Positions 1 through 64,000 of a DNA stretch of 64,000 nt are shown in pieces. Numbering within the stretch: position 1 is the stretch's first letter; each line of letters begins with the position of its first letter. The position numbers and the translations under genes are program-made. Under the pieces are notes generated by a model that was given only the letters and a program-made list of their open reading frames with translations, did not search any database and was not told the DNA's origin. The DNA is from Cellulomonas sp. C5510 (GTDB lineage Bacteria > Actinomycetota > Actinomycetes > Actinomycetales > Cellulomonadaceae), in contig NZ_CP081862.1 in NCBI RefSeq assembly GCF_019797765.1, positions 310,001 through 374,000 of the forward strand, read 5' to 3'.

Positions 1-192
1 GTGAGGTCCCACCCGGTCATGTCGACGTGCCCCCTGGTGTCGCTGCGGTCGCGGGCCGGGCGCAGCACCCCGTGGACCCGGGGCCGGCCGGCCGGTTCGG
101 CCCCGCCGTGGTGGGGCAACCGCACCATGGTACGGAGTGCTCGCCGGTGCCGCGCGGCGGTCGCCCGCAGGGTGGACGTCTGCGACGTGCCG
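1..192. other. left-edge non-coding stretch
   Basis: This is sequence downstream of acs up to the window edge. I see no convincing gene, hairpin or repeat. The open frames crossing it are read-through of the frames opposite acs and carry no recognisable domain. Confidence 0.4.
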
Positions 193-2205
<2,013 letters not shown>

Positions 2206-2270
2206 GGGTGCCTCCAGCGCAACGACGTCGGTGCGGTTCGGGTGCGGACCGAGCGGCCCGCGCCCACCGC

Positions 2271-2292
2271 ACTCTAGTAGGACTTTCGTCCC
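2271..2292 (-). promoter_or_regulatory. acs promoter with GGGAC-N4-GTCC palindrome
   Basis: Read on the minus strand, GGGACGAAAGTCCT (2292-2279) is followed by TAGAGT (2276-2271), a good actinobacterial -10. The palindrome resembles the DosR/DevR box core GGGAC-N4-GTCCC with one mismatch. It lies where the -10/-35 spacer would be, so a bound factor would more likely repress than activate from this start site. The palindrome is directly visible; the regulator is inferred. Confidence 0.45.
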
Positions 2293-2314
2293 GTGCGCGG
2301 CGAGGCGGCGCAGG

Positions 2315-3649
2315 TCAGTCGCGGGGCAGCCACCGGCGACGGGCCGCCGCGAGGGTCAGCCCCGCGGCCAGCAGCAGCGCCCCGACGACGAACACCGTCC
2401 CGGAGGTCGCCGTCACGGTCGCCCGCGTCACCGACACCGACGTGCTGTCGGTGGCGAACCACCGGACGGTGTCCGCGTGCGTCGTCGCCGGCACGTACAG
2501 GTAGACGACGCCGACCACGGCCGTCACGAGACCGGCCGTCAGGGGCACCGCCGGCGTCCACAGCCCCAGTCCCAGGAGCAGCGCGAGGACCAGGACCCCC
2601 GCCGTCACCAGCACCACGCCCACCGGGTCGTACGACGCGTCCCAGCCCGGTGCCTGCACGCCGAGCACCCGCGACTGGCCCAGCACCGTCACCCACACAC
2701 CGACAGCGCCGAGCAGCAGCCCCACCAGGACGCCCAGCAGGTGCCGCCCGAGGCCGCCGCCCGGCCGGCGGGCCGGCTCCGGGCGCGGAGCCGGCGGCCC
2801 GGCACGGCGCGAGCGCACGGCCGCCGGTGCGCGGGTCCCGTCGTCCGTGCCGTCGTCCGGGACGGCCGCCGCCGGCAGCGCCCCGGCGGCGGGGGGCGAG
2901 GTGGGCGACGCGCCCGGGTCGCCGTACGGGACCGTGGCGTCCGACGGCCCCGTTCCGGGGAGGTCCGGCGACGCCGCCGGGGCCGCGCCGGCCGGGGTCG
3001 CCGTCGAACCCGCCACCGGGGTGTCGCCCGTCAGGGCGGTCGCCGCGCGGGCCTCGGCGATGCTGGTGCGCCGCACCGGCTCGGCGGGCCGGGCGGGCTC
3101 GGAGGCCGCGGCGGGGGCCGCAGCCGGCGCGGTGCCCGGCGCGGTGCCCGGCGCGGTGCCCGACGCCGGGGTCGTCGGCAGCGGAGCGGTCGGGGACCCG
3201 GTGCCGTCGGAGACCGTGGCCGTCGGACGGCTCGACGGGGACCCCCCGGGCAGGGCGGACGGCGCCGGCTCCTCCGGGGCGGGCGGGGTCGGCGCCGGGC
3301 GCGACGCCCGGTGGCCGGTCGTCCCGCGGGACACCGGCGGGGCGGCCGGACGGGCGGCCGGGGTCGTCCCCGGGGCCGGGCCCGTCGGCTCGGGCGAGCC
3401 CGCTCGGCCCGCCGCGTTCGTCGGCGTCGCCGAACCCGCCGCGTTCGCCGAGGCCGCCGAGCCCGCTGCGTTCGCGTCGCCGGTCCGGTCCTGAGCAGCC
3501 CCTGGACGGTCCTCCGGCGCGGTGCCCGCGTCGGGTCCCTCCGTCGCCGCCCGCTGGTCGCCCGCCGCGGCGGTGCGGTCCTCGGGCGCGGGCGCCGTCC
3601 CGGGCGTGTCCGTGCCGTCCTGCTGCTCCCGGTCCGGGGTGCTCGTCAT
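2315..3649 (-). CDS. Pro/Ala-rich protein with four C-terminal membrane segments
   Basis: Function not recognised. Of 444 residues, about the first 290 are low-complexity Ala/Pro/Thr/Gly/Asp, including repeated NAAGSA and [12 protein letters not shown] stretches, with a short basic RSRRAG patch before the membrane part. Residues from about 300 contain four hydrophobic stretches ([37 protein letters not shown]; a third around [17 protein letters not shown]; a fourth around [18 protein letters not shown]) ending in a basic RRRWLPRD tail. It is probably an inner-membrane protein with a long disordered cytoplasmic N-terminus. The ATG at 3649 is preceded by GGGAG. It lies about 150 bases downstream of the formate/nitrite carrier and may be co-transcribed. 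Confidence 0.7.
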
Positions 3650-3796
3650 GGTCTGCTCCCTTGCCGTGCGGGGAGCGGCCGGCGCCGCCCGCTGCGCGTC
3701 TGCGCCGTCACCGGGACGGCCCTGATCCGTACGACGGTAGAGCGCAGCGCCGCGCCCCGCCGGGTGGGCGCGCCCGGGATGTCCGGATCGGGGGTG

Positions 3797-4669
3797 TCAG
3801 CGGATGCCGGCGGCCTCGGGCTCACGGGCCTGTCCGGCCCCCACCGGGGCCTCGGCCGCGACGGCGGGGTCGGTCTCGACGGGGACGCCTGCCGGGCGGG
3901 CCGGGCTCGCGGCTGCGACGTTCGCCGCGCCGACGAGCAGTCCCCCGCCGACGAGGTTGCCCAGCCCCACGAACAGCACGTTCCGGGCGAACTCGCCCAC
4001 CGTCGCCTCGGGCAGGCCACCCATGAGGCCGAGCGAGAACGTCGTCATGTTGGCGACGACGTGCTCGAAGCCCGAGGTGATGAAGACCATCACGCAGGCG
4101 AAGATCACGATGATCTTCGCGACCTCGTTCTGCAGCCGGCCCGCGCACCAGATGGCCAGGCAGACCATGAGGTTGCACATCACGCCGCGGAAGAACAGCT
4201 CGGTGCCGGTCTCGTGCGCCTTGTGCTCGACCATCGTCGCGATCATGCGACCCGCCGGGGTGCCGGGGCCCATCGCCCCGGAGAGATGGAGGATCGCGGC
4301 GAGCACGACGGCGCCCAGCAGGTTGCCGGTGAGGCACGCCAGCAGCGTGACGCCGGCCCGGGCCCACGAGATCGTGCCGCGCAGCGCGCCCTGGGTGAAG
4401 ACCATCATCCCGGAGGTCGCGAGCTCGCCGCCGGCCACGACGACGATGGTCAGGGCGACCCCGAACACCAGCCCCTGCACCAGCGGTGTGAACCCGGAGC
4501 CCGCGTCGGCGAGCGGGCCGCCGGCGGTCGCCATGATGACGACGCCCAGGCCGATGTAGGCCCCGGCGAGCATGGTGTTCACCAGGTACACGCCGGGCCG
4601 GCGGGCGAGGTCGGTCTTCGTCCGGGCCGCGTGCGTCTGGTAGTCGAGGGCCTCGGCCACGGTCAGCAT
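3797..4669 (-). CDS. formate/nitrite transporter (FocA/NirC family)
   Basis: A pentameric channel-type carrier for formate, nitrite or related monovalent anions in the cytoplasmic membrane. The protein shows the family's six hydrophobic segments, with conserved stretches such as NTMLAGAYIGLG and GNLLGA, the repeat-type GVMCNLMVCLA, and GFEHVVANMTTFSLGL near the cytoplasmic gate. I start at the ATG at 4669, where homology begins (MLTVAEALDYQ). An in-frame GTG at 4732 overlaps the rlmC stop by four bases and would add 21 unrelated residues; coupling from there cannot be excluded. The substrate cannot be read from sequence. A partner enzyme such as pyruvate formate-lyase or nitrite reductase is not in the window. 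The C-terminal 35 residues are Ala/Pro-rich and probably disordered. Confidence 0.9.
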   Translation of the reverse strand: MLTVAEALDYQTHAARTKTDLARRPGVYLVNTMLAGAYIGLGVVIMATAGGPLADAGSGFTPLVQGLVFGVALTIVVVAGGELATSGMMVFTQGALRGTISWARAGVTLLACLTGNLLGAVVLAAILHLSGAMGPGTPAGRMIATMVEHKAHETGTELFFRGVMCNLMVCLAIWCAGRLQNEVAKIIVIFACVMVFITSGFEHVVANMTTFSLGLMGGLPEATVGEFARNVLFVGLGNLVGGGLLVGAANVAAASPARPAGVPVETDPAVAAEAPVGAGQAREPEAAGIR

Positions 4670-4728
4670 GTGCCCCAGGGTCCCCTGCGCAGCGGGCCGA
4701 GACGTGGGACGAAAGGCACGCCGCCGCG

Positions 4729-5850
4729 TCACCGGGAGAGCGCGACGACCACCTCGTAGTGACCGGTCTGCGGGAACATGTCCAGCAGCTGCGCCCGCCG
4801 GGGCCGCAGCGACGGCATCGCGGCGAGGTCCCGGGCGAGTGACGCGGCGTTGCAGGACGAGTAGACGACGTCCCGCACGCCCGACGCCTCCAGCCAGCCG
4901 GCCAGGGCCGGGCCGATCCCGCGCCGCGGCGGGTTCACCACGACCAGGTCGGGGGGCTCGGCGGCGGCGAGGGCGAACGCGGTCGCGTCGCCGGCCTCGA
5001 ACCGCACGCCGGCCAGCCCGAGGTCGGCGCTGCTCTGGCGCGCGCTGGCGACGGCCTCAGCGCTGGTCTCGATGCCGACGACCTCCCGGCCCGGGCGTGC
5101 GACGTGCAGCGCGAAGCCCCCGACACCGCAGTACAGGTCCCACACCCGGGCCGGACCGGCGGCGTCCACCCAGTCGCGACCCGTCCGGTACAGCGCGGCG
5201 GCGACGTCGGTGTTCGTCTGGAAGAAGCTCTGCGGCCGCAGGTGCAGGTCCACGTCGTTCACGTGCATCCGCAGGGTCGCGCGCTCGGTCAGCACGACCT
5301 CCTCGGGGCCCTCGAGGACCGCCTTGTGCTCCGGCAGCAGGTTCGCGGAGACGACGACCGCGCGCGGCAGGGCGGCCAGCAGCCACGGCAGGTGCTTGCG
5401 CAGGCGCGGCAGCGCCTCCGTCGAGCGCAGCACGAACCGCAGCATCAGCTCGTCGTCCGGTGACTGCGTGACCAGGACGTACTTCAGCTCGCCGCGCCGC
5501 GTCGGGACGTCGTACGGCACCAGCCGCGCGAGGCCGATGAGCTCCGCGACCACCGGCAGCGCGGCCTGCAGCGACGCCGGGTACAGGCCGCAGTCCCGCA
5601 GGTCGACGCCCGCGCCGCCGGGATCGAGGATCCCCAGCGTCGGCGCGTCGACCGTGCCGCCGACGGCGAGCTTCGCCTTGTTGCGGAACCCGGACTCGGC
5701 GCTCGCCACCGGCGGCAGCCACTCGGGCCGCCCGGCCGGCGCGAGCAGCTCCCGGCAGCGCTCCTGCTTCGCGGCGAGCTGGTCGGCGTAGGACAGCTCG
5801 ATGAGGGTGCAGGAACGGCACCGGGCGGCGTCGTAGTGGTGGCACTGCAC
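4729..5850 (-). CDS. rlmC: 23S rRNA (uracil-C5)-methyltransferase RlmC
   Basis: SAM-dependent 5-methylation of a uridine in 23S rRNA. The 373-residue protein matches the RlmC/RumB subgroup along its length. An N-terminal iron-sulfur cysteine set (C3, C11, C14 and the Cys in RDCGLYP) is followed by RNKAKLAVGG, the QSFFQTN motif, the SAM loop DLYCGVGGFALH, VVNPPRRGIG, and the catalytic YSSCNAASLARDL near the C-terminus. It lacks the TRAM domain of RlmD. The GTG start at 5850 has TAGGAT exactly six bases upstream, so it is probably translated leaderless. It overlaps the possible extended start of the downstream transporter. Confidence 0.93.
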   Translation of the reverse strand: MQCHHYDAARCRSCTLIELSYADQLAAKQERCRELLAPAGRPEWLPPVASAESGFRNKAKLAVGGTVDAPTLGILDPGGAGVDLRDCGLYPASLQAALPVVAELIGLARLVPYDVPTRRGELKYVLVTQSPDDELMLRFVLRSTEALPRLRKHLPWLLAALPRAVVVSANLLPEHKAVLEGPEEVVLTERATLRMHVNDVDLHLRPQSFFQTNTDVAAALYRTGRDWVDAAGPARVWDLYCGVGGFALHVARPGREVVGIETSAEAVASARQSSADLGLAGVRFEAGDATAFALAAAEPPDLVVVNPPRRGIGPALAGWLEASGVRDVVYSSCNAASLARDLAAMPSLRPRRAQLLDMFPQTGHYEVVVALSR

Positions 5851-5862
5851 CTCGCGATCCTA
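5851..5862 (-). promoter_or_regulatory. leaderless -10 element of rlmC
   Basis: On the minus strand TAGGAT lies at 5862-5857, then six bases, then the GTG start. No ribosome-binding site fits in this interval, so transcription probably begins at or next to the start codon. Confidence 0.5.
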
Positions 5863-5913
5863 CGGTCGGGCCCCGCTCGTCGCCCGGCCCGTCGTTCCGC
5901 CCGGGAGCCCTCG

Positions 5914-7356
<1,443 letters not shown>

Positions 7357-7678
7357 GGAGCCAGTGTGGCGCGGATCACCTCACCTCGCGCGGACCACCC
7401 TGCGCCCCCGCCGCCCCCCGCGCCCCCGGCTCCGCAGCCCACCCGCGCCCCCCGCGGTCCTCGCGCAGCCCCTCCCGCACGCTCGTCGCGTCGAGATGCC
7501 AGGACGCGCCCGGGGTCGCAGCCGGCCGCCCGGCGTGTCCTGGACTCTCGACGGACAGACGGACAGACGGAGGGGCAGACGGACGGAGGGGCGGACGGAC
7601 GGAGGGGCGGACGGGCGGGCGGGCGGGCGGACGCGGGGCCGGGCCGAGGTCCGGTCCGGGCGTTCGTAGGGTGGGGCC
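7357..7678. repeat. intergenic region with G-rich short tandem repeats
   Basis: This 322-base gap separates divergent malic-enzyme and Fic-like genes. The left part is C-rich with no clear signal. About 7552-7640 is a run of short imperfect repeats built on GACGGA, GACAGA and GGCGGAC, including three spaced copies of ACGGAGGGG, ending in GGGCGGGCGGGCGGGC. The right end holds TAGGGT (7667-7672), six bases before the GTG of the Fic-like gene, consistent with a leaderless promoter. No open frame here looks coding. Confidence 0.6.
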
Positions 7679-8530
7679 GTGACCGGCGACCCCCTCGTGC
7701 CCCTGCTGGACCTGCCCGGTGTCCGGGACGCCGTCGACCGGGCGCGGGTCGCGTGCGAGGAGCTGCGCTGGCACGAGGCGTTCCGGCGCCGCTGGCGTGA
7801 GGTCCGCGCGGAGGCGGACCTGCGTGCCGCGCGCGCGAGCGCAGCGGTGGACGGCGCCCCGGTCCCGCTGAGCGCCGTGCGCGCGCTCGCGACCGGGTCC
7901 GGCCCGGGCGGCGTCGACGGCGCGCAGCGGGTGGCCGGGGGGTCGCTGCGGGCGACGGTGCTGGCCGCGGGCTGGCGGCCGGACCTCGGCGGACCGTCGT
8001 CGGCGACCCTCCCGCCGCTGGGTCACGTCCTGGCGCGCCTGCACACCGCGGCCGGCGCCGGGTGGCTGCCCTCCGAGGACCTGGGCCGGGTGCGTGGACC
8101 CGGGGTCGCGCCCCGGGACCTGGGCGGGCTCGGCCCGGCGCCCGACGGGGCCGAGGTCGCCGAGCGGCTCGCCCTGCTGACGCGCACCGTCGCCGCGACC
8201 CGCGCCCCGGGGCTCGTGGTCGCCGCGGTCGTGCACGGGGAGCTGCTCGCCCTGCGCCCGTTCGCGGCGGGCAACGGGGTGGTCACCCGGGCCGCGGCCC
8301 GGCTGCTGCTGACGACCGGCGGGCTCGACCCCACGGGGGCGGTCGTCCCGGAGGTCGCGTGGGAGGCCGCGGTACCGCGCTACCTGTCCGCGGCGGCACG
8401 GTTCGCGACGGGCTCGGCGGACGGCGTGGCCGCGTGGCTGACCGGCTGCGCCGACGCGGTCGTCCGGGGCGCCGCCGAGGGGCGGGTCGTGGCCGATGCT
8501 GTGCTGGCTGGTCGACTCGGTCCGGTCTGA
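7679..8530 (+). CDS. Fic-like protein with altered active-site motif
   Basis: Fic proteins usually transfer AMP from ATP to target hydroxyls. This 283-residue protein has the fold's core helix pair: VVHGELLALRPFAAGNG at about 184-200, then VVTRAAARLLL. The canonical motif is HPFxxGNGRxxR. Here the catalytic His is Arg (R193) and the Arg after GNG is Val, so AMP transfer by the usual mechanism is unlikely. SAAVDG (54-59) resembles the N-terminal inhibitory SxxxEG helix with Asp for Glu. The GTG start is set by a TAGGGT element six bases upstream. It may be a structural or binding descendant of the family. Family call is moderately sure, activity unknown. Confidence 0.7.
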   Translation: MTGDPLVPLLDLPGVRDAVDRARVACEELRWHEAFRRRWREVRAEADLRAARASAAVDGAPVPLSAVRALATGSGPGGVDGAQRVAGGSLRATVLAAGWRPDLGGPSSATLPPLGHVLARLHTAAGAGWLPSEDLGRVRGPGVAPRDLGGLGPAPDGAEVAERLALLTRTVAATRAPGLVVAAVVHGELLALRPFAAGNGVVTRAAARLLLTTGGLDPTGAVVPEVAWEAAVPRYLSAAARFATGSADGVAAWLTGCADAVVRGAAEGRVVADAVLAGRLGPV

Positions 8531-8576
8531 CGGTGGCAGCGGCCGCAACCCTCACGTCACGTTAGAGTTCTCCCTC

Positions 8577-10100
8577 GTGCCCACGCCCCGCCCTGCCGCC
8601 GCGCTCCCCGTCGTCCCCGAGGCGGACGCCGCCCACTCCGTCCGGGCGGCCCTGCGCTCGCCCCGCCGCCTGCGCACGGAGGTGCTGGCGGGGCTCGTCG
8701 TCGCGCTCGCCCTGATCCCCGAGGCCATCTCGTTCTCGATCCTGGCGGGGGTCGACCCGCGCGTCGGGCTGTTCAGCTCGTTCGTCATGGCGGTGTCGCT
8801 GGCGTTCCTCGGAGGGCGCCCGGCCATGATCTCCGCCGCCACCGGTGCGGTCGCCCTGGTCATCGCGCCGGTCGCCCGCGACCACGGCCTCGACTACGTG
8901 CTGGCGACGGTGGTGCTCGCCGGGGTCCTCCAGGTGGTGCTCGGCGTGGCCGGCGTCGCGCGTCTGATGCGCTTCATCCCGCGGTCGGTGATGGTCGGGT
9001 TCGTCAACGCGCTCGCCGTGCTCATCCTCCTGGCCCAGCTCCCGCACCTCGTCGACGTGCCCTGGGCGGTGTACCCGCTGGTCGCGGCGGGCCTCGCGAT
9101 CATCGTGCTGCTGCCGCGGGTCACCACCGTGGTCCCCGCCCCGCTGGTCGCGATCCTCGTGCTGTCCGTCGTGGTCGCGGTGGCCGGGCTGCGCGTGCCG
9201 GAGGTGCGCGACGAGGGCGCCCTGCCGGACAGCCTGCCGTCGCTGCTGTGGCCGGACGTCCCGCTGGACCTCGAGACGCTGCGCATCATCGCGCCGTACG
9301 CGCTCGGCATGGCGCTGGTCGGCCTGCTCGAGTCCCTGATGACCGCCAAGCTCGTGGACGACGTGACCGACACCCACTCGGACAAGACCCGGGAGGCGTG
9401 GGGCCAGGGGGTGGCGAACGTGCTGTCCGGCCTGTTCGGGGGCATGGGCGGCTGCGCGATGATCGGCCAGACGATGATCAACGTGAAGGCGTCGGGCGCC
9501 CGCACCCGGATCTCGACGTTCCTGGCGGGGGCGTTCCTGCTCGTGCTCGTCGTCGGGCTGGGCGACGTCGTGGGGACGATCCCGATGGCGGCGCTCGTGG
9601 CGGTGATGGTGATGGTGTCCGTCGCGACGTTCGACTGGCACTCGGTGCGGCCGTCGACGCTGCGCCGCATGCCCCGCAGCGAGACGGCGGTCATGCTGGT
9701 GACCGTCGCGGTGGTGGTGGCGACGCACAACCTGGCCTACGGCGTGGTGGCGGGGGTCCTCACGGCGACGCTGCTGTTCGCCCGCCGGGTCGCCCACCTG
9801 ACGACGGTCACCCGGCTCGAGGCCCCGGACGCCGACGGCGCGCGGGTGTACGCGGTGGCGGGGGAGCTGTTCTTCGCGTCGTCGAACGACCTCGTCTACC
9901 AGTTCGACTACGACGGGGACCCGGACCGCGTGGTCGTCGACCTGTCGCGTGCGTACGTCTGGGACGCGTCCACCGTCGCCGCGCTCGACGCGATCGTGAC
10001 GAAGTACGGCCGGAAGGGGAAGTCCGTGCGGATCGTCGGGCTCGACGAGGACAGCGCGCGCCGGCACAGCCGCCTGGCCGGGAGGCTCGGCAGCCACTGA
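8577..10100 (+). CDS. SulP-family anion transporter with STAS domain
   Basis: A membrane carrier of the SulP/SLC26 family; substrates in the family include sulfate, bicarbonate and other oxyanions. The 507-residue protein begins with a short cytoplasmic tail, then about ten or more hydrophobic segments. These include the family signature region LIPEAISFSILAGVDPRVGLFSS and GCAMIGQTMINVKASGARTRIS. A STAS domain follows from about residue 415 (VYAVAGELFFASSNDL, VVVDLSRAYVWDASTVAALD). The GTG at 8577 is chosen because it lies eight bases after TAGAGT with no ribosome site, again pointing to a leaderless transcript; an upstream ATG at 8496 overlaps the Fic-like gene. Substrate is open; proximity to arsenic and phosphate genes makes oxyanion transport plausible but is not evidence. 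Confidence 0.92.
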   Translation: MPTPRPAAALPVVPEADAAHSVRAALRSPRRLRTEVLAGLVVALALIPEAISFSILAGVDPRVGLFSSFVMAVSLAFLGGRPAMISAATGAVALVIAPVARDHGLDYVLATVVLAGVLQVVLGVAGVARLMRFIPRSVMVGFVNALAVLILLAQLPHLVDVPWAVYPLVAAGLAIIVLLPRVTTVVPAPLVAILVLSVVVAVAGLRVPEVRDEGALPDSLPSLLWPDVPLDLETLRIIAPYALGMALVGLLESLMTAKLVDDVTDTHSDKTREAWGQGVANVLSGLFGGMGGCAMIGQTMINVKASGARTRISTFLAGAFLLVLVVGLGDVVGTIPMAALVAVMVMVSVATFDWHSVRPSTLRRMPRSETAVMLVTVAVVVATHNLAYGVVAGVLTATLLFARRVAHLTTVTRLEAPDADGARVYAVAGELFFASSNDLVYQFDYDGDPDRVVVDLSRAYVWDASTVAALDAIVTKYGRKGKSVRIVGLDEDSARRHSRLAGRLGSH

Positions 10101-10122
10101 GGCCCGCGGCCGGCCGTGCCGT

Positions 10123-10503
10123 TCAGCGGGTGGCGCGGCCCAGGTGCGCGCCGAGGTGGCTGCCGAGGTCGGCGACCGCCTCGGGCACCAGCGTGTAGTA
10201 CGCCCAGACGCCGCGCTTCTCGCGGGTGACGAAGCCCGCCTCGGTGAGCACCTTCAGGTGGTGCGACACCGTCGGCTGCGAGAGCCCGACGGGCTCGGTG
10301 AGGTCGCAGACGCACGCCTCGCCGCCCTCGTGCGCGGCGAGGATCGACAGCAGGCGCAGGCGCGCCGGGTCGGCGAGCGCCTTGAGGGTGCGCGCGGTGC
10401 GCTCGGCGTCCTCGGCGTCCATCGTCGCGCCGGTGACCGGGGTGCAGCACGCGCCCGCCCGGGCCGCGGGGCTCGGAGCGACGGGGAGCAGGTCCAGGGC
10501 CAT
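10123..10503 (-). CDS. arsR: ArsR-family arsenic-responsive repressor
   Basis: A winged-helix repressor of 126 residues that should bind the divergent arsM promoter and its own. It has a C64-V-C66 pair in the ACVCDL helix and an adjacent CC pair at 19-20. That layout resembles the Corynebacterium glutamicum ArsR arsenite site, which uses an N-terminal Cys pair plus one Cys near the recognition helix. The helix-turn-helix reads LSQPTVSHHLKVL. I start at the ATG at 10503: TACGAT lies six bases upstream and operator 1 covers the -35 region. The longer frame from 10551 would run through that operator. Confidence 0.92.
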   Translation of the reverse strand: MALDLLPVAPSPAARAGACCTPVTGATMDAEDAERTARTLKALADPARLRLLSILAAHEGGEACVCDLTEPVGLSQPTVSHHLKVLTEAGFVTREKRGVWAYYTLVPEAVADLGSHLGAHLGRATR

Positions 10504-10609
10504 GACCCGATCGTAGTCCGGCGATCGACCGACGTCGATATTGACAGCCATCGATCTCCCGCGTCACACTCCATCCCATCGACACACGTCGATGGGATGG
10601 AGGAGAGTC
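10504..10609. promoter_or_regulatory. divergent arsR/arsM promoters with two ArsR operators
   Basis: Two perfect ATCGAC-N4-GTCGAT palindromes lie at 10524-10539 and 10578-10593. The first overlaps the -35 region of the leaderless arsR promoter (TACGAT at 10515-10510 on the minus strand). The second sits just after TTGACA (10541-10546) and a CACACT -10 candidate (10565-10570) that would serve arsM, so it would block initiation there. The second palindrome extends outward into perfect 13-base arms (10571-10583 and 10588-10600) that abut the arsM ribosome site GGAGGAG, so the leader RNA could also fold into a strong hairpin. Confidence 0.75.
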
Positions 10610-11395
10610 ATGACGCAGGACATCCGGGAGCAGGTGCGGGCGAGGTACGCGCTCGCGGCGGTGCAGGGCAGCGGGGACGCCGGCTGCTGCGGCGGGGGCG
10701 CGACGGACGCGGTCGGGGGCTGCGGGCCCCAGGACCTCGTCATCGACGACAGGTTCGGGTCGGCGCTCTACGCCGCCGAGGACGCCGACGCGGTGCCGCC
10801 GGAGGCGCTCGCGGCCTCGCTCGGCTGCGGGAACCCGCTGGTGGTGGCCGAGCTGCGCGAGGGCGAGCGGGTGCTGGACCTCGGGTCCGGCGGCGGCATC
10901 GACGTGCTGCTCTCCGCCCGGCGCGTCGGCCCCACGGGCTTCGCCTACGGGGTCGACATGACCGACGAGATGCTCGCACTGGCGCGCGCGAACGCCGAGC
11001 GGGCCGGGGCGACGAACGTCGAGTTCCGCCGCGGCACGATCGAGGACCTGCCTCTCGACGACGCGACGGTCGACGTCGTCATCTCGAACTGCGTGGTCAA
11101 CCTGTCGCCCGACAAGCCCGCAGTGCTGGCCGAGGCGTTCCGCGTGCTCGTACCCGGTGGGCGGGTCGGCATCTCCGACGTCGTCGCCGAGGACCGCCTC
11201 ACGCCCGGGGAGCGCGCCGAGCGCGGGTCGTACGTCGGCTGCATCGCCGGTGCCCTGTCGCGCACGGAGTACCTGCGCGGCCTGGCGGCGGCGGGCTTCG
11301 TCGACGCCGAGGTCACGTTCACGCACCCGGTGGCGGACGGCATGCACGGTGCCGTGGTGCGTGCCCGCAAGCCCGAGCAGCCCGAGGAGTCGTGA
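10610..11395 (+). CDS. arsM: arsenite methyltransferase ArsM
   Basis: Methylates As(III) with SAM, giving methylarsenite and further methylated products. The 261-residue protein shows the SAM loop [20 protein letters not shown], the VDMTDEML acidic loop, and the conserved cysteines: C73 in LGCGNP, C161 in [12 protein letters not shown] and C211 in GCIAGAL. Extra N-terminal Cys (C26, C27, C38) sit in a Gly-rich stretch. The ATG at 10610 follows GGAGGAG closely. An upstream in-frame ATG (10541) would lie inside the promoter. Its stop overlaps the start of the next small gene (TGATG), so the two are translationally coupled. Confidence 0.93.
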
Positions 11396-11604
11396 TGCAC
11401 CCGGACCTGTCCCTGACCGCCTACCGCCAGCACGAGCGGGAGGTCGTGCGCGACGCCGAGCTGCGGCGCCGGGCGAGGGAGTGCCCGGGCTGCGTGGTCC
11501 GCGCCCGGCACCGCCTGCGCGCGGAGCTGGCGCTGCTCGGGACGCGCCTCACCGGGCGCACCGCCCGGCCGGCTTCGGTGGTGCCGGCCTGCTGCCCCGC
11601 CTGA
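11395..11604 (+). CDS. 69-residue Cys-containing protein coupled to arsM
   Basis: Not recognised. The ATG overlaps the arsM stop as TGATG, so translation is almost certainly coupled. The protein is strongly basic and probably helical ([20 protein letters not shown]), with a CPGC pair at 30-33 and a C-terminal PACCPA. Four cysteines, two as CxxC and two adjacent, could bind a thiophilic metal(loid) such as As(III), or zinc. There is no signal peptide or membrane segment. A role as arsenite donor to ArsM or as a small regulator is speculation from position and cysteines. Confidence 0.72.
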
Positions 11605-11659
11605 GAGGCGTCCCGCCGGCGTGAGACGTAGGTCCCTGGAGGACGGCGCCCGGTGCTCC

Positions 11660-11695
11660 TACGTTTCGATCATGGTTGATTCAACCCCGGTTGAA
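11660..11695 (+). promoter_or_regulatory. leaderless promoter and operator of second arsR
   Basis: TACGTT (11660-11665) lies six bases before the ATG at 11672. Three alternating GGTTGA half-sites follow within codons 1-8: GGTTGA at 11674-11679, its complement TCAACC at 11681-11686, and GGTTGAA at 11689-11695. The last two form a perfect seven-base-arm palindrome with a two-base centre. Such a site downstream of the start point would block RNA polymerase and suggests autorepression. The arrangement is directly visible; binding by this ArsR is inferred. Confidence 0.6.
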
Positions 11696-11995
11696 CTGGG
11701 AGCCCGGCCCGGGGACGCGGCCGTGAGCCTGCTCTCGGCGGTCGGGGACCCGGTGCGCTGGTCCGTGCTGGAGCGGCTCGCCGACGGCCCCCGCTGCGTG
11801 TGCGACCTGCGCGCGCACGTCCCCGTGGCCCCGAACCTGCTGAGCTACCACCTCAAGGTCCTGCGGGACGCCCGCCTCGTGACCACGTCACGGCGGGGCC
11901 GCTGGGTGGACTACACCCTGGCGGAGGACGCGCACGAGCGGCTCGTCGCCGCGCTCCCGACCGTGGGCCGGGTGTCGCTCCAGGAGGTCTCGTGA
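11672..11995 (+). CDS. arsR: ArsR-family regulator of the permease operon
   Basis: A 107-residue winged-helix repressor. The metal-site CVCDL pair lies in the helix before the recognition helix (VAPNLLSYHLKVLRDARLV), followed by the wing RRGRWVDYTL. It differs from the first ArsR by lacking the N-terminal CC pair and by its distinct GGTTGA operator, so the two regulators probably control different promoters. The ATG at 11672 is set by the leaderless -10 element; the frame extends upstream to 11621 but would then cross the promoter. Its stop overlaps the permease start (GTGA). Confidence 0.88.
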   Translation: MVDSTPVELGARPGDAAVSLLSAVGDPVRWSVLERLADGPRCVCDLRAHVPVAPNLLSYHLKVLRDARLVTTSRRGRWVDYTLAEDAHERLVAALPTVGRVSLQEVS

Positions 11996-13050
11996 CCGTC
12001 TCGCCGGTGCGCGGGCTGCGAGCCCACCCCGCGGCGCGGCGCTGGGTGCTCGGGCTCGGCGCGGCGGTGGCCTGGGTCGTCGCGTACCGGTCCAACGCCG
12101 CCCTGTGGGACTGGCTCGTGCTCGACGTCGGCGGCCTCGACCCGGCGTCCCGTTGGGGCTCGGGCGTCCACTTCTTCTTCTACGACTCGGTCAAGATCCT
12201 GCTGCTGCTGGTCGCGATCGTCTTCGTGGTGACCGTCGCGCGGTCGTTCATGTCGGTGGAACGCACCCGGGCGCTGCTCGGGGGTCGGCGGGAGGGGCTG
12301 GGCAACGTCGCGGCGGCCGGGCTCGGCGTCGTGACGCCGTTCTGCTCGTGCTCCGCGGTGCCCGCCTTCATCGGCTTCGTGTCCGCGGGCGTGCCCATCG
12401 GCGTGACGATGAGCTTCCTCATCGCGTCCCCGATGGTGAACGAGGTGGCCATCGCGCTGCTGCTCGGGCTGTTCGGCCCCGGGGCGACGGCGCTCTACGT
12501 CGGTGCCGGCCTGGTGGTCGCGGTGGCCGGCGGGCTGGTCCTCGGGCGGGTGCACGCGGAGCGCTGGGTGGAGCCGTTCGTGTTCGAGACGCGGCTGCGT
12601 GGCCAGGTGGTCACGGCGACGGCGGACCTGTCCTGGGACGACCGCCTCCGGATGGGGTGGGAGGAGGCGGTCGGCATCCTGCGGCGCATCTGGCCGTACC
12701 TGCTGGTCGGGATCGGCGTCGGGGCGGTGATCCACGGCTGGGCGCCGGAGGACTTCTTCGCGCGCTACGCCGGGCCCGGCAACCCGTGGGCGGTGCCGCT
12801 CGCCGTCGTCGTGGGGATCCCGCTGTACTCCAACGCCGCCGGCATCCTGCCCCTCGTCGAGGCCCTGCACGACAAGGGGCTGCCGATGGGCACGCTCCTG
12901 GCCTTCATGATGGCGGTCGTCGCGCTGTCGCTGCCCGAGATGATCCTGCTCCGCCGCGTGCTCCGGCCGCCGCTGATCGCCGTCTTCGTCGCTGTGGTCG
13001 GCGCGGGGATCGTCCTCGTCGGGTACCTGTTCAACGCCGTCCTGGCGTGA
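11992..13050 (+). CDS. ArsP-like permease (DUF318 family)
   Basis: An integral membrane permease of 352 residues with about eight hydrophobic segments and the family motif TPFCSCSAVPAFIGF (about residues 115-129), whose two cysteines are the hallmark. A second conserved stretch is IPLYSNAAGILPLVEAL. ArsP members export trivalent methylated arsenicals; other members have unassigned roles. The GTG start overlaps the arsR stop by four bases after a good AGGAGG. Being next to ArsM makes methylarsenite export a natural guess. The downstream small redox protein is a common companion of this permease family. Confidence 0.87.
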   Translation: MTVSPVRGLRAHPAARRWVLGLGAAVAWVVAYRSNAALWDWLVLDVGGLDPASRWGSGVHFFFYDSVKILLLLVAIVFVVTVARSFMSVERTRALLGGRREGLGNVAAAGLGVVTPFCSCSAVPAFIGFVSAGVPIGVTMSFLIASPMVNEVAIALLLGLFGPGATALYVGAGLVVAVAGGLVLGRVHAERWVEPFVFETRLRGQVVTATADLSWDDRLRMGWEEAVGILRRIWPYLLVGIGVGAVIHGWAPEDFFARYAGPGNPWAVPLAVVVGIPLYSNAAGILPLVEALHDKGLPMGTLLAFMMAVVALSLPEMILLRRVLRPPLIAVFVAVVGAGIVLVGYLFNAVLA

Positions 13051-13069
13051 TCACGAGAGGGAGAGCACC

Positions 13070-13315
13070 ATGCTGATCAAGATCCTCGGCCCCGGGTGCG
13101 CGAACTGCGCCGCGCTCGAGCGGGTCACCCGCGACGCGCTCGCGCAGCTCGGGGTGGACGCCGAGGTCGTCAAGGTGACCGGCTACGCGGAGATCGCCGC
13201 CTACGGGATCATGAGCACCCCCGGGCTCGTCGTCGACGAGCAGGTGCTCGTCGCCGGTCGCGTGCCGACGACGGCGCGCGTCACGGAGCTGCTCGCCGCC
13301 CACCTCGCGTCGTGA
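13070..13315 (+). CDS. small thioredoxin-fold protein (MTH895/TM0996 type)
   Basis: An 81-residue redox protein with an N-terminal GPGCANCAALE active site (CxxC at about 10-13) and the later cis-Pro STPGLVVD typical of the thioredoxin fold. It lacks a signal peptide and should be cytoplasmic. It follows the permease by 19 bases with an AGGGAG ribosome site, so the two are co-transcribed. A plausible role is keeping the permease's CSC cysteines, or a bound arsenical, in the reduced form. It may also use the TrxB encoded at 23461-24516, though neither link is shown by sequence. Confidence 0.88.
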   Translation: MLIKILGPGCANCAALERVTRDALAQLGVDAEVVKVTGYAEIAAYGIMSTPGLVVDEQVLVAGRVPTTARVTELLAAHLAS

Positions 13316-13382
13316 GGAGCGCGCCGACCAGGGTGCGGGTCCGCGCGCCGGACAGGTCCCGTGGGCGCCCCGGGCCGCGCGG

Positions 13383-14840
13383 CTACGGCGTGACGGTCCC
13401 GCGCGCGGCCGGCTCGTGCTCCGGGCCCCGCCCGTGCTCCGGGCCCCGCTCGTGCTCCGGGCCCCGCCCGTGCTCGGCGACCCACTCCTGGGCCGCGACC
13501 TGCACCGCGTCCCAGGGCGAGCCGAGCGGGGGCGTGTAGGCGAGGTCGAGGTCGGCCAGCGCCGCGACGTCCATCTCGTGGAACAGGGCGGTGGCGACGG
13601 TGTCCACCCGCTTCGCGGTCTGCGTCGTGAGCGCCCCGACCAGCTGGGCGCCGAGCAGGCGGCCCGTGCTCACGTCGCCCGTGACCCGGATGTGCACCGG
13701 CGCGGCCCCGGGGTAGTACCGCTTGTGGTCGTCCGGCGTGCTGGCCGACGTCGCGGGCCGGAATCCGGCGGCCGCCGCCTCGTGCTCCCGCAGGCCGGTC
13801 CGGGCGGCGACCAGGTCGAACACCTTCACCACCTGCGTGCCCACGACGCCGGCGAACCGCGCCCGACCGCCGACGGCGTTCTCCCCGGCGACCCGCCCCT
13901 GCTTGTGCGCCGTGGTGCCCAGCGGCAGGTACGCGGTGCCGAGCAGGCGGTGGTGGGTGGTCACGCAGTCGCCCGCCGCCCACACCTGCGGCAGGCCCGT
14001 CGACATGTCCGGTCCGACGAGCACGGCGCCGCGGGGCCCGGTCGCGGCGCCGGCCTCGACCAGCAGGCCGGTGTCGGGCCGGACGCCGACCACCACGAGC
14101 ACCAGGTCCACCTCCCAGGCCGTGCCGCCCTGCGGCCCTGTCGCCGACACGCGCAGCCGTGCGCCGTCGCCCGTCGCCCGCTCCACGCGGGTGACGGTGG
14201 TGGCGGTGCGGACGTCGACGCCGTGACGGGCCAGCTCGGCCCGGACGAGGGCGCCGAGCTCGGGGTCGACCGTCGGCAGCACCTCGGGCAGCGCCTCGAC
14301 CTGGGTGACGCGGATGCCGCGGGCGGTCAGCCCCTCGGCCATCTCCACCCCCACGTACCCGGCGCCGACGATCAGCGCCGAACGCACCGTCGCACCGTCG
14401 AGCGCACCGGTCAGCGCGAGCGCGTCGCCCATCGTGTGCAGCAGGTGCACCCCGTCGGCGGCGCCGAGCTCGTCGAGGCCGTCCACCGGCGGGCGGACGG
14501 GGACCGCGCCCGTCCCGACGACGAGGGCGTCGTGGTCCAGCCACCGCTCGCCGCCGGACGGGTCGAGCACCTGCACCCGTCGCCCGTCGACGTCGATGCG
14601 GGTGGCCACGGTGTCCAGCAGCAGGCGGATCCCGGCGGCCTCGAGCTGCTCACGCGTGCGGTGCGCGAGGTCCCGCCAGTCCGGCACGTCCCCGGAGACG
14701 TGGTACGGGATCCCGCAGATCGAGTAGTTCGGGTAGGCGTCGGCCACCACGACGGTCACCTCCGCCAGCGGGTCGAGCTCGCGCGCACGCAGTGCCGCGC
14801 TGATCCCGGCGTCCGAGCCGCCGACGACGACCAGGTGCAT
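13383..14840 (-). CDS. CoA-disulfide-reductase-like FAD/NAD(P)H oxidoreductase
   Basis: A pyridine-nucleotide disulfide oxidoreductase of the CoADR/NADH oxidase group, 485 residues. It begins with the FAD-binding VVVGGSDAGISAALRARELDP and the single redox Cys in NYSICGIPYHV (C42). A second dinucleotide-binding loop is VGAGYVGVEMAEGL, and the FAD site is WAAGDCV. The last 30 residues are four near-copies of EHGRGPEHERGP from a short DNA repeat and are probably dispensable. The ATG at 14840 has an AGGAGGG site. It reads away from the pst operon and converges on the small thioredoxin. An arsenic-linked or thiol-reducing role is inferred from position only. Confidence 0.85.
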   Translation of the reverse strand: MHLVVVGGSDAGISAALRARELDPLAEVTVVVADAYPNYSICGIPYHVSGDVPDWRDLAHRTREQLEAAGIRLLLDTVATRIDVDGRRVQVLDPSGGERWLDHDALVVGTGAVPVRPPVDGLDELGAADGVHLLHTMGDALALTGALDGATVRSALIVGAGYVGVEMAEGLTARGIRVTQVEALPEVLPTVDPELGALVRAELARHGVDVRTATTVTRVERATGDGARLRVSATGPQGGTAWEVDLVLVVVGVRPDTGLLVEAGAATGPRGAVLVGPDMSTGLPQVWAAGDCVTTHHRLLGTAYLPLGTTAHKQGRVAGENAVGGRARFAGVVGTQVVKVFDLVAARTGLREHEAAAAGFRPATSASTPDDHKRYYPGAAPVHIRVTGDVSTGRLLGAQLVGALTTQTAKRVDTVATALFHEMDVAALADLDLAYTPPLGSPWDAVQVAAQEWVAEHGRGPEHERGPEHGRGPEHEPAARGTVTP

Positions 14841-14936
14841 GGCCGTTCCCTCCTGGGCCGAGGTTCCTGCGGGCAGTCAACACGACGTCGGTGAACCGGA
14901 GGTGGCGGGCCGACCGCGCGCGAGCCCCGCGGCGAG

Positions 14937-15059
14937 GTGAGACAGACGTCTCCTCATCGGCAGTCGTTCGCCGTGAGTTCACCCAGGATTTATGTAGACA
15001 GACTTCTATCGATCGAGTCCCGGTCCGGGACCCAGGCCCTCGATCAGACAGGATCCGAC
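14937..15059 (+). promoter_or_regulatory. pstS promoter region with PHO box
   Basis: Two direct repeats of an 11-base unit, GTTCGCC plus gtga (14966-14976) and GTTCACC plus cagg (14977-14987), match the actinobacterial PhoP-binding box with its GTTCACC core and 11-base period. TAGACA at 14995-15000 is a possible -10. Upstream, GAGAC-N4-GTCTC (14939-14952) is a small palindrome of unknown use. AGGA before the GTG at 15060 serves pstS. The region also covers the divergent start of the flavoenzyme gene. Confidence 0.6.
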
Positions 15060-16034
15060 GTGTCCATCCCGCGCCAGCTCCCTGCCGCCGCCGCCGGTGC
15101 CGCGGCCCTCGTGCTCGCGCTGACCGCGTGCGGCGGCCAGCAGTCCGGCTCCGCCTCCGAGTCGTCCGGCTCGGCAGGCGGCCTGAGCGGTGAGGTCGTC
15201 ATCGACGGCTCGTCCACCGTCGAGCCGTTGAGCTCGGCCGCCGCCACCCTCTACCGCGACGAGCAGCCGGGCGTGAACGTCACCGTCGCGACCTCGGGCA
15301 CGGGCGGCGGGTTCAAGCGCTTCTGCGCCGGCGAGACCGACATCTCCGACGCCTCCCGCCCGATCAAGGACGAGGAGATCGAGGCGTGCGCCGACGCCGG
15401 CATCGAGTACACCGAGATCGTCGTGGCGAACGACGGCCTGTCGGTCGTCGTCAACCCGGAGAACGACTGGGTGGACTGTCTGACGGTCGAGCAGCTGGCC
15501 ACGATCTGGGGGCCGGAGTCCGAGGGCGAGATCACCTCGTGGCAGCAGGTGGACGCGTCCTTCCCGGACGAGCCGCTGGAGCTCTACGGCGCCGGCACCG
15601 ACTCGGGCACCTTCGACTACTTCACCGAGGCCATCAACGGCGAGGAGGGTGCGATCCGCGCCGACTACTCCCCGTCGGAGGACGACAACCTCACGGTGCA
15701 GGGCGTCACCGGTGCCGTCGGGGGCACCGGCTTCTTCGGCCTGTCCTACGCCGAGGAGTACGCCGACCAGGTCACGCTCGTCGGTGTCGACGGCGGGGAC
15801 GGCTGTGTGGTCCCGTCCACCGAGACCGTGCAGGACGGCACCTACGTGCCGCTCGGCCGTCCGCTGTTCATCTACGTGAACAACGCCAAGTACACCGAGA
15901 ACGAGGCCCTGCGCGACTTCGTGGACTTCTACGTCGAGAACAGCGAGCAGGCCGCCTCGGACGCCCTGTTCGTCCCGCTGACCGACGAGCAGCGTCAGAC
16001 CGCCCAGGACGAGCTGGCCGCGCTGGTCGGCTGA
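15060..16034 (+). CDS. pstS: phosphate ABC transporter substrate-binding lipoprotein PstS
   Basis: Binds phosphate outside the membrane and delivers it to PstCA. The 324-residue protein has a lipoprotein signal ending in LALTAC (Cys 24), then a Ser-rich linker. Phosphate-site motifs include [34 protein letters not shown] and the later [17 protein letters not shown]. The GTG at 15060 is chosen because it directly precedes the signal peptide; the frame's ATG at 14937 would put 41 non-signal residues in front and lies before the PHO box. First gene of pstSCAB. Confidence 0.95.
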
Positions 16035-16035
16035 C

Positions 16036-16998
16036 ATGACCGCCACGCAGGACCTCCGGAGCGGCCCCGCCGCACAGGGCCGCTCCGGCCTGCGGGCCGA
16101 CCGGGCCCTGAGCCAGGTGCGCCCTCGTCGCGGCGAGACCGCGGTCCGCCTCCTGCTGCGCGCGGCGGCGGCGTTGTCGGTGCTCATCACCGCCGGCATC
16201 GTCGTCTCCTTGCTGGTCCCGGCGATCGGGTTCTTCCAGCAGGTGCCGGTCGTGGAGTTCCTGACCGGCACGCGCTGGGCGCCGCAGTTCGCCGACCCGT
16301 CGTTCGGGGTGCTGCCGCTCGTGACCGCCACCGCCTGGACCACGGCGATCGCGCTGACCGTGGCGGTGCCCTGCGGGCTCGGCGCGGCGGCCTACCTCGC
16401 GGAGTACGCCCGCCCCCGGGTGCGCCAGGTCCTCAAGCCGGTCCTCGAGCTGCTCGCCGGTGTCCCGACGGTCGTCTTCGGGTTCTTCGCGCTGAGCTTC
16501 GTCGGCCCGGCCCTGCGCGACCGGCTCGGGATCGACGTCGGGACGTTCTCCATCCTGGCCGCGGGGCTGGTGATGGGCGTGATGATCATCCCGACGGTGG
16601 CCTCCCTGTCCGAGGACGCGATGAGCGCCGTGCCGAACGCGCTCCGCGAGGCATCGGCGGCGCTCGGCTCGAACCGGATGCAGACCACGCTGCGGGTCGT
16701 CTTCCCGGCCGCCCTGTCCGGGATCGTCGCCGCGGTGGTCCTGGGCATCTCGCGGGCGATCGGCGAGACGATGATCGTCGCGATCGCCGCCGGCGCCCGG
16801 CCCCAGATGGTCACCGACCCCACCATGGAAGGCGCCACCATGACCGGGTTCATCGCCCGCATGGCGCTCGGCGACTCCCGTGTGGGCTCCCTCGAGTACG
16901 ACACCCTGTTCGCGGTGGGGCTGCTGCTGTTCCTGCTGACGTTCGTGGTGAACCTGATCAGCATCCGCCGCGTGCACCGGTTCCGGCAGGAGTACTGA
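16036..16998 (+). CDS. pstC: phosphate ABC transporter permease PstC
   Basis: Inner-membrane permease subunit of the high-affinity phosphate importer. 320 residues with a basic N-terminal tail, a first membrane segment (LSVLITAGIVVSLLVPAIGF), and the binding-protein-dependent permease core. The core includes LAEYARPRVRQVLKPVLELLAGVPTVVFGFFAL's conserved region (about 120-150) and the EAA-type loop ALREASAALGSNRMQT that contacts PstB. It starts two bases after the pstS stop and overlaps pstA by one base, so it is tightly coupled. Confidence 0.95.
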   Translation: MTATQDLRSGPAAQGRSGLRADRALSQVRPRRGETAVRLLLRAAAALSVLITAGIVVSLLVPAIGFFQQVPVVEFLTGTRWAPQFADPSFGVLPLVTATAWTTAIALTVAVPCGLGAAAYLAEYARPRVRQVLKPVLELLAGVPTVVFGFFALSFVGPALRDRLGIDVGTFSILAAGLVMGVMIIPTVASLSEDAMSAVPNALREASAALGSNRMQTTLRVVFPAALSGIVAAVVLGISRAIGETMIVAIAAGARPQMVTDPTMEGATMTGFIARMALGDSRVGSLEYDTLFAVGLLLFLLTFVVNLISIRRVHRFRQEY

Positions 16999-17900
16999 TG
17001 ACCGCCACCACCGCGCCGTCCGCCCACCGGGCGCTGCCGACCGGGCAGCGTTCCCGGGAGCGCAGCCCCGGCGCGACGCTGTTCCTGGTCCTGCTCTGGG
17101 CGAGCCTGCTCGTCGCGTTCGCGACCCTGGTGACGCTCCTCGTCAGCACGGTCGTCGAGGCGGGGGACCGCCTCGGCCCCACCTTGCTCACGGAGTACCC
17201 GTCGTCCCGGCCGGAGGAGGCCGGCGCGCGCCCCGCCGTCCTCGGCTCCCTGTGGGTGATCGGCACGACGGCGGTGCTCTCCGTCCCGCTCGGCATCGCC
17301 GCCGCCGTCCACCTGGAGGAGTTCGCCGACCGGCACAGCCGCGTGAACCGGCTGCTGGAGCTCAACATCCAGAACCTGTCGGCGATCCCGTCGATCATCT
17401 ACGGGATGCTCGCGATCGGCACCCTGTCCCTCATCGGGGTGCAGAACAAGAACATCGTGATCGGCGGTGCACTCGCGCTCGCACTGCTGATCCTGCCGGT
17501 GATCATCATCTCGACCCGCGAGGCGCTGCGCGCCGTCCCGCGCGAGCAGCGCCAGGCGTCGCTCGCGCTGGGCGCGACCGAGCTGCAGACCACCTGGCGC
17601 GTGACGCTGCCGGCCGCGGTCCCCGGCATCTCCACCGGGACGATCCTGGCGCTCTCGCGGGCCCTGGGTGAGGCCGCGCCGTTGCTGCTGCTCGGCGCCC
17701 TGGTGTTCATCTCCTTCGACCCGAACGGGCTGCTGAGCGGCTTCACCACCATGCCCATCCAGATCTTCGGGTGGACCAACAGCCCCCAGGCGGGGTTCCG
17801 CGAGCTGGCGGCGGCCGCGTCCGTCCTGCTCGTCGTGATCCTGCTCGCCATGAACGCGCTGGCGATCATCATCCGCAACCGGTCCCAGCGTCGCTGGTGA
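16998..17900 (+). CDS. pstA: phosphate ABC transporter permease PstA
   Basis: Second permease subunit, 300 residues and six predicted membrane segments. Motifs are [19 protein letters not shown] and the ATPase-contact loop [20 protein letters not shown]. It ends [15 protein letters not shown]. The ATG overlaps the pstC stop in TGATG. Its stop overlaps a possible in-frame GTG (17897) of pstB. Confidence 0.95.
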
Positions 17901-17923
17901 CCCCGCTCCCCGAGGACCCCGAC

Positions 17924-18802
17924 ATGACGAGCACCACCGCCGGGCGCGACGTGCACCCCGACGACACCGGCTCCCTGGACTCCCGGCCGCACACCGGGGT
18001 CCACCGGCAGGTCCCCGACGTCCCCTCCCCGGTCCTCGAGTGCCAGGACGTCAGCGTGCACTACGGCCCTCACCAGGCGGTCAAGGGCGTCTCCCTGACG
18101 TTCGGCCTCCACGAGATCACCGCGCTGATCGGCCCCTCCGGGTGCGGCAAGTCGACCATCCTGCGGTCCCTGAACCGGATGAACGACCTGGTCGACTCCG
18201 CCCGGGTGTCCGGTTCCGTCCGTTACCACGGGCAGGACCTCTACGCGAAGGGCGTCGACCCGATCGAGGTCCGGCGCCGCATCGGCATGGTGTTCCAGAA
18301 GCCGAACCCGTTTCCCAAGTCCATCTACGACAACGTCGCGTACGGCCCCCGCGTCACCGGGATGAGGCCGTCGTCGATGGACGACCTGGTCGAGGAGGCG
18401 CTGACCCGGGCGGCGCTGTGGGACGAGGTCAAGGACAAGCTCAAGCAGAGCGCCTACGGGCTGTCCGGAGGACAGCAGCAACGGTTGTGCATCGCGCGCA
18501 CGATCGCCGTCGAGCCGGACGTGATCCTGATGGACGAGCCGTGCTCCGCGCTCGACCCGATCGCGACGCTGCGCATCGAGAACCTGATGGCCGAGCTGCG
18601 AGAGCGCTACACGATCGTCATCGTCACGCACAACATGCAGCAGGCGGCTCGCGTCGCCGACCGCACCGCCTTCTTCACCGCCGACGTCGACGCCGCCGGG
18701 GAACGCCACGGCGTGCTGGTCGAGTTCGACACCACCGCGCGGTTGTTCGAGAACCCCGCCGACCAGCGCACCGAGGACTACATCAGCGGCCGGTTCGGCT
18801 GA
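17924..18802 (+). CDS. pstB: phosphate ABC transporter ATPase PstB
   Basis: ATP-hydrolysing subunit of the phosphate importer, 292 residues. Walker A is GPSGCGKST, the Q-loop lies in [23 protein letters not shown], the signature is LSGGQQQR, Walker B is [13 protein letters not shown], and the switch His is in [14 protein letters not shown]. The roughly 35-residue N-terminal extension before [12 protein letters not shown] is longer than in E. coli and looks disordered. ATG 17924 has GAGGA at suitable distance; GTG 17897, overlapping the pstA stop, is an alternative. No phoU follows. Confidence 0.95.
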
Positions 18803-18816
18803 CACCGGAGGGGACC

Positions 18817-19602
18817 ATGACCGCCACGACGACGCGACGGCTCAGCACACCGCAGTCCCGCCGGGCGGAGGACGCCGTCCGCGCGTGGCGCCGTGAGGGG
18901 GCGGCGGGGACGGTCGGGGTGATCGACCCGGGCCAGGCCCTGGACGACGGCCTCGCCCGGGACCTCGCGGGGATGGGTCTGGTGGTGCTGCGCTGCACCG
19001 ACCCGTTCGCCGCGCTCGTGCGGTTCGCGATCCGGCCGGTGCAGGTCGCCGTGCTGCTCGCGGACGACGACCGGCCGGGCGCGGGCCCGGTGGTGCGGGC
19101 CCTGCGGTCGGAGCTGGCGCTGCCGGTGCTGCTGGCCTGGGACCCGGCGCGGGGGCTCCCGCCGGCCGATGCGGTGCTCGCGGGTGCTCAGCCGCTGCTG
19201 CGCCTGCCGCTCGAGATCGACGACGTCCTCGCGCGGCTGGGGGAGGTGTGGCCGGCGCGGCCGCCCGGCGGGTCCGTGCTGTCGGCGGGCGACCTGGTCG
19301 TCGACACCGGCGCGTACGAGGCGACCCTGGGCGGGGTCCCCCTGGGGCTGGCCCGCCGGGAGATGAACCTCCTGCTCGCCCTGGTGCAGACGCCGGGCCG
19401 GGTGGTCCCGCGCGAGCAGCTGTGCCGGCTGTGGCCGTCGGCCTCCGACCGGGACGGCAACCTGGTGGCCGCCGTCGCGCGTCTCCGTCGGCACTTCGCC
19501 CGGGTGGGCGCCCCGGCGGCGATCACGACCGTGCGGGGGCTCGGGTACCGGCTGGAGGAGATCGCTCTCAGCGGGTCGGGGACCACGCGCCGATCTGCCT
19601 GA
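18817..19602 (+). CDS. PhoB/OmpR-type regulator with degenerate receiver
   Basis: 261 residues. The C-terminal part (about 150-255) is a clear OmpR/PhoB winged helix: LARREMNLLLALVQTPGRVVPREQLCRLWPSA's region, then VARLRRHFARVGA and TTVRGLGYRLEE. The N-terminal part keeps receiver-like alternation (GTVGVIDPGQAL; VQVAVLLADDDRPG). However, the first acidic pocket is a single Asp, the expected phospho-Asp position reads Ala or is out of register, and the final Lys motif is missing. It probably acts without phosphorylation. It follows pstB by 14 bases with a GGAGGGG site and has no kinase partner. Its 3' end overlaps the convergent arsR-arsC gene by 35 bases. A pst or arsenate-linked regulator is inferred from position. 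Confidence 0.8.
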   Translation: MTATTTRRLSTPQSRRAEDAVRAWRREGAAGTVGVIDPGQALDDGLARDLAGMGLVVLRCTDPFAALVRFAIRPVQVAVLLADDDRPGAGPVVRALRSELALPVLLAWDPARGLPPADAVLAGAQPLLRLPLEIDDVLARLGEVWPARPPGGSVLSAGDLVVDTGAYEATLGGVPLGLARREMNLLLALVQTPGRVVPREQLCRLWPSASDRDGNLVAAVARLRRHFARVGAPAAITTVRGLGYRLEEIALSGSGTTRRSA

Positions 19603-20482
19603 GCAGCCCGAGCACGCGCCACTCCAGGTCGGTGACCACCGCCTCGATGTCGACGCCCTCCTCGGCCGGGTCGAGGACGTCCCAGTCGAGGTAGTGCCGG
19701 CCCGGGTAGACCGGGCACGCGTCGCCGCACCCGAGGCTGACCACGACGTCGGCCCCCCGCACCACCTCGTCCGTCAGCGGCTTCGGGAACTCCAGGGCCG
19801 GCGACCAGCCCCGGCGACTGATCGCCGCCACGACCTCCGGGTCGATGCCGGACGTGGGTGCCGAGCCGGCGGTGCGCACCGAGACGGATCCGCCGGCGTG
19901 GCGGCGCAGCGCCGCCGCGGCGATCTGCGACCGGGCGGCGTTGCGGACGCACACGAAGAGCACGTCGGTCCCGTCCCGGGGCACCTTCCCCTCACCGCGG
20001 GCGAGTGCGCTCAGCCGGTCCCTCGCGAACCGCGCGGCCAGGACGGGCAGGTGCTGCGCCACCCGCGCGCGCCGCGCGAGCACGTCGTAGCTGTCGTGGA
20101 CGTAGCGCGCGACGGTCTGCTCGCTGAAGACGCCACGGAAGGTGACGGCGAGGTCGGCGGCGACCCGGTCGAGAGCCGCGGCGTGCGCGCGCACGGTCGC
20201 ACGCCCGGGCGGTGCCGCCGGTTCGACGACGGAACCGAACCGCATGTACGCCTCCGCCGTCGCGGTGTACCGGCCACCCGCCCCGCTCTGCTCGACGAGG
20301 CCGACGACCGACAGGCGGTCGAGGCACGCCTGCACGAGTCGGCTGGAGACGCCCGGCCCGACGAGGTCGTCGCGACCCGCGCTGCCGCGCGGGTCCGTCA
20401 TCACCAGGGTGAGGACCTGCAGGGCGTCCGGGTCGCCGAGGACGAGAGCCTGCTCCGCGGCGCCCGTCACCGCGGCCACCAC
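19568..20482 (-). CDS. diverged ArsR-like/ArsC fusion protein
   Basis: About 304 residues in three parts. The first is an N-terminal winged-helix-like region (LVLGDPDALQVLTLVMTDP through LSVVGLVEQSGAGGRYT) with no metal cysteines. The second is a three-helix segment (SEQTVARYVHDSYDVLARRARVAQHL). The third is a low-molecular-weight phosphatase-type ArsC domain with loop VLFVCVRNAARSQ, GCGDACP and the Asp loop DWDVLDP. The catalytic CX5R is kept, but the usual Gly before Arg is Ala. I use GTG 20482 because the longer frame (to 20593) runs into the upstream arsR; GTG 20470 is also possible. It is the last gene of the minus-strand operon. Activity is uncertain. Confidence 0.75.
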   Translation of the reverse strand: MVAAVTGAAEQALVLGDPDALQVLTLVMTDPRGSAGRDDLVGPGVSSRLVQACLDRLSVVGLVEQSGAGGRYTATAEAYMRFGSVVEPAAPPGRATVRAHAAALDRVAADLAVTFRGVFSEQTVARYVHDSYDVLARRARVAQHLPVLAARFARDRLSALARGEGKVPRDGTDVLFVCVRNAARSQIAAAALRRHAGGSVSVRTAGSAPTSGIDPEVVAAISRRGWSPALEFPKPLTDEVVRGADVVVSLGCGDACPVYPGRHYLDWDVLDPAEEGVDIEAVVTDLEWRVLGLLRQIGAWSPTR

Positions 20483-20504
20483 CGGAGCCCCGGCGGGGCG
20501 GTGG

Positions 20505-20852
20505 TCAGCGCAGGAGGTCGGCGATCGCCGCGAGACGGTCGGGGACGATGCTGAACCACGCCTCACGTCCCACCGGCTCCCGCACGAGCACACCGGCGTC
20601 GACCAGCATCGACACGTGGTGGCTGATCGTCGGGGAACGCAGCTCCAGCGCCGCCGCGAGGTCCTTGACCCGGGCGCGCCCGTCCGGGCTGTGGTGGACG
20701 AGGCTCAGCAGCTGCAGCCGGGTGGGGTCCGACACCGCCCGCAGCACGCTCGCGGTGCGCTCGGCCTCCTCGCGGGCGAGCACCAGCCGGACGGTGCGCA
20801 GCGGCGGCGCACCGGAGTCGGTGCGCCGCTCGCTGGCTGCGGAGGTCGGCAC
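20505..20852 (-). CDS. ArsR-family regulator without metal cysteines
   Basis: A 115-residue winged-helix protein (VSDPTRLQLLSLV; LRSPTISHHVSMLVDAGVLVRE). The position that carries CxC in arsenic sensors reads RARVKDL, and the protein has no cysteine at all, so it cannot sense arsenite by the usual thiol site. It may respond to another signal or bind constitutively. GTG 20852 has TACGCT six bases upstream on the minus strand, so it probably has its own leaderless promoter within the operon. The gene is followed by the diverged ArsR-ArsC fusion. Confidence 0.85.
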   Translation of the reverse strand: MPTSAASERRTDSGAPPLRTVRLVLAREEAERTASVLRAVSDPTRLQLLSLVHHSPDGRARVKDLAAALELRSPTISHHVSMLVDAGVLVREPVGREAWFSIVPDRLAAIADLLR

Positions 20853-20864
20853 CCATGGAGCGTA
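20853..20864 (-). promoter_or_regulatory. internal leaderless promoter
   Basis: TACGCT at 20864-20859 (minus strand) is exactly six bases from the GTG of the Cys-less arsR. This gives the last two genes of the operon a possible separate transcript. Confidence 0.45.
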
Positions 20865-20892
20865 CCTGCGCGTCGAGGGCCGGTCCCGGGGA

Positions 20893-21312
20893 TCAGCCCA
20901 CCGGCTGCACGCCGAGCTCGCTCAGCAGCACCTCGATGCGGCGGCGGATCTCGTCGCGGATCGGGCGGACCGACTCGATGCCCTGGCCTGCCGGGTCCTC
21001 CAGCGCCCAGTCCTCGTAGCGCTTCCCGGGGAAGATCGGGCAGGCGTCGCCGCAGCCCATCGTGATGACGACGTCGGACGCCTTCACCGCGTCCGTCGTG
21101 AGGACCTTGGGGCGCTCGGCGCGGATGTCGATGCCCTCCTCGAGCATCGCCTCCACGGCGACCGGGTTGATCTGCTCGGCGGGCATCGAGCCGGCGGAGC
21201 GGACCTCGACGGCGCCGCCGGACAGGTGCCGGAGGTAGCCGGCGGCCATCTGGGAGCGGCCGGCGTTGTGCACGCAGACGAACAGGGCGGAGGGCTTGGT
21301 GGTCTCGCTCAT
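20893..21312 (-). CDS. arsC: arsenate reductase ArsC (LMW phosphatase type)
   Basis: Reduces arsenate to arsenite. 139 residues: catalytic loop FVCVHNAGRSQ (C13, R19), the second cysteine pair in TMGCGDACPIFPG (C87, C91), and the Asp-Pro loop YEDWALEDPAG. This is the stand-alone form; two further copies in the locus are fused to ArsR-like domains. The electron donor could be thioredoxin (trxB is in the same operon) or mycothiol/mycoredoxin, which many actinobacterial ArsC proteins use. The ATG at 21312 has a GAGGAG site. Confidence 0.95.
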   Translation of the reverse strand: MSETTKPSALFVCVHNAGRSQMAAGYLRHLSGGAVEVRSAGSMPAEQINPVAVEAMLEEGIDIRAERPKVLTTDAVKASDVVITMGCGDACPIFPGKRYEDWALEDPAGQGIESVRPIRDEIRRRIEVLLSELGVQPVG

Positions 21313-21329
21313 GGGGTTCTCCTCGGGGA

Positions 21330-22358
21330 TCAGGCGGGGACGGTCAGGTCGGGCAGCAGGTCGGAGAGCAGGGCCCGCACGCGGCGGTCGATCTCGTCGC
21401 GGATCGCGCGCACCCCGGTGTCGGAGGCCAGGGCGGGGTCGCCGACGACCCAGTCCTCGTAGCGCTTGCCGGGCAGGACCGGGCAGGTGTCGCCGCAGCC
21501 CATGGTGATGACGACGTCGGCGGCGCGGACGGCGTCGTCGGTCAGCGGCTTGGGGAACGCCTCGGCGTCGGCCTCGAGCTCGGCGAGCAGCGGGCGGACC
21601 CCGGGGTGCACCTCGCCGGCGGGTGCGGAGCCCGCGGACCGCACGACGACGGCGTCGCCGGCGTAGTGGTGCAGGAGGGCGGCGGCCAGCTGGGACCGGC
21701 CCGCGTTGGCGACGCACACGAACAGGACCTGGGGGCGGTGCGGGGTCTGCGCCGCGGCCAGGGCGCGGGCGGCGTCGGTGAGACGCTGCCGGGCGAACCG
21801 CTCGGTGTTGACCACCAGGTGCGACCGGACCGCGGAGGACCGCGCCAGGCCGGTGTAGGACTCGCGGACCACGGTGAGCACCGCGGCGGGGTCGCGGTCC
21901 GGGAACGCGGCGGACAGCCGGTCCGCGATCCGGGTCAGCGCGGTCTCGGCGTCGGTCAGCCCGGTCAGCGGCGCGAGGTGCGCCGCCTCGGCCGCCGCCG
22001 GCGCGAACGAGTCCAGCAGGGTGGTGACGGCGCCGCGCAGCGCGGGCTGCACCCGGTAGTAGACCCAGGTCCCGCGCCGCTCGGCGGTCAGCAGACCGGC
22101 GTCCTTGAGCAGCTTCAGGTGGTGGGACACCGTCGGCTGGGAGACGTCGGCGACGGTGGCCAGGTCGCACACGCACGCCTCGCCGGTCGGGGACGTCGCG
22201 ATGAGCGACAGCATCCGCAGGCGCAGCGGGTCCCCGAGCACCTTGAGGGTGCGGGCGACCTGCGTCGCGGCGTCCAGGCCCATCGCGTGGTCGGCGGGCG
22301 AGGGCTGCTGGGCGCAGCCCTCGTCGACGACGGCGGCGGTGGGTGTCGTGGTGGTCAT
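21330..22358 (-). CDS. ArsR-ArsC fusion: repressor joined to arsenate reductase
   Basis: 342 residues. Residues 30-115 are a full ArsR domain with the C62-V-C64 metal site and HTH VSQPTVSHHLKLL. Residues 135-200 form the helical segment often found before actinobacterial ArsC (AAVLTVVRESYTGLARSSAVRSHLVV). Residues 208-340 are ArsC with FVCVANAGRSQ (C215), GCGDTCP (C288, C292) and EDWVVGDP. All key residues are present, so it could both sense arsenite and make it. The start overlaps the acr3 stop by four bases (ATGA), and the ribosome site lies within acr3. It sits between the exporter and a separate arsC. Confidence 0.9.
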   Translation of the reverse strand: MTTTTPTAAVVDEGCAQQPSPADHAMGLDAATQVARTLKVLGDPLRLRMLSLIATSPTGEACVCDLATVADVSQPTVSHHLKLLKDAGLLTAERRGTWVYYRVQPALRGAVTTLLDSFAPAAAEAAHLAPLTGLTDAETALTRIADRLSAAFPDRDPAAVLTVVRESYTGLARSSAVRSHLVVNTERFARQRLTDAARALAAAQTPHRPQVLFVCVANAGRSQLAAALLHHYAGDAVVVRSAGSAPAGEVHPGVRPLLAELEADAEAFPKPLTDDAVRAADVVITMGCGDTCPVLPGKRYEDWVVGDPALASDTGVRAIRDEIDRRVRALLSDLLPDLTVPA

Positions 22359-23464
22359 GAGCGGACCTCCTGCGGTGCGACGGCGGTGGCGGGACGAGCC
22401 GAGCCGGTGAACCAGCGCCGGCCGGCCCACAGGCTGACGTACACGAGGCCGACCAGGACCGGGACCTCGATGAGCGGTCCGACGACCCCGGCCAGTGCCT
22501 GGCCGGAGGTGGCGCCGAACGTGCCGATCGCGACGGCGATCGCGAGCTCGAAGTTGTTGCCCGCGGCGGTGAACGCCAGCGTGGTCGAGCGGGCGTACCC
22601 CAGGCCGAGACCCCGGCCCGCGAGCATGCCGACGCCCCACATCACGGCGAAGTACACGAGCAGGGGCAGCGCGATCCGCGCCACGTCCAGCGGCCGTGAG
22701 GTCACGGCATCGCCCTGCAGGGCGAAGAGCAGCACGATCGTGAACAGCAGCCCGTACAGCGCCCACGGCCCGATGCGCGGCACGAAGCGCTCCTCGTACC
22801 AGTCGCGCCCCCGGGTGCGCTCACCGACCCACCGCGAGGCGAACCCGGCGGCCAGCGGGATCCCCAGGAACACCAGCACGTTGACGGCGATCTGCCCGAT
22901 CGAGACGTCCAGCCCGGCGGTGTCCAGGCCGAGCCAGCCCGGCAGCACGCTCAGGTAGAACCAGCCGAGCAGGGAGAACGCCACGACCTGGAACACCGAG
23001 TTGATCGCGACCAGCACCGCGGCCGCCTCGCGGTCCCCGCACGCGAGGTCGTTCCAGATGACGACCATCGCGATGCAGCGCGCCAGGCCCACGATGATCA
23101 ACCCGGTGCGGTACTCGGGCAGGTCGGGCAGGAAGACCCACGCGAGGGCGAACATCAGCGCCGGCCCGACCACCCAGTTCAGCGCGAGCGAGCTCACCAG
23201 GAGCCGCGTGTCACCGGTGACCGCGGCGACGCGGTCGTAGCGGACCTTCGCCAGCACCGGGTACATCATCACCAGCAGGCCGAGCGCGATCGGCAGGGAG
23301 ATCCCTCCGACCTCGAGGTCGGCCAGCACGTCGCCCAGGGCCGGCACGAACCGCCCGAGCGCGAGACCGGCGACCATGGCGAGGCCGATCCACACCGCCA
23401 ACCAGCGGTCGAGCGTCGACAGCCGACCCCGGGTCTCCGTCAGGTCGGGCGCCTGCGCGCTCAT
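22355..23464 (-). CDS. acr3: arsenite efflux carrier Acr3
   Basis: Exports As(III) across the cytoplasmic membrane using the proton gradient. 369 residues, about ten membrane segments. The essential Acr3 cysteine is C130 in [19 protein letters not shown]. Other conserved stretches are [31 protein letters not shown] and [19 protein letters not shown]. The ATG at 23464 overlaps the trxB stop by four bases, so it is coupled in the operon trxB-acr3-arsRC-arsC. Confidence 0.96.
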
Positions 23465-24516
23465 CGGGCCACCGCCGCGGTGGCGGTGTCGGCGCCCTGG
23501 GCGGCGAGGACCTCGCCGGTGTCGATGTCGGCGTTCTCGATGGCGGCGGGGATGTCGGTGGGGGAGGCGGGGTCGACGTCGGCGAGCGCGGCGAGGTAGT
23601 GCTGGGCGTCCAGGGCGGCGGCGCAGCCGGAGCCGGCGGCGGTGATGGCCTGCCGGTAGGTGTGGTCGACCGCGTCTCCGGCGGCGAACACCCCGGGCTG
23701 GGTGGTGCGGGTGGAGCGGCCCTCGACCACGATGTACCCGTTGTCGTCCAGGTCGACCTGCCCGACCAGCAGCTCGGTGCGCGGGACGTGCCCGATCGCG
23801 ACGAACACCCCGGTGGCGCCGTGCTCGCGGGTCTGCCCGGTGAGGGTGTCGCGCAGCGTGACGCCGGTGACCTTGTCCTGGCCGTGGATCGCGACGACCT
23901 CGCTGTTCCAGGCGAAGGAGATCTTCGGGTCGTTCTTGGCGCGGTCGGCCATGATCTTGGAGGCCCGCAGCTCGTCGCGGCGGTGCACGATCGTGACGGA
24001 CTTGCCGAACCGGGTCAGGAACGTGGCCTCCTCGACCGCGGAGTCCCCGCCGCCGACCACGATGATGTCCTGGTCACGGAAGAAGAACCCGTCGCAGGTC
24101 GCGCACCAGGACACCCCGCGCCCGGACAGCCGCTTCTCGTCGGCCAGCCCGAGCTCGCGGTAGGCCGACCCGGTGGCCAGGATCACCGCGCGGGCACGCA
24201 CGGTCTGCCCGCCGCCGGTCACGATCGTCTTGACCGGCCCGGCCAGGTCGACCTCGACCGCGTCGTCCCACAGCACCTGCGCACCGAACCGCTCGGCCTG
24301 CTGCTGCAGGTTGTCCATCAGGTCCGGGCCCAGGATCCCCTCGGGGAACCCCGGGAAGTTCTCCACGTCCGTGGTCGTCATCAACGCACCACCGGCGGTC
24401 ACCGACCCCGCGATGACGTAGGGGGCCAGACCCGCGCGCGCCGCGTAGATCGCGGCGGTGTACCCGGCGGGGCCAGAACCGACGATGACGATGTCGCGGA
24501 GCTCTTGGTTCGACAT
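23461..24516 (-). CDS. trxB: thioredoxin reductase
   Basis: NADPH-dependent flavoenzyme that reduces thioredoxin, 351 residues. FAD loop [20 protein letters not shown], redox pair C138-A-T-C141 in [15 protein letters not shown] loop [12 protein letters not shown], and the C-terminal FAD motif [13 protein letters not shown]. As first gene of the arsenic operon it probably supplies reductant for ArsC or for the small redox protein at 13070. The ATG at 24516 is the conserved start; six codons upstream is an in-frame ATG (24534) that lies within the operator-like site. No dedicated thioredoxin gene is adjacent. Confidence 0.95.
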
Positions 24517-24545
24517 GTCTCTATGTTGACACATGTCGATGCAAG
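24517..24545 (-). promoter_or_regulatory. operator-like site before the trxB-acr3-ars operon
   Basis: On the plus strand TTGACA-CA-TGTCGA (24526-24539) is an imperfect palindrome. On the minus strand it reads ATCGAC-N4-GTCAAC, sharing the left half with the ATCGAC-N4-GTCGAT operators at 10524 and 10578. This suggests the same cysteine-bearing ArsR family member acts here. Weaker match; binding is inferred. Confidence 0.45.
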
Positions 24546-24601
24546 AGGGAACCGGTGGGACCGTGCACGTGTCGCCGTGCTCGGCCGCGGGATCCCGGCG
24601 G

Positions 24602-26194
24602 TCAGTGCTCCCGCTGCGTGTACGCCGGCACGTGCTCGGCCCGCGCGGCTGCCGCGAGCGCCCGCACCTGCGCCCGGTCCACCTTGCCGGTGCCCGTCGT
24701 CGGCAGCTCCGTCAGCAGCACGAGCCGGCGCGGCAGCTTGTGGCGCCCGACGGAGCGGGCCGCGTGCTCCCGCAGCTCGGCGAGGTCCGGCACGGTGCCG
24801 GGCGCCGGCACGACGACGGCGGTGACGGTCTCCCCCCACACCTCGTCCGGGAGGCCGACGACGGCGCACGCCCCCACGCCGGGTCCGCCCTCCAGCGCCG
24901 CCTCGACCTCGGACGGGTGCACCTTCTCCCCGCCGGTGTTGATGACATCGCCGATCCGGCCGCGGATGCGGTAGCTGCCGTCGGCGTCCCGGACCGCGAC
25001 GTCGCCCGTGCGCAGCCAGCCGGGCTCCGGGAACGCCCGCGCCGTCGCGTCGGGGTCGCGCCAGTAGCCGCTCGTGACCTGCGGCCCTGAGACCCAGAGC
25101 TCCCCGGCCGTGCCGGGCCTGTCGACGTCCGCACCCGTGGCCGGGTCGACCAGCCGGAGCCGGATGTGCGCGAGCGGCAGCCCGACGGTGGTGCCGCGCT
25201 CGCGGACCCGGCCCCGCGGCACGCAGGTGCACGCCGGCGCGGTCTCGGTCATGCCCCACGACTGCTGGAGCGGGACGCCGCGCTCGAGGAACCGGTGCAG
25301 CAGCGTCTCGGGCAGCGGTGCGCCGCCGACGAGCGCCGTGCGCAGGCTGGTCAGGTCGAGGGCGTCGAACCACGGCGAGCGGGCCAGTGCCGCGTACATC
25401 GCCGGGACGCCGAACAGCGACGTGACGCGGTGCCGCGCGATGTCGTGCAGCACGTCGTCGGCGTCGAACGCGCGTCGGACGACGGCCCGGCCGCCGGTCG
25501 CGAGCGTGCGGAGCGTCAGGCCGTTCAGGCCGCCGATGTGCGACATCGGGGCGACCGCGAGCGTCGTGCCGCCGCGGCCGGTCCGGAAGGCGGCGTCCGC
25601 GCCGACGGCGCTCCACCAGAGGTTGGCGTGCGTGAGGACGACACCCTTGGGGCGCCCGGAGGAGCCGGAGGTGAACAGCAGCAGCGCGGTGTCGTCGGCC
25701 CGCGCGCCGCCGACGGTACCGGGGTCGTCGCCCGCGAGCAGCGCCGACCACCGCTGCCACGAGCCGTCGACCGCGACGGGCGTGCCGGCGAGGGGGTCGT
25801 CGTCGACCTGCACGCGCACGACGCGGGGGCCGCCGCGCCACGCCGCGACGGCGTCGACGTGGGCCGGCTCGGCGATGACGGCGGCCGGCTCGCACCGGTC
25901 GAGCAGCACCGCGAGCTCGGCGGGCGCGCTGCGGAAGCCGAGGGGCACGGCCACCGCGCGCAGCGGTGCGCACGCCAGGACGGTCAGCAGCAGCGAGGCG
26001 CTGTTGCGGCCGACGTGCACCACCCGGTCGCCCCGTGCGACCCCCGCCCGGGCGAGCGCCGCCGCGAGCGTGCGGACCTGCCGCGCGAGGTCACCGGCGG
26101 AGGTGGTCGCCGTGCCGTAGACGAGGCTCGGCGTGGCGGGCTGGTGCGCAGCGACCTGCTCGAGCGCCGCGGCGGTGCTCAGGTCGACGTGCAT
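24602..26194 (-). CDS. AMP-forming acyl-CoA ligase (FadK/CaiC-like)
   Basis: Activates a carboxylic acid to its CoA thioester through an acyl-adenylate. 530 residues with the A3 loop [22 protein letters not shown]5 [13 protein letters not shown]7 [22 protein letters not shown]'s region, A8 [16 protein letters not shown], and the catalytic C-terminal Lys in [12 protein letters not shown]. The short N-terminus sets it apart from Acs. The ATG at 26194 has a GGAGGA site. It is the last gene of a minus-strand set with the MFS carrier and CoA-transferase. Substrate unknown; the neighbourhood suggests a short or unsaturated acid. Confidence 0.88.
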
Positions 26195-26264
26195 CGGTCC
26201 TCCGGGTGCGGGACGGCCGGCCCGGCCCACGGGGGTGGGGGCCGGGCCGGCCGGGTCCATCGGG

Positions 26265-27539
26265 TCAGCGGGCCACGGCGGGGGCGGGTGCCGGGGCCGG
26301 CGAGGCCGCGGACATCCGCTCGAGGTGGGCGCGCTGGATGCGGCGGAACAGGGTGGCCAGGCCGGCGCCGACGACGGCGAGCACGATGGCGATGACGAAC
26401 GGGACGGTGAAGTCGCCGTCACGCTCGGCCGCCATGCCCGACGCCAGGCGCGGCGCGAAGAACGCCGACACCGAGTAGGCGACGAACACCATCGCGTAGT
26501 TCACGCCCTGGTACCGCGGGCCGAAGTTGGTCATCGTCAGTGCCGGGAAGACGCCCATGACACCACCGAAGCACAGACCCAGGCCGATGATGCCGATCGC
26601 GAAGCCGACGGTCGAGCCGACGGTGACGAGGACCAGCAGGCAGAGCGCGACGACGCCGTAGATGATCGTCAGCGCCGTGGTGTAGCCCAGGCGGTCGGAG
26701 ACGGCGCCCCACACCACGCGGCCGAGTGCGTTGCAGGCGGAGTACACCGACACGAACACGGCGGCGGTCGCCGCGGTGAGGCCGAACATGTTCTGGCCGA
26801 TCGGCGACGCGTTGGAGGCGATCATGAGGCCCGAGAACGCGCCGAACGCCATCATGACGAAGATCGCCCAGAACGCCGGCGTGGCCAGGGTGCGCTTCCA
26901 GGTCACGGCGAGCGCCGGGCGCCCGGCCGGCGGGGTCCAGCCGGCGGGTGCGTACCCGACCGGCGCGGCCCGCAGGAAGAACGAGGCCACGACGACGACC
27001 ACCGCGTAGACCGAGCCCATCCACACGAACGCGGAGCGCACGCCCGGGCCGGCGATGATCGCGTTGGCGACGGGCGCCGCGATCACGGACGCCGCCCCCA
27101 TGCCGCCGGTGATGAGGCCGGCCGCCATGCCGCGGCGGTCCGGGAACAGCTTCATCGTGTTGCCGAGGCAGCCGGAGTACGCCAGGCCCTGCCCGAGGCC
27201 GGCGAGCACGCCGTACGACAGGTACAGGGCGGTGAGCGAGGTGGCCGCGCCGGTCAGCGCGAAACCGGCCGCGAACATGAGGCCGCCGACCAGCACGAGC
27301 CAGCGGGTCCAGCCGCGGTCGGTGAGGATGCCGCCCACGATCATCGGGATCGGGCCGACCGCCGCGTTGATGGTGAAGGCCATCATCACCTGCGGCATGG
27401 TCCAGCCGTGCGTCGCGCTGAGCGGGCCGGCGAGCACGGAGAACGCGTAGATGGCGCCGGTGCACATGAGCACGGCGACGGAGGACCAGAGCACGGCCCA
27501 GCGGTTGATGGTGGGGGGCGACGACGTCGTCGAGGTCAT
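26265..27539 (-). CDS. MFS transporter, oxalate/formate-antiporter (OxlT) type
   Basis: 424 residues with twelve hydrophobic segments. It belongs to the OxlT-like MFS group, as judged from WTMPQVMMAFTINAAVGPIPMIVGGILTDR's opening region, GLGQGLAYSGCLGNTMKLFPDRRGMAAGL, and GRVVWGAVSDRLGY in the second half. These carriers exchange or import small organic acids. The C-terminal Ala/Pro tail is unstructured. Lying between the acyl-CoA ligase and the CoA-transferase, it is likely to import the acid they activate, or to exchange it for the reduced product. Start ATG 27539 has a GGAAAGG site. Confidence 0.9.
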   Translation of the reverse strand: MTSTTSSPPTINRWAVLWSSVAVLMCTGAIYAFSVLAGPLSATHGWTMPQVMMAFTINAAVGPIPMIVGGILTDRGWTRWLVLVGGLMFAAGFALTGAATSLTALYLSYGVLAGLGQGLAYSGCLGNTMKLFPDRRGMAAGLITGGMGAASVIAAPVANAIIAGPGVRSAFVWMGSVYAVVVVVASFFLRAAPVGYAPAGWTPPAGRPALAVTWKRTLATPAFWAIFVMMAFGAFSGLMIASNASPIGQNMFGLTAATAAVFVSVYSACNALGRVVWGAVSDRLGYTTALTIIYGVVALCLLVLVTVGSTVGFAIGIIGLGLCFGGVMGVFPALTMTNFGPRYQGVNYAMVFVAYSVSAFFAPRLASGMAAERDGDFTVPFVIAIVLAVVGAGLATLFRRIQRAHLERMSAASPAPAPAPAVAR

Positions 27540-27622
27540 GGGGGGTGTGCCTTTCCGGCGAGTGCGGTTGACGCGGGAGAGGTGGTGCGGGTGGTGCGGG
27601 GGCGTGGTGCCCCGGGGCGGGG

Positions 27623-29179
27623 TCAGCCGACGATGTCGGCCAGCCCGCCCCACTTCTCGGAGAACAGGCCGGCGGGCATCGTCCGCAGGTCCTCGGCGAC
27701 GTCGGGGACGAAGTCCATCTGGTCGAGCACGTCGCGCTGCAGGTCGATCCCGGGGGCGACCTCGGTGACCGTCATGCGGCCGTCGCGCAGCTCGAGCACG
27801 GCACGTTCGGTCACGTAGAGCACGCGCTGGCCGGCCTTCGTGGCGACCGCCCCGGAGAACGTGATCTGCTCGACGTCGGCCAGGAACTTGCGGGCACGGC
27901 CCTCGGTGACGATCCGCAGGGTGCCGTCCACGACCTCGGTCTCGAGGCCGCCGGCGGTGAACGTGCCGGCGAACACCAGGGTGCGGGCGGACTGGGAGAT
28001 GTTGATGAACCCGCCGCAGCCCGCGACGCGGCTGCCGAACTTCGACACGTTGACGTTGCCGTGGGCGTCGGTCTGCGCGAGGCCGAGCACCGCGACGTCG
28101 AGGCCGCCGCCGTCGTAGAAGTCGAACTGCGCGTGGTGGTCGACGAGCGCCTCGGGGTTCCAGGAGTGGCCGAAGTCCTTCAGGCCCGCGGGCACGCCGC
28201 CGACGGCACCGGCCTCGGTGGTCCCCAGGATCAGGTCGCTGACGCCCTCCTCCGCGGTGACCGAGCCGACGTCGCAGGGGATGCCGACGCCGAGGTTGAG
28301 CACGGCGCCCCGGCGCAGCTCCATGGCCGCGCGGCGCGCGATGACCTTGCGCTCGCCCAGGGGGATCGAGGCGACGCTCGACAGCGGCACGCGCAGCTGG
28401 CCGGAGAACGACGGGTTGTAGTGCGTGTTCTCGGTCTGGAAGTGGTTCTCCGGCTCCGAGACGACGATGTAGTCGACCAGCAGGCCGGGGACCTTGACGT
28501 CGTTGGGGTCGAGCGAGCCGGCCTCGGCCACGGACTCGACCTGCGCGATGACGATGCCGCCCGAGTTGTGCACGGCCTGCGCGATGGGCAGGACCTCCAT
28601 CTTGAGGCCCTCCTTGCTCATCGTGAGGTTGCCGTGGGTGTCCGCGACGGTGCCGCGGACCAGACCGACCTGGATCGGGAACGAGGGGTAGAACAGCCAC
28701 TCCTCGCCGGCGAGCTCGATCACCTGGACGTAGTCCTCGGTGGTGCAGGCGGACATCCGCGCGCCCTCGACCCGCGGGTCGACGAACGTGCCGAGCCCGA
28801 CCTTGGTGACGACGCCGGGCCGGTGCGCGGCGATCTCCCGGTAGAGCTGCGTGATGACGCCCTGCGGCAGGTTGTAGGCCTCCACGGCGTCCTCGGAGAT
28901 GAGCTGCGCGAACGCGGGGGAGGCGATCGCGATGCCGCCCATCCAGCGCTTCACCAGGCCGCGGTGGCCCCAGTGGCTCATGCCCTTGTCGCGGCGGTTG
29001 CCGACCGCGCTGGCGTGCACGACGTGCAGGGCGCTCGGCGCCCCGGTCGCGAGGAAGCGCCGCTCGACCGCGGCCATCGTCTCCTCGTTCACGCACGACA
29101 GGCCGAAGCCGGACAGGGCCACGGTGGCGCCGTCCGGGATCAGGGCGGCGGCTTCCTCGGCAGTGATGATCTGGGCCAC
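27623..29179 (-). CDS. class I acyl-CoA:carboxylate CoA-transferase (YdiF/Pct-like)
   Basis: Swaps CoA between an acyl-CoA and a free acid. 518 residues, the fused alpha-beta form like propionate CoA-transferase and E. coli YdiF. The first domain has SGFGLSCVNEE and GTFVDPR. The second has the catalytic-Glu motif GTTEAGAVGG (E322) and GVGIPCDV. With a dehydrogenase/reductase next door it could recycle CoA from product to incoming substrate without ATP, as CarA does in caffeate reduction. The GTG start at 29179 follows AAGGAG. It is transcribed divergently from the dehydrogenase. Confidence 0.92.
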   Translation of the reverse strand: MAQIITAEEAAALIPDGATVALSGFGLSCVNEETMAAVERRFLATGAPSALHVVHASAVGNRRDKGMSHWGHRGLVKRWMGGIAIASPAFAQLISEDAVEAYNLPQGVITQLYREIAAHRPGVVTKVGLGTFVDPRVEGARMSACTTEDYVQVIELAGEEWLFYPSFPIQVGLVRGTVADTHGNLTMSKEGLKMEVLPIAQAVHNSGGIVIAQVESVAEAGSLDPNDVKVPGLLVDYIVVSEPENHFQTENTHYNPSFSGQLRVPLSSVASIPLGERKVIARRAAMELRRGAVLNLGVGIPCDVGSVTAEEGVSDLILGTTEAGAVGGVPAGLKDFGHSWNPEALVDHHAQFDFYDGGGLDVAVLGLAQTDAHGNVNVSKFGSRVAGCGGFINISQSARTLVFAGTFTAGGLETEVVDGTLRIVTEGRARKFLADVEQITFSGAVATKAGQRVLYVTERAVLELRDGRMTVTEVAPGIDLQRDVLDQMDFVPDVAEDLRTMPAGLFSEKWGGLADIVG

Positions 29180-29212
29180 GGGCGGACTCCTTCGTCGGCA
29201 GGACGCTGCACC

Positions 29213-29319
29213 GCCGACTATTTCGGACCGGGGCAGTCGGTAATTGGGACCATCGTCCCCGAGGTCGTCGGACAATTTCGGACTGCCGGAGTCGGTAATT
29301 GGGACGATGGTCCCCGCAC
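29213..29319. promoter_or_regulatory. bidirectional control region with two GGGAC-N4-GTCCC sites
   Basis: Two related units of about 46 bases lie between the CoA-transferase and the dehydrogenase. Each contains TTTCGGAC, then AGTCGGTAATT, then a palindrome: GGGACCATCGTCCC (29246-29259) and GGGACGATGGTCCC (29301-29314). The palindromes are exact reverse complements of each other with centres 55 bases apart, about five helical turns. GTAATT may serve as a -10. Candidate binders are a DosR/DevR-type regulator (core GGGAC-N4-GTCCC) or the TetR at 34025. The repeats are directly visible; regulator identity is inferred. Confidence 0.7.
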
Positions 29320-29422
29320 GGCGCGCGACGCCCGGCCCACGATGGATCCAGCGCGGGCCGCGAGCCCGCCCATCCCCGGACGCGACGACGCGCCGGCGCC
29401 ACCACCAGGAGGGTGCAGCACC

Positions 29423-30565
29423 ATGGACTTCGGCCTGACGGACGAGCAGGAGCTCCTGCTCTCGAGCCTCGACGACCTGCTCGAGCGCGAGTGCCCCGAG
29501 TCGTACATCGCGGAGCTCGACGCGACGCACACACCGCCGACGTCGTTCCGCAAGGCCCTGCACGAGGCCGGCTTCGCCTCGCTGGGCTTCCCCGAGGAGT
29601 ACGGCGGCACGCCGGTCGACGCCACCACGCTCGTGCTGCTCGCGGCGCGCGTCGCCCGCCAGGGCCTCAACAACGGCTACGGCCTCGAGCTCCTCCAGGC
29701 CATGGACATCCTCGAGTTCGGCAACGAGGAGCAGAAGCAGGAGATCCTCGGCCTGCTCGCCGACGGCGACGTGCCGTTCGCGCTCGGGTTCACCGAGCCC
29801 GGCGCCGGCTCGGACAACGCCGCGATGGCGACCACCGCCGTCCACCACGACGGCATGGTGACCTTCAACGGCACCAAGACCCTCATCACCAACGCCCTGC
29901 AGTCCAAGTACCTGCTGCTCATGGCGAAGGACCCGTCGGTCGCCGACCCGCGCGCCGCCATCTCGATGTACCTGGTGCCGATGGACGCCCCGGGCGTCTC
30001 GACCAACCGCCTCGAGAAGATCGTCTGGCACATCTCCGACTCCTGCGAGATCTTCCTCGACGACGTCACGCTGCCCGAGTCCTGCCTGGTCGGCGTCAAG
30101 GGCGCCGGCTTCAAGCAGCTCATGCGCAACTTCGAGATGGAGCGCCTCGTCATCGCCTCGCAGTGCTGGGGCCTGGCGGAGTGCGCGTTCGAGGACGCCG
30201 CCACCTACGCCGCCCAGCGCGTGCAGTTCGGCAAGCCGATCGGCCAGTTCCAGCTCATCCAGCAGAAGCTGACCGACATGGCGATCAAGATCGAGAACAT
30301 GCGGAACTTCGTCCTGAAGACCGCGTGGATGCTCGACCAGGACGTGCCGCTCAAGAGCCAGGGCGCGCTGTGCAAGCGCTACTGCGCGATGGCCGCGTTC
30401 GAGGTCGCCGACGAGGCGATGCAGATCTTCGGCGGCGTCGGCGTCACCGTCGGCACCCGCGTCTCGCGCCTGTGGCGGGACATCCGCGGCCACCGGTTCG
30501 GCGGCGGCACCGACGAGATCATGGTCCACATCGCCGGCCGGCAGATCGTCAAGGACCACAGCTGA
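29423..30565 (+). CDS. acyl-CoA dehydrogenase/enoyl-CoA reductase, CaiA/YdiO-like
   Basis: Flavoprotein that interconverts acyl-CoA and 2-enoyl-CoA with electron-transfer flavoprotein. 380 residues, similar along its length to E. coli CaiA: MDFGLTDEQELLLSSLDDL at the start, FTEPGAGSD, DSCEIFLDDVTLP, CAFEDAATYAAQRVQFGKPIGQFQLIQ, and RISRLW-like RVSRLWRDIRGHR. At the MCAD catalytic-Glu position it has Gly (G361 in GGGTDEI), as CaiA does. E240 in FEMERLVIA matches the alternative Glu position of isovaleryl- and long-chain-type enzymes. Start ATG 29423 has AGGAGGG upstream. First gene of an operon with fixABCX; the direction of reaction is not fixed by sequence. Confidence 0.92.
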   Translation: MDFGLTDEQELLLSSLDDLLERECPESYIAELDATHTPPTSFRKALHEAGFASLGFPEEYGGTPVDATTLVLLAARVARQGLNNGYGLELLQAMDILEFGNEEQKQEILGLLADGDVPFALGFTEPGAGSDNAAMATTAVHHDGMVTFNGTKTLITNALQSKYLLLMAKDPSVADPRAAISMYLVPMDAPGVSTNRLEKIVWHISDSCEIFLDDVTLPESCLVGVKGAGFKQLMRNFEMERLVIASQCWGLAECAFEDAATYAAQRVQFGKPIGQFQLIQQKLTDMAIKIENMRNFVLKTAWMLDQDVPLKSQGALCKRYCAMAAFEVADEAMQIFGGVGVTVGTRVSRLWRDIRGHRFGGGTDEIMVHIAGRQIVKDHS

Positions 30566-30610
30566 GCACCCGCTGACCCCACCGACCACCGCCTGCCGGA
30601 GGAGAACCCC

Positions 30611-31387
30611 ATGAAGATCGTCGTCGCCTACAAGTGGGCGCCGAACCCCCAGGACGCCGAGGTGCGCCCGGACGGCACCGTCGACTGGAGCCGCGCCAAG
30701 GGCGCCGTGAGCGAGCACGACCCCGTCGCGTTCGAGGTCGCGCGCCGCCTCGCGGACGCCACCGGCGGCGAGGTCGTCGCGCTGTCCGTCGGCCCGGCGT
30801 CGTCCGACACCCCGCTGGCCCGCAAGGCCGCCCTGTCCCGCGGGCCGGAGCGCCTGGTGCTGGTCGCCGACGACGCCCTCGCCGGCGCCGGCAGCACCGC
30901 CACCGCCGCGGTGCTGGCCGCCGCGGTGCGCGCCATCGGGGACGTCGACGTCGTCGTCACCGGCCCGGAGTCCGTCGACAACGGCGACCGCCAGGTCCCG
31001 ATGACGCTGGCCGGCCACCTCGGCTGGCCGGGCCTCGGCGACGTCGGCGACGTGCAGGCCGCCGACGGCGGGCTCGTCGTCGAGCGCGCCACCGACCGCG
31101 GCGTGCAGGTGCTCGACGTCACCGGCCCGGCCGTGCTGGCCGTCGCCGCCGACGCCGTCGTGCCGCGCGTCCCCGGGATGAAGGACATCCTCGGGGCCGC
31201 CAAGAAGCCGACCGACGTGCTCGCGCTCGCCGACCTCGACGTGCCCGCCCCGGTCGCCGTGACCGAGGTCGTCGGCTCCTCCCGGCCGGCGCCCAGCGCC
31301 CGCGGCCGGAACGTCATCACCACCGCCGACCCGGCTGCCGCGGCCGCCGAGCTGGTCGACGCGCTGCGCGCCGCCGGCGCGCTGTGA
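30611..31387 (+). CDS. fixA: electron-transfer flavoprotein beta subunit FixA
   Basis: Beta subunit of an ETF of the FixAB type, 258 residues, carrying electrons between the acyl-CoA enzyme and FixCX. It has KIVVAYKWAPNPQDAEV, ARRLADATGGEVVALSVG, and VVTGPESVDNGDRQVPMTLAGHLGWPGL for AMP/FAD binding. It is separated by 45 bases from the dehydrogenase, with GGAGGAG before the ATG. The Fix name reflects family, not nitrogen fixation: no nif genes are present. Confidence 0.92.
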   Translation: MKIVVAYKWAPNPQDAEVRPDGTVDWSRAKGAVSEHDPVAFEVARRLADATGGEVVALSVGPASSDTPLARKAALSRGPERLVLVADDALAGAGSTATAAVLAAAVRAIGDVDVVVTGPESVDNGDRQVPMTLAGHLGWPGLGDVGDVQAADGGLVVERATDRGVQVLDVTGPAVLAVAADAVVPRVPGMKDILGAAKKPTDVLALADLDVPAPVAVTEVVGSSRPAPSARGRNVITTADPAAAAAELVDALRAAGAL

Positions 31388-31422
31388 CCGCCGGACGCTT
31401 GCAGCCAGAAGGAGCAGAGACG

Positions 31423-32364
31423 ATGAACGAGAGCACGCAGGACGTCCTGGTGCTGGTGGACGGCGACGCGGCGGTCGCGGGCCCTGTCGCGGTGGCCCGC
31501 GCCGCCGTGTCGCAGACCCCGGGCGCCACGGTCACCGCCGTGGTGGTCGGTGCGCGGCCGGTGGCCGACGCGGTCGCCGCGTCCGGCGTCGACCGGGTGC
31601 TGTGGCTGGGCGACGCCGAGGGCGCGCCCGCCGAGGCCTGGGCCGGCGCGGTCGCCGACGCGGTCGCGCAGGCCGCGCCGCGGCTGGTCGTGGCCCCGGC
31701 CCGTGACGGCGGGCGCGCGCTCGCCGGCGCGGTCGCCGCGCGCTGCGGGGCGCCGGTCCTCACCGGGGTCACCGAGGTGACGCTGGAGGACGGCGCGGTC
31801 GTCGTGCAGCGTGACGTGCACGGCGGCATCGCGGTGCGCACCGAGCGCGTCACGGGCGGCCCGGCCGTCCTGACCGTCGCGCCCGGCGGGTCCTCCGAGC
31901 CGGTCGCGCCCGTCGCCGTCGAGGAGGCCGGTGCTGCCCCGTCGACCGCCGTGCGGGTCCGCGAGGAGCGCGCCTCCGGGCGTGAGGCCGTCGACCTGGG
32001 CGGCGCCCGCGTGGTCGTCGGCATCGGCCGCGGCCTCAAGGCCCGCGAGGACCTGGCGATCGTGGAGCGGCTCGCCGCGGCGCTCGGGGGCGAGGTCGCG
32101 TGCTCGCGGCCGCTCGCCGAGGGCCACGACTGGCTGACGAAGGACCGCTACATCGGCATCTCCGGGCAGCACGTCGCCCCCGACCTGTACGTGGCCGCGG
32201 GCATCTCCGGCCAGGTGCAGCACATGGTCGGCGTCGCCGGGGCCAAGGTCGTCGTCGCGATCAACTCCGACCCGGACGCCCCGGTGTTCGCCCAGTGCGA
32301 CCACGGCGTCGTCGGCGACCTCTACGCCGTCCTGCCCGCGCTCGCCGCGGCGCTGGAGGCCTGA
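31423..32364 (+). CDS. fixB: electron-transfer flavoprotein alpha subunit FixB
   Basis: Alpha subunit of the ETF, 313 residues. The C-terminal FAD-binding domain is clear: VVVGIGRGLKAREDLAIVERLAAALGGEVACSRPLAEG, ISGQHVAPDLYVAAGISGQVQH's region, and AINSDPDAPVFAQCDHGVVGD. The N-terminal domain (about 1-170) is more diverged. ATG 31423 with AAGGAG at good distance. It lies between fixA and fixC with short gaps. Confidence 0.92.
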   Translation: MNESTQDVLVLVDGDAAVAGPVAVARAAVSQTPGATVTAVVVGARPVADAVAASGVDRVLWLGDAEGAPAEAWAGAVADAVAQAAPRLVVAPARDGGRALAGAVAARCGAPVLTGVTEVTLEDGAVVVQRDVHGGIAVRTERVTGGPAVLTVAPGGSSEPVAPVAVEEAGAAPSTAVRVREERASGREAVDLGGARVVVGIGRGLKAREDLAIVERLAAALGGEVACSRPLAEGHDWLTKDRYIGISGQHVAPDLYVAAGISGQVQHMVGVAGAKVVVAINSDPDAPVFAQCDHGVVGDLYAVLPALAAALEA

Positions 32365-32369
32365 GCACC

Positions 32370-33683
32370 ATGGCCGACGAGCCCGACTTCGACGTCGTGG
32401 TGGTGGGGGCCGGCCCGGCCGGCTCCGTCACCGCGCACCAGCTGGCGTCCGAGGGGCTGTCCGTCGCGCTCATCGAGCGCGGCGAGGCGCCCGGGGCCAA
32501 GAACCTGTCCGGCGGCGTGCTCTACGGACGCGTCCTCGACCAGGTGTTCCCCGGGTTCGCCGACCAGGCCCCCGTGGAGCGCCGGATCACCCGGCACGTC
32601 ACGACGTTCCTCACCCCGGACTCCGCGGTGTCGCTCGACTACTCGTCGCAGCGGCTGTCCGAGCCCGTGAACGCCGTCACCGTGCTCCGCGCGAAGTTCG
32701 ACCCGTGGCTCGCCGAGCGGGCCGAGGAGGCCGGGGCGTACGTCATGCCCGGCGTCCGGGTCGACGAGCTGCTGACCGAGCCCGGCACCGGGCCCGGCGG
32801 CAAGCGCGTCGTCGGCGTCCGCGCCGGCGAGGACGAGCTGCGCGCTCGCGTCGTCGTCGCGGCGGACGGGGTCAACTCGTTCCTCGCCCGCGAGGCCGGC
32901 CTGCGGGACAAGGAGCCGCTGAACCACCTCGCGGTCGGCGTCAAGGCGGTCGTCCGGCTGCCGCGCACCGTCATCGAGGACCGGTTCGGCCTCACCGGCG
33001 ACGAGGGCGCCGCCCACGCGCTGGTCGGCGACTGCACCCGCGGCGTCGGCGGCGGGGCGTTCCTCTACACGAACGCCGAGTCGCTGTCCGTCGGCGTCGT
33101 GCTGCGGCTCGACGACCTCGTGGCGTCCGGCCACACGGCCGCGGGCATCTTCGAGCACCTCATGGAGCACCCCGGCCTCGCGCCCTACCTGCGGGACGGG
33201 GAGATCGTCGAGTACGGCTCCCACTTGGTGGCCGAGGGCGGGCTCGACATGCTCGGCACCCTCGCGGCCGACGGCCTCGTCGTCGTCGGCGACGCCGCGG
33301 GGCTGACGATCAACTCCGGGCTCACGGTCCGCGGCATGGACCTGGCCATCGGCTCCGGCATCGCCGCGGGCGCGGCGGTCGCCGAGGCGATCCGGTCCGG
33401 TGACGTCAGCGCCGGGGGGCTGGCCGGCTACCGGCGGCGTCTCGACGAGGGCTTCGTCGGCAAGGACCTGCGGACGTACGCGAAGGCGCCGAAGTTCCTC
33501 GAGCGCCCCCGCATGTACGGGGCGTACGGCGAGCTCGCCGCCGACCTGTTCCACGACGTGTTCAGCCTCGACACCACGCCGCGCAAGCACCTCGCGGCTG
33601 TCGCCCGGACCGCTCTCGGGCGCTCCGGGATCGGGCTCAAGGCGGTGCTCAGCGACGGATGGGCGGGGGTGCGTGCCCTGTGA
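32370..33683 (+). CDS. fixC: ETF:quinone oxidoreductase-like flavoprotein FixC
   Basis: FAD-containing partner that links ETF to the quinone pool with FixX. 437 residues: VVVVGAGPAGSVTAHQLASEGLSVALIERGE at the N-terminus, GAKNLSGGVLYG, and the distal FAD motif VVVGDAAGLTINSGLTVRGMDLAIGSG. It starts five bases after fixB. The absence of the iron-sulfur C-terminus found in eukaryotic ETF-QO is expected, because FixX supplies it. The stop overlaps fixX (GTGA). Confidence 0.93.
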   Translation: MADEPDFDVVVVGAGPAGSVTAHQLASEGLSVALIERGEAPGAKNLSGGVLYGRVLDQVFPGFADQAPVERRITRHVTTFLTPDSAVSLDYSSQRLSEPVNAVTVLRAKFDPWLAERAEEAGAYVMPGVRVDELLTEPGTGPGGKRVVGVRAGEDELRARVVVAADGVNSFLAREAGLRDKEPLNHLAVGVKAVVRLPRTVIEDRFGLTGDEGAAHALVGDCTRGVGGGAFLYTNAESLSVGVVLRLDDLVASGHTAAGIFEHLMEHPGLAPYLRDGEIVEYGSHLVAEGGLDMLGTLAADGLVVVGDAAGLTINSGLTVRGMDLAIGSGIAAGAAVAEAIRSGDVSAGGLAGYRRRLDEGFVGKDLRTYAKAPKFLERPRMYGAYGELAADLFHDVFSLDTTPRKHLAAVARTALGRSGIGLKAVLSDGWAGVRAL

Positions 33684-33964
33684 AGGCGCAGACGATCCCG
33701 GAGCGGCTCGGAGCCAACCGGTACGAGGTCGACGAGGAGGAGTCCCACATCGTCGTCGACCAGGAGCTCTGCCGGACCACCGGCACGGGCAAGCGGATCA
33801 TCGCGGTGTGCCCCGCCGGGGTGTACTCCGAGCGGGACGGGCAGATCGACGTCGAGTACGCCGCCTGCCTGGAGTGCGGCACCTGCCTGGCGGTCGCGGC
33901 CCCCGGCGCCCTCACGTGGCGCTACCCGCGCGGTGGGTTCGGGGTGTCCTTCCGGGAGGGCTGA
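33680..33964 (+). CDS. fixX: ferredoxin-like protein FixX
   Basis: 94-residue ferredoxin partner of FixC. It follows E. coli FixX closely: GANRYEVDEEESHIVVD, VCPAGVY, ACLECGTCLAVA, and the terminal YPRGGFGVSFREG. The CPAG and CLECGTC cysteines bind one 4Fe-4S cluster. The GTG start at 33680 overlaps the fixC stop, which decides the start over an upstream in-frame ATG at 33659. Last gene before a strong bidirectional terminator. Confidence 0.93.
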   Translation: MKAQTIPERLGANRYEVDEEESHIVVDQELCRTTGTGKRIIAVCPAGVYSERDGQIDVEYAACLECGTCLAVAAPGALTWRYPRGGFGVSFREG

Positions 33965-33968
33965 CGGT

Positions 33969-34019
33969 CCGCCGCCCTCCGGGGCGGCGGCAGGGGTGCC
34001 GCCCCGGCGGGCGGCACCC
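33969..34019. terminator. two back-to-back hairpins between convergent fixX and tetR
   Basis: CCGCCGCC at 33969-33976 pairs with GGCGGCGG at 33983-33990. GGGTGCCGCCC (33994-34004) pairs perfectly over 11 bases with 34009-34019 around a four-base loop. No U-tract follows, as is usual in high-GC actinobacteria. It should end transcripts from both sides. Confidence 0.75.
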
Positions 34020-34024
34020 GTCGA

Positions 34025-34918
34025 TCACGCAGCGGGCGCGGGTCCTGGTCCAGGGCCCGCGCCCGCTGCTGCGAGCTGCAGGTCCACCATGCGCTCCAGG
34101 TACGCGGGCAGCGTCGACCGGACCCTGTCGATGAGGTGCGGCGGCGTGACCAGCACGTGCATGAGCACGGACCCCTCGATGGCGTCCAGCAGGTGCACCA
34201 CGGAGGTGCCCGCGGGCAGCTCGCCGTCCTCGATGGCCTGCTCGACGCGCTGCCGCTCGCTCAGCACGAACCGGGTGATCGCCTCGTGACGCACCTCCGC
34301 GAGCGGCACCGGGAACGCGCGCGCCTCGACGTAGAGGCGCAGCATCGCCAGGCCGTCCTTGCCGAGGTACAGGTCCGCGCGGCGCTGGGCGTGGGCGACG
34401 AGGTAGTCGCGCAGGGAGCCCGGGACGGCGTCGGGCGCGGCGGCACCGGGGGACGTCGTCGCGGGGGACGTGGCGGCCCGGTCGTCGGGTGCCGCGGCGG
34501 TAGCCGGGTCGGGGGTCGCGCCGGGCGCGGGGGCGGCGTGGCCCGCCGGGGGGTGCGCGAGGGGCCCGGCGTCGGGGGCGGCCGGGCCGGCTGCCGGCGT
34601 CGGCGTGGTCGCGGTGGGCGTCGTCGCCGGCTGCGTGCCGGGCGCGCCGGCCGGGCCGGCGGCGGCCGGGCCGTCGGCGCCCGAGGCGTGCGGGGTGTCC
34701 TGCACCTGACGGAGCGCGTCAGCGAGCAGAGCGGTCTTGTTCGGCCACCGGAGGTAGAGCGAGGACTTGCCCACGCGTGCCCGCGCCGCGACCTCGGCGA
34801 TCGACAGCCCGGTCCAGCCCTTCTCCGCGAACACGTCGAGCACGGCAGCGAGTGCGCGCTGCTCGAGGTCGGGCGACCGGGGACGGCCCGGTGGGCGCTG
34901 GTCGTCCTGGTCGGTCAC
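34025..34918 (-). CDS. TetR-family regulator with long low-complexity insert
   Basis: 297 residues, about 90 more than usual. The HTH lies at about 18-62 (ALAAVLDVFAEKGWTGLSIAEVAARARVGKSSLYLRWPNK region). About 75-166 is a Pro/Ala/Thr/Gly-rich stretch with no predicted fold, and the ligand-binding helical part resumes at SLRDYLVAHAQRRADLYLG and runs to the end. The GTG start has TACCCT six bases upstream, so it is probably leaderless; GGAGG-N5-CCTCC flanks this -10. It is convergent with fixX and probably controls the acyl-CoA module; that link is from position only. Confidence 0.85.
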   Translation of the reverse strand: MTDQDDQRPPGRPRSPDLEQRALAAVLDVFAEKGWTGLSIAEVAARARVGKSSLYLRWPNKTALLADALRQVQDTPHASGADGPAAAGPAGAPGTQPATTPTATTPTPAAGPAAPDAGPLAHPPAGHAAPAPGATPDPATAAAPDDRAATSPATTSPGAAAPDAVPGSLRDYLVAHAQRRADLYLGKDGLAMLRLYVEARAFPVPLAEVRHEAITRFVLSERQRVEQAIEDGELPAGTSVVHLLDAIEGSVLMHVLVTPPHLIDRVRSTLPAYLERMVDLQLAAAGAGPGPGPAPAA

Positions 34919-35224
34919 CCCAGGAGGGTAGTCCTCCCGTGACGCCGGATGGCGCGGGTGCCCACGTGCTCGACCGGGGCCGGACCGGACAACGGCGCCC
35001 CGGAGGACGCCGTTGCCGAACGAGCGACCGCGAGGGGTATCAGGCGTGCAGGGTGTCAGTCGAGGCGGGTCCAGCCCGTTCGACGCGTCCTATGCGTGGA
35101 CGGATCGCGCGTGGGTTCCCTCGGGTCGTTCAGTTGTGGTGCTATCACACCGCACGGTGCGCGCCGGGGGAAGCCCTCGCGGCGAAGTCCCAGGTCGGAC
35201 GTGCGTGCCGCCCGCATGGCGAGA
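34919..35224. other. intergenic region between tetR and HAD gene
   Basis: 306 bases, somewhat less GC-rich than its surroundings around 35080-35150. It holds the tetR leaderless promoter at its left end. An inverted repeat spans 35059-35084 (GTCGA and CGGG arms), and CACCG-CA-CGGTG lies near 35149-35160. Either hairpin may serve as a terminator for the HAD gene, which ends at 35225. No convincing open frame. It is a plausible right boundary of the accessory block that begins after the Fic-like gene. Confidence 0.4.
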
Positions 35225-36178
35225 TCAGGGTCCGGGAGCCGGACGTCGGGCGCGCCGGAGGAGGCACCGCCCCGCCAGGACGGCGACGACGAGGGCGCCG
35301 GCCAGCAGGAGGCCCGCGAGCTCCGCCCGAGGGCCCGCGGCACCCGTGAGCTGGCGCAGCGCGACCGGCCGGCGGCGGACCCGCACCGGCGCGTGCCGCC
35401 GGAAGCGCAGTGGCGTCCACCCCTCGGCGGCGGCGAGCCGTCGCAGGGCCCGGTCGGGGTTCACCACGTAGCCGTGACCCACGGCCGCGAGCATCGGCGC
35501 ATCGGTCGCCGAGTCCGTGTAGGCGGACGACCGCGCGAGGTCGTACCCACGGCGGGCCGCCAGGTCGCGCATCGCGTCGGCCTTCGCCGCCCCGTAGGCG
35601 TAGAAGGCGATCTCGCCGGTGTACCGCCCGTCGCGCACGCCCATCCGGCTGGCGATGACCTCGTCGGCCCCCACGAGCGCGGCGACGGGCCGCACCAGCT
35701 CCTGGCTCGAGGCCGACACGACCACGACGTCGTGGCCCGCCGCGTGGTGCTGCTCGATCAGCTCCAGTGCCTCGGCGTAGAGCACCGGGTCGATCGCGTC
35801 GTGCACGGACGCGGCCACGATCGCGGACACCTGGTCCACGTCCCAGCCGGTCACCATCGCCGACAGCTGCGCGCGGACCTTCTCCGTGCGGCCCTCCGTG
35901 GCGCTGCCCAGCAGGAACGCGATCTGCGCGCCGGCGGACCGGAGCATCGCGCCGCGGCTGAGCAGCCCACCGGCCAGGAAGGGCCGGGCGAACGCGGTGG
36001 CCGCGGACGTCGCGATGATCGTCTTGTCGAGGTCGAAGAACGCGGCGGGACGCAGGCCCGGGGTGGCGGCGTCCTCCGTCGTGCGGTCGGGGTGCCCGTC
36101 CGCCGGCGGCGTGTCGCCCGACGGGACGCCGCCCGGCGCGGGGGCATCGGGTGCCGGTGCGGCGTGGTTCTCGCTCAT
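35225..36178 (-). CDS. HAD-IB hydrolase (SerB-like) with C-terminal membrane segment
   Basis: Phosphatase of the HAD-IB group, 317 residues. Motif I is FFDLDKTI (D49, D51), motif II VVVVSASS, and motif III/IV YTDSATDAPMLAAVG. The first 40 residues are disordered. The C-terminus has one hydrophobic stretch (LAGLLLAGALVVAVLAG) and a basic tail, anchoring it to the membrane. It is divergent from ssd-tadABC, the same neighbour order as Rv3661-Rv3660c in mycobacteria. Substrate unknown. Confidence 0.9.
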   Translation of the reverse strand: MSENHAAPAPDAPAPGGVPSGDTPPADGHPDRTTEDAATPGLRPAAFFDLDKTIIATSAATAFARPFLAGGLLSRGAMLRSAGAQIAFLLGSATEGRTEKVRAQLSAMVTGWDVDQVSAIVAASVHDAIDPVLYAEALELIEQHHAAGHDVVVVSASSQELVRPVAALVGADEVIASRMGVRDGRYTGEIAFYAYGAAKADAMRDLAARRGYDLARSSAYTDSATDAPMLAAVGHGYVVNPDRALRRLAAAEGWTPLRFRRHAPVRVRRRPVALRQLTGAAGPRAELAGLLLAGALVVAVLAGRCLLRRARRPAPGP

Positions 36179-36216
36179 CCGGTGGGCCTCCTCGCCCGAG
36201 CCTAACCAGGCGCCGG

Positions 36217-36299
36217 GTCCTCCACAGGTTCGCGAGCGCTGCGTCGTCCCCAGCATGCCGGTCCGACGCCGCCGGGCTGCGCCACCCCGGAGGCACCCT
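36217..36299 (+). promoter_or_regulatory. two-part motif and -10 of the ssd-tadABC operon
   Basis: GTCCTCCACAGGT (36217-36229), 16 bases, GTCCCCAG (36246-36253), 40 bases, then CACCCT (36294-36299) as a -10 candidate. The same parts with the same two spacings recur before the DUF4244 gene at 39802-39884. The ssd GTG follows 19 bases after the -10, with GGAGGAGG between. The match is directly visible; the binding factor is unknown. Confidence 0.6.
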
Positions 36300-36318
36300 G
36301 GCCCGGAGGAGGTGGCAG

Positions 36319-37149
36319 GTGACGGTCGTGCAGGAGCGCGGGCCACGCGAGGCGCCGCCCGGCGGGCGCGGCGGGGCGCCGTGGCGCAGGCAGGGCGAGG
36401 CGGTGCCGGGCGGCCGCGCCGGGCCGCTCCCGGACGGGCGGACCGGGGCCGGTGTGGTCGGCGTGATCGGGGCCCGGGGCGGTGCCGGGGCCACCGTGCT
36501 CGCCGCGACCCTCGCGCGGCACCTGGCCCGCCGTGCACCGGCCGTCCTGGTCCAGGCCGGCCCGGGGCCGTCGGTCGACACGGTGCTTGGCCTCGAGGCC
36601 GCCCCCGGGCTGCGGTGGTCGGACCTCGCCGGTGCCCGCGGGGCCGTCGACCCGGTACCGCTCGCCGGGGGCCTGGTCCGGTGGGGCCGGTGCGCCGTGC
36701 TGGCCACGGACGACGCGCGCCCCGGCCCGCCGGCGCCCGGTGTGCTGCCCGACGTCCTCGACGCCCTCACGCGCGCGTTCCCCTCGGTGGTGCTCGACCT
36801 CGACCGGTCGGCGCTCCTCGGGGCGGGACCGGGCGGCGAGCCGGCCGGTGCCCTCGACGCGTGCGACCGCGTGCTGCTCGCCGTCCCCCGCGACGTGCCC
36901 GGCGTCGCCGGGGCCCGTCTCCTGCACCTGGTGCTCCGGGACCGCGTCCCGCGCAGCGGGATCGTCGCGTGCGGCCGGGCCCCGGGAGGTCTCGGCACCA
37001 CCGAGCTCGCCGAGGCCGTCGGGCTGCCGCTGGTCGGGACGCTGCCGCAGGTCAGGAGGCTGGCCGCGGCGGTCGACCACGGTGCGGGGCCGGCGCTCAC
37101 CCGGTCCGCGGCACGGGCCGTCGCCCGGATCGCGGCGCGGCTCCCGTGA
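36319..37149 (+). CDS. Ssd/CpaE-like P-loop protein
   Basis: 276-residue MinD-type protein of the Tad locus, related to mycobacterial Ssd (Rv3660c) and to CpaE/TadZ. The deviant Walker A is GARGGAGAT (51-59), and later motifs are VVLDLDRSALLG and VLLAVPRDVPGVAGA. The N-terminal 40 residues are low-complexity, and a full receiver-like domain is missing. It probably positions the pilus or secretion machine at the cell pole or septum. GTG 36319 has a very strong GGAGGAGG site. The stop overlaps the tadA GTG. Confidence 0.85.
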   Translation: MTVVQERGPREAPPGGRGGAPWRRQGEAVPGGRAGPLPDGRTGAGVVGVIGARGGAGATVLAATLARHLARRAPAVLVQAGPGPSVDTVLGLEAAPGLRWSDLAGARGAVDPVPLAGGLVRWGRCAVLATDDARPGPPAPGVLPDVLDALTRAFPSVVLDLDRSALLGAGPGGEPAGALDACDRVLLAVPRDVPGVAGARLLHLVLRDRVPRSGIVACGRAPGGLGTTELAEAVGLPLVGTLPQVRRLAAAVDHGAGPALTRSAARAVARIAARLP

Positions 37150-38417
37150 CCGGACGAGCGGCGCCCGCAGCCGTCGACCTGACCGGCCTGGTGGCCGCCG
37201 TCCGGCGACGGCTCGCCGAGACCGGCGACCCGGTGGATCCCGCCGCGGTGGACTCCGCGCTGCGGGACTGCGGGCGCGTCCTCGGCAGCGCCGCGCTCGC
37301 GGAGCTGGGACCCGTGGTGCGCGCCGAGATCCTCGGGGCCGGCGCCCTGCAGCCGCTGCTCGACGACCCCGACGTGACCGACGTGCTCGTCAACGGACCG
37401 GAGCAGGTCTGGGTCGAGCGCCGGGGGCGTCTGGTGCGCGTCCCGGTCTCGCTGGGCGACCCCGGCCGGGTGCGGGAGCTCGCCGTGCGACTCGCCGCGG
37501 CGGGCGGGCAGCGCCTCGACGACGCGCGCCCCGCCGTCGACGCGCGGCTGGCCGACGGGACACGGCTCCACGCGGTGCTGCCCCCGGTCGCGGACGGCTG
37601 CACGCTGCTGTCCCTGCGCACCGTGCGGCACCGGGCGTTCAGCCTCCCGGAGCTGGTCGCGTCCGGGACGGTGGCCGCACCGGTGGGCGAGCTGCTGCAC
37701 CGCCTGGTGCGGGTGCGCGCCAACCTGCTCGTGTCGGGCGCGACGGGAACCGGCAAGACGACGCTGCTGTCGACCCTGCTCTCGCTGGCGGACCACGGCG
37801 AGCGGATCGTGTGCGTCGAGGAGGCCGGCGAGCTCGCACCGCGCCACCCGCACGTGGTCCGTCTGCTCGCCCGCCGTCCGAACGTCGAGCACGCCGGAGG
37901 CGTCGACCTCGCCGACCTCGTCCGTGAGTCGCTGCGCATGCGACCGGACCGTGTGGTGCTGGGGGAGTGCCGGGGCGCCGAGATCCGCGAGGTGCTCAGC
38001 GCCCTCAACACCGGGCACGACGGTGGCTGCACCACCGTGCACGCCAACACGGCGGCGGACGTGCCCGCCCGGCTCGAGGCGCTCGGTGCGTCCGCCGGGC
38101 TGGGGCGCGCCGCCCTCGCCGCCCAGGCCGTCAGCGCCTTCCACGCCGTGGTGCACCTGCGCCGCGACGCGGGCCGGCGCCGGGTCGCGGAGGTCGGGGT
38201 CGTCGAGCGGGAGGGCTCCGAGGGGTTGGTGGTGCGGACCGCGGTCCTCGTCGACCCGGACGGGACCGTCCGCACCGGCCCCGGGTGGGAGGCGCTCGCG
38301 GCGCGCGTGGCCGCCCGGTGGTGGTCGCCGGGGCCGGGCGGGGCGGAGCCGCCGACGCCCCCTCCGGTGCACGCCCGTCCCGAGGACGCCCTGCGTGCGC
38401 GCCGGGGGCCGTCGTGA
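37146..38417 (+). CDS. tadA: TadA/CpaF-type secretion ATPase
   Basis: Hexameric ATPase that powers assembly of the Flp/Tad pilus, 423 residues. DPDVTDVLVNGPEQVWVERRG opens the N-terminal domain, Walker A is GATGTGKTT (198-206), the Asp box is IVCVEEAGELAP, Walker B is RVVLGECRGAE, and the His box is GCTTVHANTAADVPARLEAL. The C-terminal 35 residues are Pro-rich. The GTG start overlaps the ssd stop by four bases, so translation is coupled. Confidence 0.95.
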   Translation: MTGRAAPAAVDLTGLVAAVRRRLAETGDPVDPAAVDSALRDCGRVLGSAALAELGPVVRAEILGAGALQPLLDDPDVTDVLVNGPEQVWVERRGRLVRVPVSLGDPGRVRELAVRLAAAGGQRLDDARPAVDARLADGTRLHAVLPPVADGCTLLSLRTVRHRAFSLPELVASGTVAAPVGELLHRLVRVRANLLVSGATGTGKTTLLSTLLSLADHGERIVCVEEAGELAPRHPHVVRLLARRPNVEHAGGVDLADLVRESLRMRPDRVVLGECRGAEIREVLSALNTGHDGGCTTVHANTAADVPARLEALGASAGLGRAALAAQAVSAFHAVVHLRRDAGRRRVAEVGVVEREGSEGLVVRTAVLVDPDGTVRTGPGWEALAARVAARWWSPGPGGAEPPTPPPVHARPEDALRARRGPS

Positions 38418-39226
38418 TGACGCGGGCCGCGGTGCCCGTCGTCCTGGTGGTCCTCGCGGTGCTCCTCGCGACGACCCCGGCGGGGCGGACGCGCCGCCGT
38501 CTGCGGCCTCGTGCGGGGGCGGTCCCCCGGCGGCCGGACCGACGTTCGGCGCGGTGGCGGGTGCGCGGGACCGGTGACCGCGACCCGTCGGAGGTGCTGG
38601 CCGCGACGGTCGTCGCGGTCGCCGCGGAGCTGCGTGCCGGGCGCTCCCCGGCCGACGCGTGGCGCGTGGGCGCGCACGTCCCCGTCGCGTCGGACGGGGT
38701 CCCGGCGCAGTGGGACCTCCTGGCCGCTGTCGGGGCACCGGGGGCGGGCGGCGTCCGGGCCATCACCCCGCCGCGAGGGCCCGGCCCGCCGGGAACGACC
38801 CGCCCGGGCAGTGCGCGGCTGCCGCGAGGACGTCCGCTCCCGGCGGCGCGGCGCCGGGAGCTCCTGCGCCGGGTCCACGCGCTCCGGGCCGCCACCCGGC
38901 TCGCGGGCGAGCTCGGCGCGCCGCTCGCGGGGGTCCTCGAGGAGTGCGCCCGGTCGATGCAGGCGGACGCGGACGCCGAGACCGAGGTCCGGGGGGCGCT
39001 CGCCGGACCGCAGCACACCGCCCGGCTGCTGACGTGGCTCCCGGCGCTCGGCCTGCTGACCGGGGTCCTGCTCGGCGCCCGACCGCACGCCGTGCTGCTC
39101 GACGGTGGTGCCGGCTCGCTCGCGGCCGGGGCGGGGGTGCTCCTCACGCTCGTGGGGCGGGCGTGGGTGGCCCGGACCGTCGCGGCTGCGCGGGAGCCCG
39201 GCACCGGTGCCGAGGGAGCGCGGTGA
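38417..39226 (+). CDS. tadB: TadB-like inner-membrane assembly protein
   Basis: 269 residues. One hydrophobic segment at the N-terminus (VPVVLVVLAVLLATT), a T2SSF-type cytoplasmic region (EVLAATVVAVAAELRAGRSPADAW; GELGAPLAGVLEECARSMQADADAETEVRGAL), and two C-terminal membrane segments. This matches the shortened TadB of actinobacteria. It shares the TGATG junction with tadA. It forms the inner-membrane platform with TadC. Confidence 0.88.
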   Translation: MTRAAVPVVLVVLAVLLATTPAGRTRRRLRPRAGAVPRRPDRRSARWRVRGTGDRDPSEVLAATVVAVAAELRAGRSPADAWRVGAHVPVASDGVPAQWDLLAAVGAPGAGGVRAITPPRGPGPPGTTRPGSARLPRGRPLPAARRRELLRRVHALRAATRLAGELGAPLAGVLEECARSMQADADAETEVRGALAGPQHTARLLTWLPALGLLTGVLLGARPHAVLLDGGAGSLAAGAGVLLTLVGRAWVARTVAAAREPGTGAEGAR

Positions 39227-39756
39227 CCGAGGTCCTGCTCGCCTCACTGGTCACGGCGGCGTGGCTGCTGGCACGACCGGGCGCACGGCGCGTCTCCGCG
39301 GCCCGCGCGAGCGACCCGGTGACCGTCGAGGTCGAGGTGGACCTCGCGACGACGGTGGACCTCGTCGCGGTCGCCGTCGGGGCCGGTGCCAGCGTCCCGC
39401 ACGCGCTCCGCTCCGTGGGGGCGGCGCTCGGCGGCCGGCGCGGGGACGACCTCGCGCGTGCCGGTGCGGCCATCCTCCTGGGTGCGGCGTGGTCGACGGC
39501 CTGGGCGCACGCCCCGGTCCTCGGGGCGGCACTGGACGGGCTCGGCGCGGCGTGGGCCGGCGGGACCGCCCCCGGACCGGCGCTGCGGACGGCCGCGGAC
39601 GAGCTGCGCCGTCGACGCGCGCGGGCGGCGCACGAGGCGGCGGGACGTCTCGGGGTGCGGCTCGTGCTGCCGCTCGGGCTGTGCTTCCTCCCGGCCTTCG
39701 TGCTCCTGGGGCTGGTCCCGGTGCTGGCGTCCTTCCTGTCACGGCTGCTCGGTTGA
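39223..39756 (+). CDS. tadC: TadC-like inner-membrane assembly protein
   Basis: 177 residues with the T2SSF-type core DLVAVAVGAGASVPHALRSVGAALG and the C-terminal ELRRRRARAAHEAAGRLGVRLVLPLGLCFLPAFVLLGLVPVLAS region, which includes the membrane-spanning end. Shorter than TadC of proteobacteria but typical of this actinobacterial locus. Start overlaps the tadB stop (GTGA). Last gene of the ssd-tadABC unit. Confidence 0.87.
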   Translation: MTEVLLASLVTAAWLLARPGARRVSAARASDPVTVEVEVDLATTVDLVAVAVGAGASVPHALRSVGAALGGRRGDDLARAGAAILLGAAWSTAWAHAPVLGAALDGLGAAWAGGTAPGPALRTAADELRRRRARAAHEAAGRLGVRLVLPLGLCFLPAFVLLGLVPVLASFLSRLLG

Positions 39757-39801
39757 GGCGGCGACGGCGTCCCGTCGTCGGCCGCCGCGGGCGGGGCGTG
39801 A

Positions 39802-39884
39802 GTCCTCCACAGGTGGCGGGGGATCCGGCGGTCCCCAGGGCGGGCGCGAGGGGCGGGCGGGGACGCGGGAGCGCGGACCAGAGT
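39802..39884 (+). promoter_or_regulatory. second copy of the tad two-part motif, before the pilin-like gene
   Basis: GTCCTCCACAGGT (39802-39814), 16 bases, GTCCCCAG (39831-39838), 40 bases, then CAGAGT (39879-39884). Both spacers are identical in length to those before ssd, while their sequences differ. This marks a separate promoter for the DUF4244-tadE-tadG unit under the same control. Confidence 0.6.
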
Positions 39885-39935
39885 CGTGAGCACCCCCGCG
39901 GGCACCGGGCCGGCGGGGAGGACGGGAGGTGCGAC

Positions 39936-40283
39936 ATGGTGCAGGACGGCGGGGGTTCCGGGTCGGGGGCGGTGGACCCGGCAGGCGTGACGGACGGTCC
40001 GGAACGGGGCGCCGTGCACGGGCGACGGTGGGGACGGCGTCGACCGGGGGACCGTCGACCGGGGGACCGTCGACCGGAGGACCAGGGGCCGGGCCGCACG
40101 GCACGGGTCCTCGCTCGGCTGCGGCCGGACGGTCGCCCCGTCGACGCCGGGATGGCCACGGCCGAGTACGCGGTCGTGATGATCGCCGCGGTGGGGTTCG
40201 CCGGTCTGCTGGTGCTCATCCTCAGCAGCGCCGAGGTGCGGGAGGCGCTGCTCTCGCTCGTGCGCGACGCGCTGTCGGTGTGA
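39936..40283 (+). CDS. DUF4244 pilin-like protein
   Basis: 115 residues. The C-terminal GMATAEYAVVMIAAVGFAGLLVLILSS (about 72-98) resembles Flp-type prepilins: a Gly before Met-Ala-Thr-Ala-Glu, with Glu five residues after the possible cleavage point, then a hydrophobic helix. The N-terminal 70 residues are basic and disordered, including three copies of RRPGD from a 15-base DNA repeat. It is the likely structural subunit or pseudopilin of the Tad machine. The ATG at 39936 has a GGGAGG site. The stop is coupled to tadE. Confidence 0.85.
   Translation: MVQDGGGSGSGAVDPAGVTDGPERGAVHGRRWGRRRPGDRRPGDRRPEDQGPGRTARVLARLRPDGRPVDAGMATAEYAVVMIAAVGFAGLLVLILSSAEVREALLSLVRDALSV
40039..40083 (+). repeat. 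three tandem 15-base repeats in the DUF4244 gene
   Basis: GTCGACCGGGGGACC occurs twice exactly and a third time with one change (40039-40053, 40054-40068, 40069-40083). It encodes repeated RPGDR units in the disordered N-terminus, and copy number is likely to vary between strains. Confidence 0.85.
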
Positions 40284-40801
40284 CCGTGCTCCGGCTCCGG
40301 CTCCGGCTCCGGCTCGTGACGAGGACGTGCCGGCGGTGGGTGGTCGCGGGCGCGGCCGGCCCGTCGGGGCATCCCGGTGGCCGGCGCGTCCCCGGTGGCC
40401 GGGGCGTCCCCGGCGGCCCGCCTGTCCCCGACGTGTCCGTCCCCGGGGGCCCGGCGAGGCGGGCCCTTGCCGACCGCGGGTCCGTCACGGCGGAGTTCGC
40501 GGTCCTGCTGCCCGTCGTGGTGCTGCTGCTCGGCGGAGTGGTCGCCGTGACGTCCACGGCCGCCACGCACCTCCGGTGCGCCGACGCCGCCCGCGCGGGC
40601 GCACGGGCCGCGGCGCTCGGCGAGCCGGACGGGGAGGTCGCGGTCGTGGCCCGACGCGTCGCGGGGTCGGGCGCCGCGGTCGCCGTCCGGCGCGACGGCG
40701 GGTGGGTCGAGGTGGTCGTCGAGTCGGGGGTCGGACCGTCGCTGCCGCTCGTCGGGGGGATGACGGTACGAGGGACCGCGACCTCGAGGGCCGAGCCGTG
40801 A
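40280..40801 (+). CDS. tadE: TadE-family protein
   Basis: 173 residues. The TadE signature is GSVTAEFAVLLPVVVLLLGGVVAVTSTAATHLRCADAARAGARAAALG (in part), about 68-115: a pseudopilin-like helix with Glu 72 at the +5-type position and an exported domain. A basic RLRLRLRLVTR N-terminus and Gly/Pro stretch precede it. GTG 40280 overlaps the DUF4244 stop. It is thought to be a minor pseudopilin of the Tad system. Confidence 0.87.
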   Translation: MTVLRLRLRLRLVTRTCRRWVVAGAAGPSGHPGGRRVPGGRGVPGGPPVPDVSVPGGPARRALADRGSVTAEFAVLLPVVVLLLGGVVAVTSTAATHLRCADAARAGARAAALGEPDGEVAVVARRVAGSGAAVAVRRDGGWVEVVVESGVGPSLPLVGGMTVRGTATSRAEP

Positions 40802-41259
40802 TGGGCCCGGGCGCGACGGTCCGGGGAACGGCGCCCCCCGTGGTCGGCGCGGCGGTGCTCCTCGGTGGCCGGCGCGGGGAGCCGCGGGGCGCTCGGTGCG
40901 CGGGCCGCCCGCCTGCCCGTGGGCCTGCTCGCGAGCGCGGGTCGGCGTCGGTGCTCGTCCTCGCCCTCGTGGCCGTCACGGTGGCGCTCGCGACCCTGCT
41001 CGGTCTGCTGGCGTCCGCGCACGCGGCGCGCGGACGTGCGCAGGCCGCGGCCGATCTCGCCGCGCTCGCGGGCGCGCAGCGTGCCCTGGTGGCCGGTGAT
41101 GCGTGCGGGCTCGCGCGCGAGGTGGCCACGCGGAACGGGGCCGGCCTCGACCGGTGCCGTGAGCTCCCCGGGGCGGTGGTCGAGGTCGCAGCCAGCGTGC
41201 CCGGGGTCTGGGGCGTGGCCTCCGCCGCGGCGCGCGCCGGACCGCGGGCCGCGACCTGA
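40801..41259 (+). CDS. TadG-like/Rv3654c-type protein
   Basis: 152 residues. A single hydrophobic segment (SASVLVLALVAVTVALATLLGLLASAHAA region, about 48-75) is preceded by Gly-Ser and followed by RGRAQAAADLAALAGAQRAL, the helix that marks the Tad/Flp helicase-secretion-neighbourhood protein. Two cysteines (ACGLAREVATRNGAGLDRC) may form an extracytoplasmic disulfide. The ATG overlaps the tadE stop. Last gene of the unit. Confidence 0.83.
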   Translation: MGPGATVRGTAPPVVGAAVLLGGRRGEPRGARCAGRPPARGPARERGSASVLVLALVAVTVALATLLGLLASAHAARGRAQAAADLAALAGAQRALVAGDACGLAREVATRNGAGLDRCRELPGAVVEVAASVPGVWGVASAAARAGPRAAT

Positions 41260-41340
41260 CGGGCCCTCACCGGGCGGTGCCGGACCGGTCCGGACCCGGA
41301 CGGGACCCTCGTCGCGGACCCGGCGGACACGCGGCCCTGG

Positions 41341-41361
41341 ACCCTGCCACGGTGTCAGGGT
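41341..41361 (+). promoter_or_regulatory. MerR-type operator
   Basis: ACCCTG, nine bases, CAGGGT forms a nearly perfect 21-base palindrome whose centre (CAC-G-GTG) is also symmetric. It ends 14 bases before the merR ATG. This is the shape of operators bound by drug-sensing MerR proteins, and TGGACC and TGGAGT flank it at a 19-base spacing, the long spacer typical of MerR promoters. Autoregulation is inferred. Confidence 0.6.
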
Positions 41362-41375
41362 GTGGAGTCGTGGAC

Positions 41376-42208
41376 ATGACCCGACCCGAGCCCCGGCTGT
41401 TCAGCATCGGGGAGTTCTCCCGGCTGGCGCGCATCAGCGTGCGGATGCTCCGGCACTACGACGACCACGGCCTGCTCGTCCCGGCCTCCGTCGACCCGTT
41501 CACCGGGTACCGCCGGTACGCACCGGACCAGCTGCGCACCGCGGCACGCATCTGCGCGCTCCGGGACGCGGGGCTCCCGGTCGCGCAGATCGCCCGGCTC
41601 CTGCCGGTGCACGACCAGCCCGACGTCGTGCGGCAGGTGCTCGGCGAGCACCGGGACCGGCTGCTGGCGGACGCCGAGGACGTCCGCCGGCGGATCACCC
41701 GGGTCGACCACCTCCTCGCCACCCTGAAGGAGAGCGCCATGTCCATCGACGTCCGACGCACCACCGTCCCCGCCGCCACGGTCGCGGCCCTGCGGGACGT
41801 GATCCCCACCTACGCCGACGAGGGCCGGCTCTGGGAGCGCCTCATGCCCGCCCTCGGCGCGTCCGGCGCCGTCCCCGCCCCGGACGGAGCCGTGGGCGCC
41901 ACGTTCCACGACGAGGGCTTCCAGGAGCACGACGTCGACGTCGAGATCTGGGTGGAGGTCGCGGCGCCCTTCACCGGCGCGGACGGCGTCCGCTGCGTGG
42001 ACCTGCCCGCGCGCGACGTGGTCGCGGCGACGTTCACGGCCCCTACGACCAGGTCACCGCGGTCACGACCGCGCTCGGGGACTGGATCGCGGAGCACGAC
42101 CTCGAGCTCGCGGGGCCGATGTTCGACATCTACCGGGTCGGGCCGGGGCAGGAGCCCGATCCCTCCCGGTGGGTCACCGAGGTGTGCCAGCCGGTGCGTG
42201 ACCGCTGA
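41376..42208 (+). pseudogene. MerR-family regulator with effector-binding domain, frameshifted
   Basis: An intact MerR DNA-binding half (LFSIGEFSRLARISVRMLRHYDDHGLLVPA, then FTGYRRYAPDQL) is followed by a coiled-coil and a GyrI-like ligand domain (MSIDVRRTTVPAATVAALRD). The frame changes near 42036-42044. Upstream ends VVAATFT, and the natural continuation GPYDQVTAVTTALGDWIAEH appears in the -1 frame and ends at 42208 with VCQPVRDR. Restoring one G in the ACGG-CCCC run joins them. Without it, the frame runs on over 100 nonsense residues to 42404, opposite the helicase gene. It is either a true mutation or a base-call error in a G/C run; the upstream operator is well preserved. Confidence 0.85.
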
Positions 42209-42223
42209 CGGGGCCGGCCGCGG

Positions 42224-44938
42224 TCAGTCCGCCGGCGCGTGCGCCAGCACGGCGTCGAGCAGTCGGACGGCCGCGGCCTTCTCCAGCGGGTTGTTGCCGT
42301 TCCCGCACTTCGGGGACTGCACGCACGCCGGGCAGCCGCTGCGGCACGGGCACGTGGCGATCGCCTCGCGCGTCGCGCGCAGCCACGTCGCGCCCAGGGC
42401 GTAGCCGCGCTCCGCGAACCCGGCGCCCCCGGGGTACGCGTCGTGGACGAACACCGTGGCCTGCTCCGTGTCGGCGTGCAGGGCGGTCGACACCCCACCG
42501 AGGTCCCAGCGGTCGCAGGTGGCGAGCAGCGGGAGCAGGCCGATCGACGCGTGCTCGGCGGCGTGCAGGGCACCGGGCGCCGTCTCGACGGTGATGCCGG
42601 CCTGCTCGAGGACCTCGACCGGCGCCGTCCACCACACGGCGGTGGTCGGCAGCGTCCGGGCGGGCAGGTCCAGCGTCTCCGAGCCCAGCACCTCCATGCC
42701 GGGGATCCGCTTGCGCTGGAAGCCCAGCACCTGGGTGGTGACGTCGACCGCGCCGAGACCCCACGTCACCGGCCCCCAACGCCGCTCCGCGGTGGTCGAC
42801 CGGATCTCGGTGCTCGTGACCCACCGGGCCCACGTCCCGAAGTCGACGTCCCGTCGGTCGACGAGGGCCACGCCGTCGTCGAGGTGCAGCTCCGCGACGA
42901 CGTAGGTCGCGCCCTGGTGGACGTACACGGCTCCCTCGTGGACCGTCGAGTCCGCCGCCGCCGCGTCGACCGTCCCGAGCAGCCGGCCGGTCACCGACTC
43001 GACGACGCGGACGGGGTCACCGCCGGTGCCCCGCAGGTCGGTCAGGCGGGACGCCTGCTCGGCGTGCGTCCAGTACCAGCCGGACGGTCGGCGGCGCAGC
43101 GCCCCGCGGGCCACCAGCACGTCGAGCAGCTCGCGGGTCGCCGGTCCGAACAGGTCGAGCTCCTCCGCCCGGATCGGCGTCTCCGCCGCCGCAGCACACA
43201 GGTGGGGCGCGAGCACGTAGGGGTTCGCCGGGTCGAACACCGTGGCCTCGACGGGGGCGTCCAGCGCCGCCTCGGGGTGGTGCACGAGGAACGTGTCGAG
43301 CGGGTCCTCGCGGGCCACCAGGACGACCAGCCCGTCGGCGCCCGCACGCCCGGCACGCCCGGCCTGCTGCCACAGGGACACGCGCGTGCCCGGCCACCCC
43401 GCGATGACGACCGCGTCCAGACCGGAGATGTCGACGCCGAGCTCCAGGGCGTTCGTCGTCGCGAGAGCGCGCAGCCGACCGGTCCGGATCGCCTCCTCCA
43501 GCTCCCGACGCTCCTCGGGCAGGTAGCCCCCGCGGTACGCCGCGACGGCCCCCGCGAGGCCGGGGTCGACGTCCCGGAGGTGCTCGCGCGTGACCGCTGC
43601 GACGGACTCGGCGGCCCGTCGCGACCGGGTGAACGCGAGCGTGCGGGCTCCGGCGGCGGTGAGGTCGGCGAGCAGGTCGGCGACCTCCGCGGTGGCGGAG
43701 CGGCGCGGCCGCTCGGGGTCCTCCGCGACGAGGTCCTCCCCGGTGCCGAGGGGTCCCGAGCCCTCCGGCGCGGGCCCGACCGAGCCGGCGTCCGGACCAG
43801 GGGCCGGGGCGGTGCCGCGCGCGTCCCCGCCGCGCACCGCCCGGTCCGCCGCCCGCGCGCCGGTGCGAGGACCGCCGCCGGCGTCCCCGTCGTCGTGGTC
43901 CGGGGTGCTGCTCGCGCCGGCCCGGTCCTCGACGCCGCCGGGCCGCGGGGGTCCGGGCACTCCCGCGCGCACGTCACCGGCGGCCCCGCCTCCGTCCCGG
44001 TCGACGTCGACGGGCGGCTCGTCGAGGGGCAGCGCCCACGGGTCGTCCTCGGGCAGGAGCCCGCTCCACGGCCCCTCGGCCGGCGGCACCTCGGCGGGCT
44101 GCCACAGGGCGACGGTCTTGCGCCCCGCGGGGGAGGCGTCGTCCGCGACGGACACGACCTCCTCGGCGGGCACGCCGATGAGCCGCCCGGCGCTCGCGGC
44201 AGGTTCGGCAGTCGTGGCGGACGCGAGCAGGAAGACCGGCTCGGCCCCGTAGACCGCCGCGACCCGACGCAGGCGCCGCAGGACGGCCGCGACGTGGGCC
44301 CCGAACACCCCGCGGAAGGCGTGGCACTCGTCGAGCACGACGTACCGCAGCGACCCGAGCAGCCGGGCCCACCGCCGGTGCTGGGGCAGCAGGGCGAAGT
44401 GCAGGAAGTCCGGGTTGCTGAGCACGACGTCCGCGTGGTCCTGGACCCAGCGGCGCTCCTCGAGGGCGGTGTCGCCGTCACAGGTCGACACCCGCACGTC
44501 CCGCAGGCGCGCCGCGTCCAGCAGCCGGTCGAGCGCGTGCCGCTGGTCGGCCGCGAGGGCCTTCGTCGGGCAGAGGTACAGCACGGAGCCGCGGCGGGTG
44601 ACGGACTCGATGCGCCCCGGGTCGAGGCTGCGGGCGGCCGCCTGGGCGCGGACGGCGGACAGCGACGGCAGCCAGAACGCGAGCGACTTGCCCGACCCGG
44701 TGGACGTGGACAGCACGGTGTGCCGCCCGGACCAGGCCGCCTCGGCCGCCTCCGCCTGGTGCACCCACGGCCGGGCCACGCCGAGCGCCCGGTAGCCGGC
44801 CACCAGGTCCGGGTCGGCCCAGTCCGGCCACGCGGCGGTGCGGCCCTCGCGCGCGGGCAGGTGGCGGACGTGCGTGAGACGGTCCGTCCGCCGGCCTCCG
44901 GCGAGCAGCACGTCGAGCAGCCCGCCGGTGTCCGTCAC
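42224..44938 (-). CDS. DExH helicase with DUF1998 zinc domain (MrfA-like)
   Basis: 904 residues. Walker A STSTGSGKS (77-85), DECH box (203-206), and motif III LASATT. The helicase C-terminal motifs are TLAFTRSRRAAESVA, ATTNALELGVDISGLDAVV and QQAGRAGRAG. The DUF1998 region ends in a five-Cys cluster CPCRSGCPACVQSPKC (863-878). About 285-420 is an acidic, Pro/Gly-rich insert not found in MrfA. It is the counterpart of Rv3649, which also lies beside the tad block. MrfA repairs mitomycin adducts in Bacillus. GTG 44938 with a GGATGGAGG site is chosen over long upstream read-through. Confidence 0.92.
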   Translation of the reverse strand: MTDTGGLLDVLLAGGRRTDRLTHVRHLPAREGRTAAWPDWADPDLVAGYRALGVARPWVHQAEAAEAAWSGRHTVLSTSTGSGKSLAFWLPSLSAVRAQAAARSLDPGRIESVTRRGSVLYLCPTKALAADQRHALDRLLDAARLRDVRVSTCDGDTALEERRWVQDHADVVLSNPDFLHFALLPQHRRWARLLGSLRYVVLDECHAFRGVFGAHVAAVLRRLRRVAAVYGAEPVFLLASATTAEPAASAGRLIGVPAEEVVSVADDASPAGRKTVALWQPAEVPPAEGPWSGLLPEDDPWALPLDEPPVDVDRDGGGAAGDVRAGVPGPPRPGGVEDRAGASSTPDHDDGDAGGGPRTGARAADRAVRGGDARGTAPAPGPDAGSVGPAPEGSGPLGTGEDLVAEDPERPRRSATAEVADLLADLTAAGARTLAFTRSRRAAESVAAVTREHLRDVDPGLAGAVAAYRGGYLPEERRELEEAIRTGRLRALATTNALELGVDISGLDAVVIAGWPGTRVSLWQQAGRAGRAGADGLVVLVAREDPLDTFLVHHPEAALDAPVEATVFDPANPYVLAPHLCAAAAETPIRAEELDLFGPATRELLDVLVARGALRRRPSGWYWTHAEQASRLTDLRGTGGDPVRVVESVTGRLLGTVDAAAADSTVHEGAVYVHQGATYVVAELHLDDGVALVDRRDVDFGTWARWVTSTEIRSTTAERRWGPVTWGLGAVDVTTQVLGFQRKRIPGMEVLGSETLDLPARTLPTTAVWWTAPVEVLEQAGITVETAPGALHAAEHASIGLLPLLATCDRWDLGGVSTALHADTEQATVFVHDAYPGGAGFAERGYALGATWLRATREAIATCPCRSGCPACVQSPKCGNGNNPLEKAAAVRLLDAVLAHAPAD

Positions 44939-45040
44939 GCCTCCATCCTCGCCCTTCCACCGCCCGGACGCGTCCACGCGCTGGGGCCGGGCGACCGGGA
45001 TGCCGGGTCGCCCGGGTGGGCCGCGCGGCAGGATGGGTCC

Positions 45041-45808
45041 GTGCACATCGACCTCAACTGCGACCTGGGCGAAGGGCTCGGGGTCTGGACGCTCGGCGAG
45101 CCGGGGACGGACGACCTGCTCCTCGAGGTCGTCACGAGCGCGAACGTCGCGTGCGGGTTCCACGCCGGCGACCCGGCCATCATGGCCGCGCGCTGCTCGA
45201 CGGCGGCGTCGCGGGGCGTCGCGGTCGGCGCGCACGTGGGCTACCGCGACCTCGTGGGCTTCGGCCGACGGCCGCTCGACGTCCCGCCGGACGTCCTGCT
45301 GCAGGAGGTCGCGTACCAGGTCGGTGCCCTGCAGGCCGTCGCCCGGACCGTCGGTGCGCGGGTCGGGTACGTGAAGCCGCACGGTGCGCTGTACAACCGC
45401 GTCGTCGGCGACGACGTGCAGGCGCTCGCGGTCGCGGCGGCGGTGGCGCAGGTCGACCCGGGGCTGGCCGTCGTGGGGCTGCCCGGGTCGGCGGTGCTGG
45501 TGCGGGCGCGCGAGCTGGGGCTGCGGACGGTCGAGGAGGCCTTCGTCGACCGCGGCTACCGGGCGGACGGGACGCTCGTGCCGCGCGGGCGGCCGGGGGC
45601 GCTGGTGACCGACCCGCAGGAGGCCGCCGCCCGGGCGGTGCGGATGGTCCGGGAGCGACGGGTCGCGAGCGTCGACGGCGGGGACGTCGAGGTCACGGCC
45701 GCGTCGCTGTGCGTGCACTCGGACACCCCGGGCGCGGTCGCGGTCGCGCGGGCGGTGCGCGCGGCCCTGGAGGCGGCGGGGGTCGAGCTGCGGCCGGTTG
45801 CGCCGTGA
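45041..45808 (+). CDS. pxpA: 5-oxoprolinase subunit A (LamB/YcsF family)
   Basis: Part of the ATP-dependent PxpABC 5-oxoprolinase, which opens pyroglutamate to glutamate. 255 residues: HIDLNCDLGEG, ANVACGFHAGDP, GAHVGYRDLVGFGRR, VKPHGALYN and AFVDRGYRADGTLVPR are all conserved. The GTG at 45041 is preceded by CAGGAT at six bases, so it may be leaderless; AGGATGGG is the alternative ribosome site. It is divergent from the helicase and upstream of the B-C fusion. Confidence 0.94.
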   Translation: MHIDLNCDLGEGLGVWTLGEPGTDDLLLEVVTSANVACGFHAGDPAIMAARCSTAASRGVAVGAHVGYRDLVGFGRRPLDVPPDVLLQEVAYQVGALQAVARTVGARVGYVKPHGALYNRVVGDDVQALAVAAAVAQVDPGLAVVGLPGSAVLVRARELGLRTVEEAFVDRGYRADGTLVPRGRPGALVTDPQEAAARAVRMVRERRVASVDGGDVEVTAASLCVHSDTPGAVAVARAVRAALEAAGVELRPVAP

Positions 45809-45863
45809 GGCACGGCAGGCGTCGGGGCCGGGACGGGTCCGCGCTCCCGCGGCGGAGGACGTG

Positions 45864-47633
45864 GTGACCGGGACGCCGAGCCCGGCGGGGGACCCGGCGC
45901 GCGCCGGCGGCGGCGCGGTGCCCGGGGCAGCAGCGGTACCCGGCGAGGGAGCCGTCCGCGTCACGCGGTACGGGCCGGACGCGCTGCTCGTCGACCTGGC
46001 GGGCGCCGGTCAGGTCCGGGCGCTCGACGACGCGTTGCGGTCCGCGCCGCCCGCGGGGGTGGTGGACGTGGTCCCCGCAGCGCGGACGGTGCTGGTCCGG
46101 TTCGGGTCGTCGTCCGCGGCGGACGCGGCGGTCGACGCCGTGGCGGAGGCTGCGCGGGCCGCGTCGCGGGCGACCGGGGGACCCGGGCCGGCTGGCCGGC
46201 AGCCCGCGGAGGAGGTGGAGCTGCCGGTGCGGTACGACGGTCCCGACCTCGCCGAGGTCGCGCGGCTGACCGGCCTGGCCCCCGAGGAGGTCGTGCGCCG
46301 GCACGCCGCGTCGACGTACACCGTGGCGTTCGGCGGCTTCATGCCCGGCTTCGCGTACCTCACGGGCCTCGATCCCGCCCTGCACGTCCCGCGCCGCGCG
46401 ACCCCGCGCGAGCGGGTCCCGGCCGGTGCGGTGGCCGTCGCCGGCGAGTACGCGGCCGTCTACCCGGCGGCCACCCCGGGCGGCTGGCGGCTGCTCGGCA
46501 CCTGCGACGTGCCGCTCTTCGACGTGGACCGCGACCCGCCCGCGCTGCTGCGACCGGGCACGCGCGTGCGGTTCGTCCCCTCCGACGCCGCCCCGCCCGA
46601 CGACGCCGCCGCCACCCCGGGCCGCGTCGTCGCCCCCCGCGCCGGCGGGAACGTCGCCCCCGTCCGGCCCCCGGCCGCCTCGCCCGTCGACGACGCGTCG
46701 CCCACCACCCCCGCCGCATCCCCCACCCCCGCCACCCCCCGCCCACCCGCCCCGGCCGCCGTCGAGGTCCTCGCCACCGGCCCGCTCGCCCTCGTCGAGG
46801 ACGCCGGCCGCCAGGGCCTCGCGGCGGTGGGCGTCGGCCGCTCGGGCGCCGCGGACGCCGGGGCCAGGCGGCTCGCGAACCGCCTGGTCGGCAACCGCGC
46901 GGACGCGGCGGTGCTGGAGGTGCTGCTGGGCGGCCTCGAGCTCGCGTTCCCGGCCGGCGGCGTGGTCGCGCTCGCGGGCGCGGAGGTGCCGGCGACGCTC
47001 GACGGTGTGCCGGTCGCCCCGCACACCGCGACGCGCGTCCCGGCGGGCGCGGTGCTGCGCACGGGGTCGGCCACGCACGGTCTGCGGCTCACGGTCGCGG
47101 TGCGCGGGGGTGTCGACGTCGCGCCGGTGCTGGGCTCCCGCGCGGCGGACCGGCTGGCCGGCATCGGGCCCGCACCGCTGCGGCCGGGCGACGTGCTGGC
47201 GGTGGGCTCCGCGGTCGGGGCCGCCGCGCAGCCGTGGCCGGACCCGCCACGCGCGTGGCCGTCGGCGTCGTCGCCCGCCGTGCTCCGCGTGCTGGCCGGG
47301 CCGCGGGCCGACTGGTTCCCGGCGGGCGCGCTCGACGCCCTGGTGGCGGCGGCGTGGACGGTGGCCCCGGCGAGCGACCGGGTCGCCGTGCGGCTCGCTG
47401 GTCCGGCACTGCCGCGCCTGGACCGCGGCGAGCTCCCGTCCGAGGGGCTCGTGGCGGGCGCGGTGCAGGTGCCGCCCGACGGGTTGCCGGTCGTGTTCGG
47501 GCCCGACCACCCGGTGACCGGCGGCTACCCGGTGCTCGCGGTGCTCGACGCCCCGTCCCGCGACGTCGCGGCGCAGCTCCGTCCCGGCGACGCCGTCCGG
47601 TTCGCCCCGGTCCCGGGCGGGACGGGTCGGTGA
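45864..47633 (+). CDS. 5-oxoprolinase subunits B and C fused (KipI-KipA type)
   Basis: 589 residues. About 25-235 is PxpB: YGPDALLVDL, TYTVAFGGFMPGFAYLTGL and VAGEYAAVYPAATPGGWRLLG. About 240-300 is a Pro/Ala/Thr linker. About 300-585 is PxpC: VLATGPLALVEDAGRQGLAAVGVGRSGAAD, LEVLLGGLELAF, and QVPPDGLPVVFGPDHPVTGGYP. In E. coli B and C are separate adjacent genes. Two tandem GTG codons are possible; 45864 fits the GGAGG spacing better than 45861. With PxpA it forms the complete enzyme. Confidence 0.92.
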   Translation: MTGTPSPAGDPARAGGGAVPGAAAVPGEGAVRVTRYGPDALLVDLAGAGQVRALDDALRSAPPAGVVDVVPAARTVLVRFGSSSAADAAVDAVAEAARAASRATGGPGPAGRQPAEEVELPVRYDGPDLAEVARLTGLAPEEVVRRHAASTYTVAFGGFMPGFAYLTGLDPALHVPRRATPRERVPAGAVAVAGEYAAVYPAATPGGWRLLGTCDVPLFDVDRDPPALLRPGTRVRFVPSDAAPPDDAAATPGRVVAPRAGGNVAPVRPPAASPVDDASPTTPAASPTPATPRPPAPAAVEVLATGPLALVEDAGRQGLAAVGVGRSGAADAGARRLANRLVGNRADAAVLEVLLGGLELAFPAGGVVALAGAEVPATLDGVPVAPHTATRVPAGAVLRTGSATHGLRLTVAVRGGVDVAPVLGSRAADRLAGIGPAPLRPGDVLAVGSAVGAAAQPWPDPPRAWPSASSPAVLRVLAGPRADWFPAGALDALVAAAWTVAPASDRVAVRLAGPALPRLDRGELPSEGLVAGAVQVPPDGLPVVFGPDHPVTGGYPVLAVLDAPSRDVAAQLRPGDAVRFAPVPGGTGR

Positions 47634-47717
47634 CGGCCCCGGACACGCCTGCGGAGGGACGCCCCGCCCGGTGAGCGGCGTCTGTTTGAATGGCGACGAC
47701 AGCCGAGGGGAGTCCTA

Positions 47718-48068
47718 GTGGACGTGAGCGTGGCCAGCAGGACCGTCGACGGCCGCACGGTCGTCGACGTCACGGGTGAGATCGACGTGTACACCGCTCC
47801 TGCGTTGCGGGAACGGCTGACGTCCCTCGTGGACGCGGGGCACACCGACCTCGTCGTGAACCTCACCGGGGTGCGGTTCATGGACTCCACCGGGCTCGGC
47901 CTGCTCGTGGGCGTGCTCAAGCGGGTGCGCGGGCTCGACGGCCGCCTGCAGCTGGTCATCGACTCGGAGCGGCTGCTCAAGGTCTTCCGCATCACGGCCC
48001 TGACGCAGGTGTTCACGATCCGCGAGACCGTGGCCGAGGCGCTCGCGGACGCACCCGCGTCGGACTGA
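47718..48068 (+). CDS. STAS-domain anti-sigma factor antagonist
   Basis: 116 residues of the SpoIIAA/RsbV type. The phosphorylatable Ser lies in [13 protein letters not shown] (S57), preceded by [18 protein letters not shown] and followed by [23 protein letters not shown]. Such proteins release a sigma factor by binding its anti-sigma kinase, but no RsbW-like kinase or matching sigma gene is adjacent. GTG 47718 has GAGGGGAG upstream. Confidence 0.92.
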
Positions 48069-48099
48069 CGCACCGGCACCGCCCCGCGGACGGCACGGC

Positions 48100-49299
48100 T
48101 CACGGGACGTACTGCCCGACGAGCTGGGCGACAACGCCGTCCCGGACGTCGAGCCAGAAGTAGCGCATCGTCATGCCCGGAGACCCCTCGACCACGCTGG
48201 AGGAGTGGCAGCCGCCGCTGGGCTCGGGCGTCGTCAGGTCCTCGAGCGTCCGGCGGGGCTGCCGGAGCCCCTCGCTGTCGACGCAGAATCCGGTGATCGG
48301 GGCGTCCGGAGCGAGGGCCAGGGTCCGCAGGCGTGTCACGTCGTTCACCACGATGTACCCGCTGACGGCCCTCCCGCCGAGCTCGGCGGCGGCCTCCGGC
48401 TCGTTGACCCGGAGCCACTCGTCGGCGGCGTCGCCGCCGTAGAACACCACGATGTCGGCGGTGATCGTCCGCGCCTGCGGGTCCACGGCGACGACGTCCG
48501 CCAGGTAGTCCCCGTCCGCGAGGTCGTCGCCGGACACCGGGATGTCGGAGACGATGCTGGTGACGCCGTCCCAGCGGGGCACGTCGGGATCGGCGAGCGG
48601 CCGTCCGCCACCCGCGCCGTCGGCGCCGTCCGCCGGTGCCGTGCCCTGGCCCTGGTCGGTGCCGCCGGGGTCGGGCCCCTCCTCCGGGGCGGTGAGGGTG
48701 AGGGGGACCGCGTCCGCCACGACCGGCCCCTCCTGCGTGAGGACCACCGCGGTCAGCGTGAGCTCGTCCGGGAGCTCGCCGCACGGCTCCGGGGCGGCGT
48801 CGACCCGCAGCTCCGGCGTGGTCGAGGTGTCCTCCCAGTCGGGGGTCGCGACGTCGGCGAAGGCGACCACGCGGCCGTCGTCGACGAGCACGACCCGCAC
48901 CGGGTCCGCGTCGTCGGCGACTCCGCCGGTGTCGGTCACGACGACCGGCACCGCACCGCCTCGGGTGACCTCCGGCGGTGCGGTCACGGTGAGGGCGCCG
49001 CGGAGCCGCGGCAACGTGTCCCCGCAGCCGGGCAGCGTGCCGGACGCCGACGCCGACGCCGACGGCGTCGGTGCCGGGCCCGTGACGGCGGGCTGCGGGT
49101 CGGGCGCCACCCACCCGATCGCGGACCCCGCGAGCGCGAGACCCCCGACGACGGCGATGGCGAGCGTCCCGCCGACGGTCCGGCGCACGACTCGACGACG
49201 CCGCCGGCGCTGCACCAGACCCGAGGCCGGTCCGAGGTCGGCGAGGGCGCCCGCCTCGTCGGCGATCTCCTCCAGGGCACGGCCGAGGTCCAGGTTCAC
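48100..49299 (-). CDS. single-pass membrane protein coupled to the ECF sigma gene
   Basis: 399 residues, function not recognised. A short cytoplasmic N-terminus (NLDLGRALEEIADEAGALADLG), a basic QRRRRRRVVRR stretch, and one membrane segment (LAIAVVGGLALAGSAIGWV). A large extracytoplasmic part with four or five cysteines follows, with a Gly/Asp-rich linker near 230-255 and a C-terminal region from VTSIVSDIPVSGDDL. The architecture suits an anti-sigma or sigma-controlled sensor, but no zinc-binding anti-sigma motif is seen. Its GTG overlaps the sigma gene's stop by four bases, so the two are co-translated. Confidence 0.8.
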   Translation of the reverse strand: MNLDLGRALEEIADEAGALADLGPASGLVQRRRRRRVVRRTVGGTLAIAVVGGLALAGSAIGWVAPDPQPAVTGPAPTPSASASASGTLPGCGDTLPRLRGALTVTAPPEVTRGGAVPVVVTDTGGVADDADPVRVVLVDDGRVVAFADVATPDWEDTSTTPELRVDAAPEPCGELPDELTLTAVVLTQEGPVVADAVPLTLTAPEEGPDPGGTDQGQGTAPADGADGAGGGRPLADPDVPRWDGVTSIVSDIPVSGDDLADGDYLADVVAVDPQARTITADIVVFYGGDAADEWLRVNEPEAAAELGGRAVSGYIVVNDVTRLRTLALAPDAPITGFCVDSEGLRQPRRTLEDLTTPEPSGGCHSSSVVEGSPGMTMRYFWLDVRDGVVAQLVGQYVP

Positions 49300-49829
49300 A
49301 GCGAGCTCCTCTCCGTGTCGCGCCCGGCGTGGCCGTGCACGGGCCCGAGGACGTCCTCGAGCCGTCGGGTCCCGGTCGACAGGTAGCGCTTCACCGCGCC
49401 GGTGCTGACGCCGAGGACGTCGGCGATGTCCGCGAGCGGCAGGTCGTCGTAGTAGCGCAGCACCACGCACGCCCGTTCCCGGCGCGGGAGCGTGGCGAGA
49501 GCGGCCCGCACGTCGAGCTGGGCCGTCACCCGGTCCGCCGTGTCCGGGACGGGCAGCAGGGAGTCGTGGCCGAGCCGCGGGACGGCGTCGCGCCACCGGC
49601 GCAGGCGGCGGTGGCCGTCGACGAACGTCGTGAGGACCGCGCGGCGGACGTACGCCTCCGCCGACGCGATGTCCAGGCCGGAGCGGGCGCGCAGGACCGT
49701 CTTCACCAGCGCGTCCTGGACCAGGTCCTCGGCGTCCTTCACGGATCCCGTCAGGAGGTAGGCGTAGCCGACCAGCGCCCGCCCGCGGTCGCGGACGAGC
49801 GCCTCGACCACCTCGTCCTCGTGTGCCAC
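49296..49829 (-). CDS. ECF sigma factor, SigE family of actinobacteria
   Basis: 177 residues. Region 2 is RALVGYAYLLTGSVKDAEDLVQDALVKTV with AEAYVRRAVLTTFVDGHRR. Region 4 is LATLPRRERACVVLRYYDDLPLADIADVLGVSTGAVKRYLSTGTRRLE. This is the SigE/SACE_1560-like type often paired with an uncharacterised membrane protein, as here. GTG 49829 has a GGAGGGG site. It is divergent from hppA. Confidence 0.92.
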   Translation of the reverse strand: MAHEDEVVEALVRDRGRALVGYAYLLTGSVKDAEDLVQDALVKTVLRARSGLDIASAEAYVRRAVLTTFVDGHRRLRRWRDAVPRLGHDSLLPVPDTADRVTAQLDVRAALATLPRRERACVVLRYYDDLPLADIADVLGVSTGAVKRYLSTGTRRLEDVLGPVHGHAGRDTERSSL

Positions 49830-49930
49830 TGCGCCCCCTCCGGGCTCGTGCCGGTTGTTCGCAGCCTCGACGACCGGGACCCGCTGGAGGTTGTACCCGC
49901 TCCTCCGGACGCGCGTCGGAGTTTCGTGGC

Positions 49931-49936
49931 TACAGT
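49931..49936 (+). promoter_or_regulatory. hppA -10 candidate
   Basis: TACAGT matches the TANNNT actinobacterial -10, about 80 bases before the hppA ATG. GAGTTTCG upstream offers only a weak -35. Confidence 0.35.
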
Positions 49937-50015
49937 GGCGTCCTCCACGCGGCAACGGGGCGGCGTGAGGTCGGGGGCGGCCGGGCGAGGCCGTGCCCGT
50001 GTCCGAGGAGGATGC

Positions 50016-52313
50016 ATGGTCGATCTCGGTCCGGCGAGTCTCGTGGTGGTCTCCGTCATCGCCGCTGTCGCGGTCGCGGCGCTGGTCGTGGCGGTGGTGC
50101 TCCGACGTCAGGTGCTCGCGGCGGACGAGGGGTCCGCGGCCATGCGGTCCATCGCGGCGGCGGTGCAGGAGGGCGCGGCGGCGTACCTGTCGCGGCAGCT
50201 CCGGACGCTGGTGCTGTTCGCGGTGGTGGTGTTCGCGCTGCTGTTCCTGCTGCCGGGTGACGCGGGGGTGAAGATCGGCCGGTCGGTGTTCTTCCTGGTC
50301 GGCGCGGGTTTCTCGGCCTCGATCGGCTACCTGGGCATGTGGTTGGCGACGCGCGCCAACGTGCGCGTCGCCGCTGCGGCGTCGCTGCCCGGGGGTCGCG
50401 CGGAGGGCGCCCGGATCGCACTGCGCACCGGCGGCGTCGTCGGCATGTCGGTGGTGGGCCTGGGCCTGCTCGGCGCGGCGGTCGTGGTGCTGCTGTACCG
50501 CGGCGACGCGCCGGCGGTGCTCGAGGGCTTCGGGTTCGGCGCCGCGCTGCTCGCGATGTTCATGCGGGTCGGCGGCGGCATCTTCACCAAGGCGGCGGAC
50601 GTGGGCGCCGACCTCGTCGGCAAGGTCGAGCAGGGCATCCCCGAGGACGACCCGCGCAACGCCGCGACGATCGCGGACAACGTGGGCGACAACGTCGGGG
50701 ACTGCGCGGGCATGGCGGCGGACCTGTTCGAGTCGTACGCGGTGACGCTGGTCGCGGCGCTGATCCTCGGCCGGGCGGCGTTCGGCGAGGAGGGCCTGGT
50801 GTTCCCGCTGATCGTCACCGCGATCGGGGCGCTGGTCGCGGCGCTGGGCGTGCTCGTGACCCGGGTACGCGGCGACGAGAGCGGGCTGACGGCCATCAAC
50901 CGCGGGTTCGCCGTCGCGGCGGTCGCCGGGGCGGTGCTCGCCGCGGTGGCGGCGTTCGCGTACCTGCCGTCGTCGTTCGCGGCGCTCGGGGGCACCGCCG
51001 GCCTCGGTGACCACGGCGGCGACCCGCGGCTGGTCGCGGCCGGCGCGGTGGCGGTCGGCGTCGTGCTGGCGGGCCTGATCCTGTGGGTGACCGGCTACTT
51101 CACGGGGACGACGTCCAAGCCGACCATCCACGTGGCGCGGACGTCCCAGACGGGCGCGGCGACGGTCGTGCTGTCGGGCATCGGGGTGGGCTTCGAGTCG
51201 GCGGTGTACACCGCGGGCATCATCGCCGCGGCGATCTGCGGGGTGTTCCTGATGGCCGGGGGGTCCATCGCGCTCGCGCTGTTCCTGGTCGCGCTCGCCG
51301 GCTGCGGGCTGCTGACGACGGTCGGCGTGATCGTCGCGATGGACACGTTCGGGCCGGTGAGCGACAACGCCCAGGGCATCGCGGAGATGTCCGGGGACGT
51401 CACGGAGGAGGGCGCGCAGATCCTCACGGACCTCGACGCCGTGGGGAACACCACGAAGGCCGTGACCAAGGGCATCGCGATCGCGACGGCCGTGCTCGCG
51501 GCGACCGCGCTGTTCGGCTCGTACGCCGACGCGGTGGCGGTGGCGGTCGCGGACCTGCGGCTGACGGAGGTGCCGGGCGACATCGTCCTGGCGATGACGG
51601 ACTACCAGGTGATCAGCCCCGTGACGCTGGTCGGCGTCATCCTGGGCGGAGCGACGGTCTTCCTGTTCTCCGGCCTGGCCATCGACGCGGTGACCCGGGC
51701 GGCCGGCGCCATCGTGCTCGAGGTGCGCCGCCAGTTCCGCGAGCACCCCGGGATCATGACGGGCGACGAGCGCCCCGAGTACGGCAAGGTCGTCGACATC
51801 TGCACCCGGGACTCCCTGCGCGAGCTCGCGACACCCGGCCTCCTCGCGGCGTCCGCCCCGGTCGCGGTCGGGTTCGGGCTCGGCATCGGGCCGCTCGCGG
51901 GGTTCCTCGCGGGCGCGATCGGCTCCGGCGTGCTCATGGCGGTCTTCCTCGCGAACTCGGGCGGCACCTGGGACAACGCGAAGAAGCTCGTCGAGGACGG
52001 CCGCTACGGCGGCAAGGGCTCCGCGGCGCACGCCGCCGTCGTCATCGGCGACACCGTCGGCGACCCGTTCAAGGACACGGCGGGGCCGGCGATCAACCCG
52101 CTGATCAAGGTGATGAACCTCGTCGCGCTGCTGGTCGCCCCGGCGGTGGTCGCGGTGTCGGTCGGGGACGACGCGAACCCCGTGCTCCGGCTCACCATCG
52201 CGGTGCTGGCGGCGTGCGTCGCGTTCGGCGCCGTCATCGCGTCGCGGCTCCGGGCAGCCCGGGTGGACGAGGAGGCGCGCCTGGAGCGGGAGGTCGGGCT
52301 GCCGGCGTCGTGA
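50016..52313 (+). CDS. hppA: K+-independent H+-translocating pyrophosphatase
   Basis: Membrane pyrophosphatase of 765 residues that pumps protons with PPi hydrolysis. Sixteen or so membrane segments. Substrate-site signatures are the DVGADLVGK area, DNVGDNVGDCAG (about 224-235), and the C-terminal DTVGDPFKDTAGPAINPLIKV stretch. The Lys in GNTTKA (about 477-482) marks the K+-independent subgroup; K+-dependent enzymes have Ala there. ATG 50016 has GAGGAGGA upstream. Confidence 0.95.
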   Translation: MVDLGPASLVVVSVIAAVAVAALVVAVVLRRQVLAADEGSAAMRSIAAAVQEGAAAYLSRQLRTLVLFAVVVFALLFLLPGDAGVKIGRSVFFLVGAGFSASIGYLGMWLATRANVRVAAAASLPGGRAEGARIALRTGGVVGMSVVGLGLLGAAVVVLLYRGDAPAVLEGFGFGAALLAMFMRVGGGIFTKAADVGADLVGKVEQGIPEDDPRNAATIADNVGDNVGDCAGMAADLFESYAVTLVAALILGRAAFGEEGLVFPLIVTAIGALVAALGVLVTRVRGDESGLTAINRGFAVAAVAGAVLAAVAAFAYLPSSFAALGGTAGLGDHGGDPRLVAAGAVAVGVVLAGLILWVTGYFTGTTSKPTIHVARTSQTGAATVVLSGIGVGFESAVYTAGIIAAAICGVFLMAGGSIALALFLVALAGCGLLTTVGVIVAMDTFGPVSDNAQGIAEMSGDVTEEGAQILTDLDAVGNTTKAVTKGIAIATAVLAATALFGSYADAVAVAVADLRLTEVPGDIVLAMTDYQVISPVTLVGVILGGATVFLFSGLAIDAVTRAAGAIVLEVRRQFREHPGIMTGDERPEYGKVVDICTRDSLRELATPGLLAASAPVAVGFGLGIGPLAGFLAGAIGSGVLMAVFLANSGGTWDNAKKLVEDGRYGGKGSAAHAAVVIGDTVGDPFKDTAGPAINPLIKVMNLVALLVAPAVVAVSVGDDANPVLRLTIAVLAACVAFGAVIASRLRAARVDEEARLEREVGLPAS

Positions 52314-52383
52314 GGAGGCGGCGGACGCGACGGTCGTGCTCTCCCGCCTCGACCGGCTGGCGCCCGTCGGGCAGGCTGTCGGC

Positions 52384-52815
52384 ATGACCCGGACCCGCCG
52401 CACCGGCCCCCGCCTGCCCCGCACCGCCGCTCTGCTCGTGCTGCTCCCGCTGTCCGTGGCCGCCTGCTCGGGCGGCGACGACGCGGAGCGGTTCTGCTCG
52501 GAGGCGGAGGACGCCCTCGCCGGCATCGACGCCTCGGGCGCGCTCGGCGACGACCCGCAGGCGTTCGCCGACGCCATCGCGCAGCAGCGCGAGGGCTTCG
52601 AGTCCATCGACCCGCCGTCGGAGATCGCCGACGACTGGGAGACGTTCGCGACGGCGTTCGCGCAGCTGGACGACGCGCTGCAGTCCGTCGACACCACCGA
52701 CCAGGCAGCCCTGGACCAGGCCCTCACGGAGTTCTCCGGCTCGGCGGACACCGACGGCCTCGCGGACGCGTCCGACCGCATCGGCAGCTACCTGGCCGAG
52801 AACTGCGAGGCGTGA
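52384..52815 (+). CDS. small lipoprotein
   Basis: 143 residues, function unknown. A lipoprotein signal with a twin-basic start (TRTRRTGPRLPRTAALLVLLPLSVAACSGG) puts the lipidated Cys at about 28. The mature part is acidic and helical, with cysteine near both ends (RFCSEAEDAL; YLAENCEA) that could form a disulfide. CAGGCT lies six bases before the ATG, a possible leaderless promoter. Its stop overlaps the phosphatase start (TGATG). Confidence 0.85.
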   Translation: MTRTRRTGPRLPRTAALLVLLPLSVAACSGGDDAERFCSEAEDALAGIDASGALGDDPQAFADAIAQQREGFESIDPPSEIADDWETFATAFAQLDDALQSVDTTDQAALDQALTEFSGSADTDGLADASDRIGSYLAENCEA

Positions 52816-53468
52816 TGCGGCTGCACCTCGTCCGCCACGGTCAGACCGGGTCGAACCTGCGGCACGCGCTCGACACCGGAGCGCCCGGCGCGGCGCTCAC
52901 CCCGGAGGGCGAGCGGCAGGCCCGCGCCGTCGGGCAGGTGCTCGCGACGGAGCGGCTCGACGCCGTCTACGCCTCGCACCTGGACCGGGCCCGGGCGACG
53001 GCGGCGGAGGTCGCCCGCCCCCACGGCCTGGGCGTGACCGTCCGGGAGGGGCTGCGGGAGGTGCTCGCCGGTGACCTGGAGATGCGGACGGACGCCGACG
53101 CGGTGGAGCGGTACCTCGGCACGATGCTCGCGTGGGCGGGCGGCGACCTCGACGCCCGGATGCCCGGCGGGGAGACGGGGCGCGACACGCTCGAGCGGTT
53201 CGACGCGGTCGTCGAGGAGATGCTCGCGACCGGGGCGGGCACGGTCGCGGCGGTCAGCCACGGCGCGGTGATCCGGCTGTGGTCGATCACGCGGGCCGCC
53301 AACCTCCACACCCGGTCGGCCGTGGTGCAGGTGCTCGACAACACCGGCGTCGTGACGCTCGAGACCGGCGGGCCGAGCGGCTGGTACGCGACGCGGTGGC
53401 AGGACGAGAGCGTGCCGCACGACGCCCCGGCGGGCGACGGCCCGGGCGGCGAGCCGCTGCCGGTCTGA
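52815..53468 (+). CDS. histidine phosphatase superfamily protein
   Basis: 217 residues of the phosphoglycerate-mutase-like branch. The catalytic HLVRHGQTGSN is at the N-terminus, followed by ALTPEGERQARAVGQ, YASHLDRARATAA, and the second His in VAAVSHGAVIRL. Substrate unknown. ATG 52815 overlaps the lipoprotein stop, which decides it over GTG 52812. The C-terminal 20 residues are flexible. Confidence 0.9.
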   Translation: MRLHLVRHGQTGSNLRHALDTGAPGAALTPEGERQARAVGQVLATERLDAVYASHLDRARATAAEVARPHGLGVTVREGLREVLAGDLEMRTDADAVERYLGTMLAWAGGDLDARMPGGETGRDTLERFDAVVEEMLATGAGTVAAVSHGAVIRLWSITRAANLHTRSAVVQVLDNTGVVTLETGGPSGWYATRWQDESVPHDAPAGDGPGGEPLPV

Positions 53469-53499
53469 CGCCGTCGGGGCGCCGTCACGCTGCACACTA

Positions 53500-53518
53500 C
53501 TGAGTAGCGGCCACTCAG
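53500..53518. terminator. short hairpin downstream of the phosphatase gene
   Basis: CTGAGT (53500-53505) and ACTCAG (53513-53518) pair perfectly around a seven-base loop, 31 bases after the stop. A modest terminator or an operator; no U-run follows. Confidence 0.35.
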
Positions 53519-53699
53519 GTCGGCCCGGCGACCACCCCATTCGGCTCCTCGTCGCGCAGTGGCGCCGGGGCCGGACGCGGTGGGGACCACTCAGCGGCGC
53601 GGGAGGTACCACCGGCCGCGGGGACGCTGGAGGCGTCCGTCGAGCCCGTCGAACCCGGTGCGTCGCCGCGCGGACCGGCGTGCTCCGTAGGACCCTCCC

Positions 53700-55961
53700 G
53701 TGCCTCTCTCCCGTGTGCTCGCCGGCACCGTCGCGACCCTGGTCCTCCTGCCCGCGGGCGTGCTGCTCGCGCCGGCGGCCGTCGCCGCCCCGCCCTCGCT
53801 CGAGGAGACCCGGACGTTCTCCGTCCCCGACCCCCGTGCCACGGGGTACGCCCTCGACCTCGACGACGACCTCGCCGTGTACACCGGGCGCTACGACTCG
53901 CGCGGCGCCGCCGGGACGGGCCTGGTCCAGGTCGCGCGCCGGACCGGCCCCGCCGCCACCGACTGGACCACCACCGACCTGCCCGTCCCCGCCGACGTGC
54001 GGGGCTACGGGGTCTCCGTCGCCGTCGACGCCGACGCGGGGCGGGTCGTCGTCGGGGCGATCGCCTCGCAGCACGTGGTGGTCTACGCGCGGACCGGCCC
54101 GGACACCTGGGAGGTCGACCGTGTCCTCCAGGCGCCCGCGGACCCCCGGGTGGGCACGGTCCGCACCTTCGGGGAGACCGTCGCGCTCGACGACGGCACG
54201 CTGGTGGTCGGTGCGCCGAACTCGACGGTGGACGGCCAGGCGAACGCCGGTCTCGCGTACCTGTACGACCTGGACGCCGGCACGTCGCGCCCGCTGCTCC
54301 CGGCGCCGGGGCTCGTCGTCGGCGACTCGATCGCCGGGCAGGCCGTCGCCGTCGCGGACGGCCGGGTCGCCGTGGGTGCCCCCCAGCTGCGCCGGACGCT
54401 GGACTTCTACGGCGGGCAGTTCCGGGTCGGTGGGGTCTACCTGTGGGACACCGCCGCCCTCGACGCGGGGCCGTCGCTCACCTCGCAGCCCGTCGGCGAG
54501 CAGCTGCGCTCCGTGCCGCCCGGCAACGGCGGCGGGCCGGCGTTCGGATACGCCCTCGCCCTGGCGGGCGGGCGGCTCTACGTCGGCTCGCCGCTCGAGG
54601 TGAACTACACCGCCGAGGACCCTGCCGACCCCGTCGGGGGCTACAACGTCTCCTCGATCGACTCCGGCACCACGACGCAGGGCGCGGTGTACGTGTACGA
54701 CCCGTCCGACGCCGCGGCCCCCGCCCAGGTGGGTGGCAAGCTGATGCCGCCGCCGCACTCGTACGGGTTCGGCTACCGCATCGACGCGACCGCGGACGTG
54801 CTGCTCGCCTCGGCCTCCAGCGCCGCGGACGGCCTGCGCGGCGAGGTGCACGTCCTGGACCCCGCGGCGGTGGACCCGGCGCTCCCGGACGACGGCGGCC
54901 TGCTGCGCCAGACCGTCGTCCCGGTGCAGACCCTGCGCGGTTCCGACATGGAGCCGGGTGCTCGCTTCGGCAGCAGCGACATCGGCGGCGGCGTGGCCGT
55001 CTCCGGGGGGAGCGCCGTCGTCGCTGCCTTCGCGACCGGGGCGACCGCCAGCGGCAAGGTCTACCTGTTCGACGCCGTCGTGCCCGAGCCCGTGGCCGTC
55101 GACGTCCCGGACGTCACGATCACGTACGGCCTGCCGGCGACCCTCACGGCGACCGTGACCGGGATGGTGCCCGCGGGGGCCTCGGTGTCGGTCGACGGCA
55201 TCGCGCTCGGGGGCGTCAGCAGCACCGGCGGGACGGTCACGGCGGAGGTCGCGGCCGCCGCCTACGACGCGGGCGACCACGAGGTGTCGGTCGCCGTCCA
55301 GCGTGAGGCCGGCGGCGACGTCGTCGCGGCCGGTACGGCGTTGCTGCGGGTGCTGCCTGCCGCGACCACGACGACGATCGACGCCGGCCCGGCCCCGGTG
55401 CACCCGTCGGGCGTGGCCCTGCCCGTCACGGGCACTGTCGCGGGCGAGCACGGCACGGTGCCCGGCGGGTCCGTGGAGCTCGTCGCGGCCGGCGAGGTGG
55501 TCGGGACCGCCCCCCTGGAGGCGGACGGCACGTACGCGGCCGAGGTCCCGGCCTCCGCGGTCGTCCCCGGGCCCCTCGCCCTGGAGGCCCGGTACGCAGG
55601 GGACGGGAACCACCTGGCCTCGACCGGACCGGTGACCGTCACCGTGCTCGCCGCCGACCCGACGGACCCGGTCGATCCGACGGACCCCGTCGACCCGACG
55701 GACCCGGTCGACCCGGTCGACCCGACGGACCCGACCGACCCGACCGACCCGGTCGACCCGGTCGACCCGACCGATCCGACCGATCCGACGGATCCGACCG
55801 ACCCGACGGTGCCTGCCGGCCCCGGGGAGGGCGCCGCACCGGGCGGCCCCGCCTCGGCCGTCCTCGCGGTGACAGGGCCCGCAGGCCTGGCGGCGCTGCT
55901 CGCGGCGGCAGCGCTGGCCATCGCGCTGGGCGTCGTCCTGGTCCGGCGGCGGCGCGCCTGA
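53700..55961 (+). CDS. secreted beta-propeller-like protein with LAVTG sorting signal
   Basis: 753 residues. A signal peptide (AGTVATLVLLPAGVLLAPAAVAA). About 45-440 has repeated FG-GAP-like blades (for example ALDDGTLVVGAPNSTVDGQANAG, ALAGGRLYVGSPL), as in integrin-alpha-type propellers. About 460-640 holds two Ig-like repeat domains. Seventeen D-P-T/V repeats follow, then LAVTG, a hydrophobic stretch and RRRRA. The end matches a class E sortase signal (LAxTG), so it is likely covalently wall-anchored, with the repeat as a wall-spanning stalk. GTG 53700 has a weak AGGA; TAGGAC at six bases is an alternative leaderless cue. Confidence 0.87.
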   Translation: MPLSRVLAGTVATLVLLPAGVLLAPAAVAAPPSLEETRTFSVPDPRATGYALDLDDDLAVYTGRYDSRGAAGTGLVQVARRTGPAATDWTTTDLPVPADVRGYGVSVAVDADAGRVVVGAIASQHVVVYARTGPDTWEVDRVLQAPADPRVGTVRTFGETVALDDGTLVVGAPNSTVDGQANAGLAYLYDLDAGTSRPLLPAPGLVVGDSIAGQAVAVADGRVAVGAPQLRRTLDFYGGQFRVGGVYLWDTAALDAGPSLTSQPVGEQLRSVPPGNGGGPAFGYALALAGGRLYVGSPLEVNYTAEDPADPVGGYNVSSIDSGTTTQGAVYVYDPSDAAAPAQVGGKLMPPPHSYGFGYRIDATADVLLASASSAADGLRGEVHVLDPAAVDPALPDDGGLLRQTVVPVQTLRGSDMEPGARFGSSDIGGGVAVSGGSAVVAAFATGATASGKVYLFDAVVPEPVAVDVPDVTITYGLPATLTATVTGMVPAGASVSVDGIALGGVSSTGGTVTAEVAAAAYDAGDHEVSVAVQREAGGDVVAAGTALLRVLPAATTTTIDAGPAPVHPSGVALPVTGTVAGEHGTVPGGSVELVAAGEVVGTAPLEADGTYAAEVPASAVVPGPLALEARYAGDGNHLASTGPVTVTVLAADPTDPVDPTDPVDPTDPVDPVDPTDPTDPTDPVDPVDPTDPTDPTDPTDPTVPAGPGEGAAPGGPASAVLAVTGPAGLAALLAAAALAIALGVVLVRRRRA
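55656..55808 (+). repeat. 17 tandem 9-base repeats encoding Asp-Pro-Thr/Val
   Basis: Each unit is GAC/GAT-CCG-ACN or GAC-CCG-GTC. Synonymous changes between units suggest the tract is not newly expanded. Copy number is a likely strain variable. Confidence 0.9.
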
Positions 55962-55987
55962 CGACGGCGATCGGGGAGGATGGGTGG

Positions 55988-57538
55988 GTGCAGCCACCCA
56001 CCTCCCCGGACGCCGCCCCCGCCGACCTGCTGGACGCCCTGCGCACCGACCTCGCGGCCGCGGGCTTCACTGTCGCGGGCGTCGCCGACCTGCTCGGCCC
56101 GGTGGCGTCGGCGGCGCTGCACCGGGAGGAGCCGGTGCCGGCGCTGCGGGTCACGGCTGCCTCCGGAGCGGACCCGCGGGCGACGCTCGTCCGCGCGATG
56201 GTGCTCGGCGTGCCCGTGCCTGCGTCCCGCCTCGCTGCGGCGCTGCCCGCCCTCGGCGTCGAGGGCGCGCAACGGCTCGGGCTCGTGACCGCCGCGGGTG
56301 CCGGCGCGGACGACGAGGTGCGGGCCCTGGTCGACCTGAGACCCTACGAGGCCGAGGACGGCGCGGGCGCCGTGGACTGGTGGATCGCGTCCGACCTGGG
56401 CGAGCTCGCCACCGGCGGCGCGCTGCGGACCGACCACGTGCTCGGCGTCGGGGGTGCCTCCACGACGCTGGCGCAGGTGACCGTGCGGGACCCGCGCGGG
56501 CGGACGCTCGACCTCGGGACCGGCTGCGGGATCCAGGCGCTGCACGCGTCGCGGCACTCGAGGTCGGTGGTCGGCACCGACGTCTCCTCCCGGGCGCTGG
56601 CTTTCGCGCGCTTCAACGCCGCGCTCGCGGGTCTCGAGGCGCTCGACCTGCGGCTCGGGTCGATGCTGGAGCCCGTCGCGGGAGAGCGCTTCGACCTGGT
56701 GGTGAGCAACCCGCCGTTCGTCATCACGCCGCGCGCGGCCGGCGACGTGCCCACGTACGAGTACCGCGACGCCGGCCGCACCGGGGACGCCGTCGTGGCG
56801 GACCTCGTGACCTCCGTCTGCGACGTGCTCGCCCCCGGCGGTGTCGCGCAGCTGCTCGGCAACTGGGAGGTGCGCCGGGGCGAACGCTGGGACGAGCGTG
56901 TCGGCGCCTGGCTCGACGCGTCCGGCCTGGACGGCTGGGTGGTGCAGCGCGAGCTGCAGGACCCGGCGCAGTACGCCGAGACGTGGATCCGTGACGGCGG
57001 GACGACCCCGGACCGGGACCCGGCGGCCTGGCGCACCCGGTACGGCGCGTGGCTCGACGACTTCGCCTCCCGCGACGTCGAGGCGATCGGGTTCGGCATC
57101 GTCGTGCTGCGCCGGCCGGCGTCGGACGGGCCGCTGCTGCGCCGGCTCGAGGAGGTCACCGGCACCGTGCGGCAGCCGCTCGGCCCGGCCATCGGCGCGA
57201 GCCTGGGCGCCCAGGAGGTGCTGCGCGGGCAGGACGACGCGGTGCTCGCGGCGTCCCGGCTGCGGGTGGCGCCGGACGTGACGGAGGAGCGGTACCTGCG
57301 GCCCGGCGACGTCGACCCGCAGGTGGTGCTGCTGCGGCAGGGTGGCGGCTTCGGCCGCACGGTCCGGGCGGGTACCGCGCTCGCCGGGTTCGTCGGCGCC
57401 TGCGACGGCGAGCTGACGGTCGGGCAGATCGTCGGTGCGCTCGCGGCCCTCCTCGGCGTGGATGCCGCGGGCGTCGCGGCCGAGGTGCTGCCCGCGGCCC
57501 GGGGGCTGCTCGCGGACGGGCTGCTGCTGACCGCCTGA
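55988..57538 (+). CDS. class I SAM-dependent methyltransferase (HemK-like core)
   Basis: 516 residues. An N-terminal helical domain (about 1-120), then the SAM fold with LDLGTGCGIQALHASRHSRSVVGTDVSSRAL, and the NPPF tetrapeptide in FDLVVSNPPFVITP (about 235-250) that marks methylation of a planar nitrogen, as in Gln, adenine or guanine. The C-terminal 100 residues form a further domain. Such proteins often sit beside topoisomerase I in actinobacteria; here a transporter cluster follows instead. GTG 55988 has GGGGAGGA upstream. Target unknown. Confidence 0.88.
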   Translation: MQPPTSPDAAPADLLDALRTDLAAAGFTVAGVADLLGPVASAALHREEPVPALRVTAASGADPRATLVRAMVLGVPVPASRLAAALPALGVEGAQRLGLVTAAGAGADDEVRALVDLRPYEAEDGAGAVDWWIASDLGELATGGALRTDHVLGVGGASTTLAQVTVRDPRGRTLDLGTGCGIQALHASRHSRSVVGTDVSSRALAFARFNAALAGLEALDLRLGSMLEPVAGERFDLVVSNPPFVITPRAAGDVPTYEYRDAGRTGDAVVADLVTSVCDVLAPGGVAQLLGNWEVRRGERWDERVGAWLDASGLDGWVVQRELQDPAQYAETWIRDGGTTPDRDPAAWRTRYGAWLDDFASRDVEAIGFGIVVLRRPASDGPLLRRLEEVTGTVRQPLGPAIGASLGAQEVLRGQDDAVLAASRLRVAPDVTEERYLRPGDVDPQVVLLRQGGGFGRTVRAGTALAGFVGACDGELTVGQIVGALAALLGVDAAGVAAEVLPAARGLLADGLLLTA

Positions 57539-57711
57539 GCGCCCCGGGCTGCACCCCGACACCCGGGCCCGCCCTCCTCCGGTCCGGCCGTGCGGACGGC
57601 GCCCGCCCCCGCCCACAGCGTCGCCACAGGTGGGTGCTACGACCGCTCCAGTCACCCTCCCTACGGTCCTGACCAGCCGCGATACCGCGCGGGACCGTCG
57701 TGAGGGAGAAC

Positions 57712-58989
57712 ATGCTGACGCTGTGGAGACGCACCCGCGCCTGGGTGCGGGTGCTGGGCGTGGTGCTGCTGGTCGGCGTCGCCGGGGCGGGCGGCTACCT
57801 GCTCGCCCTGCGGGAGCAGCCGGCGCAGGCCGCGGTCCCGGAGTCGACGACGACCGCGGTCGCCGCGAGCCTGTCGACCATCGAGCAGTCCGTCTCGGCG
57901 AGCGGCACGCTGACGCCGGCCGTGCAGGAGGACGTGGCGTTCGCCGTGAGCGGGACCGTGCAGTCGGTCGACGTCGAGGCGGGCGACACCGTCGCTGCGG
58001 GCCAGCAGCTCGCCACGGTCGACACCCTGCAGCTCGACGCGGCGCTGCTGTCGGCGAAGGCCGAGCTGGCGTCCGCGGCGGCGTCGCTCGCTGACGCCGA
58101 GGACGACGCGGACGGCTCGGACGCCTCCGACGCGCAGGTGGCCGCGCTCACCGCGCAGGTCGAGGTCGCGCAGGCGGCCGTGGACGCGGCGCAGGAGGAC
58201 CTGGCCGGTGCGACGCTCACCGCACCCGTCGCCGGGTTGGTCACGACCGTGGACCTCGAGGTCGGGGACGTCGTGTCCGGTACCTCGGGGTCGAGCGGCT
58301 CCGGGGGCGCCGCGTCGAGCGGGTCGGCCGGCACCGGCGCGACCGGCGGGTCGTCCCAGGGGTCCACGGGGACCTCGAGCGGCACCTCCACCGCACCGTT
58401 CGTGATCGTCGGCACCGACGCCTGGCAGGTGTCCGTGTCGGTCGGGGAGTCCGACGTCGCGCTCGTCGAGGCGGGCGACCAGGTGGAGCTGACCGTCGAC
58501 GACGTGGCGGACACCGTCTACGGCACGGTCGGGGAGGTCGGCCTCGTCCCGTCGAGCTCCTCGGGCGTCGCCGCGTACCCGGTGACGATCGACGTCACCG
58601 GCTCCCCGGAGGGCCTGCACGACGGCGCGTCCGCGGACGTCTCGATCATCTACGAGCGCCGCACCGACGTGCTGACCGTGCCTGCGGCGGCGGTGACCAC
58701 CGTGGACGGCCGCTCCGTCGTCACGCAGGAGGGTGCGGACGGCGAGCAGGTCACCACGGAGGTCACCGTCGGTGAGACCTCCGGCACCGTGGTGGAGATC
58801 ACCGACGGGCTGGCCGAGGGCGACGAGGTGCTGGTCACGGCCTTCTCGCCGCGCGCGGGCTCCGACTCCGACGACGAGCAGCAGGGCGGCGCGGGCGCCG
58901 GCGGCGGGATGCCGGACTTCTCCGGGGAGATGCCGGACTTCTCCGGGGGGTTCCCCGGCGGGCAGATGCCCGGTGGCAGCAATGGGTGA
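57712..58989 (+). CDS. MacA/HlyD-like membrane-fusion protein
   Basis: 425 residues. One N-terminal membrane anchor (VRVLGVVLLVGVAGAGGYLLAL), lipoyl-like halves (VSGTVQSVDVEAGDTVAAGQQLATVDT; ATLTAPVAGLVTTVDLEVGDVV), a short helical hairpin between them, then beta-barrel domains. Two low-complexity Ser/Gly stretches occur. It ends in two MPDFSGE-type repeats and a Gly/Pro tail. In a Gram-positive it would act in the wall space with the MacB pair downstream. ATG 57712 has GGGAG; GTG 57700 is a longer alternative. Overlaps the ATPase by eight bases. Confidence 0.9.
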   Translation: MLTLWRRTRAWVRVLGVVLLVGVAGAGGYLLALREQPAQAAVPESTTTAVAASLSTIEQSVSASGTLTPAVQEDVAFAVSGTVQSVDVEAGDTVAAGQQLATVDTLQLDAALLSAKAELASAAASLADAEDDADGSDASDAQVAALTAQVEVAQAAVDAAQEDLAGATLTAPVAGLVTTVDLEVGDVVSGTSGSSGSGGAASSGSAGTGATGGSSQGSTGTSSGTSTAPFVIVGTDAWQVSVSVGESDVALVEAGDQVELTVDDVADTVYGTVGEVGLVPSSSSGVAAYPVTIDVTGSPEGLHDGASADVSIIYERRTDVLTVPAAAVTTVDGRSVVTQEGADGEQVTTEVTVGETSGTVVEITDGLAEGDEVLVTAFSPRAGSDSDDEQQGGAGAGGGMPDFSGEMPDFSGGFPGGQMPGGSNG

Positions 58990-59719
58990 GGCCGTGCTGG
59001 AGAGCCCGGCGCCCGACGTCCCGCCGGACGAGGTGCCGGTCATCGAGCTCGCGGGCGCGCGCAAGACCTACCGCACCGGCAGCATCGAGTTCGAGGCGCT
59101 GCGGGGGGTCGACCTCGGCATCGCGGTCGGCGAGTACGTGGCGATCATGGGTCCGTCGGGCTCGGGCAAGTCCACCCTGATGAATGTCGTGGGCTGCCTG
59201 GACGTCCTCACCGCGGGGGCGTACCGGCTGGCGGGAGAGGACGTCGGCGACCTGGACGAGGAGGAGCTCGCGGAGGTCCGCAACCGGAGACTCGGGTTCG
59301 TGTTCCAGCAGTTCCACCTGCTGCCGTCCCTGCCGGCCTGGCGGAACGTCGAGCTGCCGCTGGTGTACGGCCGGGTGCCGGCCCCCGAGCGCCGTGACCG
59401 GGCGGTGGCCGCGCTCGAGCGGGTGGGGCTCGGGGACCGGCTCGAGAACCGCCCGGGCGAGCTCTCCGGCGGTCAGCAGCAGCGCGTCGCGGTCGCCCGC
59501 GCCCTCGTGGGGGAGCCGGCGCTGATCCTCGCGGACGAGCCGACGGGCAACCTCGACTCGGCGTCCACCGAGGACGTGCTCGCGCTGCTCGACGACCTGC
59601 ACGCGCAGGGCCGCACGATCGTGCTCATCACGCACGAGCTCGAGGTGGCGCAGCACGCGCGGCGCATCGTCTTCGTGCGGGACGGCGTCATCCAGTCCGA
59701 CGAGGTGAACCCACGATGA
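58982..59719 (+). CDS. MacB-type ABC transporter ATPase
   Basis: 245 residues. Walker A GPSGSGKST, Q-loop FVFQQFHLLPSLPAWRNVELPL, signature LSGGQQQR, Walker B ALILADEPTGNLD, switch His VLITHELEVAQHA. This is the LolD/MacB class that drives mechanotransmission with a four-segment permease, the next gene, whose start overlaps its stop. Start at ATG 58982 inside the end of the adaptor. Confidence 0.94.
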   Translation: MGEAVLESPAPDVPPDEVPVIELAGARKTYRTGSIEFEALRGVDLGIAVGEYVAIMGPSGSGKSTLMNVVGCLDVLTAGAYRLAGEDVGDLDEEELAEVRNRRLGFVFQQFHLLPSLPAWRNVELPLVYGRVPAPERRDRAVAALERVGLGDRLENRPGELSGGQQQRVAVARALVGEPALILADEPTGNLDSASTEDVLALLDDLHAQGRTIVLITHELEVAQHARRIVFVRDGVIQSDEVNPR

Positions 59720-60948
59720 CGTGGTCCGAGACCCTGCGCACCGGCTGGTCGGCGGTGCGCGGGCACAAGCTCCGCTCGCTGCTGACCGTGCTCGGCATCC
59801 TCATCGGCATCGCCGCGGTGATCCTCACCGTCGGCCTCGGCCTGGGCACCCAGAAGGACGTGAGCCAGCAGATCAGCGCCCTCGGCTCGAACCTGCTCAT
59901 CGTGACGCCCGGGTCGTCGACGGACTCCGACGGGCTCCGCGGCGGGTTCGGCACCGGGGCCACGCTCACCCGCTCGGACGCCGAGGCCCTCGCGTCGTCG
60001 GTGAACGCCCCGGACATCGGGGCGGTGGCCCCGGAGAAGGAGTCGTCGCTGACGGTCGAGGCGAACGACACCAACTGGACCACCAGCGTCGTCGGGACGA
60101 CGGTCGACTGGCCCGCCGTGCGCTCGCGGACCGTCGCCGCCGGGGAGTTCTTCACCGCGGAGGACGACGCCTCGGGCGCCGCGGTCGCGGTGGTCGGCGC
60201 GACGACGGCCACCGAGCTGTTCGGCACGACGGCCGTCGTGGGGCAGCAGCTCACGATCGCCGACACCCCGTTCACGATCGTCGGCGTGCTCGCCGAGGCC
60301 GGGTCGAGCACCGACAGCGACCTGGACGACGTCGTGGTGGTGCCGCTGACCACCGCGGCGGACACGGTCTCCGGCGGCCTGACGCGCAGCTCGCTGACCA
60401 CGGTCTACGTGCAGGCGGCGTCGGCCGACCAGCTCTCGGCGGCGTACCAGGAGGCGCAGACGCTGCTGCTCAACCTGCACGGGATCACCGACGCGGACAG
60501 CGCCGACTTCAGCATCGACAGCCAGGACGCCCTGGTCAGCACCGCCACGTCCGTCTACCGGACGCTGACGGTCCTGCTCACCGGCATCGCGGCGCTGTCG
60601 CTGCTGGTCGGCGGGATCGGCGTCATGAACATCATGCTGGTGTCCGTCACCGAGCGGACCCGCGAGATCGGCCTGCGCAAGGCGCTCGGCGCCCCGCCGT
60701 GGGCGATCCGACGGCAGTTCCTCGTCGAGGCAGCGGTGCTCGGCCTGGCCGGGGGCCTGCTCGGCGCCGTGCTCGGAGTCGTCGCCGCGGCCGTGCTGCC
60801 GGGCGTGCTCGGCACGTCGGTCGTCGTGTCCGGCGCCGCCGTCGCCGGGTCCGTCGCCGTGGCCCTCGCGATCGGCCTCGTGTTCGGCGTCTACCCCGCC
60901 ACCCGGGCCGCCCGGCTCGCCCCCATCGACGCGCTGCGGTCCGAGTGA
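59716..60948 (+). CDS. MacB/FtsX-type ABC permease
   Basis: 410 residues. The first membrane segment is in RSLLTVLGILIGIAAVILTVGLGLGTQ, then a large extracellular MacB-type domain (about 50-270). Three C-terminal membrane segments include the GIGVMNIMLVSVTERTREIGLRKALGAPPWAIRRQFLVEA coupling region and GLVFGVYPATRAARLAPIDALRSE. It forms a complete exporter with the preceding ATPase. Substrate not predictable (peptides, antibiotics or lipoproteins in relatives). Confidence 0.94.
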   Translation: MTWSETLRTGWSAVRGHKLRSLLTVLGILIGIAAVILTVGLGLGTQKDVSQQISALGSNLLIVTPGSSTDSDGLRGGFGTGATLTRSDAEALASSVNAPDIGAVAPEKESSLTVEANDTNWTTSVVGTTVDWPAVRSRTVAAGEFFTAEDDASGAAVAVVGATTATELFGTTAVVGQQLTIADTPFTIVGVLAEAGSSTDSDLDDVVVVPLTTAADTVSGGLTRSSLTTVYVQAASADQLSAAYQEAQTLLLNLHGITDADSADFSIDSQDALVSTATSVYRTLTVLLTGIAALSLLVGGIGVMNIMLVSVTERTREIGLRKALGAPPWAIRRQFLVEAAVLGLAGGLLGAVLGVVAAAVLPGVLGTSVVVSGAAVAGSVAVALAIGLVFGVYPATRAARLAPIDALRSE

Positions 60949-60974
60949 CCCCCGCCCGCACCCCGAGGAGAGAC

Positions 60975-61925
60975 ATGACCACCACCACGCGCACCCGCCG
61001 GCCGCGGCGACCCCGCGCCGGCAGGACCACCGTCGGCGCGATCGGCACCGTGGCGCTGCTGACCCTGGTCGGCGCCTGCTCGTCCGGCACCGCCGCGTCC
61101 GAGGCGGCTCCGGCCGCGACCTCGGGCACCGCCCAGGACCCCGCCGCCGGCGCGGGCACGGGCCGCGGGCCCGGCGGCGGCACCAGCGGCGAGATCGCCG
61201 CCGTGGCGGACGCGCTGATGCAGGTGCAGGGCGACGACGGGCAGACCGCGGTGACGTGGGACGACGGCACGTCGATCACGCAGACCGTCACGGCGTCGCT
61301 CGCGGACGTCACGGTCGGGTCGTGCGTCGTCGTGCTCGGCGCGGGCGACGACGCGGCGGCGACGAGCGTCGCCGTGAGCGCGGCGACCGACGACGGCTGC
61401 ACCGGCGGGTCCGGCGGCTCCGACGGGTTCGCCGGCGGTCCGCGGGGGGACGGCGACGGGCCGTCGGACCTGCCGTCCGGTGCACCCGCGGACGGCGACC
61501 GGCCGGACGGGGCCCCGACCGGGATGCCGGACGGCGCCGACGGGATGGCGCCCGGCGGCGGGATGACCGCCGGGCTCGTCACCGAGGTGTCCGGCAGCGT
61601 GATCACCGTGGAGAGCGCCGGCGTCCCGGCGGGCGACGACGACGGCACGGCGGACGACGGCGACGCGACCACCACGACGGTCACCGTCGACGACGCGACG
61701 ACCTACACGACGACCACCGCCGCCGACGCGTCCGCCATCGCCGTCGGGCTCTGCGTGGTCGCCCAGGGGGAGGCCGACGACTCCGGGCAGGTCGCCGCCA
61801 CGAGCCTGACGCTGTCCGAGGCGGGCGACGAGGGCTGCACCAGCGGGTTCGGCGGCGGGTTCGGCGGCGGGATGCCGGGCCGGCCCGACGCCGGCACCGA
61901 GGACCAGGAGGCCGCCGGTGCGTGA
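60975..61925 (+). CDS. lipoprotein with two DUF5666-like domains
   Basis: 316 residues. A basic start and lipobox LTLVGACSSG (Cys about 36). Two copies of a small beta domain: first QVQGDDGQTAVTWDDGTSITQTV through VGSCVVVLG, second VTEVSGSVITVESAG through VGLCVVAQG. They are joined by a long Gly/Asp/Pro-rich linker, with a GGGFGGGMPG tail. Each domain carries a Cys in GxCVV and one in DGC or EGC. Being within the MacAB cluster suggests a partner of the exporter. ATG 60975 has GAGGAGAG. Confidence 0.85.
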   Translation: MTTTTRTRRPRRPRAGRTTVGAIGTVALLTLVGACSSGTAASEAAPAATSGTAQDPAAGAGTGRGPGGGTSGEIAAVADALMQVQGDDGQTAVTWDDGTSITQTVTASLADVTVGSCVVVLGAGDDAAATSVAVSAATDDGCTGGSGGSDGFAGGPRGDGDGPSDLPSGAPADGDRPDGAPTGMPDGADGMAPGGGMTAGLVTEVSGSVITVESAGVPAGDDDGTADDGDATTTTVTVDDATTYTTTTAADASAIAVGLCVVAQGEADDSGQVAATSLTLSEAGDEGCTSGFGGGFGGGMPGRPDAGTEDQEAAGA

Positions 61926-64000
61926 CAGCCTGCGCCGCATCAGGCCCCGGGTCCCGCGGCGGTGGCGGGACGCCGCGTCCGCGCGCCCCTCGCGCCCTTC
62001 GCGGCCCTCGCGCCGCTCCCGCCGGCACCGCCGCGTCGTCGTCGGCGGCATCGCGGGCGCGCTCGCCCTGCTGCTGGCGGGGGGTGGGGTGGCCTTCGCC
62101 CTGACCCGGACGTCCGGCCCGGGCTACCGGACCGCGACCGCGGAGCCCGGGACGGTGGACCAGACGGTCGACACCACCGGGACGGTGGCCGCTGCGACCC
62201 GCTCGGACCGGGCGTTCCCGGTCGCCGGGACCGTGGCGGACGTCGCCGTCGCGGTCGGCGACACCGTCACAGCGGGCCAGGTGCTGGCCTCGCTGGACCC
62301 GACCTCCCTGGAGGACGCCGTGACCGACGCCGAGCAGGTGCTCGCTGACGCCCAGCAGCAGCTGGAGGACGACATCGACTCGCAGACGTCGTCGTCGGCC
62401 TCGTCGTCGGGCAGCACCTCGGGCAGCACCTCGGCCGGCGCGTCGAGCGGCACCTCGTCTGACGGTGCCGCGGGCGCGGGCGGGGGCGCGGGCGCCGGCG
62501 ACGCGACGACGGCCGGGTCGGGCACCACGTCCGCGTCCGGCGGGCAGGCTACGGACGGGTCCGCGGCCGGGGGCTCGGGTCAGGGCTCGTCGGGCGGCTC
62601 GGACCAGGGGGCCGCGGCGGCAGCCGTCGCCGCGGTGACCGCGGCACAGCGTGCGCTGCTCGCGCAGTACGACACGGCCCAGGGGCTGCTGGTCACCGCC
62701 TCGGACGCCGTGACCACGGCCCAGGACACCTGCCGGCCGTTCCTGGACCTCGACGGGACCACGGACGGAGGGGGCGAGGACACGAGCGGTGCCGACGGCT
62801 CCGACGGCTCGGCGGACGGCGGAGGGGACGAGGCGGGCGGGACCGAGGGGTCGGCAGGGGAGGACGGCGCGGGTGCGTCGCCGGACGACGGCACCACGTC
62901 GGACGGCACCGCCACGGACGCCGCGTCGACGGGGACCGCCGACGCGCAGGAGCAGCTCGTCGCGTGCCAGGACGCGACCGCGGCCGTGCTCGATGCGCAG
63001 ACCGCCGTGGACGGGGCGCAGAGCGCGCTGCAGCAGCTCGCCGTCGACCTCGACGCGGCCGTCACCGACGCGCTCGCGGCCCTGTCCTCGGGCACCGACG
63101 GCTCCGGGGCGGACGGGACGGGCACCACGCCCGCCACGGAGACCGGTGAGCAGGAGCCCGGCTCACCGGCCGCCGCCGGTGCCGCCTCGGTCGCGTCGGC
63201 CTCCGGGGCGTCCACGGCCGGTGCCACGGGCTCCGGTGCGGCCGCGACGTCGGCCGGCGCCGCGGGCGGCGGCTCGGTCGCGAGCGCCGCCGACCTGCTG
63301 GCGGACCAGGCACGGATCGACGAGGCGGAGGCCGCCCTGGCGGTGGCGCAGAGCCGGCTCGCCCTGGTGGACCTCACCACGCCGGTCGCCGGCACGGTGG
63401 CGGCGGTGTCGATCGCGGCGGGTGACACGGTCGAGGCCGCGTCGACGTCGGCGGTCGTCACCGTCCTGGGCGACGACGGCTGGACGGTCTCGACCACGGT
63501 GCCGCTCAGCCAGGTCGACCTGCTCGAGGTGGGGCAGTCCGCGGACGTCTCCGTGGCGACCTCGGACGCGGACCTCACGGGGACGGTGACGGCGATCGGG
63601 GTGCTGAACGCCTCGACCTCGACGGCGGACCCGTCCTACACGGTGGACGTCGCCCTGGACGCGCAGGGGGCGGCCCTGTTCGACGGGTCGTCCGCGCAGG
63701 TGTCGATCGCGGTCGCGTCGTCGGCGGGCACGCTGACGGTGCCGTCCTCGGCGGTGCACCTCGACGGCACGACCGCGACGGTGCAGGTGCTGCGCGACGG
63801 CGTCGTGGCGGACGTCGAGGTGGAGCGCGGCGCGGTCGGCGACGAGCGCACGGAGATCGTCGACGGGCTGTCCGCGGGCGACGTGGTGGTGCTGGCGGAC
63901 CTCGGCCTGGCCATGGAGTCCGGGGACGAGACGTCGGGCGCGGGCCTCACGGGGCTGTCCGGGTCGTCGAACGGCACCCAGGAGCAGGTCAGAGGCGGCA
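61918..64000 (+). CDS. second HlyD-like adaptor, cut by the window edge
   Basis: At least 694 residues; the stop lies beyond 64000. Start GTG 61918 overlaps the preceding stop by eight bases. A basic Arg/Ser N-terminus, then a membrane anchor (VVVGGIAGALALLLAGGGVAFAL) and the first lipoyl half (FPVAGTVADVAVAVGDTVTAGQVLASLDP). After a very long Ser/Gly/Ala/Asp-rich middle (about 160-460) with short helical pieces such as AAVAAVTAAQRALLAQYDTAQ comes the second lipoyl half (LTTPVAGTVAAVSIAAGDTVE) and barrel domains. A second adaptor for the same MacB exporter, or the start of another system to the right. Confidence 0.88.
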   Translation, partial: MRDSLRRIRPRVPRRWRDAASARPSRPSRPSRRSRRHRRVVVGGIAGALALLLAGGGVAFALTRTSGPGYRTATAEPGTVDQTVDTTGTVAAATRSDRAFPVAGTVADVAVAVGDTVTAGQVLASLDPTSLEDAVTDAEQVLADAQQQLEDDIDSQTSSSASSSGSTSGSTSAGASSGTSSDGAAGAGGGAGAGDATTAGSGTTSASGGQATDGSAAGGSGQGSSGGSDQGAAAAAVAAVTAAQRALLAQYDTAQGLLVTASDAVTTAQDTCRPFLDLDGTTDGGGEDTSGADGSDGSADGGGDEAGGTEGSAGEDGAGASPDDGTTSDGTATDAASTGTADAQEQLVACQDATAAVLDAQTAVDGAQSALQQLAVDLDAAVTDALAALSSGTDGSGADGTGTTPATETGEQEPGSPAAAGAASVASASGASTAGATGSGAAATSAGAAGGGSVASAADLLADQARIDEAEAALAVAQSRLALVDLTTPVAGTVAAVSIAAGDTVEAASTSAVVTVLGDDGWTVSTTVPLSQVDLLEVGQSADVSVATSDADLTGTVTAIGVLNASTSTADPSYTVDVALDAQGAALFDGSSAQVSIAVASSAGTLTVPSSAVHLDGTTATVQVLRDGVVADVEVERGAVGDERTEIVDGLSAGDVVVLADLGLAMESGDETSGAGLTGLSGSSNGTQEQVRGG

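Follow-up and report, generated by a model that had tools for sequence, protein, structure and literature searches.

A nine-gene acyl-CoA dehydrogenase–FixABCX cassette of Cellulomonadaceae as a candidate enoate-reducing respiratory module

What is the role of an acyl-CoA dehydrogenase that is encoded together with an acid carrier, two CoA-activating enzymes and a FixABCX electron-transfer set? The question is raised by positions 24602-34918 of a 64,000-nucleotide stretch (the window) of the Cellulomonas sp. C5510 genome. One arm, on the minus strand, is formed by an AMP-forming acyl-CoA ligase (530 aa, 24602..26194; PF00501, 277 bits; PF13193, 66 bits), an MFS monocarboxylate carrier of the L-lactate/SfMCT type (26265..27539; NF049980; PDB 6g9x, E 2e-51) and a class I, YdiF-like CoA-transferase (518 aa, 27623..29179; PDB 2ahu, E 1.6e-132). 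The divergent plus-strand arm encodes an acyl-CoA dehydrogenase/reductase (ACAD, 380 aa, 29423..30565), the ETF beta-like FixA (30611..31387; PF01012), the ETF alpha-like FixB (31423..32364; PF00766, PF01012), the ETF:quinone oxidoreductase-like flavoprotein FixC (32370..33683; NF007450, 416 bits, and the FixC model NF007542, 394 bits, both below cut-off) and the ferredoxin-like FixX (33680..33964; NF011993, 76.9 bits for a cut-off of 166), whose gene starts with GTG and overlaps the fixC stop. A convergent TetR-family regulator (34025..34918, minus strand; PF00440, PF16859) ends the block. All nine genes are found where an earlier, sequence-only reading had placed them, the type of the carrier being corrected. 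Our preferred answer, to which we assign a probability of about 0.55, is that the cassette is a self-contained enoate-reducing respiratory module, most likely an electron dump used when oxygen is short.

The nine-gene block is a real unit. Among the 19 other family genomes with an ACAD of at least 80% identity, 14 have the full set of nine in unchanged order, and 12 of these 14 complete loci lack the window flanks, which are common to only two; the arrangement is therefore more than chance. The gene order that the sequence-only reading had suggested looking for in other Cellulomonadaceae is thus found, with TetR at the same place in the 14 complete loci as part of the conserved block. The remaining five loci comprise three cut by contig ends and two true variants. 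Two loci count against a module: in the family locus L071, ACAD-FixABCX stands without ligase, carrier, transferase or TetR, and the CoA-transferase frame of L068 is split in two. In genome G063 the cassette has lost FixABCX and a stand-alone FixABCX operon lies elsewhere, an exception that uncouples the reductase from the genes for its electron transfer and counts in favour of the module. Cassette parts are rearranged in Propionibacteriaceae and Actinomycetaceae (L092, L095, L096), and a FixC homologue occurs in 8/8 distant genomes tested, including five (L094, L095, L101, L102, L106) whose fetched locus stretch has no FixC. Loci were compared by tblastn because the gene caller, trained on the window, misses low-GC genes. 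The order and phylum searches, which scored at most six and at most four candidates per genome, respectively, give the rarity outside the family as a lower bound; one genome sample took in 16 of the 19 cassette-type genomes. A literature search for the cassette or for Cellulomonas, confined to open-licence PMC papers and hence weak evidence of absence, yielded related systems and, among the papers listed, no description of it.

The ACAD belongs to the CaiA/YdiO branch and not to the butyryl-/short-chain dehydrogenases: model scores and tree both bear out the earlier description of a CaiA/YdiO-like dehydrogenase wired to FixABCX. It scores 529.2 against the YdiO model, just below the cut-off of 537, 354.8 against CaiA (cut-off 540) and 224.9 against AcrC (cut-off 640). 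In a midpoint-rooted tree built without CarC, AcrC and isovaleryl enzymes, it joins a CaiA/YdiO clade of 44 rows, supported at 100/100, from which Bcd, SCAD and FadE3 are separate, so that the placement among butyryl enzymes named beforehand as fatal to the reading is not observed. Its own actinobacterial clade has 20 rows (100/95); YdiO groups with the CaiA clade (90/85), and the window ACAD is not the nearest neighbour of YdiO. Glu240 is present, and the SCAD base site holds Gly361, hence no Glu. As for a CarC-type reductase, the PDB match 6fah_C (E 1.6e-42) comes after SCAD and Bcd in rank. Weaker NCBIfam matches, to a 3-sulfinopropanoyl-CoA desulfinase (184.4) and to cyclohexanecarboxyl-/carbonyl-CoA dehydrogenases (187.0, 184.8), would fit an ACAD fold turned to other chemistry, such as desulfination or ring dehydrogenation of a special acyl-CoA; this is improbable, as all these scores are far below their cut-offs (575-650) and the FixABCX linkage implies a net redox reaction.

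The CaiA score and the shared superclade also call for comparison with carnitine/crotonobetaine reduction. The E. coli caiTABCDE-fixABCX and Propionibacterium freudenreichii carnitine clusters resemble the window in their CaiA-branch ACAD, ligase plus CoA-transferase, and FixABCX without bifurcation motifs (tested for E. coli), whereas the window has no counterpart of their class III CaiB, hydratase and betaine carrier, its transferase being of class I and its ACAD below the CaiA cut-off. The matching locus of this genome lies elsewhere: L014 encodes CaiA (657.4, cut-off 540) and CaiB (658.8, cut-off 413) with FixABCX, the gene content given for the P. freudenreichii cluster in PMC11007987. 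Because of this separate locus, carnitine, once a candidate substrate, does not belong to the window cassette, and a cai-fix function for it is the least probable reading of all. This carnitine-type locus is one of two further ACAD-FixABCX modules in the genome; the other, M2, passes the YdiO model (644.4, cut-off 537). A fourth FixAB-flavoprotein pair is present in addition to the three modules.

FixABCX indicates how electrons may reach the ACAD. Its composition, and its PDB relatives, among them CarD and the bifurcating 7koe complex, could suit an electron-bifurcating enoyl-CoA reductase like CarCDE, or a FixABCX making reduced ferredoxin or flavodoxin as in diazotrophs. The bifurcation motifs listed in PMC10734219 are RXGV and GXXSPTXV in the small subunit and RPXFGG in the large one. 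Aligned with 4kpu_B, 6fah_B and 5ol2_A, FixA has neither of the former; FixB reads RDVHGG in place of RPXFGG, with the Arg kept. FixX has 5 Cys, compared to 9 in bifurcating 7koe_D, which make one complete [4Fe-4S] ligand set, the second cluster being absent. Neither the motifs nor the two FixX clusters of Group 2 bifurcating ETF/FixABCX are thus found. Bifurcation has a very slim chance, the CarCDE-like mechanism considered earlier becomes unlikely, and the most plausible electron path is a simple, non-bifurcating menaquinol-ETF-ACAD wire.

Acetobacterium woodii CarABCDE likewise brings together transferase and ligase (the roles of CarA and CarB), reductase and ETF, whereas the window ETF is devoid of bifurcation signatures; the caffeyl-CoA reductase-ETF complex is presented in PMC8805022 as NADH-dependent and bifurcating. 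Clostridium AcrABC shares the association of a short-chain enoyl-CoA reductase with ETF subunits, and differs in that the window proteins do not approach the cut-offs of AcrC (640), AcrB (77.8 vs 475) and AcrA (110.6 vs 600). Another related scheme is the enoyl-CoA respiration of Syntrophus aciditrophicus, outlined in PMC8805022, in which an acyl-CoA dehydrogenase is the terminal reductase, fed by quinol through ETF:quinone oxidoreductase and ETF. EMO and formate cycling operate there, as opposed to FixC/FixX, the transferase and the monocarboxylate carrier of the window.

In which direction does the enzyme run? Menaquinone, named in PMC9517587 as the respiratory quinone of Cellulomonas and Actinotalea, has a potential of -74 mV (quoted in PMC10734219), while PMC8805022 quotes about -10 mV for the acyl-CoA step when ETF accepts the electrons, so that enoate reduction is the favoured direction at standard conditions. 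The converse would be oxidation of butyrate or a similar short saturated acid, taken up, activated by the ligase or by CoA exchange with acetyl-CoA and oxidised to enoyl-CoA, with electrons passing through FixABCX to menaquinone and housekeeping FadB/FadA finishing the pathway. The E. coli ydiF-ydiO-ydiP-ydiQRST-fadK locus bears on this choice. By tblastn of the window proteins it has the same YdiF-type transferase, YdiO-type ACAD, FixABCX-type ETF plus quinone partner and AMP-ligase (identities: CoA-transferase 42, ACAD 49, FixA 37, FixB 41, FixC 45, FixX 39%), while the MCT-type carrier, the TetR and the divergent order are the window's own. The proposed counterpart of ydi therefore stands as a full enzyme set in one locus and fails as strict orthology, given the missed YdiO cut-off, the passing M2 copy and the closeness of YdiO to CaiA. 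Salmonella ydiQRSTD, which by its set of genes is the closest relative named from experiment, is described in PMC13170390 as serving anaerobic beta-oxidation of butyrate, and its loss in typhoidal serovars is mentioned under the same citation in PMC6530103; this supports oxidation and counts against the module.

Inside the window block there is no gene for a hydratase, a dehydratase or a thiolase. In the 14 complete relatives, gene calling adds nothing between the ligase and the TetR, and none of these blocks holds the hydratase, 3-hydroxyacyl-CoA dehydrogenase and thiolase of a complete beta-oxidation unit. The earlier remark that beta-oxidation partners are missing holds for the block, and the pairing of ligase and CoA-transferase with nothing else called inside counts for the module; against it, the annotation of the E. 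coli ydi locus also shows neither hydratase nor thiolase. Elsewhere in the genome, a 707 aa ACAD-domain protein resembles FadE in size and domain, as a crotonase-domain protein of 742 aa does FadB, and a thiolase-like gene, read by eye, seems present. These could complete an oxidation started by the cassette; equally, with FadE- and FadB-like proteins at hand, ordinary beta-oxidation can probably do without the cassette. With menaquinone, oxidation would moreover be uphill at standard potentials without a pull by oxygen; a separate ETF pair (L016) exists that would serve general use; ligase plus transferase exceeds what oxidation needs; and CaiA, which shares the superclade, carries the annotation of a reductase. 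Saturated acid oxidation is on balance unlikely, with a clearly better chance than the other alternatives.

The remaining enzymes suggest how enoate reduction could be fed. The carrier had been taken for OxlT-like, which does not hold: it passes the L-lactate MFS transporter model (392.7 bits, cut-off 320) and stays below the oxalate/formate models (219.3 and 180.5, cut-offs 374.85 and 335). The carboxylate-binding Y119 and R280 of SfMCT are kept in the window and 18/18 aligned relatives, and N276 in the window and 17/18. The proton sites are not: throughout the window and the 18 relatives, position 250 is N or Q instead of H and position 257 a gap, S or T instead of D, and position 378 carries Glu in the window and in L055, retains Asp in L057 and has lost it in the other 16. 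Retention of the carboxylate-binding residues with two proton-site residues missing suggests acid/acid exchange. To the detriment of the module, SfMCT itself is reported in PMC6573034 to have failed to transport propionate or butyrate, though both competed with lactate. The activation pair of ligase and class I CoA-transferase proposed earlier is present: the transferase aligns TEAGAVGG to the Glu of YdiF VETGPIGG, and the ligase, for which no NCBIfam model exceeds its cut-off among the 25 matches listed, is the least conserved enzyme in L058-L070 (43-55% identical).

For the enoate-reducing module, we infer the following cycle. A small unsaturated monocarboxylic acid would be taken up by the MCT-type carrier, with the reduced acid probably leaving in exchange, and the ligase would spend ATP on the initial CoA thioester. 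From then on, the YdiF-type transferase would hand the CoA of each reduced product to a newly imported acid, making later turnovers ATP-free. The ACAD would reduce the double bond with electrons passed from menaquinol through FixC/FixX to FixA/FixB. Hydroxycinnamate, crotonate or acrylate may be the substrate. A lactate-to-acryloyl-CoA route was rejected: the 2-hydroxyacyl-CoA dehydratase family PF06050 is found in 1/16 genomes examined (G013) and is absent from the cassette's own genome. If the module is real, cellulose-degrading soil bacteria can respire small unsaturated acids via menaquinol without nitrate or oxygen, with bearing on the fermentation balances of plant decay, and the cassette offers a compact one-locus test system for the poorly understood ydi family. 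The wider proposal falls somewhat short of even odds: an undescribed, patchily distributed nine-gene cassette of Cellulomonadaceae and related Actinomycetota for acid-exchanging, ATP-sparing enoate respiration through a distinct CaiA/YdiO-branch reductase, forming with the other modules parallel carbon-carbon double bond electron sinks in a plant-polymer degrader.

The TetR would switch the divergent promoters. Between the two arms lie two operator-like GGAC-N4-GTCC palindromes (29247..29258 and 29302..29313, 55 bp apart); a CGGAC-N7-GTCGG repeat (29224..29240 and 29279-29295) is possibly part of the control region. The box is found in 22/22 upstream regions counted, for 0.21 expected from shuffles, a count that leaves out L071 (no CoA-transferase) and the distant L073, L092, L094 and L095; it is absent in these and in L071/L090. 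With one mismatch it has 4 matches in the window, a number reached by 9 of 100 shuffles and not above chance, so that its support comes from conservation. The box resembles the OsdR consensus sites shown in PMC5069765. A DevR/OsdR hypoxia box was rejected as a firm reading, the exact core GGACSATSGTCC occurring at only 5 genome sites, 2 of them at this locus, and the control pattern in reverse at 2. A simpler candidate for reading the box is the local TetR, against which stand L092 and L095, with a TetR and no box, and L089, with boxes and no clear adjoining TetR.

The block at window positions 24602-34918 encodes the nine proteins that the sequence-only reading had named: a ligase, an MFS carrier and a CoA-transferase on the reverse strand, an acyl-CoA dehydrogenase (ACAD), FixA, FixB, FixC and FixX on the forward strand, and a convergent TetR regulator. 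The CoA-transferase is YdiF-like and retains the aligned glutamate, which we take to be the catalytic one. For the MFS protein, previously called OxlT-like, the score against the NCBIfam model of L-lactate transporters is 392.7, above the cut-off of 320, and among solved structures the L-lactate carrier SfMCT (PDB 6g9x) ranks first, ahead of the oxalate:formate antiporter; lactate/monocarboxylate-type is therefore the proper name.

Among 200 genomes of the family, an ACAD of at least 80% identity was found in 19 besides the source genome, and all 19 loci were fetched. The gene order, whose recurrence in other Cellulomonadaceae had been proposed as a check, is kept in 14 of them (L055 and L057 to L069) with all nine genes in the same relative orientation, and no extra gene is called between ligase and TetR in these complete loci. 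Three loci (L054, L056, L039) are cut by contig ends and give no contrary sign; L070, without FixABCX, and L071, without ligase, carrier, transferase and TetR, are genuine variants. Both flanks of the window recur in L055 and L057 only, and L056 has the left one, while the remaining family loci have other neighbours, some common among themselves (L066 with L067, for example). As most family loci thus have different neighbours, the cassette is a sharply bounded block. Among the species that carry it are Cellulomonas hominis, C. cellasea and Actinotalea subterranea. At least 4 of 297 genomes in the order search and at least 3 of 396 in the phylum search, the source genome included, pass E 1e-100; both searches scored only a few candidates from each genome. 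In Actinomycetota farther away, many of the parts persist in other orders: L092 lacks the transferase, L095 lacks FixABCX, and in L096 neither a carrier nor a TetR is matched.

In a midpoint-rooted tree of 52 rows, the window ACAD lies inside a 44-row CaiA/YdiO clade (100/100) and therein in a 20-row actinobacterial clade (100/95), YdiO joining the CaiA clade at 90/85. The affiliation proposed from the sequence alone is thus borne out: Bcd, SCAD and FadE3 stand across the root, together with five enzymes from Proteobacteria and Bacteroidota. Glu240 is shared by all 49 non-PDB rows, these five among them, and position 361 is Gly in 44 of the rows and Ala in 5; the three PDB rows carry Gly240 and Glu361 instead. 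Since the five enzymes across the root also have Glu240, this base arrangement is not confined to the CaiA/YdiO clade. Isovaleryl- and long-chain enzymes are known to have a base at the 240 site.

The electron path is best read as a plain quinol-to-ACAD wire, because the bifurcation motifs are missing and the cysteines of FixX would serve one cluster only. RXGV, GXXSPTXV and RPXFGG are the motifs published for bifurcating proteins of Group 2 (PMC10734219). The first two are absent from the window FixA, as from E. coli FixA, YdiQ and the paralogues of the source genome, and the window FixB has RDVHGG where RPXFGG is expected, E. coli having His at the Arg position. The window FixX has five cysteines, against four in E. 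coli FixX, five in YdiT and nine in 7koe_D. Cellulomonas and Actinotalea use menaquinone as their quinone (PMC9517587), with a midpoint of -74 mV (PMC10734219), and the acyl-CoA step with ETF as acceptor lies at about -10 mV (PMC8805022); under standard conditions these midpoints favour reduction but are not decisive. To note, FixX has eight cysteines in locus L097 and nine in L100, as in bifurcating EtfX and unlike the window family. Because the ACAD of L097 belongs to the 20-row clade and that of L100 to the same superclade, the type of electron partner may have switched there.

Of the SfMCT residues, the window carrier and 18/18 relatives aligned retain Y119 and R280, and the window carrier and 17/18 retain N276, while Y331 is replaced by Phe throughout. 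From the proton site, the window carrier and all relatives have lost H250 and D257, and Y383 is Phe in the window. SfMCT H250A leaves ~12% of transport, and D257A, D378A and Y383A none (PMC6573034). We infer exchange, not proton symport, from these substitutions; the acidic residue kept at 378 (Glu in L055 as in the window, Asp in L057; the remaining 16 have lost it) argues for caution.

Several pieces of evidence favour enoate reduction with menaquinol electrons, to which we assign a probability of roughly 0.55: the ACAD branch, the quinone potential, the pairing of ligase with transferase, the probable exchanger, the separate ETF pair and the absence from the block of hydratase and thiolase, already remarked from the sequence and unchanged by the complete loci. 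Against these stands the less probable, tentative alternative that the cassette oxidises a short saturated acid, which draws on reports of Salmonella ydiQRSTD in anaerobic butyrate beta-oxidation (PMC13170390; also PMC6530103). A short monocarboxylate is the probable substrate. By analogy with SfMCT, which binds TSA, a ligand that contains a benzene ring (PMC6573034), an aromatic monocarboxylate is possible as well.

Five ETF alpha genes were counted in the source genome, along with five ACAD-domain matches, of which three lie in FixABCX modules. One further module, M3 (G000:C1:2273946-2285891; L014:5947-17892), encodes CaiA, CaiB, a CaiC-like protein (503.9, cut-off 651), a MaoC-like hydratase, an alpha/beta hydrolase, two MFS proteins and FixABCX, the content described for the carnitine cluster of Propionibacterium freudenreichii (PMC11007987). 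Carnitine, put forward earlier for an expression check, is removed as a substrate of the window locus, given this separate carnitine-type module. The other, M2 (G000:C1:1184207-1199092; L013:208-15093), has an ACAD passing the YdiO model (644.4, cut-off 537) beside a CaiB-like transferase, an OYE/BaiCD-like flavoprotein of 696 aa, a crotonase and a protein of 895 aa that joins a ligase to a hydrolase of metallo-beta-lactamase type. At G000:C1:1290728-1296019 (L015:6729-12020), FixA-FixB adjoin a flavoprotein of the FAD_binding_2 family whose closest match is vinyl phenol reductase VprA (361.4, cut-off 600), with a LuxR-type response regulator and HisKA_3 kinase; this is possibly a FixAB-fed ene-reductase acting without CoA. 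Given these three contents, double-bond reduction looks like a theme of this genome.

FixABCX also occurs outside the cassette. In G063 the cassette has lost fixABCX, and an operon of these four genes stands by itself ~2 Mb away (L161:6630-9958), with no ACAD match within the 17 kb fetched. A FixC match exists in 8/8 distant genomes examined (partial in that of L102), five of which (L094, L095, L101, L102, L106) have no FixC on the stretch first fetched, that of L101 ending soon after the ACAD. At least two ETF alpha genes are present in 16/16 cassette-type genomes examined (16 of the 19); ten same-genus genomes without the cassette have one (eight) or two (two).

Upstream of the ACAD, a GGAC-N4-GTCC palindrome is found in 22/22 regions (window, 18 family loci with transferase, L082, L087 and L089), against 0.21 expected from mononucleotide shuffles; in ten of them it occurs two or three times, at distances of 43-62 bp. 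As the regions are related, this frequency shows constraint, not independent events. Outside this count, L071/L090 have neither TetR nor box, and the distant L073, L092, L094 and L095 have no such box, although TetR is present in L092 and L095; a wider-spaced GGAC...GTCC pair was seen by eye in L073, L094 and L095. L089 has boxes with no clear TetR adjoining.

Two further observations concern single loci. The CoA-transferase of L068 (G155) is split over two reading frames, through a true frameshift or an error of assembly, and the named record L086 has the same break. Window 8496-24534 holds genes of arsenic- and phosphate-uptake type, named by eye; its position suggests an island that was gained or lost at this point, because the genes beyond it lie directly beside the ligase in L055 and one gene away in L057.
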